Assembly: GCF_030732865.1 (NCBI RefSeq)
Contig: NZ_JASHKB010000026.1
Location: forward strand, 1 to 57,402
DNA from: Roseitalea sp. MMSF_3546
Lineage (GTDB): Bacteria > Pseudomonadota > Alphaproteobacteria > Rhizobiales > Rhizobiaceae
Direction: 5' to 3'
DNA length: 57,402 nucleotides
Position numbers and translations under genes: made by a program. How positions within the stretch are numbered: position 1 is the first letter of the stretch; each line of letters starts with the position of its first letter. The notes beneath the pieces are model-generated. The model was not told the origin of the DNA. It was given only the letters and a program-made list of their open reading frames with translations, and did not search any database. Positions 1 through 57,402 of this stretch are shown here, in pieces.

Positions 1-19
1 GGGGTGGAAGGGCGGGTCA

Positions 20-46
20 GGGGCCGCGCCGGCGCGGCGCGGCCCC
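20..46 (-). other. GC-rich stem-loop after the binding-protein gene
   Basis: An 11-bp perfect stem (positions 20-30 with 36-46) encloses a 5-base loop just downstream of the stop codon of the minus-strand binding-protein gene. No run of U follows in the minus direction, so it looks more like an intercistronic RNA-stabilising hairpin, as often follows transporter binding-protein genes, than a complete intrinsic terminator. The rest of positions 1-65 shows no gene. Confidence 0.55.
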
Positions 47-65
47 GACCAGGCGTGTCCGGCGA

Positions 66-1211
66 TTACATGTCGCACTGGTCGACATAGGCGTCCTGGT
101 GGTCCTCCAGCGCCGTGCCGATGATCCTGTTGGTCAGCACGTCGCCTTCCATGACCACCTCGCGAACATAGATGTCCTGGATCGGATGGTTGTTGGCGCC
201 GAAGGCGAAGTCGCCGCGCGTGGAGGCGAAGTCCGCCTCGCGCAGCGCCGCGCGGAAGGCGTCCATGTCCGAGATATCGGCCTTTTCCATGGCGCTCAGC
301 AGCAGGTTGGCGGTGTCGAAGCCCTGGCTGGCATAGAGCGAGGGCAACCGGTCATATTCGGCCTGAAAGCTCGCAACGAAGGCCCGGTTGGCCTCGTTGT
401 CGAGATCCTTGGACCATTGAGAGGTGTTCTTCACGCCCAGCGCCGCATCGCCCACGGCCTGCAGGATGCCCTGGTCGAAGGAGAAGGCGGGCCCGATCAC
501 CGGAATGTCGACGCCGGAATCGGCGTACTGCTTGAGGAACGAGATTCCCATGCCGCCGGGCAGGAAGAAATAGACGCTGTCGGCGCCCGAGGCGCGGATC
601 TGCGCGATCTCGGCGGCATAGTCGGTCTGGCCGAGCGTGGTGAACACCTCGTCGGCCAGTTCGCCCTCGTAAAAGCGCTTGTAGCCGGTCAGCGCGTCCT
701 GGCCGGCCGGATAGTTCGGCGCCATGATGAACGAATTGGTGAAGCCCGCATCATTGGCATAGGCGCCGGCCGCCTCGTGCAGATTGTCGTTCTGCCAGGC
801 GACGTTGAAATAGTTCTCGTGGCAGCCCTGCCCGGCAAGCTGGCTCGGGCCGGCATTGGGCGACAGATAGATGACGCCCTGATTGACCGTGCTCGGCACC
901 ACCGCCATGGCCAGGTTCGACCAGATGATGCCGGTCAGGACATCGACGTCCTCGGCCTGGATCATCTTGTCGGCAAGCTGGACGGCGATCTCCGGCTTGC
1001 GCTGGTCGTCCTCGATGACGACCTCGATGTTCTCGTTGCCCGACTGCTTGACGGCGAGCATGAAGCCGTCGCGCACATCGATGCCAAGGCCGGCACCGCC
1101 GCCCGAAAGCGTGGTGATCATGCCGACCTTCACGTCGCCGTCCTGCGCCATCGCGCTCGTTGCCATCAGCGCCGCCGCCGAGGCCGCCACTATCATGGTC
1201 CTGGTTCTCAT
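66..1211 (-). CDS. Branched-chain amino acid-type ABC transporter substrate-binding protein
   Basis: Periplasmic type I binding protein (LivK/HAAT family), 381 aa, the normal length. An N-terminal signal peptide ends at AMAQD near residue 23, and the mature protein begins with the family pattern VKVGMITTLSGGGAGLG. A good ribosome site (GGGAGG) precedes the ATG. It is the last gene I can see of the anthranilate/tryptophan operon, 34 bp after the AsnC-domain gene. Relatives next to aromatic CoA-ligase genes often carry aromatic acids rather than leucine, so anthranilate, kynurenine or a related aromatic is a reasonable but unproven ligand. The permease and ATPase partners would lie beyond the left edge. 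Confidence 0.88.
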   Translation of the reverse strand: MRTRTMIVAASAAALMATSAMAQDGDVKVGMITTLSGGGAGLGIDVRDGFMLAVKQSGNENIEVVIEDDQRKPEIAVQLADKMIQAEDVDVLTGIIWSNLAMAVVPSTVNQGVIYLSPNAGPSQLAGQGCHENYFNVAWQNDNLHEAAGAYANDAGFTNSFIMAPNYPAGQDALTGYKRFYEGELADEVFTTLGQTDYAAEIAQIRASGADSVYFFLPGGMGISFLKQYADSGVDIPVIGPAFSFDQGILQAVGDAALGVKNTSQWSKDLDNEANRAFVASFQAEYDRLPSLYASQGFDTANLLLSAMEKADISDMDAFRAALREADFASTRGDFAFGANNHPIQDIYVREVVMEGDVLTNRIIGTALEDHQDAYVDQCDM

Positions 1212-1245
1212 CTTTGATCCTCCCGTCGATGAGGTTGAAAGGGTG

Positions 1246-1482
1246 TCAGAATGCCTTGAACGTCAGGGTCGTGAGCGTCCGCTCGATGCCGTCGATGTCA
1301 TGCACGTGGTCGTTGATGAACTTGCCGACATCGGCGTCCTTGGGAATGTACAGCTTCATCAGGAGCTCGAAATCGCCGCTGGTCGAATACAGTTCGGAAT
1401 GGATCTCGCGCAACGCGATCTCCTCGGCCACCTTGTAGGTGGTGCCCGGCCGGCAGCGGATCTGGACGAAGACGCAGTTCAT
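1246..1482 (-). CDS. Stand-alone Lrp/AsnC effector-binding (RAM) domain protein
   Basis: 78 aa, corresponding only to the C-terminal ligand-binding and dimerisation domain of Lrp/AsnC regulators; there is no helix-turn-helix. The segment GDFELLMKLYIPKDAD near the middle matches the core strand-helix pattern of the family. Such single-domain proteins bind amino acids or form mixed oligomers with full-length regulators. It lies between the CoA ligase (58 bp upstream) and the binding protein (34 bp downstream) in the same transcription unit, so a role in sensing tryptophan, kynurenine or anthranilate is plausible but inferred. Confidence 0.85.
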   Translation of the reverse strand: MNCVFVQIRCRPGTTYKVAEEIALREIHSELYSTSGDFELLMKLYIPKDADVGKFINDHVHDIDGIERTLTTLTFKAF

Positions 1483-1540
1483 GTCTGAAGGCTCCTGACG
1501 AAAGGCGTGTCGACGGTTTTGGCCCGGTCCGGGACAGCCG

Positions 1541-3175
1541 TCAAACCGTTGTTTCCTGCTTCAGGCGGAACCGCTGGATCTTGCCGGTCTGGGTCTTGGG
1601 CAGTTCGGTGACGAACTTGATCGAGCGCGGGTACTTGTAGGGCGCGATCTCCGCCTTGACGTGGTTCTGGAGCAGCTTGGCCATTTCCGGGCTCGCCACC
1701 GCGCCGCGCCTGAGCACGACATGGGCTTCCACGATATGCCCGCGCGCCTCGTCGGGCACCCCGACCACCGCGCATTCGGCCACGTTCTCATGCGATAGCA
1801 GCGCCGCCTCGACCTCGGGCCCGGCGATGTTGTAGCCGGCCGAAACGATGATGTCGTCGCTGCGCGCGGCAAAGTGAAAGTAGCCGTCCGCATCGCGCCA
1901 GAAGGAGTCGCCGGTCAGGTTCCAGCCGTTCTGGACATAGTCGCGCTGGCGCTCGTCGGACAGATAGCGGCAGCCGGTCGGCCCACGCACGGCCAGCCGG
2001 CCGACTTCGCCATCGCGGGCGTCGGCCCCGTCCTCGCTGACGATCTTGGCCTCATATCCGGTCACCGGCCGGCCGGTGCAGCCCGGCCTGTGATCGTCGA
2101 ACCGGTTGGAGATGAAGATGTGCAGCATCTCGGTGGCGCCGATCCCGTCCAGTAGCGGCTTGCCGGTCTTCGCCATCCATTCCTCATAGACCGGCGCCGG
2201 CAAGGTCTCGCCCGCCGAGACCGCCGCGCGCAGCGAGGACAGGTCGGCCCCCTGCTCCATCGCCGCCAGCATGGCGCGATAGGCGGTTGGCGCGGTGAAG
2301 CAGACCGTGGCTTTGTATTTCTCGATGATCTCGATCATCTTCGGCGGCGAGGCCTGTTCGAGCAGCGTCGCCGCCGCTCCGAAACGCAGCGGAAACACGG
2401 CCAGCCCGCCGAGCCCGAAGGTGAAGGCGAGCGGCGGCGAGCCGACGAAGACGTCGCGCTCGGTGACGCCGAGCACTTCCTTGGCATAGCCGTCGGCGAT
2501 GATCAGGATGTCGCGATGGAAATGGGCGGTCGCCTTGGGCGCTCCGGTCGTCCCCGAAGTGAAGCCCAGAAGCGCGACATCGTCGGCGCCGGTCGGAACC
2601 GCGTCGAACCGCACCGGCTTTTCGAGCGCCAGCCGGTCGAGTTCGGCGTCGTGGTTGGACGTGCCGTCGAACCCCACCACGGTTTCCAGGAACGGGCTCT
2701 GCTTGGCGCAGGCGACGATCTCGTCCATCAGCCGCGTGTCGCACAGGGCATGGGTGATCTCGCCCTTGGCGACGATCTTGGTCAATTCGCCCGTGCGCAG
2801 CATCGGCATGGTGTTGACCACCACCGCGCCGGCCTTGGTGGCCGCCAGCCAGCAGGCGACCATGGCCGGATTGTTGGCCGAGCGGATGAGCACCCGGTTG
2901 CCCGGCTTGACGCCCAGATCGTCGACCAGTGCATGGGCCAGCCGGTTGGTCCAGTCGGACAGTTCCTTGTAGGTGCGCCGCCGCCCGTTGCCGATCAGTG
3001 CGGTGCGGTCGCCAAAGCCCTTCTCGACCATGGCGTCCGTGAGTTCGACGCCCGCGTTCAGCCTTTCGGGATAGTCGAACCCGTCCAGAAGGAAGACCGG
3101 CCACTCATCGGCGGGCGGCAGGTTGTCCCGCGCGAAGGTGTCGACATGTGCCGAAGGACCCAATGTGATTGCCAT
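1541..3175 (-). CDS. 2-aminobenzoate (anthranilate)-CoA ligase, benzoate-CoA ligase family
   Basis: Acyl-adenylate-forming enzyme of 544 aa, expected to convert an aromatic acid, ATP and CoA to the acyl-CoA. The phosphate-binding motif GFTSGTTGAPKATAH is at residues 204-218, the hinge and C-terminal region includes SAGYNIAGPEVEAALL, and the catalytic lysine lies in KTQTGKIQRF (about K532). Anthranilate is preferred as substrate because the operon also encodes tryptophan 2,3-dioxygenase and a fused aminobenzoyl-CoA monooxygenase/reductase. It starts 16 bp after the dioxygenase gene. A benzoate- or salicylate-type ligase cannot be excluded from sequence alone. Confidence 0.85.
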   Translation of the reverse strand: MAITLGPSAHVDTFARDNLPPADEWPVFLLDGFDYPERLNAGVELTDAMVEKGFGDRTALIGNGRRRTYKELSDWTNRLAHALVDDLGVKPGNRVLIRSANNPAMVACWLAATKAGAVVVNTMPMLRTGELTKIVAKGEITHALCDTRLMDEIVACAKQSPFLETVVGFDGTSNHDAELDRLALEKPVRFDAVPTGADDVALLGFTSGTTGAPKATAHFHRDILIIADGYAKEVLGVTERDVFVGSPPLAFTFGLGGLAVFPLRFGAAATLLEQASPPKMIEIIEKYKATVCFTAPTAYRAMLAAMEQGADLSSLRAAVSAGETLPAPVYEEWMAKTGKPLLDGIGATEMLHIFISNRFDDHRPGCTGRPVTGYEAKIVSEDGADARDGEVGRLAVRGPTGCRYLSDERQRDYVQNGWNLTGDSFWRDADGYFHFAARSDDIIVSAGYNIAGPEVEAALLSHENVAECAVVGVPDEARGHIVEAHVVLRRGAVASPEMAKLLQNHVKAEIAPYKYPRSIKFVTELPKTQTGKIQRFRLKQETTV

Positions 3176-3191
3176 GATCGCCTCCCAACGC

Positions 3192-4028
3192 TCACAGATC
3201 GGTGCGCACGCGCCACAGTTCGGGAAACAGTTCCACCTCCAGCATGCGCCGCAGATAGGTGACCCCGCCGGTTCCGCCGGTGCCGCGCTTGAGCCCGATC
3301 ACCCGTTCGACGGTGGTAACATGATTGAACCGCCAGCGGCGGAAATAGTCTTCAAGGTCGACCAGCTTCTCGGCCAGTTCGTAAAGCGGCCAATATGTCG
3401 TCGTGTCGCGATAGACCGCCGCCCACATGGCCGTCACCTGCGGGTCGGCCTCGTGCGGGCGCTTGCCCGGCGCGGCGATCAGCGCCTGCGGAACGTCCAT
3501 CCCCTTCTTCGCGGCGTGACGCAGGACGACCTGGTAGAGGCTGGGCGTGTCGAGTTCGTCCTCGAGCATCTGCAGATAGTCCGGCCGGTGGGCGTGCGGG
3601 CGCAGCATGGCCAGGTTCCGGTTGCCCAGCGTGAACTCGATCAGCCGATACTGCACGGACTGAAATCCCGAGCTCTGGCCGAGCGAATCGCGGAACCGCG
3701 TATAGTCCGACGGCGTCATGGTGCGCAGCACGTCCCAGGCGCCGTTGAGCTGTTCGAGAATGCGGCTGACGCGCGCCAGCAGCTTGAACGCCTCGGGCAA
3801 GCGGTCCTCGCCGATCGCTTTGCGCGCGCCGCCCAGCTCCTGCAGCAGCAGCTTCATCCACAGTTCGGACGTCTGGTGCTGGATGATGAAGAGCATCTCG
3901 TCAGGCGCGTTCGAGATCGGCCGCTGCGCGCCGAGCACCTTGTCCAGGGCAAGGTAGTCCGAATAGGACATGCGCCCGTCGAAAGCCATCTGGGCGCCGT
4001 CTTGGGCCGGATCGAACGGGTCAGCCAT
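3192..4028 (-). CDS. kynA: Tryptophan 2,3-dioxygenase
   Basis: Haem dioxygenase opening the indole ring of L-tryptophan to N-formylkynurenine, 278 aa, the usual bacterial length. The substrate-site histidine is in [15 protein letters not shown] (H51), the haem-ligating histidine is in [20 protein letters not shown] (H236), and the glycine-rich GTGGTGG loop follows. The start overlaps the end of the acyl-CoA dehydrogenase gene by 8 bp. Kynurenine formamidase and kynureninase, needed to reach anthranilate, are not in the window and must be elsewhere. Its place inside an anthraniloyl-CoA operon argues that tryptophan is the physiological source of the anthranilate. Confidence 0.96.
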
Positions 4029-5184
4029 CGAATGCTCCCATCGTCTGGCGCGCGATGATGACGCGCTGGACGTCCGAAGCGCCCTCGTAGATGCGCAGCG
4101 CCCGGATTTCGCGATAGAGCGTTTCGACCGCCGTGCCCGAGCGCACGCCCTCGCCGCCGTGAAGCTGCACGGCCCGGTCGATCACCTGCTGGGCCTGCTC
4201 GGTCGAAAACAGCTTCGCCATCGCCGCCTCGCGGGTGACGCGCGGCGCACCCTTGTCCTTGGCCCAGGCGGCCCGATAGACGAGAAGCGCACTGGCATCG
4301 ATATCGAGCGCCATGTCGGCGATATGGCCCTGCACCATCTGCAATTCGATCAGCGGCGCCCCTTGCACATGCCGGTCGCGGACACGGGCCAGCGCCTCGT
4401 CGAGCGCCCGGCGCGCAAAGCCGAGCGCGGCGGCGGCGACCGTCGAGCGGAAGACGTCGAGCACGCTCATGGCGATCTTGAAGCCGGCCCCGCGTTCGCC
4501 GATCAGCGCCGATTGCGGCACGCGGCAACCCGAAAACCGCAAGGTCGCGAGCGGATGCGGGGCGATCGTGTCGAGCCGTTCGACCACCGCGAAGCCCGGC
4601 AGGTCCGCCGGCACGATGAAGGCCGAAAGGCCCTTGGCGCCGGGCGCTTCGCCGGTGCGCGCAAAGACGGTGTAGACGTCGGCGATGCCGCCATTGGAAA
4701 TCCAGGTCTTTTCGCCATCGAGCACGAAATGGTCGCCATCTTGCCGCGCCGTCATGGTCGAGTTGGCGACATCGGAGCCCGATTGCGGCTCGGTCAGCGC
4801 AAAGGCGGCGATCGCCTCTCCGGCGCGGACCCTTGGCAACCATTGCGCCTTCTGTGCCCCGGTGCCGAAAAGCGAGATCGCGCCCGTGCCAAGGCCCTGC
4901 ATGGCGAAGGCGAAATCGGCAAGCCCGTCATGGCGCGCCAGCGTCTCGCGGATCAGGCACAGCGTACGCACATCGAGCCTGGCGTCCGGATCGGCCGGGT
5001 CGACGGCGCTGTGGGCGAGCCAGCCGCCCGTGCCCAGCGCGCGCACGATCGCCCGGCAGGCGGCATCGATGTCGCCGTGGTCGATACCGGCCAGCGCCTC
5101 CCGACTCCAGTTTTCAAGCGCTTCGGCCAAGCCTTTGTGGCGGCTTTCGAAAAACGGCCAGTCGAGAAAGCTGCGGTCGGCCAT
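4021..5184 (-). CDS. Acyl-CoA dehydrogenase
   Basis: FAD-dependent acyl-CoA dehydrogenase, 387 aa. The N-terminal helical domain is followed by the FAD/substrate signature [15 protein letters not shown] and WISNGG, and by the C-terminal motifs QLHGGEGV and [17 protein letters not shown]; the family's catalytic acid normally lies in the last of these regions. The ATG shares one base with the stop of the enoyl-CoA hydratase gene, showing translational coupling. In this operon it probably oxidises an intermediate formed after the ring of aminobenzoyl-CoA has been hydroxylated and reduced, although a more general short-chain substrate is possible. Confidence 0.92.
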
Positions 5185-5984
5185 CAATCGCCCTCGAACA
5201 CCGGTTTTTCCTTTGCGACGAACGCCTCGTAGGCGCGCACGAAGTCCCTTGTCTGCATGCAGATCGCCTGGGCCTGCGCCTCGGCCTCGATCGCCTGCTC
5301 GATCCCCATCGACCATTCCTGCGCGAGCATGGTCTTGGTCATCATGTGGGCGAAGTTTGGCCCCTCGGCGATGCGCCGTGCAAGCGCCAGGGCATCCTCT
5401 TCGAGCGCATCGGCATCGACAAGACGGTTGTAAAAGCCCCAGCGTTCGCCTTCTTCGGCGCTCATCGTCCGGCCGGTATACAGCAGTTCCGCCGCCCGGC
5501 CCTGCCCGACGATGCGCGGCAGCATGGCGCAGGCGCCCATGTCGCAGCCGGCAAGGCCGACGCGCGTGAACAGGAAGGCGGTCCTGGCCTGCGGCGTTGC
5601 GATCCTCAGATCGGACGCCATGGCGATGATCGCGCCCGCGCCGACGCACACGCCATCGACCGCTGCAACGATCGGCTTGCCGGATCCGACCATCGCCTTG
5701 ACCAGATCGCCGGTCATGCGCGTGAAGGCCAGCATCTGCTTCATCGACATCTTGGTGAGCGGGCCGATGATGTCGTGCACATCGCCGCCCGAGGAGAAAT
5801 TGCCACCATTGGGCGCGAAGACCACCGCCTTGATCGCATCGTCGACGGCTAGCGCGCGGAACCAGTCGCGCAGTTCGCCATAGCTGTCGAAGGTCAGCGG
5901 ATTCTTGCGCTCGGGCCGGTCGAGCCGGACGGTGGCGATGCCGTCCTCGATCGCGCACAGGAAGTGTTGCGGGCCGTCCGTCAT
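5184..5984 (-). CDS. Enoyl-CoA hydratase/isomerase family protein
   Basis: Crotonase-fold protein of 266 aa. It has the oxyanion-hole segments [14 protein letters not shown] and [20 protein letters not shown], and the downstream [15 protein letters not shown] region, where family members place catalytic acids; one position is Cys-Asp here rather than the usual Pro-Glu-x-x pattern. The gene overlaps the MarR gene by 4 bp (ATGA). It is expected to act on an alicyclic or unsaturated CoA thioester in aminobenzoyl-CoA breakdown, as a hydratase, isomerase or ring hydrolase; which one cannot be decided from sequence. Confidence 0.9.
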
Positions 5985-6463
5985 CGGCGTGTCTCCAGAC
6001 CGTCGAGCAATTGGGCGAGCGCGTCGAAGCGATGGGCGAGCCCGTCGGCCTCCTCGGCGGGAAAGTCGCCCAGCAATTCGTCGATCCAGCCCGCATGCGC
6101 CTCGGCCTGGCGGGCGAAATGCGCCTTGCCGCGCTCGGTGAGCTGCACCAGAAAGGCGCGGCGGTCGCCCTTGACCGGCACGCGCACGACCAGCCCTTCC
6201 TCGACCAGCCGGTCGACAATCCCCGTCACATTGCCGTTGGAGACGCGCAGCACGCCCGAAAGCTGGCTCATCTTCAGCCCTTCGGCATGCCGGTTCAGCG
6301 CGGCCATGACGTCGAAACGCGGCAGCGTGGTCGCGAAATCGGTGCGCAGCCGCTCGCGCAACTGCCCCTCGATCTTGCGGCTGACCTTCAGAAGCCGCAG
6401 CCACAGCCGCAACCGCGCGCGCGAATGCGCCTCCTGCTTGCGTTCGAGAACCTCGCCCGTCAT
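5981..6463 (-). CDS. MarR family transcriptional regulator
   Basis: 160-aa winged-helix regulator. The recognition region reads [20 protein letters not shown] and the wing [15 protein letters not shown], both typical of MarR. It is the third gene of the operon and overlaps both neighbours by 4 bp. MarR proteins in aromatic-acid operons usually repress and are released by the aryl-CoA product of the ligase (as known for BadR/GenR/FerC-like regulators), so aminobenzoyl-CoA is the likely inducer. The probable operator is the TTTCA/TGAAA palindrome at 9578-9612 upstream of the operon, which implies autoregulation. Confidence 0.92.
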
Positions 6464-7221
6464 ACCTCGCCCCCCGCAACAGACAGCGCATGGCCGTTGA
6501 CCGACGCCGCCCGGTCGCCGGCCAGCCACAGCGCCGCCTCGGCCACCTCGTCGGGCTGGATGAACCGGCCCTGCGGATTGCCGGCCTTGAGCGTCTTGCG
6601 GGCTTCGTCCGCCGACATGCCGGTCTTTTCGACGATATTGGCGACCGAGCGCTCGAGCATCGGCGTCTCCACGAAGCCCGGACAGATCGCATTGGCCGTG
6701 ATGCCGGTGCGCCCCAGTTCGACGGCGAGCGCGCGCACGAGCCCGATCACGCCGTGCTTGGCCGCGCAATAGCCGCTCACATAGGGATAGCCCTTCAGCC
6801 CCGCCGTCGAGGCGATGGCGATCATCCGGCCCCATTGGGCCTGCTTCATCTCCGACAGCGCCGCCTTGAAGGCGTTGAACACGCCGGTGACGTTGACCGC
6901 CAGCATGACATCCAGATCGATCGCCTCCATCGCCGCGAACGGCTTGGACACCGCTTCGCCCGCATTGGCGATGACGATCCCGACCGGGCCGTGATCGGCG
7001 CGCGCGGCGGCGAACGCCGCCTTGACCGCGTCTTCTTCGGTGACGTCGCAGGTGCGGTAGTCGATGCGCGAATGGGCATGGGCGAGCGCGGCGAGCGGCT
7101 CCTCGCGCCGCGCCATGATGGTCACCTGCGCGCCGGCATCGGCGAAGGTGCGGGCGATGGCCGCGCCGACGCCCGTGCCGCCGCCGGTGACCACCGCGTG
7201 ACGGCCGGCGAGATCGCTCAT
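6460..7221 (-). CDS. Short-chain dehydrogenase/reductase (SDR)
   Basis: Classical SDR, 253 aa. The cofactor motif [11 protein letters not shown] is near residue 12, NAG near residue 89, the catalytic serine in IASTAG, and the YxxxK motif in [17 protein letters not shown] and the C-terminal [10 protein letters not shown] complete the family pattern. In the context of the operon it probably oxidises or reduces a hydroxy or oxo group on the alicyclic CoA thioester produced by the monooxygenase/reductase. It starts 4 bp before the stop of that gene. The substrate assignment is inference; the family assignment is firm. Confidence 0.92.
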
Positions 7222-9512
7222 ACCCGGCCCGCCGTTTCCGCCTGCCGGTCGGCCAGCCGCCACAGCTGGTCGCGGCCGGCCAGATAGGGCAGCGGCCAGT
7301 CCTCGTGGCGGTCGCCGATCTCGGCGCCCGCATGCAGCGTCCAGTACGGATCGGCCAGATGCGGCCGCGCCAGGCAGACCAGGTCCGCCCGTCCCGCCAT
7401 CAGGATCGAGTTGACATGGTCGGGCTCGTAGATGTTGCCGACGGCCATGGTCCTGATATTGGCCTCGTTGCGGATGCGGTCCGAGAACGGGGTCTGGAAC
7501 ATGCGGCCATAGACCGGCCTCGCCTCGGTCGAGGTCTGGCCGGCCGAAACGTCGATGATGTCGGCGCCGGCCTTTTCGAACATGGCCGCGATCGCGACCG
7601 CCTCATCGGGGGTCACACCGTCCTCGCCGACCCAGTCGCTCGCCGAGATGCGCACCGACATCGGCTTGTGCTCCGGCCAGGCCGCGCGCATGGCGCCGAA
7701 CACTTCCAGCGGATAGCGCATCCGGTTTTCGAGGCTGCCGCCATATTCGTCCGTGCGCACATTGGAGAGCGGCGAGATGAACGAGGAGATCAGATAGCCA
7801 TGGGCGGCGTGCAACTCGATCATGTCGAAGCCGGCCCGCGCGGCCATCTGCGTGGCCGCAACGAACTCCTCGCGCACCCGGTCCATGTCGTCGCGGTCCA
7901 TGGCGCGCGGCGCCGGATTGTTCGGCGACCAGGCGATCGCCGAGGCCGACATGGTCTGCCAGTTGCCGTCCTTGAGCGGCGCGTCCATCTGTTCCCAGCC
8001 GAGCTGGGTCGAGCCCTTGCGGCCCGAATGGCCGATCTGGCAGCAGATCTTGGCCTGGGTCTCGGCATGCACGAAATCGACCAGCCGCTTCCACGCCGCT
8101 TCGTGCTCGGGCGCATAAAGCCCCGGGCAGCCCGGCGTGATGCGCCCTTCGGGCGAAACGCAGGTCATCTCGGTATAGACAAGCCCCGCACCGCCCTTGG
8201 CCCGCTCGGCGTAATGGACGAAATGCCAGTCGGTCGGGCAGCCCTCGACGGCCTTGTACTGGGCCATGGGCGAGACGACGACACGGTTCTTCAGCGCCAT
8301 GTCGCGCAGCGCGAATGGGGCGAACATCGGCGCGCGCACCGGCGCATTGGCACCAACGCCCGCCTGCTCCTGGAACCATTTTTCCGCCGAGCGCAGCCAT
8401 TCGGGATCGCGCAGGCGCAGATTTTCGTGCGAGATGCGCTGCGAACGCGTCAGCAGCGAATAGTTGAACTGCACCGGATCGAGATCGAGATAGCGGTGCA
8501 CCTCCTCGAACCATTCCAGCGAATTGCGCGCCGCCGATTGCAGCCGCAGAACCTCGAGCCGCCGCTCGTCCTCGTATTTGGCGAAGGCGGCCTGCATGGT
8601 CGGTTCGTTGATCAGGTAGTCGGCCAGCGCGATCGCCGATTCCATGGCGAGTTTCGAACCCGAGCCGATCGAAAAATGCGCCGTCGCCGCCGCATCGCCC
8701 ATCAGCACGATGTTTTCGTGGCTCCAGTTCTGGCAAAGAACGCGCGGGAAATTCAGCCAGGCCGAGCCGCGAATGTGCCGCGCATTGGTCATCAGCGCGT
8801 GACCGCCCAGATGGTCCTTGAAGATGTCCTCGCAGACCTCGATCGATTCCTGCTGCGAAAGCTCGCCGAAACCGTAGGCTTGCCAGGTCTCCTCGTCCGT
8901 CTCGACGATGAAGGTCGCGGTGTCGTCGTCGAACTGGTAGGCATGCGCCCACACCCAGCCCTTGTCGGTGTGCTCGAAGATGAAGGTGAAGGCATCGTCG
9001 AACTTCTGATGCGTGCCCAGCCAGACGAACTTGCACGCCCGCATGTCGATGTCGGGCTTGAAATGGTCGGCGAACTCGGCGCGCGTCTTCGAGTTGAGCC
9101 CGTCGGCGGCGACCACCAGATCGTATTTTTCGGCATAGCTCGCCGCGCTTTCCACCTCGGTCTGAAATCGCAGATCGACGCCCAGTTCGCGCGCCCGCTC
9201 CTGCAGGACGAGCAGCAATTGCTTGCGCCCGATGCCGCAGAAGCCATGGCCGGTCGACACGATCTTCTGGCCGCGGTAATGCACGGCGATATCGTCCCAA
9301 TAGGCGAATTGGGCACGGATCGCCTCGGCGCTCCGCGCATCGTTGGCCGCAAGGTTGTCGAGCGTTTCGTCCGACAGCACCACGCCCCAGCCGAAGGTGT
9401 CGTCGGGCCGGTTGCGCTCGATGACGACGACCTCGTCATCGGGCCGACGCAGCTTCATGGAGATTGCGAAATAAAGACCTGCCGGTCCTCCGCCAAGACA
9501 CGCGATCCGCAT
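7218..9512 (-). CDS. Fused FAD monooxygenase/old-yellow-enzyme: 2-aminobenzoyl-CoA monooxygenase/reductase (salicylyl-CoA 5-hydroxylase family)
   Basis: 764-aa two-domain flavoprotein and first gene of the operon. Residues 1 to about 390 form a class A FAD hydroxylase: [15 protein letters not shown] at the N-terminus, VVAADGLNS, and the second FAD motif [19 protein letters not shown]. From about residue 400 to the end there is an OYE-type (beta/alpha)8 FMN domain with [30 protein letters not shown] and EYGGSLENR. This architecture is known from the aminobenzoyl-CoA enzyme of Azoarcus evansii, which hydroxylates and then reduces the ring so that it is lost without ring-cleaving dioxygenation. 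Salicylyl-CoA 5-hydroxylase is the alternative. Start chosen at MRIACLGGG; an in-frame ATG lies 21 bp upstream but overlaps the GGAGG ribosome site. Confidence 0.9.
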
Positions 9513-9577
9513 GGCTGTTGTGTACCTCCGCATAGGTTCTGTCCACTCGCCGGGACGAGGTTACGCAGACCGCGAAA

Positions 9578-9612
9578 CTATTTCAAGCATGAAATTTTCT
9601 CGGTTGAAATAG
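9578..9612. promoter_or_regulatory. Probable MarR operator between the anthranilate operon and the FadB-like gene
   Basis: ATTTCAAGCATGAAAT (9580-9595) is an exact inverted repeat with a 4-base spacer, and a third half-site TTGAAATAG (9604-9612) is the exact complement of CTATTTCAA (9578-9586). It sits in the divergent gap of about 150 bp in front of the monooxygenase/reductase gene and the FadB-like gene. The half-site spacing and AT content suit a MarR dimer, and a marR gene is in the operon. Binding is inferred. Confidence 0.6.
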
Positions 9613-9665
9613 CGCGGGCACCCGCTTATCCGGACACCAAGGCAAGCCATTGAACGGACCTTCCC

Positions 9666-11663
9666 ATGACCAGCACTTCCAAGACCGCTTCCCCCGACGC
9701 GCATGAGGCGGCCGTCCGCGTTGCGATCGAGGACCGGATCGCGATCGTGACCATCGACAACCCGCCCGTCAATGCCGCCTCGCATGCGGTGCGCGCCGGA
9801 CTGCTCGAGGCGGTCCGCACGGCCGAGGAAGCCGGTGCCCGTGCCGCCGTGCTGATCGGCGCCGGCGACAGCTTCGTCGCCGGCGCCGATGTGCGCGAGT
9901 TCGGTCAGCCGCCGCGCGCTCCGCTCCTGCCCGAAGTGGTGCGTGCGCTCGAGAAGACGCCCGTGCCCTTCATCGCCGCCATCGACGGCAATGCGCTCGG
10001 CGGCGGGCTCGAACTGGCGCTGGGCTGCGCCTACCGCATTGCGACGCCGCGGGCCAAGTTCGGCATGCCCGAGGTCAATCTCGGCCTCATTCCCGGCGCC
10101 GGCGGCACGGTGCGCCTGCCGCGTCTGGTGCCCGTGCTCGAAGCGCTGATGATGATCACCTCGGGCAAGCCGGTCGGCACCCGGAAGGCGCTCGATATCG
10201 GGCTGATCGACGATGTCGCCGAGGGCGACCTGCTGCAGGCGGCACGCGACCTGGCGCTGCAGATCGACGGAAGGGAGCGCCCGCTCGCGCTGCTGTCGCG
10301 CGAGCCCGTCATCGTGCCCGACGTCCATAGCTGGCAGATTGCCGTCAACGACGCAACCAAGAAGACCCGCGGGCAGAACGCGCCGCGCGAGGCGGCAAAT
10401 GCGCTGCGCGATGCGATCGACATGGCGCCCGACGCCGCGCTGGAGGCCGAGCGCGCCCGCTTTCTCAAGCTCAAGGACGATCCGCAATCGGCGGCGCTGC
10501 GCCACATCTTCTTCGCCGAGCGCTCGGTTGCCAGGATGGATCGGCTCAAGGGCGTCGAACCCCGCAAGGTCGACCATGTCGGCATCGTCGGCGGCGGCAC
10601 GATGGGCGCCGGCATCGCCGCCGCGACGCTGCTCGCCGGTCTGCCGGTCACGCTGATCGAGCGCGACGACGCCGCGCTTGAAGCGGGCCGCGAGCGCGTC
10701 GGCAAGCTGCTCGATGGCGCCGAGCGGCGCGGGCTGATCGACACCGCGCGCCGCGCGGCGATCGACGCCTCGCTCGCCGGCGCCACCGATTACGACGCGC
10801 TGGCCAGCGCCGATCTGGTCATCGAGGCGGTGTTCGAGGACATGGCTGTCAAGACCGAGGTCTTTGAACGGCTCGACCGGGCGACGCGGCCCGACGCGGT
10901 GCTGGCGACCAACACCTCCTATCTCGATGTCGGCGCGATGGCCGAAGTCGTGGCCGATCCGGGGCGGGTCCTGGGCCTGCACTTCTTCTCGCCCGCCCAT
11001 GTGATGAAGCTGCTTGAGGTCGTCCATCCGCCCAAGGTCGCCGACGACGTGCTGGCAACCGGCTTCGCCTTCGGCAAGCGGCTGCGCAAGATCTGCGTGC
11101 CGGCGGGCGTGTGCGACGGCTTCATCGGCAACCGCATCATGTCCGCCTACCGGCGCGAGGCCGGCTATCTGCTCGAGGAGGGCGCGCTGCCCCATGAGGT
11201 GGACGCGGCGATGACCGATTACGGCTTCGCCATGGGCATCTACGCCATGCAGGACATGGCCGGCCTCGACATCGCCTGGGCGATGCGCAAGCGCCGCGCG
11301 GCGACCCGCGACCCGAACGAGCGCTATGTCGACATCGCCGACACGCTGTGCGAGGCGGGCCGCTTCGGCCAGAAGACCGGCAAGGGCTGGTATCTTCATG
11401 ACGGCACCTCGCGCACCGGCCGGCCCGACCCCGAGGTCGAGGCGATCATTGTCGACGCCTCGCGCCGCAAGGGCATCGAACGCCGCTCCTTCTCGCATGA
11501 GCAGATCATCGACCGCCTGTTGGGTGCGCTGCGCGCCGAGGCCGACGCGGTGCTCGCCGAGGGCATCGCCGCATCGCCCGATGCGATCGATGTCGTCATG
11601 GTCAATGGCTACGGTTTTCCGCGCTGGCGCGGCGGACCGATGTTTGCGACCCGCAAGGGCTGA
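9666..11663 (+). CDS. Bifunctional enoyl-CoA hydratase/3-hydroxyacyl-CoA dehydrogenase (FadB-like)
   Basis: 665-aa fused beta-oxidation enzyme. Residues 15-190 are a crotonase domain (AGDSFVAGADVREF; AIDGNALGGGLELALGCAYR; FGMPEVNLGLIPGAGGT, with the two catalytic Glu positions present). From about residue 300 there is an NAD-binding 3-hydroxyacyl-CoA dehydrogenase domain (HVGIVGGGTMGAGIAAATL; NTSYLDV; GLHFFSPAHVMKLLEVV; FIGNRI), followed by the C-terminal dimerisation domain with GFAMGIYAMQDMAGLDIAW. It is transcribed divergently from the anthranilate operon and probably finishes degradation of the ring-opened CoA ester. Its stop codon directly abuts that of the epimerase on the other strand. 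A general fatty-acid role is possible. Confidence 0.93.
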   Translation: MTSTSKTASPDAHEAAVRVAIEDRIAIVTIDNPPVNAASHAVRAGLLEAVRTAEEAGARAAVLIGAGDSFVAGADVREFGQPPRAPLLPEVVRALEKTPVPFIAAIDGNALGGGLELALGCAYRIATPRAKFGMPEVNLGLIPGAGGTVRLPRLVPVLEALMMITSGKPVGTRKALDIGLIDDVAEGDLLQAARDLALQIDGRERPLALLSREPVIVPDVHSWQIAVNDATKKTRGQNAPREAANALRDAIDMAPDAALEAERARFLKLKDDPQSAALRHIFFAERSVARMDRLKGVEPRKVDHVGIVGGGTMGAGIAAATLLAGLPVTLIERDDAALEAGRERVGKLLDGAERRGLIDTARRAAIDASLAGATDYDALASADLVIEAVFEDMAVKTEVFERLDRATRPDAVLATNTSYLDVGAMAEVVADPGRVLGLHFFSPAHVMKLLEVVHPPKVADDVLATGFAFGKRLRKICVPAGVCDGFIGNRIMSAYRREAGYLLEEGALPHEVDAAMTDYGFAMGIYAMQDMAGLDIAWAMRKRRAATRDPNERYVDIADTLCEAGRFGQKTGKGWYLHDGTSRTGRPDPEVEAIIVDASRRKGIERRSFSHEQIIDRLLGALRAEADAVLAEGIAASPDAIDVVMVNGYGFPRWRGGPMFATRKG

Positions 11664-12539
11664 TCAGCCCCAGGCGATCTTCATCCAGCCTGACAGGTCC
11701 TCGCCCGGCGCCAGGACGGCAAGGCCGGGCAGCCCGTCCATGTTGTGCGCATCGACGGGATGGCTGACCGGCTCGAAACAGAAGAAGTCCGCCTCCGCGC
11801 CGGGTGAATAGACGATCGCAACGTCCAGATTGTCCGAGGCGGTGACGGTGCATGGTACCGCCTCGGACGCCTGCGTGACATGCGCCGGCCCGCGCCAGCC
11901 CGCGAATGCGTTGTTGATGAGCCCGTCGGGCAGCGCCGCCCCGGCCGAAAACGCCCAGTCGCCGCGCTCATTGACCGGGACCTTTTCGGTCGGCAGGTGC
12001 CGATCGTCCTCGAGCCAGACCTCGTCGGCCTCGAACAGCAGCCGCGTTCCGGCCGACCGGGGAAACCAGGGATGAAATCCGAGCCCGAAGGGCAGCGGCG
12101 CTTCGGCAGCACTGGTCATGGTGAGCGTCGCAAGCAACGCATCCGCCGACAGCGCATAGGTGATCTCGGCGCGATAGCGCAGCGGTCCGAACGCGCCGTC
12201 TTCGAGCACCAGCGTCGTCGCGGTCCTCGACCGCTCCGCCACCGCCCAGCGCCGCTGAAACCCGTCGCCATGGATCGCGAACGGCTCGCCCGCCAAATTG
12301 GGCTCCAGGTCATGGCGAGCGCCGCCGAAGGAAAAGCCGCCCTCGATGCGGTTGGAGAACGGCACCAGCAGATTGCAGGCCAGCGCGAACGGGCCGTCCT
12401 CGATGCGCCCGGACCACGGCCGCAGCACCGGCCGCGACCGGCCATCGGCCCCGGTCAGCGAAAGATCGGCGATCCCCGCGCCCATTGAAGGCACCACGCT
12501 CAGCCGCGCTTCGCCCGCCGCAAGTTCCACCGTGTCCAT
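11664..12539 (-). CDS. Aldose 1-epimerase family protein
   Basis: 291-aa galactose-mutarotase-like protein with characteristic segments LVPFSNRIEGGFSFGG, FAIHGDGFQRRW (the family's substrate-site histidine) and GLGFHPWFPRS, and C-terminal YSPGAEADFFCFEPVSHPVD. The start is taken at MDTVELAAGE, which follows a strong GGGAGG site, rather than the ATG 18 bp upstream. It lies 25 bp after the FAH-family gene, so the two likely form an operon for an aldose or aldonolactone pathway. The exact sugar is not evident. Confidence 0.88.
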   Translation of the reverse strand: MDTVELAAGEARLSVVPSMGAGIADLSLTGADGRSRPVLRPWSGRIEDGPFALACNLLVPFSNRIEGGFSFGGARHDLEPNLAGEPFAIHGDGFQRRWAVAERSRTATTLVLEDGAFGPLRYRAEITYALSADALLATLTMTSAAEAPLPFGLGFHPWFPRSAGTRLLFEADEVWLEDDRHLPTEKVPVNERGDWAFSAGAALPDGLINNAFAGWRGPAHVTQASEAVPCTVTASDNLDVAIVYSPGAEADFFCFEPVSHPVDAHNMDGLPGLAVLAPGEDLSGWMKIAWG

Positions 12540-12564
12540 GCCCTGTCCTCCCCGCATTCCCGGG

Positions 12565-13698
12565 CTACAGCATGGCGCGGCCCGCCAGATTGCGCATCAG
12601 GGCGGCCGTGCCGAACGTCCAGGGCGCGCATTGCGTCGAAAGCCGTACCGTGTTGACGAGCGCGCCCAGCTCGGCATTGGAAATCGTTACCACGTCGCCG
12701 AGCTTGTGGGTGAAGCCTTCGCCGGGCTGGTCGCGGTCCTCGGTCGGTGCGAACAGCGTGCCCAGGAACAGCATGAACCCGTCCGGATACTGGTGATGGG
12801 CACCGCAGGTCTGGGCCACCAGATCGGCCGGATCGCGGCTGATCTCGGCCATCGAGCTGTGCCCGTTGAGCACGAATCCGTCCGTGCCCGTCACCGTAAG
12901 GTCGAGCTTAGCGCGGCGCACCTCGTCAAGGCCGTAGCTGTCGTCGAACAGGCGGATGAACGGGCCGATCGCGCAGGCGGCGTTGTTGTCCTTGGCCTTG
13001 CCGAGCAGCAGCGCCGAGCGACCCTCGACATCGCGCAGATTGACGTCATTGCCCAGCGTCGCACCCTTGATGCGCCCGCCGCCATCGACGGCCAGCACCA
13101 CTTCCGGCTCGGGATTGTTCCATTGCGAGATCGGGTGCAGGCCGACCTCGGCGCCATGGCCGACCGCCGACATCGGCTGGGCCTTGGTGAACACTTCCGC
13201 ATCCGGCCCGATGCCGACCTCCAGATACTGGCTCCACAGCCCCTCCTCGATCAGCGCCGCCTTGACCCTGGCCGCCTCCGCCGAGCCGGGCACCAGATCG
13301 CGCAGGCTGGCTCCGATCGCCGCGCCGATGCGTTCCCGGATCGCCTGGGCGCGGTGCGGATCGCCGGCGGCGCGCTCCTCGATCACGCGCTCGACCATCG
13401 AGCCGGCGAAGGTCACCCCGCATGCCTTGATCGCCTGAAGGTCGCACGGCGCGAGCAGCCGCAACGGCCCGCTGCGGCCGGTTTCGACGAGATCGGCCAC
13501 GCTCCCGAGCGTTTCGCCCGGCGCGCTTCGGGCATGGCCGACCGGATCGTCGAGTTCGAGAAGATCTCGCATGGTCGGCGCCTGCCGCGAAGTGATGTCG
13601 ACGACCGCGCCCTCGCGCAGCGCGACCAGCGCGGGACCGCCGACATCCTCGCGCCACACCCGACCGACGAATGTCCCCTCGCCGAAGATCGTCTCCAT
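12565..13698 (-). CDS. Fumarylacetoacetate hydrolase family protein, XylX-like 2-keto-3-deoxy-pentonate dehydratase candidate
   Basis: 377-aa FAH-fold protein. The metal-binding core includes WNNPEPEVVLAVDGGGRI, TLGNDVNLRDVEGRSALLLG and KAKDNNAACAIGPFIRLFDD, and the C-terminal half carries HHQYPDGFMLFLGTLFAP and GFTHKLGDVV. This longer FAH subgroup resembles the 2-keto-3-deoxy-xylonate/arabinonate dehydratases of non-phosphorylative pentose pathways (Caulobacter XylX type), which fits the adjacent aldose 1-epimerase. Start at METIFGEGTF, preceded by GGGGGGA at correct spacing; the open frame extends upstream but without a ribosome site. Family is clear, substrate inferred. Confidence 0.83.
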   Translation of the reverse strand: METIFGEGTFVGRVWREDVGGPALVALREGAVVDITSRQAPTMRDLLELDDPVGHARSAPGETLGSVADLVETGRSGPLRLLAPCDLQAIKACGVTFAGSMVERVIEERAAGDPHRAQAIRERIGAAIGASLRDLVPGSAEAARVKAALIEEGLWSQYLEVGIGPDAEVFTKAQPMSAVGHGAEVGLHPISQWNNPEPEVVLAVDGGGRIKGATLGNDVNLRDVEGRSALLLGKAKDNNAACAIGPFIRLFDDSYGLDEVRRAKLDLTVTGTDGFVLNGHSSMAEISRDPADLVAQTCGAHHQYPDGFMLFLGTLFAPTEDRDQPGEGFTHKLGDVVTISNAELGALVNTVRLSTQCAPWTFGTAALMRNLAGRAML

Positions 13699-13884
13699 CG
13701 TCCCCCCAGCCGGGCGCCCGCCCGGTTCATCGCCTCGCCGCATCGCCTTGGGTTGCGGCCGGGGAATCGGGTAAGCGTTTCGGCCGGCCAAGTCCAGTCC
13801 GCGTCACCATGCCCGACCCGATCGTCATTGCTCCGGAACCGTGTTTGGTCGATAACGCCGGCAGCCGATCAGGGAGAGCCTGCA

Positions 13885-14199
13885 ATGTTTGTCGCCATGA
13901 ACCGGTTTCGGATCAACAAGGGCCACGAGGACGCCTTCGAGGAAGTCTGGCGCAGTCGCGATTCGCGCCTGAAGGACGTTCAGGGCTTCCAGAGCTTCCA
14001 CCTGCTCAAGGGCGCCTTCGACGAGGACAGCCAGACCACGCTCTATGCCTCGCACACCATCTGGGAAAGCCAGGAGCACTTTTCGGCATGGACACGCTCG
14101 GAGCACTTTCGCGCCGCGCACAAGAGCGCAAGGGACACGACCGGCATGTATGCCGGACCGCCGGTCTTCGAGGGCTTTTCATCGGTTCTTGCCGAGTAG
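13885..14199 (+). CDS. Antibiotic biosynthesis monooxygenase (ABM) domain protein, IsdG/HmuD-like
   Basis: 104-aa dimeric alpha-beta barrel protein starting MFVAMNRFRINKGHEDAFEE, with FQSFHLLKG and SHTIWESQEHFSAWTRSEHF, the pattern of the ABM family branch that includes haem-degrading monooxygenases. An AGGGAGAG ribosome site precedes the ATG. It stands alone, converging on the DUF3775 gene. The histidines in the SEHFRAAH segment are compatible with haem binding, but there are no haem-uptake genes nearby, so haem degradation is only one option; scavenging of reactive quinones or small oxidations is another. Confidence 0.85.
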   Translation: MFVAMNRFRINKGHEDAFEEVWRSRDSRLKDVQGFQSFHLLKGAFDEDSQTTLYASHTIWESQEHFSAWTRSEHFRAAHKSARDTTGMYAGPPVFEGFSSVLAE

Positions 14200-14214
14200 A
14201 AGCCCTTGCGGGTC

Positions 14215-14661
14215 TCAAAGATGCGCCAGTTCGTACTCCTCGCAGGACAGATCGAGCTCGGACAACCCGTTGGACAGGTGATCGGCGAGCAGCGGCGTAC
14301 CGCAAAGATAGCGTGCGGTCTGCTCGTTGCGTGACCGCGCCGCCTCCTCGCGCACCGTGTCCCAGTCCTCGGCGGTATACTCGCCCCTGCCCAGCCACAT
14401 CAATGCGATCAGGTCGGCCTGCTCGTCGACATTGAGCGCGCTGATCAGCGAGGTCATCTCGGCCCATTCGGGATCGTCGGGATAGTCGGCGAGCACCGAA
14501 AGATCGCCGTCATCGGTCGGGTTGGAGGCCGGATCGCGCACCGGCGCGGGATATTTGGCGTCGAACGAGCGCGCCTTGAAGATGATGAAGCACACCTTTT
14601 CGAGTGCGACGGTCAGGCCGCCGAAATCGGTCCCGGCCTGGTCGATGGGTGGGTTCGCCAT
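14215..14661 (-). CDS. DUF3775 domain-containing protein
   Basis: 148-aa soluble acidic protein of unknown function, recognised as DUF3775 by LEKVCFIIFKARSFDAKYPA near the N-terminus, LISALNVDEQADLIALMWLG in the middle and ATRYLCGTPLLADHL-like sequence near the end (here TARYLCGTPLLADHL). The start at MANPPIDQ has a GGGGAGAG ribosome site. The family is common in rhizobia next to small stress-response genes; here it is divergent from a DUF2267 gene with about 200 bp between them. No function can be assigned. Confidence 0.8.
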   Translation of the reverse strand: MANPPIDQAGTDFGGLTVALEKVCFIIFKARSFDAKYPAPVRDPASNPTDDGDLSVLADYPDDPEWAEMTSLISALNVDEQADLIALMWLGRGEYTAEDWDTVREEAARSRNEQTARYLCGTPLLADHLSNGLSELDLSCEEYELAHL

Positions 14662-14860
14662 TGTGTCTCTCCCCGCGTGGTGGTTGGCCGGACGGCACCG
14701 GCATGATGCGTGTCGTGACGCAACAACCGGCGAGCGTGGCGCCAGGTTCCGATGCGGCACCCCGCCGATGCCGCTTGATGCAACGCAATGCGCCGCCCCT
14801 CCATTGGCACGATAACAGCTTGCCAGGGCCCGTGGCGCGGGCACGCAAAGGAGGACCACA

Positions 14861-15286
14861 ATGAGCATCACCGGTATTTCGACGATCGACAATGCACCCC
14901 ATGACGTCAATGACTGGCTCAAGCAGTTGCGCGCCAGGCTCGACTGGACCGAGAACGGGCGCGCCTATCTGCTCATGCGCACGGTGCTGCACGCGGTCCG
15001 GGACTGGCTGACGGTCGACGAAGCGGCGCAGCTGGCCGCGCAGATGCCCATTCTGGTCCGCGGCATCTATTATGAAGGCTGGGACCCTTCCCGCACGCCG
15101 GTGCATCCGCGGTCCAAATCGGACTTCGTCGCCCGTGTCGATCATGCCTTCACCAAGGAACCGCTCGAGGACACCGAAAAGGCGATCACGGCCGTCTTCG
15201 GTCTGCTCGAGGCCACCATCTCGGCCGGCGAGATCGCCGACGTCAAGCACGCCATGCGCGCCAACATCCAGGAGTTGTGGCCCTGA
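14861..15286 (+). CDS. DUF2267 domain-containing protein
   Basis: 141-aa cytoplasmic protein with the DUF2267 pattern: NDWLKQLRARLDW, AYLLMRTVLHAVRDWLTVDEA, QMPILVRGIYYEGWDP and the C-terminal FGLLEATISAGEIADVKHAM. A strong AAAGGAGG site precedes the ATG. In rhizobia and other proteobacteria this family is often induced with universal stress proteins under low oxygen. A weak TTG-N8-CAA match lies at 14775-14788 in its upstream region. Function unknown. Confidence 0.85.
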   Translation: MSITGISTIDNAPHDVNDWLKQLRARLDWTENGRAYLLMRTVLHAVRDWLTVDEAAQLAAQMPILVRGIYYEGWDPSRTPVHPRSKSDFVARVDHAFTKEPLEDTEKAITAVFGLLEATISAGEIADVKHAMRANIQELWP

Positions 15287-15291
15287 ACGCG

Positions 15292-15738
15292 TCAATTGCG
15301 GATGACGATCCGGGTCGCGGCCATGCCGTGGGCCACCACCAGGTCGAATAGCGTGCGCGCATTGTCCGGATGCAGCCGGACACAGCCATGCGAGGCGGGA
15401 CGGCCAAGATCGCCGGTCTCGGTCGTTCCGTGGATGGCATAGCCACCGTGAAAGAAGATCGAGTGCGGCATCGGCGCATTGTCGTACTTGCGTGAATACC
15501 ACATACGCTCCAGCCGGATCGGCCGATAGGTGCCTACCGGCGTGCAATAGCCCGACCGTGCCGTCGAAACCGGCCAGGCGTGCAGCGGACCCGACATGTC
15601 GCGCACGTAAAGGCGCTGCTCGGAAAGGTCGATCGTCACCACAAGGCTTGCCGCGAGCGCCGACGCGGGCGCTATGGCGGTTGCGACCAGGGCCACGAGC
15701 GCCGCAATGACCGCCCGACGTCGTTGCAGCGGCCTCAT
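15292..15738 (-). CDS. L,D-transpeptidase (YkuD domain)
   Basis: 148-aa exported enzyme with a signal peptide (residues 8-29, ending ALAAS) followed by a single YkuD catalytic domain. The conserved FFHGGYAIHGTTETGDLGRP and catalytic SHGCVRLHPDNA (Cys about residue 118) are intact. It forms 3-3 peptidoglycan crosslinks or attaches proteins to peptidoglycan in the periplasm. The ATG lies 2 bp after the stop of the preceding membrane-protein gene, so the two are co-transcribed and probably act together at the envelope. Confidence 0.92.
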   Translation of the reverse strand: MRPLQRRRAVIAALVALVATAIAPASALAASLVVTIDLSEQRLYVRDMSGPLHAWPVSTARSGYCTPVGTYRPIRLERMWYSRKYDNAPMPHSIFFHGGYAIHGTTETGDLGRPASHGCVRLHPDNARTLFDLVVAHGMAATRIVIRN

Positions 15739-15740
15739 TG

Positions 15741-16949
15741 TCACATCGCCACCGGTTCTGCCGGCGGCGCGCCATTGCCGCCCTGACCTGCGGCAACCGT
15801 CCGCGCGCCGCCCCAGCCGGTGCGCCCCAAGACGTAAAGGACGATCGCGCCAAGGCCGTAGAGCACCACCGCCAGGTTGATCAGCCAGCCGAGCACCGGC
15901 ACGAAGTTCACGATCGCCAGCGCGACCAGGCCGACCGCCAGCATGACCAGCTTGGCCGGATTGGTCTGCGGGTCGAAGCCGAACGCAGCCGCCAGCCGGA
16001 ACGACAGCACGAAGGCGCCCAGCAGATAGGCCACCGTCCAGGCCAGCACGATGAACAAGATCACGATCGGAATGAAGGGCAGCCCGACCAGAGTCATGGC
16101 GCTGACGGGTACCAGGCCGAACAGGGTCGCAAGGGCGACGAAACCGGCCAACACGGCCAGCCCCGGCCGCTCGGTCGCAGCTTCCCGCGCCCGTTGCACG
16201 CCCGCCGGCATGAAGGCCAGAAACACCGCCGCGATCACCAGAAGGAAGGCGAGGGTCAGCACGAAGCCCAGAAAGACGGCCAACATGGACGGCCAGACCA
16301 TGGCCATGGGCTCGTCGACCATGTCGCGCCACTCACCGAACCCGTCCATCGTGTCGATCTCGATGAACCGCACCCGGTCGGCCGGGATCACGCCTTCGGG
16401 AATGTCGATGCGCGATGGCGCCGCATAGGTCAGCGCGCCGCCAATGGTCGCATCGCCGCCAAAGGTGATCTCGGCGCCGGCCAGACGGACATCGCCGGTG
16501 ACCGGCGCGTCAAGGCGCACCGATCCGCCCGAGGCCAGCAGGCTGCCGGCGATCGGCCCCTCGATGCGCACCGTCCCGCCCGAAAGCCGGGCATTGCCGG
16601 CGACTTCGGCGCCATCGCGCAGGCGCACCGAAAAGCCCGAGGCCGTGACGTCTTCGCCGACCGTGGCGTCGATCGTCACGCTGGCGCCGGCGGCATAGAG
16701 GTCCGAGCCGATCTCGCCGTCGACATCGACGTCGAAGCCGGCCGCGTGGCCGTCACCGGCGACCGAGCCGTCGAGCACGACATTGAAGCCACCCACGAAG
16801 GCATCGCGGCCGGACGAGCCGGAAATCGTCGCATTGGCGCCGCCGTCATAGACATCGCCGCCGATCACCTGCGGTGTCTGGGCGCCGACATGGGCGGTCG
16901 CAGCCAAGGCGAAAAGGGCTGCAAGCAAAGGCGTAATGGTCGATCTCAT
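15741..16949 (-). CDS. Exported beta-helix (bactofilin/polymer-forming-like) protein with C-terminal membrane domain
   Basis: 402 aa in three parts. A signal peptide (MRSTITPLL to AHVGAQ) leads to about 170 residues of short repeats rich in G, V, A and D (for example GDVYDGGANATISGSSG and GEIGSDLYAAGASVTIDATVG), reading like a right-handed beta-helix of polymer-forming cytoskeletal type but on the periplasmic side. The C-terminal half has about four to five transmembrane helices (LAVFLGFVLTLAFLLVI, LAVLAGFVALATLFGLV, PIVILFIVLAWTVAYLLGAF, and others). GGAGG 8 bp before the chosen ATG decides the start over one 21 bp upstream. Co-transcribed with an L,D-transpeptidase. The family is known only as uncharacterised. 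Confidence 0.72.
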   Translation of the reverse strand: MRSTITPLLAALFALAATAHVGAQTPQVIGGDVYDGGANATISGSSGRDAFVGGFNVVLDGSVAGDGHAAGFDVDVDGEIGSDLYAAGASVTIDATVGEDVTASGFSVRLRDGAEVAGNARLSGGTVRIEGPIAGSLLASGGSVRLDAPVTGDVRLAGAEITFGGDATIGGALTYAAPSRIDIPEGVIPADRVRFIEIDTMDGFGEWRDMVDEPMAMVWPSMLAVFLGFVLTLAFLLVIAAVFLAFMPAGVQRAREAATERPGLAVLAGFVALATLFGLVPVSAMTLVGLPFIPIVILFIVLAWTVAYLLGAFVLSFRLAAAFGFDPQTNPAKLVMLAVGLVALAIVNFVPVLGWLINLAVVLYGLGAIVLYVLGRTGWGGARTVAAGQGGNGAPPAEPVAM

Positions 16950-17044
16950 TGGCTGCGCCTCCGATCTCAATGGATTGTCATCTTCACCACATCGTCAGTC
17001 ATCGACAGGCATATGCCCGCTCCGGCCTGTCCCCGGGGACCGGT

Positions 17045-17722
17045 TCACCCCTTCGGCTCCTGCCCGGCGGCGTTGGGCGCGGCCTGCGCCCGGCGCAGCG
17101 CCTCGACCACTTCGACATCGTCGACCTGGCGGAAATCATCGTAATAGGCGCCCACGGCGAAGAACGGGTCCGGCTGCAGCACGCACACCACCTCGTCGGC
17201 CTCCTCGGCCAGCCGTGCCACGGTCGAAGGCGGAGCGACGGGCAGCGCCAGCACGATGCGCGCCGGCCCGCTCTGTCGCACCAGGCGCAGCGCCTCGCGC
17301 GCGGTCGCCCCCGTTGCGACGCCGTCATCGACCAGGATGACGGTCCGGCCCTTCAGCGGCACGGCAGGATGATCGGCGAAATACAGCTTGCGGCGTCGCT
17401 CGAGCTCGGGCAGTTCGGCGCGCGCCAGTTCGATCACCTGATCGCGGCTCAGACCCAGATCGCGGGCAATGCCCTCATTGACCGTCACCTGCATGGCGTG
17501 GCCGTCGGAGACGGCGCCCACCGCCAGTTCGCGATGGCCCGGCGCGCCGACCTTGCGGATCAGCAGCACGTCCATCGGCAGGCCAAGCGCCTTGGCGACC
17601 ACCGCCGCCACCGGTACACCGCCGCGTGGCAGCCCGACGACGACCGCCCCGGCCGTGTCCACATGCTCAAGCCGGCGGGCGAGGGCCTGCCCCGCCTCGA
17701 TGCGGTCTGCGAACGCGCTCAT
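17045..17722 (-). CDS. Phosphoribosyltransferase family protein
   Basis: 225-aa type I phosphoribosyltransferase-fold protein. The PRPP-binding signature is [16 protein letters not shown] near residue 130, and [20 protein letters not shown] forms the N-terminal loop. This subgroup is usually not part of nucleotide salvage operons but is found with universal stress proteins and other anaerobic/stress genes. A FixK/Fnr-type 14-mer lies 35 bp upstream of the start (17757-17770), matching that pattern. Substrate unknown. The open frame extends far upstream into metH, but MSAFADR is the only start outside that gene. Confidence 0.85.
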
Positions 17723-17756
17723 GGGAGCCCGATACACCCAAGGGGTCGGCCCCGCA

Positions 17757-17770
17757 TTGATTTTGGTCAA
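17757..17770. promoter_or_regulatory. Candidate FixK/Fnr-type box
   Basis: TTGATTTTGGTCAA matches the Fnr/FixK consensus TTGAT-N4-ATCAA at nine of ten defined bases. It lies 35 bp upstream of the phosphoribosyltransferase start and 91 bp upstream of metH on the other strand. Regulation of the phosphoribosyltransferase is favoured because the same motif precedes the universal stress protein gene. Confidence 0.55.
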
Positions 17771-17811
17771 GACATGCCGCACGGAGGCAAGGAAACCAAA
17801 GCCGCATATTG

Positions 17812-17831
17812 ACATAAAGATATCCTTATGT
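17812..17831. promoter_or_regulatory. SahR/SamR-type methionine operator upstream of metH
   Basis: ACATAAAGATATCCTTATGT is a 20-bp inverted repeat with one mismatched pair, ending 30 bp before the metH start. It closely resembles the CATAAAGA-N-type palindromes bound by ArsR-family methionine-cycle regulators (SahR and SamR) that control metH, metF and ahcY in Proteobacteria. No arsR-type gene is in the window, so the regulator would act in trans. Confidence 0.68.
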
Positions 17832-17861
17832 GACCTTGCAAATCGATTTCCCCGAGGACCT

Positions 17862-21674
<3,813 letters not shown>

Positions 21675-21731
21675 ATTCGGTCCTCGGGGCGGCGCCGCAA
21701 CGGGCAGGACCGCTCATCGGCGGTGCGGCCC

Positions 21732-22721
21732 TCACCCGGCCCATGGCAGCCGATCCAGATCGACATTGCCCCCGGTGAGGATGACGCCGACGCGCTGGCC
21801 GGCGAAAACGGCCCGATTGGCCAGGATTGCCGCCACGGGCACCGCGCAGGACGGCTCGATGACGATCTTCATGCGCTCCCAGACAAGGCGCATGGCGGCG
21901 ATGATCTCCGGCTCGCCGACGGCGAAGACGTCGCGCACATGATCGGACACGCAGGCCCAGGTCAGATCGCCGAGCGGTGCCTTCAGGCCATCGGCCACGG
22001 TCACGGGCGCGTCCGCCGGCTCGGCAGGGCGCCCGGCGCGCAGCGAGCGACGGGCATGGTCGGCCGCCTGCGGTTCCGCCCCATAGACGACCACCGACGG
22101 CTTGCGCTCGGAGATGAAGAGCCCGGTGCCGGAAATCAGCCCGCCACCGCCGACCGGGGCGATGACCGCGTCGATCGCGTCGAGTTGGGCAAGCAGTTCA
22201 GCGGCGCACGTGCCCTGCCCGGCGATCACGAGCGGATCGTTGTAGGGATGGATCGCGACGGCGCCGGTCTGCGCGACGATCGCCTCGAGCGTTGCCTGGC
22301 GGGCCGAGGCCGAGGGGGCACATTCGACGATCGCACCGCCATAGCCGCGAACCGCCGCCTTCTTGGCCGCATTGGCGTTTTCGGGCATGACGATGGTCGC
22401 TTCTATGCCGCGGCGCGCGGCCGCATAGGCGATCGCCTGGCCGTGATTGCCGGACGAATGGGTGACAACGCCCCGTCTCGCATCGTCGTCGGCCAGTGCG
22501 AGCACGGCGTTGCTGGCACCGCGCGCCTTGAACGAGCCGGTCTTCTGGAAGTTTTCGCACTTGAAGAACACCGTTGCGCCCGCCAGAGCGTCCACGAAGG
22601 ACGAGGTCAGTACCGGCGTCCGGTGGATGTGACCGGCGATTCGCTGGGCCGCCAGGTCGACATCCCGCGCCGCGGGCGGTTCCGCGCGCGTCCGCCCGGC
22701 GGTTTCCGGCATCTGCGTCAT
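21732..22721 (-). CDS. Threonine/serine dehydratase (PLP-dependent)
   Basis: 329-aa fold-type II PLP enzyme. The PLP lysine lies in KCENFQKTGSFKARGASNA near residue 60, SSGNHGQAIAYAAA follows, and the phosphate-binding glycine loop is GGGGLISG near residue 182. There is no C-terminal ACT regulatory domain, as in catabolic (TdcB-like) enzymes. A serine racemase or threo-hydroxyaspartate dehydratase has the same look, and the phrase TWACVSDHVRDVFAVGEPEI does not separate them. Start at MTQMPET after AGGAG. Convergent with metH and divergent from the universal stress gene. Confidence 0.88.
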   Translation of the reverse strand: MTQMPETAGRTRAEPPAARDVDLAAQRIAGHIHRTPVLTSSFVDALAGATVFFKCENFQKTGSFKARGASNAVLALADDDARRGVVTHSSGNHGQAIAYAAARRGIEATIVMPENANAAKKAAVRGYGGAIVECAPSASARQATLEAIVAQTGAVAIHPYNDPLVIAGQGTCAAELLAQLDAIDAVIAPVGGGGLISGTGLFISERKPSVVVYGAEPQAADHARRSLRAGRPAEPADAPVTVADGLKAPLGDLTWACVSDHVRDVFAVGEPEIIAAMRLVWERMKIVIEPSCAVPVAAILANRAVFAGQRVGVILTGGNVDLDRLPWAG

Positions 22722-22842
22722 GGCGCGGCACTCCTGCATTTGCCCGTTGCGTACAAGCGTCTGCCCCGGCGAACGAACCGGGCATGCGCGGATCGAGGCG
22801 GCATGATGGCTTCGGTCTTTTCCCGCCACAAGCCGTGCCAGC

Positions 22843-22856
22843 TTGACCAGGATCAA
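22843..22856. promoter_or_regulatory. Candidate FixK/Fnr-type box upstream of the universal stress gene
   Basis: TTGACCAGGATCAA matches TTGAT-N4-ATCAA at nine of ten bases and is centred about 64 bp before the universal stress protein ATG, a position that would suit class II activation with a short leader. Universal stress genes are frequent Fnr/FixK targets. Confidence 0.62.
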
Positions 22857-22913
22857 CCGCGCCGCGGCTCACCTGGTGCACGCTCGGGCAAAACGACGAA
22901 CGGGAGGCCGGCC

Positions 22914-23750
22914 ATGCTCGCCAGGACCATCATCTACCCCATTCACATGGACCAGGATCCGGCCGAACTCAATCCGGTCATCGAGATGTGCCGGGCCGGC
23001 GACGCCCATCTGACGGTGCTCGTGATCGGCCTGTCGCCGCCACCGCCGATCGCGGTCGATACGGTGATCCTGTCCGACACCTGGGCCAACCAGGCCGAAA
23101 GCCGCAAGAGCGAACTGCGCGAAAGGGCCGCGCAGATCGAGCACCGTTTGATGCAAAGCGCCATTTCGGCCGAGGTCAAGCGCGCCCTGATGGTCGACAG
23201 CTCCGTCGAAATGACGGTGGCCGAACATGCCTTCTTCGCCGATCTGGTGATGCTGCCGCGCACGCTACCGGGCACGCACGGGCTCAACGAGCACGTCGCC
23301 GCCGGTGCCATGTTCGGCGGCGGCAAGCCGGTCGTCGTCGGCCAGCCGGACCAGTTCGGCGCGCTCGACTGGAAGACCGTCCTGGTCGCCTGGGACAACG
23401 AACGTGCGGCCGCACGCGCCGTCTCCGAGGCGATCCCGCTGCTCAAGCGCGCCGAGCAGGTGCGCATCGCCTGCGTCGATCCCGATGCGATCCGCACCGC
23501 TTCGGGCGAGGCGCCGGGCTGGGACATGGCGACCTATCTGGCCCGCCACGGCATCGAGGTCGTCGTCGACACGCTGTCGAGCGGCTCGCGTCCGACATCG
23601 CAGACGATCGGCAATTTCGCCGCCGAGATCGGCGCCGACGCCATCGTCATGGGCGCCTATGGCCATTCGCGGCTGCGCCAGCGCTTTCTGGGCGGCACGA
23701 CGAGCGCCATCATGAAGGCCTGCGACCTGCCGGTGCTGATGGCGCATTGA
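22914..23750 (+). CDS. Two-domain universal stress protein (UspA family)
   Basis: 278 aa with two tandem Usp folds. The first (residues 1 to about 140) is degenerate; the second begins at DWKTVLVAWDNERAAARAVS and ends with the ATP-binding signature GADAIVMGAYGHSRLRQRFLGGTT (G-x2-G-x9-G-S/T). The hybrid layout is common in alphaproteobacteria and usually linked to hypoxia, starvation or stress survival. A GGGAGG site precedes the ATG, and a Fnr/FixK-type box lies upstream. Confidence 0.93.
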   Translation: MLARTIIYPIHMDQDPAELNPVIEMCRAGDAHLTVLVIGLSPPPPIAVDTVILSDTWANQAESRKSELRERAAQIEHRLMQSAISAEVKRALMVDSSVEMTVAEHAFFADLVMLPRTLPGTHGLNEHVAAGAMFGGGKPVVVGQPDQFGALDWKTVLVAWDNERAAARAVSEAIPLLKRAEQVRIACVDPDAIRTASGEAPGWDMATYLARHGIEVVVDTLSSGSRPTSQTIGNFAAEIGADAIVMGAYGHSRLRQRFLGGTTSAIMKACDLPVLMAH

Positions 23751-23766
23751 GCACGCCGCGCGCCGT

Positions 23767-24975
23767 TCAGGCGCCGCCGGCCGTGCGGTCCTCGATTCGC
23801 CGGCCGTCGCGCAGAACGTCGCTGGGAAACACGACGACGCGCTCGCCTTCCTCCAGCCCGCCGAGCACCTGCGCCGAGGTGTCGTTGAGCCGGCCGACCT
23901 CGACGGTGCGCAGCCGCGCCACATCGCCCTCGGCGACGAACACCGCCCACTGGCCGTCGCTGCGGAACAGCGCGCCGATCGGCATGTGCAGCACATCCCC
24001 GCTCTCCCACAGCGTCAGTTCGGTGACCACGCGGTAGCCATGGCCGAGCCCGGCGGGCACCGCATCGAGATCGATGATCACATTGACCCGCTGCTCCTCG
24101 ATGCCGAGCGCGGAGACCTTGGTGAACGCCGCCGGCTCGACCTTGCGCACCGTGCCCGAAAGCGCCTCGCCGCCCCAGTCGGTGATCGTCGCCTTCGTGC
24201 CCGCACCGATCCGCACCGCATCGGACGACAACAGATCGACCGCCACTTCCAGATCGTCCGGCCGCCCCAGTTCGGCGACGACCGTGCCCACGCCGACCGC
24301 CTGTTCGCTGCGCACATCGACCGACAGCACCACGCCGTCGATCGGCGCGCGCAGGGTCACGCAGCACGTGTCGCCACCGCCGCCATTGCCCGCTTCGCCC
24401 GGTTGCGCCAGCCGCGCGCGGGCGCTTTCGAGTTCGGCCAGGCGCAGATCGATATTGGCGAGCGCGCTTTCCACCTGCGCTTCCTGAAGCTGCAATTCGC
24501 CGCGCGCCCGCTCCAGTTCACGCTCGGAGACGACATTGGTGCGGGCCAGTTCCTGGGCGCGTTCATAGTCCGAGCGCGCCAGCTCGAGCGCGGTCTGGGC
24601 GCGCGCATATTCGACCTTGGCGAGCGCCACCGCCGATTGTGCCGCCTCGATCGCCGCCTGGAGCTCGGTGCGCGTCCGCTCGTCGATGAAGGGCGGATCG
24701 AGCGGGCGGATCGCGGCGATGGCGGCGCCCTCATCGACGACATCGCCCTCCTCCAGCGCGATCCGGTCGAGATTGCCGGCAACCGTCGAGGAGACCGAAT
24801 AGACATCGCGCACGCGGGTGACGCCCTCCTCCTCGATCGTCACCGCCATGGCGCCGCGCTCGACGGTGCCCAGGTCGACCAGCACCGGCTGCTCGCGGGT
24901 TGCCACATAGATGCCGTAGCCGACGATGGCGAGCACCACGATCCCGAAGAGCCAGCGTGTCCAAGCGCGCTTCAT
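23767..24975 (-). CDS. HlyD-family periplasmic adaptor of an ABC exporter
   Basis: 402-aa membrane-fusion protein. One N-terminal transmembrane helix (WLFGIVVLAIVGYGIYVA) is followed by a biotinyl-lipoyl-like hairpin, a long alpha-helical coiled-coil region (about residues 105-195, rich in ALELARSDYERAQEL-type heptads) and beta-barrel domains (GKATITDWGGEALSGTVRKV-like sequence, here GTKATITDWGGEALSG). It is the third gene of the ATPase-permease-adaptor operon, 4 bp after the permease, and should link the inner-membrane MacB/DevC-like transporter to an outer-membrane channel that is not encoded here. Substrate unknown. Confidence 0.9.
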   Translation of the reverse strand: MKRAWTRWLFGIVVLAIVGYGIYVATREQPVLVDLGTVERGAMAVTIEEEGVTRVRDVYSVSSTVAGNLDRIALEEGDVVDEGAAIAAIRPLDPPFIDERTRTELQAAIEAAQSAVALAKVEYARAQTALELARSDYERAQELARTNVVSERELERARGELQLQEAQVESALANIDLRLAELESARARLAQPGEAGNGGGGDTCCVTLRAPIDGVVLSVDVRSEQAVGVGTVVAELGRPDDLEVAVDLLSSDAVRIGAGTKATITDWGGEALSGTVRKVEPAAFTKVSALGIEEQRVNVIIDLDAVPAGLGHGYRVVTELTLWESGDVLHMPIGALFRSDGQWAVFVAEGDVARLRTVEVGRLNDTSAQVLGGLEEGERVVVFPSDVLRDGRRIEDRTAGGA

Positions 24976-24979
24976 CGCC

Positions 24980-27343
24980 TCACTCCCGTGTCTTGAGGAC
25001 TTCGATCAGATCGAACCGGTCGATCCGGCGGCGCACGATCAGCGCCGAAAACAGCCCCGCGGCGATCACCACCAGGCTGGCCGTTGCAAAGGTCGCCTGG
25101 TCGACGACCAGCGGTATGCGGAACAGGTCGCTCTCGAAGCCGCGCGCCACCGACCAGGCGAATCCGTAGCCGATCAGCCAGCCCAGCGGCTGGGCGAGCG
25201 CGACCACCACGCCCAGTTCGACCAGCAGGACGCTGGAGACCTCGGCCCGCGTGAAGCCGAACACCCGCAGGCTGGCCAGCTCCCGTGCGCGCTCGGAAAG
25301 CTGGATGCGCGCCGAATTGTAGATCACCCCGAAGGTGATGATCACCGCGAGCACCGAATAGACGACGATCGAGATGACGACATTCTGCTCGATGGTCGCG
25401 CGGAACTGTTCGCGCGACAGGCGCAGCAATGCGATCGAGGCGATGCCCGGGGTTTGCTTGACCGCGTCGTAGACATCGTCCAGCCGGTCCGGATCGATCT
25501 TGATGCGCGCCCCCGACACGCGCGCGCCCTCGCGCATCAGCCGGTCGAGCGCGGCGATGTTCATGTAGCCGGTCAGCCCGACATAGCTCTGCACCACCGC
25601 CGCGACCGGGACGCTGACCGTCAGGTTCTCGCGGCTGAGGAAATCGACCTCGACCGCATCGCCCACCCTCAGACCGAGCTTGTCGGCGACGCGCTCGGAC
25701 AGCAGCAGCCCCGACGAGGGCAGCACGATCGGTTCGGCATCGACATCGAGCACCCGCGACAACTGGGTTTGCCGCGGCAGGCCTTCGATCACCATGCGCA
25801 GTTCGACATGCCGGTTCGTCAACGTCACCGGGGTCTGGCGGAACGGCTCGGCACGCATCACCCCCTCGATATCGGCGAGCGCGCGCAACGCGTCGGGGTG
25901 CCGATCGCCGGCGAAGGTGACGGCGGCGTCCTCGCGCGCGGTCTGAAAGAAGATCTGGTCGATCATGTAGTCGATCGAATCGAAGGAGAACAATGCCGTG
26001 ACCAGAAGCCCGACCGAGAACGAAGTGCCGAGCGTCGTCAGCCCGGTGCGCACCGGCCGACGCCACAAATGCCGCAGCGCCATGGTGGTCAGCTGCGAAA
26101 AGACCGAATGAAGCGCGCCCAGCCCGATGCCCAGCGTGTGGTAGCGGGCCGGGGCGGGCGGGCGCATCGCCACCGCCGGCGGCAGCACGACGACCGAACG
26201 GATGGCGCTCGCCGCCCCGGCGAGCGCGGCGGCGACCGTCACCGCCCCGGCGATGAAGAACAGATCGGCGCTGTGGGCGAAGACCAGGAAGGGAAAGGAG
26301 AAGAATTCGCCATAAAGCCGCGTCAGCGCCCCGCCGACCCAGGAGCCGGCAATGCCGCCGATGACCAGGCCGATCGCGCAGATGACGATGACCAGCTTGG
26401 CATAGTGCCAGGCCACGTGCAGGCTGGAAAAGCCGACCGCCTTCAACAGCCCGATCTGCTCGCGTTCGAGCGCGATCAGCCGCGACAGGATCATGTTGAC
26501 CAGAAAGGCCGAGATGAACAGGAAGATCGGCGGGATCACGCCGGCCATGGCCTGCAGCTGGTCGAGTTCGGCCTGCAGGAAGGCGTGGCTGATCTGGTCG
26601 TCGCGGTCATGGGCGCCGGCGCCGCCATAGCGGTCGAGCCTTTCGTCGACCGCCTCGATGATACGGTCCATGTCGGCATTGCGCAGCACCGTCAGCGACA
26701 CGTCGTTGAACGCGCCGGTCATGTCGAAGGCCGCCTCGAGCGCCGAGCGCGACATGAACAATATGCCGTAGCGGCGCTGGTCGGGCACCATGTCGCCGGG
26801 GCCGATCGCGTAGATGAACTCCGGCGACAGCACGATGCCGGTGATGGTCAGTTGCCGCTTCTTGCCGTTGATCAGCGCACCGAACGTGTCGCCGGGCGCA
26901 AAGCCGTGCGCCTCGGCGAAGGTCTCGACGACGGCGACCTCGCCGGGCCGGGTCGGCTCGGGCAGCCGGCCGCGGCGGATATAGAGCCGGTTGACCGACG
27001 GTTCACCGAAATCGGGCAGCGAGACCGCCAGCGCCGCCGCCGGCTCGACCATGCCCTCGATGTCGAGGATCAACGACTTGACGATGCGCGTTTCCACCGC
27101 CGCCACGCCCTCGATGGCCGTCAGTCCGGCCTTGAGGTGCTCGGGCGCCCGGTTGGCCGTGGCGAACACGTTGCCGAACAGGTAGCGCTCGTAGAAGGCG
27201 GCGCGCGTCTCCTCCAGCGAGCGCGTCGCGCCCAGCGCCAGGATCAGCGTCATCACCCCGCAGGCCATGACCAGCGCCACGGCCAGCACCTGCGCCCACA
27301 GCCGGCCCAGATCGCGCAGCAATTTGCGGTCGAGGATCTCCAT
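24980..27343 (-). CDS. FtsX-like ABC transporter permease (MacB/DevC type, duplicated)
   Basis: 787-aa permease with two FtsX modules. An N-terminal helix (VLAVALVMACGVMTLILALG) precedes a large extracytoplasmic domain; then come transmembrane groups around residues 265-400 (VIPPIFLFISAFLVNMILSR, AKLVIVICAIGLVIGGIAG, LFFIAGAVTVAAALAG), a second periplasmic domain, and the C-terminal FtsX helices (SIVVYSVLAVIITFGVIYNS, LVELGVVVALAQPLGWLIG, TASLVVIAAGLFSALIV). Start at MEILDRKLL, 2 bp after the ATPase stop. Members of this class export lipids, lipoproteins, peptides or act mechanically; none can be chosen here. Confidence 0.9.
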   Translation of the reverse strand: MEILDRKLLRDLGRLWAQVLAVALVMACGVMTLILALGATRSLEETRAAFYERYLFGNVFATANRAPEHLKAGLTAIEGVAAVETRIVKSLILDIEGMVEPAAALAVSLPDFGEPSVNRLYIRRGRLPEPTRPGEVAVVETFAEAHGFAPGDTFGALINGKKRQLTITGIVLSPEFIYAIGPGDMVPDQRRYGILFMSRSALEAAFDMTGAFNDVSLTVLRNADMDRIIEAVDERLDRYGGAGAHDRDDQISHAFLQAELDQLQAMAGVIPPIFLFISAFLVNMILSRLIALEREQIGLLKAVGFSSLHVAWHYAKLVIVICAIGLVIGGIAGSWVGGALTRLYGEFFSFPFLVFAHSADLFFIAGAVTVAAALAGAASAIRSVVVLPPAVAMRPPAPARYHTLGIGLGALHSVFSQLTTMALRHLWRRPVRTGLTTLGTSFSVGLLVTALFSFDSIDYMIDQIFFQTAREDAAVTFAGDRHPDALRALADIEGVMRAEPFRQTPVTLTNRHVELRMVIEGLPRQTQLSRVLDVDAEPIVLPSSGLLLSERVADKLGLRVGDAVEVDFLSRENLTVSVPVAAVVQSYVGLTGYMNIAALDRLMREGARVSGARIKIDPDRLDDVYDAVKQTPGIASIALLRLSREQFRATIEQNVVISIVVYSVLAVIITFGVIYNSARIQLSERARELASLRVFGFTRAEVSSVLLVELGVVVALAQPLGWLIGYGFAWSVARGFESDLFRIPLVVDQATFATASLVVIAAGLFSALIVRRRIDRFDLIEVLKTRE

Positions 27344-27345
27344 GG

Positions 27346-28071
27346 CTACCAGACCACCTCGGACGGCGGCACGGGGTTCTCGTTCACCACCATCTGCACG
27401 ATCTTGCCGTCGTGGAAATGGAACACGCGGTCGGCGATGCGCCGAGTCGCCGCGTTGTGCGTGATGATTGCGGTGGTGGTGCCGAACTCGGCGTTCACGC
27501 GCGTCAGCGCCTCGAGCACGACCACGCCGGTCTTGGAGTCGAGCGCGCCGGTGGGCTCGTCGCACAACAGCACCTCGGGCCGCTTGGCGATGGCGCGGGC
27601 GATGGCCACCCGCTGCTGTTCGCCGCCCGAAAGCTGCGCCGGAAAGTGCGTCATGCGATCGCTCAGATCGACCATCGCCAGCGCTTCTTCCGGCGTCATC
27701 GGATCGCGGGCGATCTCGGTGACGAGCGCGACGTTCTCCCAGGCGGTCAGGCTGGGAATGAGATTGTAGAACTGGAAGACGAAGCCGACATTGCGGCGCC
27801 GGAACCGGGTCAGTTGCCGCGCGCCGAAGGCGGTCATGTCCTCGCCCTCGAACTCGACGCGCCCGTCGGTCGCCTGGTCGAGCCCGCCGATGATGTTCAG
27901 GAGCGTCGACTTGCCGCTGCCCGACGGGCCGAGCAGCACCGCCATCTCGCCCTCGTAAAGGGTCATGTCGACGCCATTGAGCGCGCGCACCTCGACCTCC
28001 CCGGTCACATAGACCTTGGTCAGATCCTCGACGTGGAAGACGGGTCGCGCTTGCGTATCGATGGCGGCCAT
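27346..28071 (-). CDS. ABC transporter ATP-binding protein (MacB/LolD class)
   Basis: 241-aa single ATPase domain with Walker [13 protein letters not shown] (about residue 50), Q-loop [18 protein letters not shown], signature [16 protein letters not shown], Walker [13 protein letters not shown] and H-loop IITHN. The Q-loop text is typical of the MacB/LolD/FtsE class that pairs with FtsX-like permeases. It is the first gene of the exporter operon. A FixK/Fnr-type box ends about 34 bp upstream of its ATG. Confidence 0.94.
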
Positions 28072-28104
28072 GGCTGTACGCTACCCCACAAGGCCGACAA
28101 GCTC

Positions 28105-28118
28105 TTGACGCGGATCAA
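28105..28118. promoter_or_regulatory. Candidate FixK/Fnr-type box between the exporter operon and a small membrane-protein gene
   Basis: TTGACGCGGATCAA matches TTGAT-N4-ATCAA at nine of ten bases and is flanked by C and G that extend the dyad. It is centred 40 bp from the ATPase start on one side and 95 bp from the small membrane-protein start on the other, so the spacing fits activation of the latter better. Confidence 0.55.
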
Positions 28119-28205
28119 GACCGCGCGGCAAAGGCGATCACAATTGACCTTGGCCGCACCGTGATGGCAAGCACGACCGGTCATATGCAGGGAAAGGGTC
28201 CGCCG

Positions 28206-28403
28206 GTGAAGTTCGGGTTCGATCACCCCATGTTCAAGCCGCTCTGGGTGCGCATCGCGGTTGTCGCCGTGGCGGGTCTGTGGGGATTGTTCGAATTGTC
28301 GACGGGCGCCTATCTGTGGGCGCTGATCTTCCTGGCGCTGGCGGGCGTGGCCTTTCATGGCCTGTTCATCGCCTACGAGCCACCCGAAACCGACAGGGAC
28401 TGA
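28206..28403 (+). CDS. Small two-helix membrane protein (DUF3329-like)
   Basis: 65 aa if the GTG is used, which follows an AGGGAAAGG ribosome site at the right distance; ATG starts at 28164 or 28185 would give up to 79 aa. The sequence begins KFGFDHPMFKPLWVRIAVV and has two hydrophobic helices (IAVVAVAGLWGLFELSTG and WALIFLALAGVAFHGLFI) and a short acidic tail. The opening resembles DUF3329-type proteins, but I am not certain of the family. Its end overlaps the converging uxuB gene by 31 bp. Confidence 0.65.
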   Translation: MKFGFDHPMFKPLWVRIAVVAVAGLWGLFELSTGAYLWALIFLALAGVAFHGLFIAYEPPETDRD

Positions 28404-29809
28404 ACCGCGCGCACCACATCGGCCCGGAAGTCGGTCGCTTCGGCCAGTTCGCCGAACACGGCGCGAATGGAAACCATCGCTTCGGCAAAGTCCGGCCCGC
28501 CGGGCGCATGGGTCCGGGCGATCTCGACGAACCGCCCGGACATGGGATCGTCGACCGCGCCGCCCCTTTCGGCGACATAGGCGATCCAGGCGGCGACCGC
28601 GCGCGTCAGGCGCTCGTGCGAGGCGCCGGCCTTGCGTCTGTCGGCGATGGTGGCCAGCAGGCGCTGCGGCACCTTCTGGCTGCCATCCATGGCGATCTGC
28701 GCGGTGCGGTGCCTGAGCGCCGCGTTGGCGAAGCGGTCGGCGAGCGCACGCGCATAGGCGCCAAGATCGGTATCGGGCACGTCCAGCGTGGGGACGATCT
28801 CCTCGGCCCACATCGCCTGCACGAAATCGGCGATCGCCGCATCGCCGACCGCCTCGGCCACGGTCTGGTGGCCGGCAAGCTGACCCAGATAGGCGATCGC
28901 CGAATGCGCGCCGTTGAGCATGCGCAGCTTCATCGCCTCGAACGGGGCGACATCGGCGACAATCTGCGCGCCAACGGCGCCGAAGTCGGGGCGCGGGCCG
29001 CCGAAACCGTCCTCGATCACCCATTGGCTGAACGGCTCGGTGACCACCGGCCAGGCATCGTCGAGCCCGGTCAGCGCCGCCATCGCCGCGCGGTCGGCGT
29101 CGGTCGTCGCCGGCACGATGCGGTCGACCATGGTGCTCGGAAAGGCGACGTTTCCGGCGATCCAGTCCGACAGCGCCGCATCGCTCAGCGCGGCGAACTG
29201 GGCGAGGACGCGTTTCGTCACATGCCCGTTCTCCGGCAGGTTGTCGCAGGACAGCACGGTGAAGGGCGCAATGCCGCGCGCGCGCCGCATCCGGATCGCG
29301 GCGACCAGCAGGCCCGGTGCCGAGTGCGGCGCGTCCGGGTTTTCAAGATCGGCGCGCACGGCGCGATTGTCCGCATCGAGATTGGCAGTGGCAGGGTCGT
29401 GGCAATAGCCCTTTTCGGTCACCGTCAGCGAAACGATGCGGATGCGCGGATCGGCGAGCCGTTCGATCAGGGCGGCCGGGTCGGCGCCGGCGTGGATCAC
29501 CTCCAGCACCGAACCGATGATGCGCGCGCACGTGTCATCGCCCTCGCGCACGCCCAGCGTATAGAGCCCGTCCTGCGGCGTCAGCGCCTCGGCCATGTCG
29601 GGCCGGCGCAGGCTCGCCCCGACGATGCCCCAGCCGGGATCGGCCGCCAGTATGTCGTCGACATAGACCGCCTGGTGCGCGCGGTGGAAATTGCCGATCC
29701 CAAGATGCACGATACCGGGCGTGACGCGCGCACGATCATGGGCCGGCCGGCGCACATCGGCGCTGGCGCGGTCAACGGTGGCGTTGCTCAGGCGCGGACG
29801 GTCGGTCAT
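28373..29809 (-). CDS. uxuB: Fructuronate reductase / mannitol dehydrogenase family protein
   Basis: 478-aa polyol-specific long-chain dehydrogenase. The NAD-binding opening GIVHLGIGNFHRAHQAVYVDD, the central NLPENGHVTKRVLAQFA (family motif DNLPxNG), MVDRIVPATT and the catalytic-region KLRMLNGAHSAIAYLG are intact. It overlaps the uxaC gene by 4 bp, and uxuA is present 19 kb away, so D-fructuronate to D-mannonate reduction is the most likely reaction. A general mannitol or arabinitol dehydrogenase is the alternative by family but less likely by context. Confidence 0.9.
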   Translation of the reverse strand: MTDRPRLSNATVDRASADVRRPAHDRARVTPGIVHLGIGNFHRAHQAVYVDDILAADPGWGIVGASLRRPDMAEALTPQDGLYTLGVREGDDTCARIIGSVLEVIHAGADPAALIERLADPRIRIVSLTVTEKGYCHDPATANLDADNRAVRADLENPDAPHSAPGLLVAAIRMRRARGIAPFTVLSCDNLPENGHVTKRVLAQFAALSDAALSDWIAGNVAFPSTMVDRIVPATTDADRAAMAALTGLDDAWPVVTEPFSQWVIEDGFGGPRPDFGAVGAQIVADVAPFEAMKLRMLNGAHSAIAYLGQLAGHQTVAEAVGDAAIADFVQAMWAEEIVPTLDVPDTDLGAYARALADRFANAALRHRTAQIAMDGSQKVPQRLLATIADRRKAGASHERLTRAVAAWIAYVAERGGAVDDPMSGRFVEIARTHAPGGPDFAEAMVSIRAVFGELAEATDFRADVVRAVQSLSVSGGS

Positions 29810-31221
29810 CGGTCAAATCCATAGGCACGGCGGGCGAGATTGACGGTCAGGTCCTCGGCCAGTGCGAACGCCTCGTCCTCGCGCAGGCGGTGGTCGGCGA
29901 CGCGCTCGGCCAGGAAGGCGCAGTCGATGCGCCGCGCCATGTCGTGCCGGGCCGGGATCGAGGGAAAGGCGCGCGTGTCGTCATTGAAGCCGACCGTGTT
30001 GTACAATCCCGCCGTTTCGGTGGTCAGTTCGCGAAAGCGCCTGATGCCGTCGGGGCTGTCGAAGAACCACCAGGCCGGGCCGAGCTTCAGGCACGGATAC
30101 ACGCCGGCCATCGGCGCCAGTTCGCGCCCATACGCCGTCTCGTCGAGCGTGAAGACGATGACGGTCAGACCCGGCGCGTGACCGACCGCATCGAGCATCG
30201 GCTTGAGCGCGCCGACATAATCGGTCGGCATCGGAATGTCGAAGCCCTTGTCGCGGCCGAACGCCTTGAAGATGTGCGCGCTGTGATCGCGCCACGAGCC
30301 CGGATGAATCTGCATGACCATACCGTCCTCGACGCTCATCTTCGCCATCTCGGTCAGCATCTGCGCGCGGAACAGCGCCGCATCGCCCTTGTCCGCGCGC
30401 CCGCTGCGCAGCCGGTCGAAGATCGCCTCGCATTCGGCGCGCGCAAGGTTCGCCGTTCGCGCCGAGGCGAGGCCATGATCGGTCGCCGTCGCGCCGTGGT
30501 CGCGGAAGTAGGCGCGCCGGGCACGATGGGCATCGAGATACCCCGCCCATGTGCCAATGTCGCAGCCGGTCACGGCGCCGAATGCATCCAGATTGGCAGC
30601 GAAATCCTCATGGTCGGGATCGATCAGCGCATCGGGCCGATAGGTGGTCACCACCCGGCCCGGCCAGCCGCTGGCGGCAATCGCCCGGTGACGGCGCAGA
30701 TCGTCGAGCGCCCCCTCGGTTGTCGCCAGGACCTCGATGCCGAAGCGTTCGAACAGCGCGCGTGGCCGATAGGCGTCGGTCTTCAGCCGCGCGTCGATCG
30801 CCGCGTAGCAGGCCTCCGCATTGTCAGGACCAAGCGGCTCGGTCAGCCCGAACAGCGTCTCGAAGGTGTGATCGAGCCAAAGCCGCGTCGGCGTGCCGGC
30901 AAACAGGTGGTAGTGGGCGGCGAAGACGCGCCAGATGGCGCGCGGATCGGTCTCGACCGGCCCGCCGTCGCGGCGCGCGATGCCAAGGCTTTCCAGCGCC
31001 ACGCCCTGGCTGTGCAGCATGCGGAAGATGTAGTGGTCGGGCACGATGAGCAGCCGCGCCGGGTCGGGGAACGGTGCATTGTCGGCGAACCAGGCCGGAT
31101 CGCAATGGCCGTGCGGACTGACGATCGGCAGGCCGGCGACGTGGTCGTAGAGCCGTCGGGCGATGGCGCGCACGCCCGGATCGGCCGGCAACAGGCGGTC
31201 GGGATGGTTGAGGGCAGCCAT
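29806..31221 (-). CDS. uxaC: Glucuronate isomerase (uronate isomerase)
   Basis: 471 aa, the standard UxaC length; amidohydrolase-fold isomerase converting D-glucuronate to D-fructuronate (and galacturonate to tagaturonate). Metal-ligand histidines are visible in GLPIVSPHGHCDPAWFADN near residue 35, and MQIHPGSWRDHS, VGFNDDTRAFPSIPARHDM and the ASGWPGRVVTTYRPD region fit the family. It is the first gene of the uxaC-uxuB pair and starts 90 bp after the fur/mur gene on the same strand. Confidence 0.95.
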   Translation of the reverse strand: MAALNHPDRLLPADPGVRAIARRLYDHVAGLPIVSPHGHCDPAWFADNAPFPDPARLLIVPDHYIFRMLHSQGVALESLGIARRDGGPVETDPRAIWRVFAAHYHLFAGTPTRLWLDHTFETLFGLTEPLGPDNAEACYAAIDARLKTDAYRPRALFERFGIEVLATTEGALDDLRRHRAIAASGWPGRVVTTYRPDALIDPDHEDFAANLDAFGAVTGCDIGTWAGYLDAHRARRAYFRDHGATATDHGLASARTANLARAECEAIFDRLRSGRADKGDAALFRAQMLTEMAKMSVEDGMVMQIHPGSWRDHSAHIFKAFGRDKGFDIPMPTDYVGALKPMLDAVGHAPGLTVIVFTLDETAYGRELAPMAGVYPCLKLGPAWWFFDSPDGIRRFRELTTETAGLYNTVGFNDDTRAFPSIPARHDMARRIDCAFLAERVADHRLREDEAFALAEDLTVNLARRAYGFDR

Positions 31222-31311
31222 GCCTGCCCTATGCGTCAGAATGCCCGCGCGATCAAACGCTTTCGGGCCGCCGCGGAACCATCACGGCGGGCCGCCGGGT
31301 CGCATCGGCCG

Positions 31312-31749
31312 TCAGCGCCGCGCCCGCTTCTTGCGTCCATACAGTTCGAGCTTGTGATAGACGATGTCGTAGCCCAGTTCGGCGGCGATCTCCGCCTGCA
31401 GTTTTTCGATCTTGTCGGAGCGGAACTCGATCACGTCGCCCGTCTCCAGGTCGATCATGTGATCGTGGTGCGGCGCGTCCGCCGTCTCGAAGCGCGCCGG
31501 CGCGCCCTCGAAGGACAACCGGTGGACGACACCGCGATTTTCCAGCACCGAGAGCGTGCGGTAGACCGTCGACAGCGACACGGTCGGCTCGATCTCGCTC
31601 GCCCGCCCGAACAGATCGTTCGCGTCGGGATGATCGTCCGATTCGGCCAGGCATTGCAGGATGGCGCTGCGCTGGCGCGTGATGCGCACACCCTCGTCGC
31701 GCAGGGCCTCCTCGAGATCACTCGCGCTCATGATCTTGGCTTCGCTCAT
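31312..31749 (-). CDS. Fur-family metalloregulator, Fur/Mur type
   Basis: 145 aa. The N-terminal winged helix contains GVRITRQRSAILQCLAES and SLSTVYRTLSVLENRGVVHR, and the metal site APHHDHMIDLETGDVIEF. The second-site cysteine pair of classical gamma-proteobacterial Fur is absent here (MIDLETG instead of LICLDCG), as in rhizobial Fur/Mur proteins that respond to manganese. The Irr haem-response motif is not seen. It lies 100 bp downstream of zur on the same strand and may be a separate unit. Confidence 0.88.
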   Translation of the reverse strand: MSEAKIMSASDLEEALRDEGVRITRQRSAILQCLAESDDHPDANDLFGRASEIEPTVSLSTVYRTLSVLENRGVVHRLSFEGAPARFETADAPHHDHMIDLETGDVIEFRSDKIEKLQAEIAAELGYDIVYHKLELYGRKKRARR

Positions 31750-31848
31750 GGCGCCTTCTCGCCCAGTTGCGACGCATTTGCAAGGCGCAGATGCGAATGG
31801 CGCCCGCCGGACAGCCGGACCGTTCCACGCGTTGGTGCTGAACAGGGC

Positions 31849-32265
31849 CTAGGCTGCGGCGCAGCCGGCGCACAGCCCGCGCAGCTCGACCACCGAGCCA
31901 TGCAGGGCGAAATCCAGCCCGTCGGCAATCGTCTTCAGCCGGCGCGCCAGGTTCGGATCGTCGACCTCGCGCACCTCGCCGCATCGATCGCAGATCGCAA
32001 AGGCGATCGTGGCGTGGCTCCGGCAGTCGGGCTTCTGGCAGGCAACGAACGCGTTCAGGCTCTCCAGCCGATGCACGCGACCGGCGGCCACCAGCTTGTC
32101 GAGCGCGCGATAGACCTGCAGCGGCGCGCGAAAGCCGTTCTCGCGCAGAAGATCAAGGATTGCATAGGCGCTCAGCGGGCCGTCGGCCTCCGACAGCGTG
32201 TCCAGCACCAGCGCCTGGTTGCGGGTCAGGCGCGGCTCCTCGCTCGGCTTGGCGTGCATGGTCAT
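31849..32265 (-). CDS. zur: Zinc uptake regulator Zur (Fur family)
   Basis: 138 aa Fur-fold repressor. The winged helix includes PLQVYRALDKLVAAGRVHRL, the regulatory zinc site CQKPDCRSHATIAFAICDRC, and a C-terminal CAGC forms the structural zinc site with CDRC. Presence of both CxxC pairs and position directly downstream of znuB (6 bp) in the znuC-znuB-zur order identify it as Zur. It should repress the divergent znu promoters through the operator at 34008-34024 when zinc is sufficient. Confidence 0.93.
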   Translation of the reverse strand: MTMHAKPSEEPRLTRNQALVLDTLSEADGPLSAYAILDLLRENGFRAPLQVYRALDKLVAAGRVHRLESLNAFVACQKPDCRSHATIAFAICDRCGEVREVDDPNLARRLKTIADGLDFALHGSVVELRGLCAGCAAA

Positions 32266-32271
32266 GTCCCG

Positions 32272-33063
32272 TCAGGATCGGCGCATCAGCGGCGCCAAGC
32301 TTAGCACGAAAAGGATGAGCGCTGCGACCACGATGGACGGGCCGGACGGCGTGTCCCATTGCAGCGAGCCGAACAGGCCGGCGATGACCGCCGCCACGCC
32401 GGCCAGCGCGGCGATGATCGCCATCTGCTCGGGCCCGCCCGCAAAGCGCCGCGCCGTCGCCGCCGGAATGATCAGCATCGCGGTGATCAGCAGCACGCCG
32501 ACGATCTTCATCGCGATGGCGACGACGATCGCCATGAGAACCATGAAGACGATGTCGGTGCGCGCCGGCGCCATGCCCTCGGCCTTGGCCAGTTCGCGGC
32601 TGACGGTCGCGGCGAACAGCGGTTTCCAGATGACCACCAGCCCGGCGAGCACCGCTGCCCCGCCCAGATAGATCACCGCGATATCGGTGCGCGACACCGC
32701 CAGGATGTCGCCGACCAGAAAGCTCATCAGATCGACCCGCACCCAGGTCATGAAGGCGAGCGCCACCAGACCCAGCGCCAGCGCGGAATGGGACAGAAGG
32801 CCCAGGATCGCATCGGTTGCCAGCGTCGCCCGGCTCTGCAGGGCATAGAGCGCGAGCGAGACCAGGATCGCGACTGCGAACACCCCGACCGTGATCTGCG
32901 CCTCCAGCAGCAGCGCCAGCGCCACGCCCAGAAGCGCGGCGTGGGAAAGCGTGTCGCCATAATAGGCCAGACGCCGCCAGATGACGAAGCAGCCCAGCGG
33001 CCCCGCCACCAGCGCCACGCCGGTGCCGGCAACGAGCGCACGCACGAAGAAGTCGTCAAGCAT
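32272..33063 (-). CDS. znuB: Zinc ABC transporter permease ZnuB
   Basis: 263-aa ABC-3 family permease with seven to eight transmembrane helices (for example GVALVAGPLGCFVIWRRLAYY, ITVGVFAVAILVSLALYAL, KIVGVLLITAMLIIPAATAR). The segment YYGDTLSHAALLGVALALLL is the family signature near the N-terminus. The start at MLDDFFVRAL overlaps the end of znuC by 8 bp. Works with ZnuC and ZnuA to import zinc across the inner membrane. Confidence 0.95.
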   Translation of the reverse strand: MLDDFFVRALVAGTGVALVAGPLGCFVIWRRLAYYGDTLSHAALLGVALALLLEAQITVGVFAVAILVSLALYALQSRATLATDAILGLLSHSALALGLVALAFMTWVRVDLMSFLVGDILAVSRTDIAVIYLGGAAVLAGLVVIWKPLFAATVSRELAKAEGMAPARTDIVFMVLMAIVVAIAMKIVGVLLITAMLIIPAATARRFAGGPEQMAIIAALAGVAAVIAGLFGSLQWDTPSGPSIVVAALILFVLSLAPLMRRS

Positions 33064-33928
33064 CGCCCTGCCCCTTGCCGCGCCGTTCCGGCTCGGACGG
33101 CCGAGCCGTCCCGCCGGGCGGGTGCCCCTGGGCGTGATGATGGCCGTCCCCGGGGTGGCAATGATCGGTGACGGTGCCGTCGGCATGGCGCACGCGCCCG
33201 TCGGGCAGATGGGTGTGATCGTGGTGATGCTCGTAAAGTGCCAGGGCCGAGGCTGCCCGGTCGCCGAACAGCTCGCGATAGGCCGCGCTCTCGGCGACCG
33301 CCGTCGGCGTGCCTTCGCAGCACACATGCCCGTTCAGGCAGACGACGCGGTCGGTGGCGGCCATCACCACATGAAGATCGTGCGAGATCAGCAGGATCCC
33401 GCAGGCCCAGTCGTCGCGGATGCGCGCGATCAACTCGTAGAGCGCGATCTCGCCGGTATAGTCGACGCCCTGCACCGGCTCGTCGAGCACCAGAAGATCG
33501 GGCTTGCGGCCGAGCGCGCGCGCCAGCATGACGCGCTGGAACTCGCCGCCCGACAGCGTCCGAAGCTGGTTCTGGCGCAGATGGGCGACACCGGTGCTGG
33601 TCAGCGCCGCCTCGACCTCGTCGTCCGAGGGATGGCCGGTCAGCCGCATGAAGCGCGCCACCGTGACCGGCAGCGTCCAGTCGAGCGCCAGTTCCTGGGG
33701 CACATAGCCCACGCGCAGGCCCGGCCGGCGCACGGCCGTGCCCTCGTCGGGTGCCATCAGGCCGAGCGCGAGCTTTGCCGTGGTCGACTTGCCCGACCCG
33801 TTCGGGCCGACCAGGGTGACGATCTCGCCCGGTCGCACCGCCATGTCGACGCCGCGCACGAGCCAGCGGCCGGCGCGACGGGCGCCCGCATTGGTCAACT
33901 GGACGAGAGGGTCGGCGGGCTTGAGCAT
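33056..33928 (-). CDS. znuC: Zinc ABC transporter ATP-binding protein ZnuC with His-rich tail
   Basis: 290-aa ATPase: Walker A GPNGSGKSTTAK, signature LSGGEFQRVMLARALG, Walker B LLVLDEPVQGVD, H-loop LISHDLHVV. After the ATPase core (about residue 225) a tail of about 60 residues contains EHHHDHTHLPDGR and HCHPGDGHHHAQGHP, giving a cytoplasmic His-rich metal-binding extension seen in some ZnuC proteins. GGAG six bases before MLKPADPLV fixes the start over an ATG 39 bp upstream. Confidence 0.95.
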   Translation of the reverse strand: MLKPADPLVQLTNAGARRAGRWLVRGVDMAVRPGEIVTLVGPNGSGKSTTAKLALGLMAPDEGTAVRRPGLRVGYVPQELALDWTLPVTVARFMRLTGHPSDDEVEAALTSTGVAHLRQNQLRTLSGGEFQRVMLARALGRKPDLLVLDEPVQGVDYTGEIALYELIARIRDDWACGILLISHDLHVVMAATDRVVCLNGHVCCEGTPTAVAESAAYRELFGDRAASALALYEHHHDHTHLPDGRVRHADGTVTDHCHPGDGHHHAQGHPPGGTARPSEPERRGKGQGDA

Positions 33929-34007
33929 CAAGCGCTCCAAATCGAGCCTTGTCGCAAGGACAGGCACTTGCGCTGGCTTATCTCACAGGCTATCACCGCA
34001 CGCAACG

Positions 34008-34024
34008 ATGTTACAGTATAACAT
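34008..34024. promoter_or_regulatory. Zur box between znuC and znuA
   Basis: ATGTTACAGTATAACAT is a perfect 6-bp inverted repeat with a 5-base spacer and matches the TGTTATAnTATAACA-type Zur consensus of alphaproteobacteria. It lies 79 bp before znuC and 32 bp before znuA, so one site can serve both promoters. Confidence 0.85.
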
Positions 34025-34056
34025 TACCCAACGATCGCCATTGCCGAAGGGAGACA

Positions 34057-35139
34057 ATGATGGGAATGCGCCGCATCTTGACGCTGGCCGCGCTTGCCGT
34101 GGCCGCCGCCAGCCCCGCACGGGCAGATATGACTGTCATCGCCTCGATCAAGCCGGTCCATTCGCTGGTCGCCGGCGTGATGGGAAGCACCGGCACGCCG
34201 CAGGTGCTCGTCGAGGGCGCCGCCTCCCCGCACAATTACAGCCTCCGGCCGTCGCAGGCGGCCAGCCTCGCCGATGCCGATCTGGTCGTCTGGATCGGGC
34301 CGGAACTCGAGGCATTCCTCGAAAAGCCGATCGAGACGATCGCCGCCGATGCGCGCAGCCTGGCGCTGGCCGAGACCGACGGCGCAACGTTGCTCGAGCA
34401 GCGCGCCGGCGGAGCCTTCGAGGACCACGACCATGCCCATGGCGATGATCATGCCCATGGCGATGATCATGCCCATGACGATGATCATGCCCATGACGAT
34501 GATCATGCCCATGACGATCACCACGATGACGACCACGCCCATGACGACCACCACGATGACGACCACGCCCATGACGAGCACCACGATGACGACCACCATC
34601 ATGGCGATGGTCACGCCCATGACTCCCATCTCTGGCTCGATCCCGACAATGCCAGGGTCTTCGTCGGCGCCATCGCCGCGGCGCTTGCCGACATCGACCC
34701 CGCCAACGCCCAGACATATCGGGACAATGCCGGCACCCTCGCCGACCGGCTCGATGCGCTGCAAGCCGAGGTCGCCGAAACGCTCGAACCCGTCCGCGAT
34801 GCCCGCTTCATTGTCTTTCATGACGCATACCAGTATTTCGAGAACCGCTTCGGCCTGCGCGCCTCGGGCTCGATCACGGTCAATCCCGAGGTCGCGCCCG
34901 GCGCCGACCGGCTGCGCGAGATCAAGGCAAGGATCGCCGAACTCGATGGCGCCTGCGTCTTCGCCGAGCCGCAATTCGACCCCCGCGTGATCGAGATCGT
35001 CACCGAGGGCACGGGCGCAACATCCGGCGTACTCGACCCGCTCGGCGCCGAACTGCCGGCGGGGCCGGACCATTACTTCGCGCTGATCCGCACCATGGCC
35101 GAGGCGTTCACCGCATGCCTGGGCGGCACCGGGCGATAA
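34057..35139 (+). CDS. znuA: Zinc ABC transporter substrate-binding protein ZnuA
   Basis: 360-aa cluster A-I binding protein with a signal peptide ending at ASPARAD. Zinc ligands are in GAASPHNYSLRPSQ (His near residue 60), DSHLWLDPDNARVF, and RFIVFHDAYQYFENRFGL, and the C-terminal EPQFDPRVIEIV carries the usual acidic position. Between the first two lies a loop of about 65 residues made of H, D and A. It is divergent from znuC across a Zur box. Two adjacent ATGs (34057, 34060) follow AAGGGAG. It delivers zinc to ZnuB. Confidence 0.96.
   Translation: MMGMRRILTLAALAVAAASPARADMTVIASIKPVHSLVAGVMGSTGTPQVLVEGAASPHNYSLRPSQAASLADADLVVWIGPELEAFLEKPIETIAADARSLALAETDGATLLEQRAGGAFEDHDHAHGDDHAHGDDHAHDDDHAHDDDHAHDDHHDDDHAHDDHHDDDHAHDEHHDDDHHHGDGHAHDSHLWLDPDNARVFVGAIAAALADIDPANAQTYRDNAGTLADRLDALQAEVAETLEPVRDARFIVFHDAYQYFENRFGLRASGSITVNPEVAPGADRLREIKARIAELDGACVFAEPQFDPRVIEIVTEGTGATSGVLDPLGAELPAGPDHYFALIRTMAEAFTACLGGTGR
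34432..34623 (+). repeat. znuA: In-frame tandem repeats coding the ZnuA His/Asp loop
   Basis: Four 18-bp units (34432-34503, encoding HAHGDD or HAHDDD) run directly into four 30-bp units (34504-34623, encoding HAHDDHHDDD and variants). Unit copies are nearly identical at the base level, which implies recent expansion by slippage or unequal exchange while staying in frame. The product is the flexible zinc-catching loop of ZnuA. Confidence 0.95.
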
Positions 35140-35142
35140 GCG

Positions 35143-37335
35143 TCACCGGGCGCCGACAATGCGCGTTTGAACCGGCGAGGCCGGCAGTTGCCGGCGCCGC
35201 CACTCCTCGGCGAGCAGCTCCTCGATGGCGCCCAGCCGCGCCTGGGCCAGCGCCATGTCCTCGCCGCGCCGGTGATAGGTCAGCCGCATCACCGACGGCC
35301 CGTCGACCGCGGTGAAGGCGACGGCGAGGATGCCGTTGCGCAACGCTTCGGAGGGAACCGCACTGCCCGGATCGAAGGCCGGACCCGCCAGGTCGATGCT
35401 GACGACCGGCAAGGGCGCCGCGCCGAACTCGACCCGCACGGGCAGGTCCGGCGACACCGGCACCGTCACCGGGTTCGGGCCGATCAGCCGCATGCCCTCG
35501 GGCAGGGTCGCCGTGTCGAGCCGCAGCGCCATCTCCGCGCCCTCGGGCCGCCCCTCGCAGGCCAGCACGAAGCGCCCGGCCGGGCCGGTCGTGGCCACGA
35601 TCCCGCCATCGGCGGTCAGGCGCACATCGGCAATCCCACGCTCGGCCGGATCCATCGCCGCATTGCGATTGGCATCGACGAAGACCACTCCGCCGATCTC
35701 CGGGCAGGCCGGATCGGCCAGGCCCTCGATGCGCAGCCGCACCCGTGCCGGCCGCGCCGCCGCGCGCCCGTCGCCGCCGAGCAGTTGCGACACGGCGTCG
35801 ACGACGCCGCTGACCGCCGCATCGGTGACGCGCGCCTCGAAGCGGACCGTCGCGCTCTGGCCGGGCGCAAGCTCGAGCGGGCCGAAGCGCAGGCCGCGCC
35901 CGGCGGTCTCCGGCTCGAAGGCCGCGCCGTCGACGCGCGCCGTGCCGGGCGCATAGACGAGCGGGTCGGGCAGCCGCTCGACCAGGGTCAGCGTATCGGC
36001 CGTCACCTCGCCGTCATTGGCGATATCCACCGTCAGGACGACCACATCGCCCTGCCTTGCCGCCGCGCTGTCGGCGGTCTTGGAGACCGACAGGCCCGTG
36101 CCGGTGCGCGCGAACAGCGGCATCAGCGGAACATGGTTGAAGACCACCGCCGGATCGCCCTGCGCGATCGCCAGCACCCGGTGGTGCCGCGCTTGCAGGC
36201 CATCGGGCGGCGGCACGGCGGTCGGCTGCACATGGCACGGACCGCCGGCGATCGCATCGCCCGGACACGCACCCACATCGAGCGCGGCCTCGCCCGCACC
36301 GGCGACCGGCTCGTAGCCGCCCGGTGGGGCGACCGCGATGCGATATGTCGTGCGCCCGGCCGGGCATTGCGGCGCCGCGCCGAAGACGATCGAGAGACGA
36401 TACTGGCCGCTCGCGCCGGTCATCTGCCCCTGCTGGCCCGGCAGCAGGCAAGCCGGCGGCAGCGGCTCGCCCTCCGCGTCCACAAGGCGCACCACCGCCC
36501 CCGTCACCGGCGCTCCGCTGATCGCGTCGAAGACAACGCCCGTCGGATTGACCGCGATATTGCGGTCGATGAGCACCGATCCGGGTTCGACGGCGAAGGC
36601 GTCGGCGCGGGCGACGCCGAGCCCGGTCAGCGTGTCGGTGACCACAAGCGCGTAGGTGCCCGCGTCAAAGCCCTGAAAGGCGAACTGGCCGGCCGAGCCG
36701 GTCGCCGACACCGCCACCGCCTCGCCGGCTGCGTCGATCAGTTCGACCCGATAGCCGGCGAGCCCCGGATCGAAGCCGTCGAGCGCGCCGTTCTGGTCGG
36801 CGTCCTGAAAGACCGTGCCGGCGAGAAGCGGGCGCGAACGCGCGACGGTCAGGGCCACCCGCGCGCGCGCGCAATTGGTCGGATGGGCGTCTTCGCAGGC
36901 CCGATATGTCATCTCGAATGTGCCGGGCGGGGCATGACGGGCCACATCGAGCGTGCCGTCGGAATTCAGCGTCAACCCTTCGGGCCAGGGCTCGACCGGC
37001 CGGGCCACGAGTCCTTCGGCTCCCGGCGACTGGCCGTCCAGCGTGTCGTTGGTCAGAACGTTGACGACCGCCCTGGCCGGCTCGGCCGAGTCGACGATCT
37101 CCGGCACCGTATCGCCGGCCGCCGAAACGACCCCGAGCAGGCCGATGGTCACGGTCCCGGAGCCAGCCGTCACCTCGGCGCCGCCCGGCGCGAGCGCGCG
37201 CGCGCTCGCCCGGTTCTCGATATCGGCGCGCGCCGCGCCCAGGCCGGCGGCAAGCAGCGCCAGCGCCAGCAGCGGCCCGGCGCCCATGCGGCGCCGGCGC
37301 CCGCGCTCATCCCGTCTTGTCACCGAGGCACGCAT
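35143..37335 (-). CDS. Secreted DUF11/SdrD-B-like repeat protein
   Basis: 730-aa exported protein. After a signal peptide (LLALALLAAGLGAARAD) comes an N-terminal ENRASARALAPGG segment, then several beta-sandwich modules. Two contain SdrD-B/dockerin-like calcium loops (VFQDADQNGALDGFDPGLAG and VFVDANRNAAMDPAERGIAD), and a DUF11 domain is marked by LSVSKTADSAAARQGDVVVL and VDIANDGEVTADTL. No membrane anchor or sorting motif is visible at the end. An outer-surface or adhesin-like role is possible. Start is ATG MRASVTRR; no strong ribosome site is seen and a TTG lies 9 bp upstream. It converges on znuA with 3 bp between them. Confidence 0.78.
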   Translation of the reverse strand: MRASVTRRDERGRRRRMGAGPLLALALLAAGLGAARADIENRASARALAPGGAEVTAGSGTVTIGLLGVVSAAGDTVPEIVDSAEPARAVVNVLTNDTLDGQSPGAEGLVARPVEPWPEGLTLNSDGTLDVARHAPPGTFEMTYRACEDAHPTNCARARVALTVARSRPLLAGTVFQDADQNGALDGFDPGLAGYRVELIDAAGEAVAVSATGSAGQFAFQGFDAGTYALVVTDTLTGLGVARADAFAVEPGSVLIDRNIAVNPTGVVFDAISGAPVTGAVVRLVDAEGEPLPPACLLPGQQGQMTGASGQYRLSIVFGAAPQCPAGRTTYRIAVAPPGGYEPVAGAGEAALDVGACPGDAIAGGPCHVQPTAVPPPDGLQARHHRVLAIAQGDPAVVFNHVPLMPLFARTGTGLSVSKTADSAAARQGDVVVLTVDIANDGEVTADTLTLVERLPDPLVYAPGTARVDGAAFEPETAGRGLRFGPLELAPGQSATVRFEARVTDAAVSGVVDAVSQLLGGDGRAAARPARVRLRIEGLADPACPEIGGVVFVDANRNAAMDPAERGIADVRLTADGGIVATTGPAGRFVLACEGRPEGAEMALRLDTATLPEGMRLIGPNPVTVPVSPDLPVRVEFGAAPLPVVSIDLAGPAFDPGSAVPSEALRNGILAVAFTAVDGPSVMRLTYHRRGEDMALAQARLGAIEELLAEEWRRRQLPASPVQTRIVGAR

Positions 37336-37447
37336 CGACCGCAAAGAACCACACCTTGCCCAAGGTTCGCAGCGTTTACCGCCTGCCCGACGGATGCGGC
37401 CAAATCATGCGTGGCGCGCCGTTGCCCGGCCGGCCCGCCGCAACCGG

Positions 37448-38401
37448 TCACTCGGGCTGCTGCGCGTCGATATCGGCTTGCTCGATCACGTAGCTGGCCT
37501 GAAACACCGCCGTCTCGCCCGGCGCGAGCTCGGCGACGCTCTCGGGCGTCACCGGCGACAGCGTGCCTTGCCCGGTGAAGGTGGCCGGCCCGTCCTCCAC
37601 GCTCACGTCGCGCAGCGTCACATTGCCGGTATTGGTGACCGTGAATTCGTAGGTCACCGTATCGCCGGCCGCCCAGCCCACCGTCTGCACCGCGGCCCCG
37701 TTCTTGGCGATCTTCTCCATGCTCAGCGACGGCAGGGACGGGATGTTGGTGGTCACGGCCAACTGGGTCTGTTCGCTCTCGGCATCGGGCATCACCGTCA
37801 CGCCGGTGGGGTCGGTGGCCGTCGCGGAGACGGTGTTGACGACGCTGTCGGTTGCCTGCGCGGCGGCATCGATGTCGGCCTGGGTGAGACCGTAGGAGGC
37901 CCGGTAGCGCCAGCTCTCGCCCGGCGACAGTTCGCCGTTGCTGCCAACATCGCTGCTCGCGGCCAGAACCGGCTCGGACCATCGGCCGGCGGCCGGCTGG
38001 CCGTTGAACGTCGGCCCGGGCGCATCGACGCTGATATCGGTCAGGGTCACATTGCCCGCATTGGTCACGGTGACGGCGTAGTCGATCCGGTCGCCGGCAT
38101 CGACCATCATCTCGCTGGCGCCGTTGCCGATGGTCGGCCGGCCCTCGTCGATGCTCAGGGCGACGAGAAGGCGGGCGGCCTGCGTTTCGGTCTCGATGGC
38201 CACGGAATCCGTGCCGGTGACGGCGCCCGCCTCGCCGCCCGGCGCGGTGCCCGTCGCCCGGCCCTCATTGACGATCTGGGCCGGAGCCGGAGCGGCAATC
38301 CCGGCAAGGCAAGCAGCGGCGATCAGCGTGCGAAGCAAGCGGCCAAAACGCGCCCGCTCTCCGAGACCGCGACTGATGTGGTCCTGCTGTGTCATGCGCA
38401 T
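37448..38401 (-). CDS. Secreted DUF11-type repeat protein, ends inside its second repeat
   Basis: 317 aa, signal peptide LIAAACLAGIAAPAPAQ, then an NEGRATGTAPGG segment like that of the downstream protein, and two copies of a DUF11-like Ig module: VTVTNAGNVTLTDISVDAPG with YGLTQADIDAAAQ, and FTVTNTGNVTLRDVSVEDG with YVIEQADIDAQQPE. The second copy stops at ADIDAQ, before the last strands (VVNTVSATATDP) present in the first, so the C-terminus may be truncated or have been shortened by mutation. GGGA precedes the chosen ATG. Probably co-transcribed with the 730-aa protein 112 bp downstream. Confidence 0.75.
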   Translation of the reverse strand: MRMTQQDHISRGLGERARFGRLLRTLIAAACLAGIAAPAPAQIVNEGRATGTAPGGEAGAVTGTDSVAIETETQAARLLVALSIDEGRPTIGNGASEMMVDAGDRIDYAVTVTNAGNVTLTDISVDAPGPTFNGQPAAGRWSEPVLAASSDVGSNGELSPGESWRYRASYGLTQADIDAAAQATDSVVNTVSATATDPTGVTVMPDAESEQTQLAVTTNIPSLPSLSMEKIAKNGAAVQTVGWAAGDTVTYEFTVTNTGNVTLRDVSVEDGPATFTGQGTLSPVTPESVAELAPGETAVFQASYVIEQADIDAQQPE

Positions 38402-38503
38402 CGTCTGTCCCTGCTGGTTCGCCTTTGCCTGCATTGTCCATGAATGCGGCGTGGTTTCAAACCGCCCGGCGGCAAAAAAACGGCCGATTGTCAAACGCAC
38501 GAC

Positions 38504-38525
38504 AAAAACCGGGCGCCGCGCGCCC
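38504..38525 (-). terminator. Intrinsic terminator of the sugar/uronate operon
   Basis: On the minus strand, GGGCGC-GCG-GCGCCC is followed by GG and five T, 8 bp after the stop of the lactonase-like gene. This is a standard Rho-independent terminator and marks the 3' end of the long operon that begins near 50 kb. Confidence 0.8.
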
Positions 38526-38532
38526 GCACGGC

Positions 38533-39342
38533 TCACGTGCCCGGCGGCGGCCCGGCCACCTCCCGGGCGAAGGCGCGGACGATGTTGGCCAGCGCCTCGG
38601 GCCGTTCGACACATGGAATATGGCCGCAATCGGTCAGCACATCATAGCGCGCATCGGGGATCAGCTTGGCCATCTCGCCCACCACTTCGGGCGGCGTCGA
38701 GCCGTCCTGATCGCCGACGACGCAGGCGGCCGGCACGGTCAGCGCCCGCGCGATGTCGGTGAAATCGGCATCGCGAATGGCCGCGCAGGTGCCCGCATAT
38801 CCGGCCGGCGGCTGGCGCACCAGCATGTTCCGGTATCCGGCAAGCTCGGCATTGGCCGGATGGCGAAACTCGGGCGTGAACCAGCGTTCGAGCACCGGCT
38901 CGGCGAGCGCGGCGATGCCGCCGGTCTGGACGGTCTCGATCCGCTCGTTCCACACCGCCTCGCTGCCGATCCTGGGCGCGGTGTCGCACAGCACCAGCGC
39001 GCGCACCAGTTCGGGCCGGCTGCCGGCGAGCCCGAGCGCGATCAGCCCGCCCACCGACAGCCCGCAGACGATCGCCTGGCTGACCGAAAGATGGTCGAGC
39101 AGGCCGGCCAGATCGCCCACATGATCATCCATCGCATAGGGCGCCTCGCCCACATCCGAAAGCCCGTGACCGCGCTTGTCATACATCACGAGCGCGAAAT
39201 CGCCGACCAGCCGCACGATCACGTCGCGCCAGATGCGGAAATCGGTGCCCAGCGCGTTGGCGAACACGATCGTCGGCTTGCCCTCGGCCGCCCCGATCAC
39301 CTGAAAGTGCAGCGTGACGCCGTTGATGTTCGCGAACTGCAT
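38533..39342 (-). CDS. 3-oxoadipate enol-lactonase-like alpha/beta hydrolase
   Basis: 269 aa with the PcaD pattern: INGVTLHFQVIGAAEGKPTI at the start, NALGTDFRIW oxyanion region, MYDKRGHGLSD, nucleophile elbow CGLSVGGLIALGL (Ser about residue 95), VGDQDGSTPP (Asp) and DCGHIPCVERPE (His near residue 240). By sequence it would be called pcaD, but there are no other beta-ketoadipate genes here; it is the last gene of a sugar oxidoreductase operon, 8 bp after a Gfo/Idh/MocA gene. Hydrolysis of a sugar lactone made by those dehydrogenases is therefore a serious alternative. Confidence 0.82.
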   Translation of the reverse strand: MQFANINGVTLHFQVIGAAEGKPTIVFANALGTDFRIWRDVIVRLVGDFALVMYDKRGHGLSDVGEAPYAMDDHVGDLAGLLDHLSVSQAIVCGLSVGGLIALGLAGSRPELVRALVLCDTAPRIGSEAVWNERIETVQTGGIAALAEPVLERWFTPEFRHPANAELAGYRNMLVRQPPAGYAGTCAAIRDADFTDIARALTVPAACVVGDQDGSTPPEVVGEMAKLIPDARYDVLTDCGHIPCVERPEALANIVRAFAREVAGPPPGT

Positions 39343-39350
39343 GGTGGCTC

Positions 39351-40430
39351 CTATCCGGTCAGCATTGGCGCCCAGTCCGAACAGATCGGTTCGGCCCGGT
39401 CAAGCGGCAGCGCGACGGTCGCGCCCGTCCGCGCGGCCCGGTAGACCGCGGCCACCAGTTCGATCGAGCGCACGCCGTCATCGGCGGTGACCAGCGCAGC
39501 GGGTCGGCCCTCCAGATGATCGGCGATGGCGGCGAACTGGCCGGCATAGCCGACCGGGCGCGCCGCGACCGTCTCGGCCATCTCGGCCAGCGCGTCGTCG
39601 AGCGCCACCTGGGTCAGCGGTGCGCGCGCCTCGAACGTCCAGTCATCGGCGCCGGGCGCATAGGGATTGCGCCCGCTTTCGGCCGTCAGCGTCTCGAAGA
39701 CGAACCGCAGGCGCGAGGTGTCGCGCGCCCCGCCCAGCGTGATCGATGAGGTCACCAGCGCGCCCGAGGCGCAGCGCATGGCAAGCGCGGCGCAGTCCTC
39801 GGTCTCGATGGCGTTGACGCGCGTGTCGACCATGGCCGACACGGCCGTCACCGGCCCCAGGAATCCGCTGACGAGGTCATGCGCGTGAATGGCATGGCCG
39901 AGCACCGCCCCGCCGCGTTCGCTGGCCCATTTGCCGCGCCAAGGCACGGCGTAATAGTCCGCGCCGCGGTTCCAGTGCGTCTCGATTGTGGCGACCAGCG
40001 GCGTGCCGGCCAGCCCGCGCCGCTGCAGTTCGGCCAGTTGGTAGAGCCCGTGCCCGTAGCGGTACTGGAAGATCGGCGCGAGCAGCCTGCCGGTGTTGCG
40101 CGCCGCATCGGCCATGCGGTCGGCCTCGACGACCGAACCGGCCAGCGGCTTCTCGCAGATCACGTGCTTGCCCGCGGCGAACGCCTCGAGCGCGACCGGC
40201 GCGTGCAGATGCGGCGGCAGGCAGATGTCGACAATGTCGATATCGGGGTCGGCCAGCACCTCCGGCAGCGCCTCGACCGCCGCGCAGTGATCGTCATGGG
40301 CGGCGACGCGTTCGGCCCTGGCCCGATCGAGATCGCAGACGGCAACGACACGGAACCGCGCGCGCAATTGCCCATAGGCGAGCATATGCGCCTCGCCGAT
40401 CCCCGCGCCGGCGATCGCGACCTTGAGCAT
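39351..40430 (-). CDS. Gfo/Idh/MocA family oxidoreductase (A)
   Basis: 359-aa NAD(P)-dependent oxidoreductase. Rossmann motif KVAIAGAGIGEAHMLAY at the N-terminus, the family CEKPLAGSVVEADRM (EKP, active-site Lys near residue 97) and GGAVLGHAIHAHDLVSGFLG, which supplies the catalytic His/Asp. The substrate-binding sheet ends with ARPVGYAGQFAAIADHLEG. Its ATG shares one base with the stop of the preceding family member. The third of three tandem paralogues that differ strongly from each other, so three distinct oxidations or reductions of one sugar skeleton are likely. Exact substrate unknown. Confidence 0.9.
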   Translation of the reverse strand: MLKVAIAGAGIGEAHMLAYGQLRARFRVVAVCDLDRARAERVAAHDDHCAAVEALPEVLADPDIDIVDICLPPHLHAPVALEAFAAGKHVICEKPLAGSVVEADRMADAARNTGRLLAPIFQYRYGHGLYQLAELQRRGLAGTPLVATIETHWNRGADYYAVPWRGKWASERGGAVLGHAIHAHDLVSGFLGPVTAVSAMVDTRVNAIETEDCAALAMRCASGALVTSSITLGGARDTSRLRFVFETLTAESGRNPYAPGADDWTFEARAPLTQVALDDALAEMAETVAARPVGYAGQFAAIADHLEGRPAALVTADDGVRSIELVAAVYRAARTGATVALPLDRAEPICSDWAPMLTG

Positions 40431-41455
40431 CACGTCCCTTTCAGCTTGCCGATGCGCGCCGCCTGCGCCTGCGCCTTGAGCGCCAGTTCCATCACCTTCA
40501 GGCAGTGCGTCTGCGTCATGGCCGTCTCGGTGCGGTTCTGCACGTCGGCGGCGAGCCGTTCGAAATAGGTCAGCCTTTCGCCCGAGGCGTCGAAATATTC
40601 GCAGCGCTCGCCATTGACCAGATAGACATGGTCGGTGCCCTCGCGCCCGCACAGATCGACATATTTGCGCAGTTCGATCGTGCCCTCGGTCCCCAGAATG
40701 ACCAGCCGGCCGTCGCCCCAGCTCGGCAGCGCGTCGGGCGTGTACCAGTCGACCCGGATATAGCCGGTGCCCTTGTCCGAGCGCAGCAGGATCTCGCCGA
40801 AATCCTGAAGACCCGGATCGTCCGGATTGGCGAAATTGCCGACCGCGGACGCAACGATCTGCGCATCATCGGAGCCGGTGAAGAACAGGAACTGGTCGAT
40901 CTGGTGCGAAGCGATGTCGCAGATGATCCCGCCATACTGGTCCTCGACGAAGAACCAGTCCGGCCGCAAGTGCCGGTTCAGCCGATGCGGGCCCAGGCCG
41001 ACGGTCTGCACCACCTGCCCGACCGCGCCCTCGGCCACCAGCTCGGCTGCCTTCTGCACGGCCGGCACCTCGAAACGCTCGGAAAAGTCGATCGACCAGA
41101 TGCGCCCGGTCTCGGCGACGGTCCGCCTGATCGCCTCGAGCTGGTCCAGCGTGGTGCAGCCGGGCTTGTCGGTCATCACGTCCTTGCCGGCCTGCATCGC
41201 CTCGATGGCGCGCTCGGCGCGCCGCGCCGGAATGTCGGCGATCAGGATCAGGTCGATCTCCGGGTCGTCGAGCAGCGCCCTGCGGTCGGCGACGCGCGGC
41301 ACGTGCGGGAAGCGCTTGAGGAACCCGGCGACCGGCTGCGGCTCGCCATCGGTCCACCAGCCCTTGCAGGTCGCACCGGCATCGAGCATGCCCTGCAACT
41401 GGCCATAGATGTGCCGGTGATCGACGCCGATCACCCCGACGCTGAGCTGTGCCAT
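40430..41455 (-). CDS. Gfo/Idh/MocA family oxidoreductase (B)
   Basis: 341 aa. The N-terminal motif is modified (VGVIGVDHRHIYGQLQGML, lacking the usual GxGxxG glycines), the active-site motif is VMTDKPGCTT instead of EKP, and GGIICDIASHQIDQFLFFTG carries the His. WYTPDALPSWGDGRLVILGT shows the C-terminal sheet. The altered dinucleotide loop suggests unusual cofactor handling or a tightly bound NAD. It lies 3 bp after paralogue C and overlaps paralogue A by one base. Confidence 0.88.
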   Translation of the reverse strand: MAQLSVGVIGVDHRHIYGQLQGMLDAGATCKGWWTDGEPQPVAGFLKRFPHVPRVADRRALLDDPEIDLILIADIPARRAERAIEAMQAGKDVMTDKPGCTTLDQLEAIRRTVAETGRIWSIDFSERFEVPAVQKAAELVAEGAVGQVVQTVGLGPHRLNRHLRPDWFFVEDQYGGIICDIASHQIDQFLFFTGSDDAQIVASAVGNFANPDDPGLQDFGEILLRSDKGTGYIRVDWYTPDALPSWGDGRLVILGTEGTIELRKYVDLCGREGTDHVYLVNGERCEYFDASGERLTYFERLAADVQNRTETAMTQTHCLKVMELALKAQAQAARIGKLKGT

Positions 41456-41458
41456 GGA

Positions 41459-42495
41459 TCAGGCTCCGTTGGAGATTTCGACGGCGCGCCGCTCGCGCGA
41501 GGAGGCGACCAGCGCGTCGATGAGATAGTGGACATGCAGCGCATCGCGCCCGGTCACGGCCGGCTCGCGCCCGGCCGCGATCGCCTCGATGAAATCGGTG
41601 ATCAGGTCGCGGTGCCAGTCGAAGGGAAACGCCATCGGGTCGGCGCCACCGCCCGTGCCGTCGGCGCTTTCGCCGAAACGTTCGCTACGCCCGTCGCGCC
41701 AGTTGACCGTCAGCGTGCCCGATTGCAGATGCGCGCTCGCCTTTTCGCAGTCGAGCGTGATCGATTCGGCCTCGCCGGGAAAGGCGGCGACGGTCGCCAT
41801 CACCGCGCCCATCGCGCCGTTGCGGAAATGCAGCCCGCCGGCGACGAAATCCTCCGATTCCATCTCGTGGAAAGGCGTCGTGCCGGCAACGGCCTGCACC
41901 TCGGCGACCGGGCCGGCGATCGACAGCATCAGATCGAGCGTGTGGATGGCCTGGCTGATCAGCACGCCGCCGCCGTCGCGCGCATAGCTGCCCCGGCCCG
42001 GCTCGTCATAATAGCTCTGCTCGCGCCACCAGGGCACCGAGGCGCGCGCCAGCCCGATCGCGCCCAGCGCGCCCGAGTGAACCAGCTTGTCGAGCTTGCG
42101 CGAGGCCTGCCGGAACCGGTGCTGGAAGACGATGCCGAGCTGCACCCCCGCCGCCTCGCAGATCGCCACGATCTCCTCGGCCGCTTCCGAAGTCCGCTCG
42201 ACGGGTTTTTCCATCAGGATGTGCTTGCCCGCCCCGGCAAAGCGCCGCACCAGGTCGAGCCTCTGATTGGGCGGCGTGATGATGATGACCGCCCTGACCG
42301 CCGGATCGTCCGCCAACGCCTCCAGCGAGGCCGCCTCGGCAAATCCGTGCTCGGCGCAGAAGGCCGCCCGCTTGTCGGCCCCGCGCGAATAGACGCCGCG
42401 CACCGCGATGCAGTCGTCCAGCGATCTCAGCGCCTGCGCGTGCGGCTTGGCGGCCATGCCCGTGCCGACCACGCCGATCCCGATACGCCCCGCGC

Positions 42496-42499
<4 letters not shown>
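41459..42499 (-). CDS. Gfo/Idh/MocA family oxidoreductase (C)
   Basis: 346 aa with canonical GVVGTGMAAKPHAQALRSL, ILMEKPVERTSEAAEEIV and FQHRFRQASRKLDKLV, followed by WWREQSYYDEPGRGSYARDG and GGVLISQAIHTLDLMLSIAG with the catalytic His/Asp. The WWR...YY and RG pattern resembles 3-dehydrogenases of sugar nucleotides and glycosides (WlbA-like). It overlaps the ATPase gene by 4 bp. In the operon it may carry out a C3 oxidation that activates a glycoside for cleavage, by analogy with known 3-keto-glycoside routes; this is inference. Confidence 0.9.
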
Positions 42500-43626
<1,127 letters not shown>

Positions 43627-43644
43627 ACCGCCTCCCCGTGCATG

Positions 43645-44661
43645 CTATCGGCTGCGGGCCATGGCGGCCAGCCTCGGCTCGGCGCGCTGCAGCCGCATGG
43701 GCGGCAGGCCGCGCAGGATCTGGCGCACATCGTCGACGATCATGGACCGCATCGCCGCATAGGTCGAGGCCAGCCCGCCGGCCAGATGCGCCGAGAACAA
43801 CGCGTTGCGCGTGTCCCGCCACGGGGCGTGCGCCGGCACCGGCTCGTCGGGAAAGACGTCGACGGCGACGCGCAGCCGGCCGCTGTCGGCTTCGGCCATG
43901 AGCGCCTCGAAATCGACCACCTCGGCGCGCGAGGCAAGAACGAGGCTTGCACCCTCGGGCATGCGCGCCAGCCGGTCGGCGCCCAGGAAGCCTTCGTTCT
44001 GCGCGGTCACCCCGGCGAGCACGAAGACCACGCGGCGCGATGAAAGCAGCGCGTCGAGCGCCATCGGCTCTAGATCGCAACTTTCCAGATAGGCGTCCGA
44101 CAGGCCCGGATCGTGCACCGCGATCCGGGACGTGAACGCTCGCAGGAGCGGCACCAGCGCCCGGCCCAGATTGCCGTAGCCGATCAGCCCGACCGGCGCG
44201 CCGAACAGGCTGTAGGCGGCGCGGTTGCCCTCCCCGCCATAGCGCTCGCTGCCCTTGCGGAAGGCGGCATCGGCCCGCGGCAGCCCGCGCGCCAGCGCGA
44301 TCGCCTGGCCCAGGCAGTATTCGGCGACCGGCGGGCCCATCACCGGCGCCACGGTCAGCACCTGCACGCCCTTGGCCTGCGCGTGCGCATAGTCGATGTT
44401 CGGCTCCCAGTTCGCCTTGACGTTGACGATCGCCTTCAGATTCGCCGCCCGGTCGAGCCGGTCGCGGTCCATGGCGGTCTGGCCGATGATGATCGCCACC
44501 TCGTCGAGCACGCTCTCGACCAGCGCGTCGGGCGCGCGCGCGCCGAAATGGGTGACCAGCCGGCCCATCGAGCGCAGCGCCGCCTCGGTGTCCGGCGTGA
44601 ACACCATCGCCTCGGTTCGAGGGAACGGATCGACGAAGATGAGCGGCAGGGGCGCGGTCAT
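43645..44661 (-). CDS. D-isomer-specific 2-hydroxyacid dehydrogenase
   Basis: 338 aa, D-3-phosphoglycerate dehydrogenase-like fold. NAD motif VGLIGYGNLGRALVPLLRAF near residue 150, catalytic Arg in LVLASRAEVVDFEALM, acidic DVFPDEPVPAHAPWR and the catalytic His in LFSAHLAGGLASTY. It probably interconverts a 2-hydroxy acid and a 2-oxo acid derived from the imported sugar; a role in serine synthesis is unlikely in this setting. The ATG overlaps the MalG-type permease stop by 4 bp and the gene sits between transporter genes, which is unusual and shows tight functional linkage. Confidence 0.9.
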   Translation of the reverse strand: MTAPLPLIFVDPFPRTEAMVFTPDTEAALRSMGRLVTHFGARAPDALVESVLDEVAIIIGQTAMDRDRLDRAANLKAIVNVKANWEPNIDYAHAQAKGVQVLTVAPVMGPPVAEYCLGQAIALARGLPRADAAFRKGSERYGGEGNRAAYSLFGAPVGLIGYGNLGRALVPLLRAFTSRIAVHDPGLSDAYLESCDLEPMALDALLSSRRVVFVLAGVTAQNEGFLGADRLARMPEGASLVLASRAEVVDFEALMAEADSGRLRVAVDVFPDEPVPAHAPWRDTRNALFSAHLAGGLASTYAAMRSMIVDDVRQILRGLPPMRLQRAEPRLAAMARSR

Positions 44662-45743
44662 TTCATGCCCGAGGAAGCGATGCCGGTGGTGATGAAGCGC
44701 TGCAGGAAGGCGAAGACCACGGTCACCGGGATCAGCGCCACGACCGTCATCGCCAGCACGAAATGCCATTGCACGTTCAGTTCGCCCTGGAAGGCGTTCA
44801 GTCCGATCTGCAGCGTGTAGACCTCCGACCGGTTGAGCACGATCAGCGGCCACAGGAAATCGTTCCAGCGCCACATCACCGAGAATATCGCCAGCACCGC
44901 GATCGCCGGCAGCGACAAGGGCAGCACGATGCGCCAGTAGATCTGCCATTCGGACGCCTTGTCCATGCGCGCCGCCTCGATCAGGTCGCGCGGAATCGTC
45001 AGCATGTATTGCCTGAGCAGGAACACGCCCGTGGGCGTCGCGCAGCCCGGTATGATCACCGCCCACAGCGTGTTGACCATGCCAAGCTGGGTGACGACCA
45101 GATAGGTCGGCACCAGGATGATGGTGATCGGGATCATCAGCGTGCCGATGACGAACAGCATCACCGCGTTGCGCCCCCGGAACTCGTAGATCGCCAGCCC
45201 GTAGGCGGCCATCGAGTTGATCAGCAGCGTGATCAGCGTCGCCGCCGCCGTCACGATGACCGAATTGTTCAGGTATGTCAGGAAGTTGAACGTCTCGAGC
45301 GGCTTGGTATAGTTCTCCCAGGCGACACGGAACTCGCGGATCGGCTCGCGGTCGTCGATCGACACCTGGATGCGCTCTTCAGGGTTTTCGGGATCGACCA
45401 TCTGGCTCATGATGCCGATGCGCCGGATCTGCGCCATCTGCCGGACGGTGCCGTCCTCGAAGGTCACCTCGAACAGTGGCAGCGGCTCGTCGAAGCCCTG
45501 CACCTCCACCTGCACCTGGCCGAGCGGCAAAAGCGTCGGCGGAAACTCCTGAAGGCCGGCCTGCGTCTTGAACGAGGACAGCACCAGCCAGACCACCGGC
45601 AGGAACATCAGCGCCACGCCGAAGGCGAGGTAGACATAGGTGAAGATGTCGGTCCAGTGCCAGCCACGCCCGTTCGGCCCGCCGCGCCGTGCGGTCGCAA
45701 GGCCCCCGATCGTCCGGCTCGGCGTGGCGGCGATGTCGGCCAT
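44658..45743 (-). CDS. Sugar ABC transporter permease, MalG type, with enlarged first extracytoplasmic loop
   Basis: 361 aa, against about 275-300 for most MalG-like subunits. TM1 is YVYLAFGVALMFLPVVWLVL; the following loop of about 115 residues carries a beta-rich insert (LPLFEVTFEDGTVRQMAQIR, ERIQVSIDDREPIREFRVAW); TM2 begins NNSVIVTAAATLITLLINSM. The EAA motif EAARMDKASEWQIYWRIVLPL for ATPase contact is intact. Overlaps the MalF-type gene by one base. The insert could contact the binding protein, as the large loop of MalF does. Confidence 0.92.
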   Translation of the reverse strand: MADIAATPSRTIGGLATARRGGPNGRGWHWTDIFTYVYLAFGVALMFLPVVWLVLSSFKTQAGLQEFPPTLLPLGQVQVEVQGFDEPLPLFEVTFEDGTVRQMAQIRRIGIMSQMVDPENPEERIQVSIDDREPIREFRVAWENYTKPLETFNFLTYLNNSVIVTAAATLITLLINSMAAYGLAIYEFRGRNAVMLFVIGTLMIPITIILVPTYLVVTQLGMVNTLWAVIIPGCATPTGVFLLRQYMLTIPRDLIEAARMDKASEWQIYWRIVLPLSLPAIAVLAIFSVMWRWNDFLWPLIVLNRSEVYTLQIGLNAFQGELNVQWHFVLAMTVVALIPVTVVFAFLQRFITTGIASSGMK

Positions 45744-46789
45744 CAGCCCTGGTCCCTCCTGCGCACGACCGCCAGTTGCAGCAATGTCAGGACGAACAGC
45801 ACCACGCCCAGGACCACCGAGGCGGCCGAGGCCAGGCCGAAATTCTGCACCTGGCTGGCAAAGCCGGTGGTGTAGATGTACTGGACGATGAACTGCGTCG
45901 CCGTGCCCGGCCCGCCGCCGGTCAGCACGAACACCTCGTCGAACACCTGCACCGACTTGATCAGCGCCAGCACGATGACCACGAGCATGTTCGGCCACAA
46001 AAGCGGCAGCGTGATGCGCCAGAACACGCGCTCGGGCTTGGTGCCGTCCATCTCGGCGGCTTCGTAAAGGTCCGGCGGGATCGCCTGCAGCCCGGCCAGC
46101 AGGATCAGCGTGTAAAAGCCCATATTGGCCCAGATCGACACGAAGATCGCCCAGAACATCGCCCATTGCGGATCGACGAAGAACAGGATGCGATCGAGCC
46201 CCAGCCCGACAAGGCCGGCATTGAGAACGCCGTCGCGCAGCAGGATCCACTTCCAGATCAGCGCGACCACGACCGGCGACAGCAGCACGGGGAAGAAGAA
46301 CGCCGCTCTGTAGAACCCGCGATAGCGGATGTCCCGATTGAGGATCAGGGCGGTGATCAGCGAGAACAGCACCATGAGCGACACCTGGAAGGTGACGAAC
46401 ACGACCGTGTTGTAGATGCCGCGCCAGAACCGGTCCTCGCGGCAGGTCGTCGGGTCGAAATGGTTGGCGCAGGCGGCCAGATATTCGTACTGCTCAAGGC
46501 CCACATAGGGCCGGTCGGTCAGGAAGAGGTTGGTGCCGCCGGTGACCGAGAAGGCGAAATTGATGAACAGCGGAATGATGACGAACAGGCCGAAAAAGAC
46601 CATGTTCGGCAGGATGAAGAAATAGGGCATCGCGCCGATGCCGAAGATCCGCTGCACGAAGCGGAACGGGATCTCCAGTATGGCAAAGACCACGCGCGCC
46701 GGGATCGCCGCGACCGCCTTGGCACGGTCGGTCAGCGTCACCGGTTCGGGCGGTGCGATGTCGGTTGAAGCCATGGTCCGATCCATCAC
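45743..46789 (-). CDS. Sugar ABC transporter permease, MalF type
   Basis: 348 aa with six transmembrane helices (FILPNMVFFGLFVIIPLFIN, VVFVTFQVSLMVLFSLITAL, AAFFFPVLLSPVVVALIWKW, and others) and the EAA motif EAAEMDGTKPERVFWRITLPL. The loop after the first helix contains AACANHFDPTTCRED, a cysteine pair suited to a periplasmic disulfide. Separated from the binding-protein gene by about 220 bp of RNA-structure-forming sequence. Works with the MalG-type and MalK-type subunits. Confidence 0.93.
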   Translation of the reverse strand: MMDRTMASTDIAPPEPVTLTDRAKAVAAIPARVVFAILEIPFRFVQRIFGIGAMPYFFILPNMVFFGLFVIIPLFINFAFSVTGGTNLFLTDRPYVGLEQYEYLAACANHFDPTTCREDRFWRGIYNTVVFVTFQVSLMVLFSLITALILNRDIRYRGFYRAAFFFPVLLSPVVVALIWKWILLRDGVLNAGLVGLGLDRILFFVDPQWAMFWAIFVSIWANMGFYTLILLAGLQAIPPDLYEAAEMDGTKPERVFWRITLPLLWPNMLVVIVLALIKSVQVFDEVFVLTGGGPGTATQFIVQYIYTTGFASQVQNFGLASAASVVLGVVLFVLTLLQLAVVRRRDQG

Positions 46790-46851
46790 CTTCGAACCTG
46801 GCGCGAACGCACGTCGTCAACAGCGCTGAGACGGCATTTCATCGCCACGTC

Positions 46852-46991
46852 ATACCGGGACTGGCCCCGGTATTTAGACTGCGGTTGCCCGCTCGGATTG
46901 CGGGACACCCGCGACATGCGCGGGCGCCCCGCAATGGCGAAGCAGACGGCCACTTTCGGATCAGGTGCACGAAACAAGGCCGAAAGCGGCC
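46852..46991 (-). other. Intercistronic stem-loops between binding-protein and permease genes
   Basis: Three separate hairpins fill the 220-bp gap. Nearest the binding-protein gene is a 5-bp GGCCG/CGGCC stem (46978-46991), followed on the minus strand by a T-rich stretch. Next is a nested 8-bp and 6-bp stem at 46897-46935, and last an 8-bp stem at 46852-46873. Such structures usually protect the upstream message or partly terminate transcription, so that the binding protein is made in excess over the membrane subunits. Confidence 0.65.
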
Positions 46992-47009
46992 ATTGGCCCA
47001 CAGGCCCGA

Positions 47010-48296
<1,287 letters not shown>

Positions 48297-48348
48297 GGGT
48301 ATCTCCTCCCGAAAAGATAGCTGATCGTCGGTCACGCCACGCCTTGGC

Positions 48349-49080
48349 CTATGGTTCGCCCGGTGGCGGTTGCGCCGGATCGTGGCCCGACGCGCCCGCG
48401 GTTTCAAGTACGGAATCGATGTGTGCGGCCATTCGTGCCGCCGCGGTCTCGCCCTGGCCCGCCTCGATCGCCGCGACGATGCCCAGATGCTGGCGATAGG
48501 CGGCCAGCGAGCGCCCTTCGATGGACGACATCAGCACCAGCCTTTCCCGGTCGATATGCGCCTTCATCGTCTGCACCAGCGACCAGCCATTGGGCGCGCC
48601 GGCGAGCGCGGCGAGTTCGGCATGGAACGCCTCGTCATGGGCAAAGAAGGTCCGGTAGTCGTCGCGCTCGGCGGCCAGGCGCTGCTGGTCGAGAAGCGGC
48701 CGCAGCGCCGCCAGATCGGCGCTGCGCGCGGCGAGCCGGCGCACGACGGCGCATTCGATGGCCCGGCGCACGAACAGTGCCTCGTCGAAACGGGCTCCAT
48801 CGCGCGGCGCGACCACGGTGCCGGCCTGCGGGCGCACCTGGACAAGACCCTCGCGCGCCAGCCTCTGTATCGCCGCGCGCAGCGGCGTGCGGCTGACCGA
48901 AACGATGCGGGCGAGGTCGGCCTCGCTGACCAGCGTGCCCGGCGGCAGGCGGCCATCGATGATGGCGGCGCGCAACAGCGCGTAGATCTGCGGCGCGATC
49001 GGGCTGTCGCGCGCCACCGATGCCCCGGCGAGCGCGCCGCCAAGGTCGAAGGCGGCATCATGCGGCGCCTTGCGCGGCAT
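48349..49080 (-). CDS. GntR family transcriptional regulator (FadR/FCD subfamily)
   Basis: 243 aa. The winged helix (about residues 28-95) contains AIIDGRLPPGTLVSEADLAR and SRTPLRAAIQRLAREGLVQV. The C-terminal FCD domain has metal-ligand-like residues in FFAHDEAFHAELAALAG, YRQHLGIVAAIEAG and AARMAAHIDSVL. Regulators of this type next to uxuA (UxuR/ExuR-like) sense hexuronate or aldonate intermediates. Its start overlaps the end of uxuA by 23 bp. The likely operator lies at 50309-50322. Confidence 0.92.
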   Translation of the reverse strand: MPRKAPHDAAFDLGGALAGASVARDSPIAPQIYALLRAAIIDGRLPPGTLVSEADLARIVSVSRTPLRAAIQRLAREGLVQVRPQAGTVVAPRDGARFDEALFVRRAIECAVVRRLAARSADLAALRPLLDQQRLAAERDDYRTFFAHDEAFHAELAALAGAPNGWSLVQTMKAHIDRERLVLMSSIEGRSLAAYRQHLGIVAAIEAGQGETAAARMAAHIDSVLETAGASGHDPAQPPPGEP

Positions 49081-50278
49081 GACCCTTTTCGACGGCCGCC
49101 ATGATGCCGCGCAGTTCGGCCAGCCCCTTGAGCCGGCCGATGGCCGGATAGCCGGGCTGGGCGCCGCGCGCCGCATCGTCGAGGATCTCGTGGCCGTGAT
49201 CGGGCCGCATCGGGATCTCGCAATCGTGCCGCCCCTCGGCCCGGCGCCGCGCCTGCTCGGCCATCAGCGCGGCGACGACGGCGACCATGTCGGTGCCGCC
49301 TTCAAGATGCTCGTCCTCGACAAACGAGCACGGCACGCCCTCGGTGGTGCGCGTGACGTTGCGCAGATGGACGAAATGGATGCGCGGGCCGAACTCACGC
49401 ACCATGGCGGCAATATCGTTGTCCGGCCGGGCGCCGAACGAGCCCGCGCACAATGTCAGTCCGATGGCCGGGCTGCTAACGGCGGCGAAGGCGTCGCGCA
49501 CATCCCCGGCGGTCGACCACACGCGCGGCAGGCCGAGCAGCGCAAATGGCGGATCGTCGGGATGGCAACACAGCCGCAGGCCGAGCCGTTCGGCCGTGGG
49601 CGCCACCTCGGCGAGGAAATCGACATGGTGCCGGCGCAGCCGGTCGGCGTCGATCTGCGCGTAGTCGGCCAGCTTGTCGCGCACATCGGCCGTCGTCCAG
49701 CGCTCGGCCGAGCCGGGCAGTCCGGCGGTCACGTTCTCGGCGAGCGCCTGCTTGCGCTCACCGCTCATATGGGTGAACCGGTCGGCGGCCTGCCGGACGA
49801 TCGGCTCGTCATAATCGCCCTGCGCGCCCGGCCGGCGCAATATGTGCATGTCGAAGGCGGCAAAATCGACGAGGTCGAAGATCATCGCCGTGCCGCCGGT
49901 CCGCGTCGGCGCGCGCAGATCGGTGCGCGTCCAGTCGAGCACCGGCATGAAGTTGTAGCAGATCGTCGCGATGCCGCATCGCGCCAGGTTTTCCAGGCTT
50001 TGCCTGTAACGCTCGATATCCCCGCGCCAGTCGCCCGACTGCGTCTTGATCGCCTCGGAGACCGGCAGGCTCTCGACGACGTCCCAGCTCAGCCCGGTCG
50101 GCGTGCCGTCGGCTTTGCGGCCGACCTCGGCCTGCCGTTTTTCGATCTCGGCCACCGGCCACACCGCGCCGGTCGCGATATGGTGCAGGGCAGTGACGAT
50201 GCCCTGCGCACCGGCCTGCCGCGCATCGGCGAGCGTGACCTTGTCGACCGGCCCGAACCAACGCCATGTCTGCCGCAT
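49058..50278 (-). CDS. uxuA: Mannonate dehydratase
   Basis: 406 aa, TIM-barrel dehydratase turning D-mannonate into 2-keto-3-deoxy-D-gluconate. The family opening MRQTWRWFGPVDKVTLADAR, the LSWDVVESLPVSEAIK segment, IATICYNFMPVLDWTRTDLR, the metal-ligand LRLCCHPDDPPFALLGLPR and LCAGSFGARPDNDIAAM, and HLRNV are all present. First gene of the long sugar operon; its partner genes uxaC and uxuB lie 18-20 kb away on the same strand. No KDG kinase or KDPG aldolase is in the window. Confidence 0.96.
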   Translation of the reverse strand: MRQTWRWFGPVDKVTLADARQAGAQGIVTALHHIATGAVWPVAEIEKRQAEVGRKADGTPTGLSWDVVESLPVSEAIKTQSGDWRGDIERYRQSLENLARCGIATICYNFMPVLDWTRTDLRAPTRTGGTAMIFDLVDFAAFDMHILRRPGAQGDYDEPIVRQAADRFTHMSGERKQALAENVTAGLPGSAERWTTADVRDKLADYAQIDADRLRRHHVDFLAEVAPTAERLGLRLCCHPDDPPFALLGLPRVWSTAGDVRDAFAAVSSPAIGLTLCAGSFGARPDNDIAAMVREFGPRIHFVHLRNVTRTTEGVPCSFVEDEHLEGGTDMVAVVAALMAEQARRRAEGRHDCEIPMRPDHGHEILDDAARGAQPGYPAIGRLKGLAELRGIMAAVEKGHAAQGAA

Positions 50279-50308
50279 GAACTGCCCTCTTTGCTCTTTT
50301 CGAGGGAC

Positions 50309-50322
50309 ACTAGTATACCAGT
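50309..50322. promoter_or_regulatory. uxuA: Probable GntR operator upstream of uxuA
   Basis: ACTAGTATACCAGT is a 14-bp inverted repeat with a single mismatched pair and contains the GT-N2-AC core and TnGT...ACnA arrangement of FadR-subfamily GntR operators. It lies 31 bp before uxuA and the same distance before the divergent hydrolase, so one regulator dimer can control both. Confidence 0.65.
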
Positions 50323-50352
50323 AGCGTCGCTGACAAGCGGGAAGGACGAGCA

Positions 50353-51306
50353 TTGCCTGCGATCGACCGTGAACGGGTGCGGCATCTGCTCGGCGTTGGC
50401 GGCGGGACGCAGGCGGCGGGGACGCTCGACATCGTGTCCGCCACAGCCGAAGACGGCTTCGTGCGCCACGCCGTTGCGCTCGCCATCGATGACCGGGCCA
50501 TTGCCGGCACGCTGCTGCTGCCAGAGGACACGAAGCGTCCCGTGCCCGCCGTGCTCTACTGCCACGCCCATGGCAACCGCCATGACATAGGCGCGGCCGA
50601 ACTCATGGACGGGCGCCCGGCGCTGCAATCGCCTTACGGCCCGGCCCTGGCGCGGCGCGGCCATGCGGTGCTGTGCATCGACATGCCCGGCTTCGGCACG
50701 CGGCAGGCGGAGGGCCCCGAAAGCGCGCTCGCCAAGGCCGCCCATTGGCGCGGTCGGACCCTGTTCGGTCAAATGCTCGACGATCTGACCGCCGCGCTCG
50801 ATGCGCTTGCAACTCACCCGGCGGTCGATCCGACCCGCATCGCCACGCTCGGCCTGTCCATGGGCGCGACCCATGCCTACTGGCTCGCCGCGCTGGATGA
50901 GCGCATTGCCGCCTGTGCGCATCTGTGCGCGTTCTCGAACATCGGTCCGCTGATCGCGGCCGGCGCCCACGATCTGCACGGACCATACATGACCGTGCCC
51001 GGCCTTCTGGCCCATGGCGACATGGCCGACATCGCCGCGCTGATCGCCCCGCGTCCGCAAATGGTCGCAGCGGGCCTCAAGGATCCGCTGACCCCGCCCG
51101 AGGCCCTGAATCCGGCCCTCAGCCGATTGCGCCAGGCCTATGATTCACAGGGCGTTTCCGATGCCCTCACCGTGCTGACATCGCCGGACACCGGCCATGA
51201 AGAAACACCCCGGTTGCGCATGGCGGTGTTGGGGTTTCTGGAGCGGCACTTGAGCGGCGCATCCGCCTCGTCCTTCGAGGCTCGCCAATCATCACCCTCA
51301 TCCTGA
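50353..51306 (+). CDS. Alpha/beta hydrolase (dienelactone hydrolase/acetyl xylan esterase-like)
   Basis: 317 aa from a TTG start preceded by GGACGAG. The hydrolase core includes PAVLYCHAHGNRHDIG (oxyanion region), LCIDMPGFGTRQ, nucleophile GLSMGATHAYWLA (Ser about residue 176), Asp in AAGLKDPLTPPEAL and His in PDTGHEETPRLR. The last 14 or so residues (ASSFEARQSSPSS) are encoded by a palindromic repeat, so the ancestral end was probably near FLERHLSG. Divergent from uxuA across a GntR-type site, so deesterification of an uronate- or xylan-derived substrate is plausible. Confidence 0.82.
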   Translation: MPAIDRERVRHLLGVGGGTQAAGTLDIVSATAEDGFVRHAVALAIDDRAIAGTLLLPEDTKRPVPAVLYCHAHGNRHDIGAAELMDGRPALQSPYGPALARRGHAVLCIDMPGFGTRQAEGPESALAKAAHWRGRTLFGQMLDDLTAALDALATHPAVDPTRIATLGLSMGATHAYWLAALDERIAACAHLCAFSNIGPLIAAGAHDLHGPYMTVPGLLAHGDMADIAALIAPRPQMVAAGLKDPLTPPEALNPALSRLRQAYDSQGVSDALTVLTSPDTGHEETPRLRMAVLGFLERHLSGASASSFEARQSSPSS

Positions 51307-51372
51307 GGTGCGAGCATAGCGAGCCTCGAAGGACGAGGGTGATGATTGCCTCACACCTCAGGATGAGGCGGA
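51262..51372. repeat. Interlocked palindromic repeat element
   Basis: Exact inverted arms: 51269-51284 with 51320-51335 (16 bp), 51286-51299 with 51335-51348 (14 bp), 51296-51310 with 51354-51368 (15 bp), and outer 51262-51269 with 51365-51372 (8 bp). The core CCTCATCCTGAGG / CCTCGAAGG text is of a kind widely repeated between genes of Hyphomicrobiales. It lies between converging genes and has entered the end of the hydrolase reading frame. Confidence 0.85.
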
Positions 51373-51379
51373 ACGCCCC

Positions 51380-52687
51380 CTACTCCGCCGCCTCCTTGAA
51401 GGTGGCCGGATTGTTGGGGTGCTCGGTCCAGTTTCCATAGTCCGGATCGACCGGCTCTTTCGTGCGCGGGTCGACGCCGGCGATCCGCTCCATCGTAATG
51501 CAATCGTCCACCGGGCACACATTGACGCAAAGATTGCAGCCCACGCACTCTTCGTCGATCACCTCGAACTTGCGCACGCCATCGACCATGTTGGTGATCG
51601 CCTGGTGCGATGTGTCCTCGCAGGCGATGTGGCAGCGCCCGCACGAGATGCACAGATCCTGGTTGATCCGCGCCTTGGTGACGTAGTTGAGGTTCAGATA
51701 CTGCCAGTCGGTGACGTTCGGCACCGCCATGCCGCGAAAGTCCTCGATCGTCCGGTAGCCCTTTTCGTCCATCCACGCCTCGAGCCCGGCGATCATCTCC
51801 TGGACGATCTTGAAGCCATAGGTCATCGCCGCGGTGCACACCTGCACAGTGCCGCACCCAAGGGCGATGAACTCGGCCGCATCGCGCCAGGTGGTGACCC
51901 CGCCAATGCCCGAGATCGGCAGGCCATGGGTTTGCGCATCGCGGGCGATCTCGGCGACCATGTTCAGCGCAATGGGTTTCACTGCCGGGCCGCAATAGCC
52001 GCCATGGCTCCCCTTTCCGTCGATGGAGGGTTCGGGCGACATCGAATCGAGGTCGACCGAGACGATCGAGGAGATGGTGTTGATCAACGAGACCGCGTCG
52101 GCCCCGCCCGCCTTCGCCGCCCGGGCCGGATAGCGGATGTCGGTGATGTTGGGGGTCAGCTTGACGATCACCGGCAGGTCGGAGTGCTGCTTGCACCATT
52201 CGGCGACCATCTGGATATATTCGGGGACCTGCCCGACCGCCGAGCCCATGCCGCGCTCGCTCATGCCGTGCGGGCAGCCGAAATTGAGCTCGACCGCATC
52301 GGCGCCGGTCTGCTCGACCATTTTCAGGATGTTCTTCCAGGGTTCCTCTTCACAGGGCACCATCAGCGAGACGATCATCGCCCGGTCGGGCCAGTTCTTC
52401 TTGACCGTCTCGATCTCGCGCAGATTGGTGTCGAGCGCCCGATCGGTGATCAGTTCGATGTTGTTCAGGCCGATCAGCCGCCGGTCCGGCCCCCAGATCG
52501 CGCCATAGCGCGGCCCGTTGACATTGACGATGGGCGGATCCTCGCCGAGGGTTTTCCAGACCACGCCGCCCCAGCCCGCCTCGAAGGCGCGCTCGACATT
52601 GTACTGCTTGTCGGTGGGCGGCGCCGAGGCCAGCCAGAACGGGTTGGGAGAGGAAACGCCGAGAAAGCTGGTTGTCAGGTCTGCCAT
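51380..52687 (-). CDS. preA: NAD-dependent dihydropyrimidine dehydrogenase, catalytic subunit PreA
   Basis: 435 aa. An FMN-binding dihydroorotate-dehydrogenase-like barrel (FLGVSSPNPFWLASAPPTDK; VELNFGCPHGMSERGMGSAV; IVKLTPNITDIRYPARAAK; IGGVTTWRDAAEFIALG) is followed by a C-terminal ferredoxin domain with two 4Fe-4S motifs, CISCGRCHIAC and CVGCNLCVNVCPVDDC. With PreT it reduces uracil and thymine to dihydropyrimidines in the reductive catabolic pathway. It is usually next to preT; here the two are about 1.1 kb apart. Its start is 64 bp from the divergent hicB. Confidence 0.97.
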   Translation of the reverse strand: MADLTTSFLGVSSPNPFWLASAPPTDKQYNVERAFEAGWGGVVWKTLGEDPPIVNVNGPRYGAIWGPDRRLIGLNNIELITDRALDTNLREIETVKKNWPDRAMIVSLMVPCEEEPWKNILKMVEQTGADAVELNFGCPHGMSERGMGSAVGQVPEYIQMVAEWCKQHSDLPVIVKLTPNITDIRYPARAAKAGGADAVSLINTISSIVSVDLDSMSPEPSIDGKGSHGGYCGPAVKPIALNMVAEIARDAQTHGLPISGIGGVTTWRDAAEFIALGCGTVQVCTAAMTYGFKIVQEMIAGLEAWMDEKGYRTIEDFRGMAVPNVTDWQYLNLNYVTKARINQDLCISCGRCHIACEDTSHQAITNMVDGVRKFEVIDEECVGCNLCVNVCPVDDCITMERIAGVDPRTKEPVDPDYGNWTEHPNNPATFKEAAE

Positions 52688-52751
52688 GGGATTTCCTCCA
52701 TTGTCTCGCTATAGTCACGCCATGCGACGCCATCGATCAGGAGCAAGCGCC

Positions 52752-52973
52752 TTGCGTCAGTTTACCATCAATCTTCATCCGCAGCCCGAAGGCGGCTATA
52801 CCGTTCTTGTCCCCGCGCTGCCCGAGGTCGTCACGGAAGGCGAGACGCGGGAGCAGGCTCTGGCCAATGCGCGCGAGGCGATCGAACTTGTCATCGAACA
52901 GTACCGCGCGGAGGGGTGGGACATTCCCGATGATGTGGCCACGGAGGTCGACCGGCTGACCGTGGCGGCATAG
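52752..52973 (+). CDS. hicB: HicB-family antitoxin
   Basis: 73 aa from TTG, chosen because AGGAG lies 8 bp before it; an upstream ATG at 52722 would add 10 residues. The HicB partial RNase H-like fold is visible in LHPQPEGGYTVLVPALPEVV, TEGETREQALANAREAIELV and a short acidic C-terminus. No DNA-binding domain follows, so this is the short HicB form. Stop is 3 bp before the hicA start; the antitoxin precedes the toxin. Confidence 0.88.
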   Translation: MRQFTINLHPQPEGGYTVLVPALPEVVTEGETREQALANAREAIELVIEQYRAEGWDIPDDVATEVDRLTVAA

Positions 52974-52976
52974 CGC

Positions 52977-53210
52977 TTGGTACGCCGCCTACCCGTCGTC
53001 AGCGGCAAACGGGTTGTCCGCGCTCTCCAGAAGCACGGATTCGAGGTGCGACGTATCAGTGGAAGCCACCATCTGCTTCGCCATCCCGGCCCGCCTGTGC
53101 GCAACGTCACTGTTCCCGTGCACGGCAACAAACCCCTGAAACGAGCCACCCTTGCGTCCATCATCAGGCAGGCCGGCCTTTCCGTCGACGCCTTCGTCGC
53201 TCTGCTGTGA
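52977..53210 (+). CDS. hicA: HicA-family mRNA interferase toxin
   Basis: 77 aa dsRBD-like HicA. LPVVSGKRVVRALQKHGFEV is the N-terminal helix pattern, the catalytic His is in RISGSHHLLRHPG, and the C-terminal strands are NVTVPVHGNKPLKRATLASI. All key positions are present, so the toxin looks active. It is a ribosome-independent mRNA interferase neutralised by HicB. Starts at TTG directly after hicB and converges on the VOC gene. Confidence 0.88.
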   Translation: MVRRLPVVSGKRVVRALQKHGFEVRRISGSHHLLRHPGPPVRNVTVPVHGNKPLKRATLASIIRQAGLSVDAFVALL

Positions 53211-53223
53211 CCGCCCGCCATCC

Positions 53224-53598
53224 TCATTGCCCGGCAACCGTCTGCAGCAGCACGAGATTGCCCTCGCTGTCGTGGATCATCGCCCAGCGCACGCCGGGCT
53301 CCCAGGGCGCGTCGTCCGGGCCGGACTGGATGGCAACGCCCTTCGAGGTCAGATCCTCGCACAGCGCATCGACGTCGTCGGTCGCCAGCACCAGCGCCGG
53401 CTTGTCCTGCGGCTCGATCGTCGAGTGCTGGTCGAAATGCAACATGGTGCGCGCGCCGGGAATCTGCATGAAGATCCAGCGGCTGTCGCCATAGGGCGCG
53501 TCGCGCTCGACGCGCATGCCCAGCATGTCGCGATAGAATTCGACCGCCCGGTACATGTCGACCACGCCGATCGACTGAAAGTGGATATGGCTCAGCAT
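53224..53598 (-). CDS. VOC (glyoxalase/bleomycin resistance) family protein
   Basis: 124-aa vicinal-oxygen-chelate protein. It opens HIHFQSIGVVDMYRAVEFYR (His metal ligand) and contains LGMRVERDAPYGDSRWIFMQ, MLHFDQHSTI and the closing WAMIHDSEGNLVLLQTV with the C-terminal acidic ligand region. Lactoylglutathione lyase, dioxygenase and resistance proteins share the fold, so the reaction is not known. It lies between preT and hicA and may be transcribed from the preT promoter, although a palindromic repeat separates them. Confidence 0.85.
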   Translation of the reverse strand: MLSHIHFQSIGVVDMYRAVEFYRDMLGMRVERDAPYGDSRWIFMQIPGARTMLHFDQHSTIEPQDKPALVLATDDVDALCEDLTSKGVAIQSGPDDAPWEPGVRWAMIHDSEGNLVLLQTVAGQ

Positions 53599-53632
53599 GG
53601 CGCGGCTCCTGCTGCCTGCAGACCGTTTGGAA

Positions 53633-53758
53633 CACTCCCCCCTCTGTCCCTTCGGGACATCTCCCCCACAAGGGGGGAGAGCGGGCGCCAAGGCACCCCG
53701 AACGCGCCTACCCTCCCCCCTTGTGGGGGAGATGTCGGCAAAGCCGACAGTGGGGGGT
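53633..53758. repeat. Rhizobial-type palindromic repeat between the VOC gene and preT
   Basis: Arms 53657-53679 and 53713-53735 are an exact 23-bp inverted repeat (ACATCTCCCCCACAAGGGGG and its complement), each arm being itself a near palindrome. Flanking GTCCCTTCGGGAC and GTCGGCAAAGCCGAC mini-hairpins extend the element. The CCCCCACAAGGGGG text is of a kind common between genes in Hyphomicrobiales. The remainder of this 180-bp gap shows no gene. Confidence 0.85.
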
Positions 53759-53778
53759 ATCGCATCGCTTGCACTACC

Positions 53779-55128
53779 CTACCCCGTCAGCGCGTCATGG
53801 ATGGAGGCGGCGGCGATCTTGCCGTCCTCGACCGCGACCACGGTCAGATCGTCGCCGCCTTCGATGCAGTCGCCGCCCGCCCAGATCTTGGCATGCGATG
53901 TCCTGCGGTCCCCGTCGGTGACGATCCGGCCCCTGGCGAGTTCCAGCGCAACATCGCCGAACAGCCCCTCGACCGGTTTCTGGCCGATCGCCTTGAAAAC
54001 CTGGTCGGCGGGCAAAGTCACCGTTTCGCCGGTGCCCGAGAGCGTCCCGTTCATCGCCGTGTATTCGAGCGTGATGCCGGTCACCGCGCCGGCCTCGTTG
54101 CGCTGCAAGGCCCGCGGTTGCAGCCAGTGGCGGATCGTCACGCCATGGGTCTGCGCCACCTCCTGCTCGTATTCGGACGCGTTCATCTGTTCGGGCCCGC
54201 GCCGGTAGCAGATCGTCACCGTCTCCGCCCCAAGGAGCTTGGTCTGCACGGCAACGTCGATTGCCGTCATGCCGCCGCCGATGACCACGACATTGCGGCC
54301 CACAGGCAGGTCTGACAGTTCGCCCGCCTGGCGCAGCGCTTCGATATAGGCGACCGCATCGATGCAGTTGTCGGCATCCTCGCCGTCAAGGCCAAGATCG
54401 TTGACGCCCGGCAGACCCATGCCCAGGAAGACCGCATCGTACTCGGCCGCCAGCGCGTCCAGCGCCACATCGCGCCCGAGCGACACGCCATTCCTGATCT
54501 CGATGCCGCCGATGCCGGTGATGAAGTCGACCTCGCGTTGCGCAAAGCCGTCCGTCGTCTTGTAGGCGGCAATGCCGTGCTCGTTCAGCCCGCCCGGCTT
54601 GTCGCGCGCCTCGAAGATCGTCACGTCATGGCCGTTGCGGGCCAGCGCGTGGGCGCAGGCGAGCCCTGCCGGCCCGGCGCCGACCACGGCGACGCACTTG
54701 CCGGTCGGCGCGGCCCGCTCATAAGGGTGCGCCTCGACCGTCTCCATGAAATGGTCCGTCGCATAGCGCTGCAGGAGGCCGATCTTGACCGGCTTGCCCT
54801 CGGCCACCTCGCGCACGCACACCTCCTCGCACAGCGTCTCGGTGGGGCAGACGCGCGCGCACATGCCGCCCATGATGTTCTGGTCGAAGATGGTCCTGGC
54901 CGCCCCGTTCGCATTGCCCGTCGAGATCTGCCGAATGAACATCGGAATGTCGATCGACGTCGGACACGCCTGCATGCAGGGCGCGTCGTAGCAGAAATAG
55001 CACCGGTCGGCCTCGACCACGGCCTCGTGCCGGTCGAGCGGTTCGTGCAGGTCGTCGAAATTGTCCGCATACTGCTCGGCCGAAAGCCGGCCGGCCTTCA
55101 CATCCGGTGAAGCAGTCCCATGCGCCAT
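53779..55128 (-). CDS. preT: NAD-dependent dihydropyrimidine dehydrogenase, electron-input subunit PreT
   Basis: 449 aa, GltD-like. N-terminal iron-sulfur cysteines in CYFCYDAPCMQACPTSIDIP and CARVCPTETLCEEVC, the FAD Rossmann motif VAVVGAGPAGLACAHALARN near residue 146, the NAD motif NVVVIGGGMTAIDVAVQTKL near residue 277, and the closing IWAGGDCIEGGDDLTVVAVE. It passes electrons from NADH to PreA for uracil/thymine reduction. Start at MAHGTASP after GGAGG; 18 more residues are open upstream without a ribosome site. A RutR-like operator lies 79 bp upstream. Confidence 0.96.
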   Translation of the reverse strand: MAHGTASPDVKAGRLSAEQYADNFDDLHEPLDRHEAVVEADRCYFCYDAPCMQACPTSIDIPMFIRQISTGNANGAARTIFDQNIMGGMCARVCPTETLCEEVCVREVAEGKPVKIGLLQRYATDHFMETVEAHPYERAAPTGKCVAVVGAGPAGLACAHALARNGHDVTIFEARDKPGGLNEHGIAAYKTTDGFAQREVDFITGIGGIEIRNGVSLGRDVALDALAAEYDAVFLGMGLPGVNDLGLDGEDADNCIDAVAYIEALRQAGELSDLPVGRNVVVIGGGMTAIDVAVQTKLLGAETVTICYRRGPEQMNASEYEQEVAQTHGVTIRHWLQPRALQRNEAGAVTGITLEYTAMNGTLSGTGETVTLPADQVFKAIGQKPVEGLFGDVALELARGRIVTDGDRRTSHAKIWAGGDCIEGGDDLTVVAVEDGKIAAASIHDALTG

Positions 55129-55206
55129 GGCGCATCCTCCGTCCTGTGGTCCTGCGGTGCGCGGCTCTTGCCGGCCGGTCACCCGATGACGGGAGCTTTC
55201 AATAAT

Positions 55207-55222
55207 TTGATCAAGAGGTCAA
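55207..55222. promoter_or_regulatory. preT: RutR-like operator upstream of preT
   Basis: TTGATCAAGAGGTCAA, read on the other strand as TTGACCTCTTGATCAA, has both outer TTGA/TCAA blocks of the RutR consensus TTGACCA-N2-TGGTCAA at the same total length, with two mismatches. It lies inside a longer 7-bp dyad (55204-55210 and 55219-55225). RutR is the uracil/thymine-sensing TetR repressor, which suits a pyrimidine-catabolic gene. Confidence 0.55.
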
Positions 55223-55257
55223 ATTTTTTCTGAGACCGTTTTTGACACGTTGCTACA

Positions 55258-55335
55258 CGTCATTCCGGAACTTGATTCCGGAATCCATTACGCGGTCCTG
55301 ATCCGTGGATTCCGGAATCAAGTTCCGGAATGACG
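55258..55335. repeat. Perfect 30-bp palindromic repeat element
   Basis: Positions 55258-55287 and 55306-55335 are exact reverse complements (CGTCATTCCGGAACTTGATT... type text), separated by 18 bases. The ATTCCGGAATC unit is repeated inside each arm. This is the third type of intergenic palindrome within about 4 kb. It lies in the gap between preT and the upstream ABC binding-protein gene. Confidence 0.88.
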
Positions 55336-55368
55336 CCGTGTGAATGCCGCGGTGACGCGCCATTGCAC

Positions 55369-55398
55369 AAAAAAGGCCGCCCGCGAACGCGGACGGCC
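55369..55398 (-). terminator. Intrinsic terminator after the THI5/SsuA-type binding-protein gene
   Basis: On the minus strand an 11-bp GC-rich stem (GGCCGTCCGCG with CGCGGGCGGCC, one G-U pair) is followed directly by six T, 28 bp after the stop of the binding-protein gene. It separates the transporter operon from preT. Confidence 0.88.
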
Positions 55399-55426
55399 CC
55401 TTGGGAATCGAAATGCGAGCGGGCGC

Positions 55427-56425
55427 CTACATCCCCTTGACCTTGTTCATCACGTCATCGGTCCAGGCACCTTCCGGACGATCGGTGATCACCGGGTCCG
55501 AGCCGCCCGAAAGCAGCGAGTCGACGGTGGTTTCGGCGGCCGAAACATCGAGTGTGCCATCGGAATCGCCGACCAGCTTGCAGATCTCGCCGACCATGCG
55601 CACCTGGTGCTCCATGGTCTGCGCGCCGGTCGCGTCGTTCTCCAGCACGATCTCGGCGGCTTCCTCCTGGTTCTCGCAGGCATACTCCCAGCCGCGCATG
55701 GAAGCGGCGACAAAGCTTGTCAGCTTGTCGACCATCGCCGGGTCCTCGAGGTTTTCCTCGGTCGTGTAGAGCCCGTCCTCGAGCGTCGCCACGCCCTGGT
55801 CGGTGTAGTTGAACACGACCAGATCGTCCGGCGAGAAGCCGGCATCGATCACCTGCCAGTATTCGTTGTAGGTCATCGTCGAGATACAGTCGGCCTGCTC
55901 CTGGATCAGCGGGTCGACGTTGAAGCCCTGGCGCAGCACCTCGACGCCATCCTCGCCACCCTCGGTCGGAATGCCGAGCTGGCTCATCCACGACAGGAAC
56001 GGGAACTCGTTGCCCGCGAACCACACGCCCAGCGTCTTGCCGCGGAAGTCCTCCGGGCTCTCGATGCCCGTCTCGGCCCGGCACGTCAGCATCATGCCCG
56101 AACGCTCGAAGGGCTGGGCGATGTTGACCAGCGGAACGCCCTTTTCGCGCGCGGCGAGCGCGGCCGGCATCCACTCGACGATCACGTCGGCGCCGCCGCC
56201 GGCGATCACCTGCGGCGGGGCGATGTCCGGCCCGCCCGGATTGATGGTCACGTCGAGACCGGCTTCCTCATAGAAGCCCTTGTCCTTGGCGACGTAGTAT
56301 CCGGCGAACTGGCCCTGCGTGACCCATTTGAGCTGCAGCGTCAGCTCGTCGTCCTGGGCGTTGGCCGCCGAGGCGGCAACGAGCCCCATCGCGGTTCCCG
56401 CGGTCAGTGCAATCCATTTGCGCAT
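55427..56425 (-). CDS. ABC transporter substrate-binding protein (SsuA/THI5-like)
   Basis: 332 aa, signal peptide ending at ANAQD. LQLKWVTQGQFAGYYVAKDK and GFYEEAGLDVTINPGGPDI are the NMT1/THI5-like signatures, and GADVIVEWMPAALAAREKGV completes the first lobe. Proteins of this group bind hydroxymethylpyrimidine, pyrimidines or other small aromatics; next to preT/preA, a pyrimidine ligand is likely. Several internal Cys (TCRAETG, EQADCIS, YACENQ) are noted. Lies 55 bp after the permease and ends at a strong terminator. Confidence 0.92.
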   Translation of the reverse strand: MRKWIALTAGTAMGLVAASAANAQDDELTLQLKWVTQGQFAGYYVAKDKGFYEEAGLDVTINPGGPDIAPPQVIAGGGADVIVEWMPAALAAREKGVPLVNIAQPFERSGMMLTCRAETGIESPEDFRGKTLGVWFAGNEFPFLSWMSQLGIPTEGGEDGVEVLRQGFNVDPLIQEQADCISTMTYNEYWQVIDAGFSPDDLVVFNYTDQGVATLEDGLYTTEENLEDPAMVDKLTSFVAASMRGWEYACENQEEAAEIVLENDATGAQTMEHQVRMVGEICKLVGDSDGTLDVSAAETTVDSLLSGGSDPVITDRPEGAWTDDVMNKVKGM

Positions 56426-56480
56426 ATTGGTTCTCCCTGTTTGCTCATGGACGTCTCGAACCTGGCATCCTCATCCCGTC

Positions 56481-57353
56481 TTATGGTCGCTCGCTTCGCA
56501 TGGACGGATGCCAGAATGTCACGGACCGCTCGATCAGGGCGATGAGCCCGTAGGAAAGCGAGCCGGCGAGCGCGGCGACGAAAATGGTGGCCCAGACCAT
56601 GTCGACATTGAGCCGTCCGATCTCCGCGGAGATGCGAAAGCCCATGCCGACAATGGGCGTGCCGAAGAACTCTGCGACGATTGCGCCGATCAAAGCAAGC
56701 GTGGAATTGATCTTCAAGGCATTGAAGATGAAGGGCATTGCCGCCGGCAGGCGCAGCTTGATCAGCGACTGGGTGCGGCTCGACGCATAGGTGTGCATCA
56801 GATCGCGCTCCATGTGCCCGGCCGCGTTAAGCCCGGCGACGGTGTTCACCAGCATCGGAAAGAAGGTCATCACCACGACGACAGCGGCCTTGGACTGCCA
56901 GTCGAAGCCGAACCACATCACCATGATCGGGGCGATGCCGATGATCGGCAGCGCCGAGACCAGATTGCCGATCGGCAGCACGCCCGCCTTCCAGAACGGC
57001 GAGCGGTCGACGAGCACGGCGACGGCAAAGCCCAGCGAACAGCCGATGACATAGCCGGTGATGACGCCCTTCAGATAGGTCTGGACGAAATCGGCCCACA
57101 GCGTCGGCACCGAACCCGTCACCCGCTCCCAGATCATCGAAGGCGGCGGCAGGATCACCGAAGGCACGCCAAGCCCGCGCGTGATCCCCTCCCACAGCGC
57201 CAGGATGGCCGCGCCGAACAGCACCGGAATGGCGAGGTTCACCGCCATCCTCATCGTGCCCGTCTCCGGCCTGAGCGCGGCCAGCCGGGTGTTGGCGTAC
57301 CAGGCGATCAGCCAGAACACGACCGCGGCGATGAGCAGCGTCGTGTCGGTCAT
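56481..57353 (-). CDS. ABC transporter permease (SsuC/TauC type)
   Basis: 290 aa BPD-type permease with about seven transmembrane helices (LLIAAVVFWLIAWYANTRL, NLAIPVLFGAAILALWEGI, VITGYVIGCSLGFAVAVLVD, and others), and the EAA-like contact loop MERDLMHTYASSRTQSLIKL followed by RLPAAMPFIFNAL. The N-terminal extra helix is longer than in SsuC. Start taken at MTDTTLLIAA; the frame is open further upstream to the window edge region. Its ATPase, and probably dihydropyrimidinase and related genes, should lie beyond the right edge. Positions 57354-57402 hold nothing I can assign. Confidence 0.92.
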   Translation of the reverse strand: MTDTTLLIAAVVFWLIAWYANTRLAALRPETGTMRMAVNLAIPVLFGAAILALWEGITRGLGVPSVILPPPSMIWERVTGSVPTLWADFVQTYLKGVITGYVIGCSLGFAVAVLVDRSPFWKAGVLPIGNLVSALPIIGIAPIMVMWFGFDWQSKAAVVVVMTFFPMLVNTVAGLNAAGHMERDLMHTYASSRTQSLIKLRLPAAMPFIFNALKINSTLALIGAIVAEFFGTPIVGMGFRISAEIGRLNVDMVWATIFVAALAGSLSYGLIALIERSVTFWHPSMRSERP

Positions 57354-57402
57354 CGCGCATGCTCTCCGGAAGCGGCGGAGCGTCGCCCCCACCCCTCACC
57401 CC

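What the first reader, a model, noticed from the sequence alone, without database searches (positions are those of the whole stretch)
38504..50322. Long uronate-linked operon with three divergent Gfo/Idh/MocA enzymes: candidate undescribed sugar pathway
One minus-strand unit runs uxuA - gntR - binding protein - MalF - MalG - 2-hydroxyacid dehydrogenase - MalK - Gfo C - Gfo B - Gfo A - lactonase-like hydrolase and ends at a clear terminator; most joints overlap by 1-4 bp. Three unlike Gfo/Idh/MocA oxidoreductases in tandem are typical of routes that oxidise and later re-reduce a sugar (inositol or 3-keto-glycoside chemistry), yet no myo-inositol genes are present and the end product feeds mannonate dehydratase. 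My hypothesis: import of a glycoside or uncommon sugar acid, oxidation by C and A, lactone opening by the hydrolase, and delivery to D-mannonate or a C2-epimer, then KDG. No glycosidase is visible, so cleavage would be oxidoreductive.
Basis: partly seen in the sequence, partly recalled or inferred. Interest (0 to 1): 0.7.

Follow-up and report, generated by a model that had tools for sequence, protein, structure and literature searches.

The report
Probable glucuronide-breakdown operon, three oxidoreductases
A bacterial operon, repeated in many soil and marine relatives, appears to import a sugar acid joined to another molecule, cut it by oxidising the sugar instead of using an ordinary sugar-cutting enzyme, and feed the freed glucuronic acid into a known pathway; the middle enzyme has no known function and is the part worth testing.

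Summary
The operon is real: uxuA-gntR-SBP-MalF-MalG-2-hydroxyacid dehydrogenase-MalK-GfoC-GfoB-GfoA-PcaD, minus strand. The three Gfo/Idh/MocA genes are a conserved module. Among 115 distinct loci selected for gfoB, gfoA is present in 83 and gfoC in 81; uxuA, uxaC, uxuB or another uronate isomerase is in the same stretch (up to about 21 kb) in 56. A GntR-type operator (ACYRGTATACYRGT) recurs upstream of these genes.

GfoC is the sister of a clade holding the structure deposited as P2B11 glucuronide-3-dehydrogenase; GfoC and GfoA share a motif with it and with WlbA, a uronate C3-dehydrogenase. None reaches the inositol or levoglucosan dehydrogenase cut-offs. Best reading: imported glucuronide is oxidised at C3, loses its aglycone, is re-reduced to glucuronate and enters UxaC-UxuB-UxuA. 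GfoB, which lacks the GxGxxG cofactor motif, may be the cleaving enzyme.

Chemistry is inferred; nothing was assayed.

The parts
50309..50322 (.). GntR/FCD-type operator palindrome ACTAGTATACCAGT
   Evidence: only site in the window at up to 2 mismatches; consensus recurs upstream of module genes in 25 of 121 loci, 12 shuffled palindromes give none there
49058..50278 (-). uxuA, D-mannonate dehydratase
   Evidence: TIGR00695 460.7 bits vs cut-off 199.55; Pfam UxuA
48349..49080 (-). GntR/FCD regulator
   Evidence: Pfam GntR + FCD
47010..48296 (-). ABC sugar-binding protein (SBP_bac_1)
   Evidence: same family in 44 of 115 distinct loci; PDB relatives, mostly named sugar-binding proteins, only at E 5e-13 and weaker
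46978..46991 (-). terminator-like hairpin between SBP and MalF
45743..46789 (-). MalF/UgpA-type permease
   Evidence: start may be 46741
44658..45743 (-). MalG/UgpE-type permease
43645..44661 (-). D-2-hydroxyacid dehydrogenase family protein; accessory
   Evidence: Pfam 2-Hacid_dh_C; in 19 of 115 distinct loci
42496..43626 (-). MalK/UgpC-type ATPase
   Evidence: NF008653 UgpC 471.5 bits vs cut-off 432
41459..42499 (-). GfoC, candidate glucuronide (uronoside) C3-dehydrogenase
   Evidence: sister to P2B11 glucuronide-3-dehydrogenase + f29, support 96/91; profile E 2.4e-36 to 8tdi and 4e-52 to WlbA 3q2k; fold top hit WlbA
40430..41455 (-). GfoB, module core; Gfo fold without GxGxxG; candidate 3-keto-uronoside-cleaving enzyme
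   Evidence: GxxHxH in place of GxGxxG, K97, D180, H184 kept; structure model mean pLDDT 92.7, closest 3u3x and 2p2s, both deposited as putative oxidoreductases
39351..40430 (-). GfoA, second candidate uronoside C3-dehydrogenase / 3-keto-uronate reductase
   Evidence: profile E 2.4e-54 to WlbA 3q2i and 8.6e-27 to 8tdi; motif in 87 of 87 relatives
38533..39342 (-). PcaD-type enol-lactonase; probably a passenger
   Evidence: TIGR02427 343.3 bits vs cut-off 255.85; clusters with no protein of the other loci
38510..38526 (-). terminator-like hairpin followed by T5
   Evidence: the folded stretch is no more stable than shuffles
50353..51306 (+). alpha/beta hydrolase (AXE1/esterase-like), divergent, shares the operator; accessory
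   Evidence: Pfam; family in 17 of 115 distinct loci, beside gfoC, gfoB or gntR in several
29806..31221 (-). uxaC, glucuronate isomerase (separate unit in the same window)
28373..29809 (-). uxuB-like mannitol-dehydrogenase family, probable fructuronate reductase

Best explanation
The operon imports a glucuronide (D-glucuronic acid joined to an aglycone) through a CUT1-type ABC transporter and cleaves it by C3 oxidation instead of hydrolysis. GfoC (and GfoA) oxidise C3 of the uronic acid with NAD; the 3-keto group makes H2 acidic, the C1-O bond is broken by elimination and water addition, and the 3-keto-glucuronate is reduced back to D-glucuronate, probably by the same dehydrogenases. GfoB, conserved with either dehydrogenase and lacking the usual dinucleotide motif, is the best candidate for the cleavage step. 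Glucuronate then passes through UxaC, UxuB and UxuA to 2-keto-3-deoxygluconate. The GntR protein controls the unit from the palindrome at 50309-50322, shared with a divergent esterase-like protein that may trim the substrate. Shown: gene content, conservation, operator conservation, ancestry of A and C, absence of GxGxxG in B. Inferred: substrate, every chemical step, the role of B, the regulator's binding.
For: Tree of 50 Gfo proteins: f29 (a family in ten of the fetched loci) with P2B11 glucuronide-3-dehydrogenase 100/100; GfoC sister to both 96/91. An f29 member matches 8tdi over nearly its full length, E 8.5e-68, and in L139 an f29 gene is directly upstream of gfoB. In the window's genome GfoC and then GfoA are the two best matches to that f29 protein. 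Motif W-x-R-x3-YY-x(2-6)-R[GA]: A 87/87, C 81/84, f29 10/10, B 0/121, four other Gfo families 0/57, other predicted proteins 0/1738; by eye the same stretch is in WlbA and P2B11 and not in DgpA or GFOR. WbpB/WlbA-type enzymes oxidise C3 of a UDP-linked uronic acid (PMC10622841, passages). C and B sit with uronate genes: of 115 distinct loci, 51 of the 81 with gfoC have uxuA, uxaC, uxuB or a Bh0493-like isomerase in the stretch, and 5 of the 34 without gfoC. L142 is a compact DctP-DctQM-uxuA-C-B-uxaC-uxuB unit. In ten loci, mostly marine single-cell genomes, a family whose one scored member matches the Bh0493 uronate isomerase at E 2.6e-88 directly follows gfoB. Operator: 39 intergenic and 4 genic hits, 37 of the 39 within 250 nt upstream of module genes, in 25 of 121 loci; 12 shuffled palindromes gave 0-2 intergenic and 0 upstream. 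It resembles ChIP-seq sites of the R. sphaeroides hexuronate GntR regulator at uxuA (PMC4344238, passages). Precedent: NAD-dependent sulfoquinovosidases replace classical glycosidases with transient C3 oxidation (PMC10755693, passages).
Against: No lyase or hydratase of the kinds I recall for the published pathway (AP_endonuc_2, DUF1080) is in the operon. GfoB keeps K97 and the D180-x3-H184 pair of a dehydrogenase site, so it may still bind NAD(P) and be a reductase. TRAP-linked C-B loci (L142, L146, L055/L056, L164) suggest a small free acid, not a bulky glycoside. Loci with gfoB-gfoA but no gfoC mostly lack uxuA, uxaC and uxuB (27 of 32), so the gfoA branch may act on something else. In a separate class-wide draw 6 of 17 fetched loci had gfoB with neither A nor C. 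The window's uxaC-uxuB lack the operator. The genome holds one GH2-type protein elsewhere that could be a glucuronidase. In the tree, four f29 rows, three C rows, one f11 row and the window's A row were flagged for odd letter make-up, and 8tdi entered without its first 50 residues.
Confidence: 0.55

Rival explanations
1. C and B (or A and B) are an oxidation-reduction pair that epimerises a rare free uronic acid (for example L-iduronate or another hexuronate) to D-glucuronate or D-fructuronate; no glycosidic bond is cut.
For: TRAP transporters, which usually carry monomeric acids (recalled), are beside the module in L142, L146, L055/L056 and L164; B keeps K97, D180 and H184.
Against: The ABC systems are of the CUT1 type usual for glycosides (recalled); A and C descend with enzymes that act on C3 of glucuronyl groups, and C3 epimers of glucuronate are not common nutrients (recalled); B lacks GxGxxG.
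Confidence: 0.2
2. GfoB alone is a self-contained NAD-dependent glycosidase of the GH109/GH188 kind, and A and C serve other steps.
For: GfoB's model finds GH188 structures 8qc8 and 8qc5 among its Foldseek hits; such enzymes are common in Roseobacter-clade bacteria (PMC10755693, passages).
Against: Only 16-17% identity to GH188 structures; canonical dinucleotide motif absent; B is nearly always with A, C or f29 in the main sample (111 of 115 distinct loci), though with A or C in only 11 of 17 loci of the class-wide draw.
Confidence: 0.1
3. The gfoA branch and gfoC branch act on different non-uronate sugars (inositol-like, levoglucosan-like or disaccharide 3-keto routes), and the uxuA link is only co-regulation of sugar acid genes.
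For: 17 of 17 loci with the other binding-protein family (sbp2) lack gfoC; of them 8 carry TetR, 8 another Gfo, 6 DUF993 and 8 an AP_endonuc_2 gene, and only 1 uxuA and 3 uxaC; weak similarity to inositol and levoglucosan dehydrogenases.
Against: Scores far under the curated cut-offs of inositol 2-dehydrogenase (355) and levoglucosan dehydrogenase (650); gfoC link to uronate genes and shared operator.
Confidence: 0.12
4. One reading: oxidation to a lactone, opened by the terminal hydrolase, then delivery to D-mannonate or a C2 epimer.
For: The hydrolase is the last gene, 8 nt after gfoA; the genome has no PcaH, PcaC or CatC partner for it, so its substrate here is open.
Against: It passes the PcaD cut-off, the listed plasmid-borne relatives are 65-68% identical, and it clusters with no protein of the other loci.
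Confidence: 0.03

Closest known systems
Oxidative glycoside breakdown through 3-keto-glycosides, incl. P2B11 glucuronide-3-dehydrogenase (PDB 8tdi; Nasseri et al. 2024, reference seen, paper not held, content and its tie to 8tdi recalled)
   Same: Gfo/Idh/MocA C3-dehydrogenase named for glucuronides; GfoC is its sister group and shares its active-site stretch
   Different: No AP_endonuc_2 or DUF1080 lyase/hydratase in the operon; a Gfo protein without GxGxxG (GfoB) is present instead; tied to the uxuA regulon of Alphaproteobacteria
WlbA/WbpB UDP-GlcNAc-uronate 3-dehydrogenases (3q2k, 3q2i)
   Same: closest solved relatives of A and C by profile and of C by fold
   Different: WlbA is biosynthetic and uses a UDP-sugar; A and C sit in a catabolic operon with a transporter
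GH188 NAD-dependent sulfoquinovosidases
   Same: Gfo-type enzyme replacing a classical glycosidase at the entry of a sugar-acid-like pathway, also in Roseobacter-clade bacteria (PMC10755693, passages)
   Different: single enzyme with catalytic NAD; GfoB is only 16-17% identical to GH188 structures and lacks GxGxxG
Hexuronate (Ashwell) pathway UxaC-UxuB-UxuA with GntR control, as in R. sphaeroides RSP_0489 (PMC4344238, passages)
   Same: uxuA in the operon, uxaC and a uxuB-like gene in the window, similar operator
   Different: extra Gfo module and ABC system upstream of the known steps
Inositol and levoglucosan dehydrogenases
   Same: same superfamily
   Different: all three proteins far below the curated cut-offs

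Membership tests
3-keto-glycoside (oxidative) breakdown, glucuronide type | dehydrogenase of the glucuronide-3-dehydrogenase lineage | tested here: met
   GfoC sister to 8tdi+f29, 96/91; GfoA related more distantly
3-keto-glycoside (oxidative) breakdown, glucuronide type | known lyase/hydratase partner (AP_endonuc_2 or DUF1080; recalled) | tested here: not met
   no such domain above cut-off in the twelve proteins scanned; UxuA scores 30.7 for AP_endonuc_2, under its cut-off of 31.1
3-keto-glycoside (oxidative) breakdown, glucuronide type | C3 oxidation of a glucuronide shown | not testable with these tools
   needs assay
NAD-dependent glycoside hydrolase (GH109/GH188) | canonical dinucleotide motif / bound NAD in the cleaving enzyme | tested here: inconclusive
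   GfoB: GxGxx[GAS] in the first 45 residues 0 of 121, nine of them with truncated starts; but gfo13 also scores 0 of 11 and A 45 of 87, so the pattern is not decisive; bound NAD not testable
Inositol 2-dehydrogenase (TIGR04380) | score over curated cut-off 355 | tested here: not met
   C 113.1, B 62.1, A 93.1 bits
Levoglucosan dehydrogenase (NF052479) | score over curated cut-off 650 | tested here: not met
   C 66.7, B 54.1, A 83.3 bits
Ashwell hexuronate pathway | uxuA, uxaC, uxuB present | tested here: met
   uxuA over cut-off; UxaC and a mannitol-dehydrogenase-family protein in the window; the latter's identity as UxuB rests on family and position
Hexuronate GntR regulon | conserved operator upstream of uronate and module genes | tested here: met
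   not found at the window's uxaC-uxuB; binding itself not tested
3-oxoadipate enol-lactonase (PcaD) | score over curated cut-off 255.85 | tested here: met
   343.3 bits
3-oxoadipate enol-lactonase (PcaD) | beta-ketoadipate pathway partners in the genome | tested here: not met
   no PcaH, PcaC or CatC match; other partners not searched

The most novel reading that the evidence does not exclude
GfoB founds a new enzyme class: a Gfo/Idh/MocA-fold protein that has given up its dinucleotide site and become the lyase/hydrolase of 3-keto-glucuronides, working with a separate, exchangeable C3-dehydrogenase (C, A or f29). The pair would be a two-protein glucuronidase widespread in marine and soil Alphaproteobacteria, with glucuronosylglycerol from glucuronosyl-diacylglycerol lipids as one natural substrate (one locus of 120, L153, carries glpD and glpK, both over their curated cut-offs, in line with gfoB and the same transporter families).
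Probability: 0.2. Interest if true: 0.85.

Novelty: new variant of a known kind. Interest (0 to 1): 0.58.

Why it matters
If right, a large group of marine and plant-associated bacteria can use glucuronides without a classical glucuronidase, through a route whose core gene is labelled in annotated plasmids, where it is labelled at all, only as a Gfo/Idh/MocA family or probable oxidoreductase (40 of 171 records listed). It would name the substrate class of a widespread transporter-operon family, give two structural-genomics entries (3u3x, 2p2s) a function, and possibly add a cleaving enzyme on a fold known for redox chemistry. The conserved operator makes the regulon, and so further substrates, findable.

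Tried and rejected
Standard inositol or levoglucosan dehydrogenases: scores far below cut-off. Lactone route through the last gene: PcaD-type protein without conservation. GfoB as a GH188 member: too distant. O-demethylation of a methylated uronate by the luciferase-like monooxygenase + flavin reductase seen in some loci: kept only as an observation; the one paper search for it gave nothing. glpK/glpD as a general companion: both only in 1 of 120 fetched loci; one more locus gave a 25% identical glpK match. I saw no description of this module in the listings of ten paper searches of an open-access library; Nasseri 2024 and both WlbA structure papers are not held.

Limits. The Fisher test ignores kinship of the loci and includes duplicates; I quote only counts de-duplicated (six contigs had been fetched twice). 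Counts still include those six. Loci were selected for gfoB, so 'gfoB always present' is by construction. Of 50 places, the window and 40 others were used; 9 were not fetched. Of 18 other places, 17 were fetched. Gene calls on fetched loci are from my own codon-usage script; nine of 121 GfoB N-termini were called too short, which accounts for nine of the 14 misses of the GxxHxH pattern. Families of neighbours were named from one representative each. The operator consensus was refined on the loci it was then counted in. The tree's sister relation was not put to an AU test.


Full report
What is there. The window is a whole contig (C18, 57,402 bases) of a 4.05 Mb genome in 63 contigs. The operon is as described, with corrected starts: uxuA 49058-50278, gntR 48349-49080, binding protein 47010-48296, MalF 45743-46789 (or -46741), MalG 44658-45743, 2-hydroxyacid dehydrogenase 43645-44661, MalK 42496-43626, GfoC 41459-42499, GfoB 40430-41455, GfoA 39351-40430, hydrolase 38533-39342. 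A terminator-like hairpin follows at 38526-38510, and another lies between the binding protein and MalF at 46991-46978; the stretch with the first folds no better than its shuffles. Four of ten joints overlap by 1-4 bp, not most. UxaC and a UxuB-like protein are in the window at 28373-31221. A divergent alpha/beta hydrolase starts at 50353 or 50377.

The Gfo genes. The genome has 20 matches to the Gfo N-terminal domain, so Gfo proteins as such are common here; the conservation of this trio is what stands out. gfoB was found in 48 of 297 genomes of the order, counting the window's own, and in 171 of 72,556 plasmid records, 129 of them Rhizobium. I fetched 40 of the 49 other places and 80 named loci from a scan of bacterial genomes, called genes and clustered them. 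After removing six contigs fetched twice, 115 distinct loci including the window remain: gfoA in 83, gfoC in 81, both in 54, A or C or f29 in 111, uxuA in 45, uxaC in 27, uxuB in 23, the divergent hydrolase's family in 17, the hydroxyacid dehydrogenase in 19; the PcaD protein clusters with none. All of A, B, C, uxuA and a transporter protein of the same families are together in 16. Where adjacent, the order is C-B-A: gfoC immediately upstream of gfoB in 81 and gfoA immediately downstream in 84 of 121 loci, with overlapping joints in 52 of 81 and 71 of 84; there are exceptions, such as L128 with B-A-C. In a separate draw over the class, 19 of 385 genomes had gfoB counting the window's own; of 17 loci fetched, A or C was present in 11 and neither in 6. 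So gfoB also lives in other contexts: in three loci of one genus a gene of about 455 aa, an amidohydrolase in the one scanned, directly precedes it.

Link to uronate metabolism. Of 81 distinct loci with gfoC, 51 have uxuA, uxaC, uxuB or the Bh0493-like isomerase family in the fetched stretch; of 34 without gfoC, 5 have. Examples: a TRAP-uxuA-C-B-uxaC-uxuB unit in L142 and uxaC-uxuA-uxuB-C-B in L154. In ten loci, mostly from marine single-cell genomes, a 403-residue family directly follows gfoB; its representative has no Pfam match and matches the Bh0493 uronate isomerase at E 2.6e-88. The loci are related to each other, so these counts are not independent events.

Regulation. The palindrome ACTAGTATACCAGT (50309-50322) lies between uxuA and the divergent hydrolase and is the only site of its kind in the window. 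A first scan of the loci suggested the consensus ACYRGTATACYRGT. With at most one mismatch it has 39 intergenic and 4 genic hits in 121 loci, although only 11% of the sequence is intergenic; 37 of the 39 are within 250 nt upstream of a module gene, in 25 loci, so most loci show none at this stringency. Twelve shuffled palindromes gave 0-2 intergenic hits and none upstream of module genes. The consensus was refined on the same loci, so the count is not a blind test; the shuffles show that it is not base composition. It resembles sites bound by the hexuronate GntR regulator of R. sphaeroides (PMC4344238, passages). The window's uxaC-uxuB have no such site.

What A and C are. Profiles of both families find WlbA (3q2k, 3q2i) first: E 4e-52 and 1e-50 for C, 1e-51 and 2e-54 for A. 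P2B11 glucuronide-3-dehydrogenase (8tdi) follows: E 2.4e-36 for C, third in its list, and 8.6e-27 for A, tenth in its list. The model of C (mean pLDDT 92.1) has WlbA with NADH and UDP-GlcNAcA as top fold hit, though levoglucosan, inositol and other sugar dehydrogenases score almost as well. A tree of 50 proteins puts 8tdi with the f29 family at 100/100 and GfoC beside them at 96/91; GfoA is a separate clade. The solved-structure rows were partial, 8tdi without its first 50 residues; the tool flagged long branches (GFOR, DgpA, gfo13, B) and odd letter make-up in four f29 rows, three C rows, one f11 row and the window's A. An f29 protein matches 8tdi at E 8.5e-68, and in L139 an f29 gene directly precedes gfoB. 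A motif just before the active-site GG is present in A 87/87, C 81/84 and f29 10/10, and absent in B 0/121, f11 0/21, f17 0/17, gfo13 0/11, gfo14 0/8 and 0 of 1,738 other predicted proteins. WbpB/WlbA-type enzymes oxidise C3 of a UDP-linked glucuronic-acid sugar (PMC10622841, passages). That A and C oxidise C3 of a glucuronyl group is an inference from this.

What B is. B is 50-81% identical to its relatives across the order and structurally matches 3u3x (S. meliloti) and 2p2s (Erwinia/Pectobacterium), both deposited as putative oxidoreductases. GxGxx[GAS] is absent in 121 of 121, nine of them with truncated starts; GxxHxH stands there in 107. In the 97 proteins with a clearly complete N-terminus GxGxx[GAS] is absent in all and HxH present in all. 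K97 and D180-x3-H184 are invariant in the 26 aligned rows. The regex also misses other Gfo families (gfo13 0/11, A 45/87), so the absence of the motif is suggestive, not proof of a lost cofactor. Because B accompanies C, A or f29 in turn, I take the dehydrogenase as exchangeable and B as the cleaving partner; a reductase role is the main alternative.

Substrate. Oxidoreductive cleavage by C3 oxidation, elimination, hydration and reduction is described for GH4 enzymes, and GH188 uses transient C3 oxidation (PMC10755693, passages); a similar scheme is proposed for DgpA-like relatives (PMC11239390, passages; there apigenin 7-O-glucuronide was not a substrate of the glucoside enzyme). The aglycone is unknown. 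One locus of 120 (L153) continues the transporter genes into glpD (713 bits, cut-off 360) and glpK (666, cut-off 590), which would fit glucuronosylglycerol; this is one case. The genome has no GH67 match and one GH2-type protein elsewhere; other glucuronidase families were not searched.

The last gene. The hydrolase passes the PcaD cut-off and is the only protein of this genome to do so. Of 299 plasmid records with a relative, the 15 listed are 65-68% identical and four of them are annotated pcaD. No PcaH, PcaC or CatC was found in the genome, so its role here is open, but it is not part of the conserved module.

Verdict. A conserved, apparently undescribed variant of 3-keto-glycoside chemistry serving glucuronate catabolism. 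'Undescribed' rests on the listings of ten searches of an open-access library and is weak evidence. No step of the chemistry was tested.

Noticed in passing
38533-39342: Orphan PcaD: the genome lacks PcaH, PcaC and CatC matches, yet keeps a protein well over the PcaD cut-off at the end of a sugar operon.
   Followed up: partly
L153:2587-11259: gfoB-malK-sbp-malF-malG-glpD-glpK in one line: hint of a glycerol glycoside as substrate.
   Followed up: partly
L101:4467-5678 and nine other loci: Family of about 403 residues (representative without a Pfam match) that resembles the Bh0493 uronate isomerase, directly after gfoB, mostly in marine single-cell genomes.
   Followed up: yes
L083, L086, L089, L111: Luciferase-like monooxygenase, aldo/keto reductase, flavin reductase and the AXE1-like hydrolase stand together upstream of gfoC; a PhyH dioxygenase family stands in Ruegeria loci (L133, L134, L145). 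Role unknown.
   Followed up: no
L069, L070, L107, L167, L168: A further Gfo, DUF993 and an AP_endonuc_2 protein (TetR too in some) recur beside the gfoB-gfoA variant that lacks gfoC.
   Followed up: no
7218-9533, 3192-4028, 1541-3175: Fused FAD_binding_3/Oxidored_FMN protein near tryptophan 2,3-dioxygenase and an AMP-binding enzyme: looks like an anthraniloyl-CoA route (name recalled).
   Followed up: no
51380-55182: Two minus-strand genes whose translations look like the two subunits of a dihydropyrimidine dehydrogenase (recalled; no family search run).
   Followed up: no
L171, L172, L174: In three genomes of one genus a gene of about 455 aa, an amidohydrolase in the one scanned (L174), directly precedes gfoB, without gfoA or gfoC.
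   Followed up: partly
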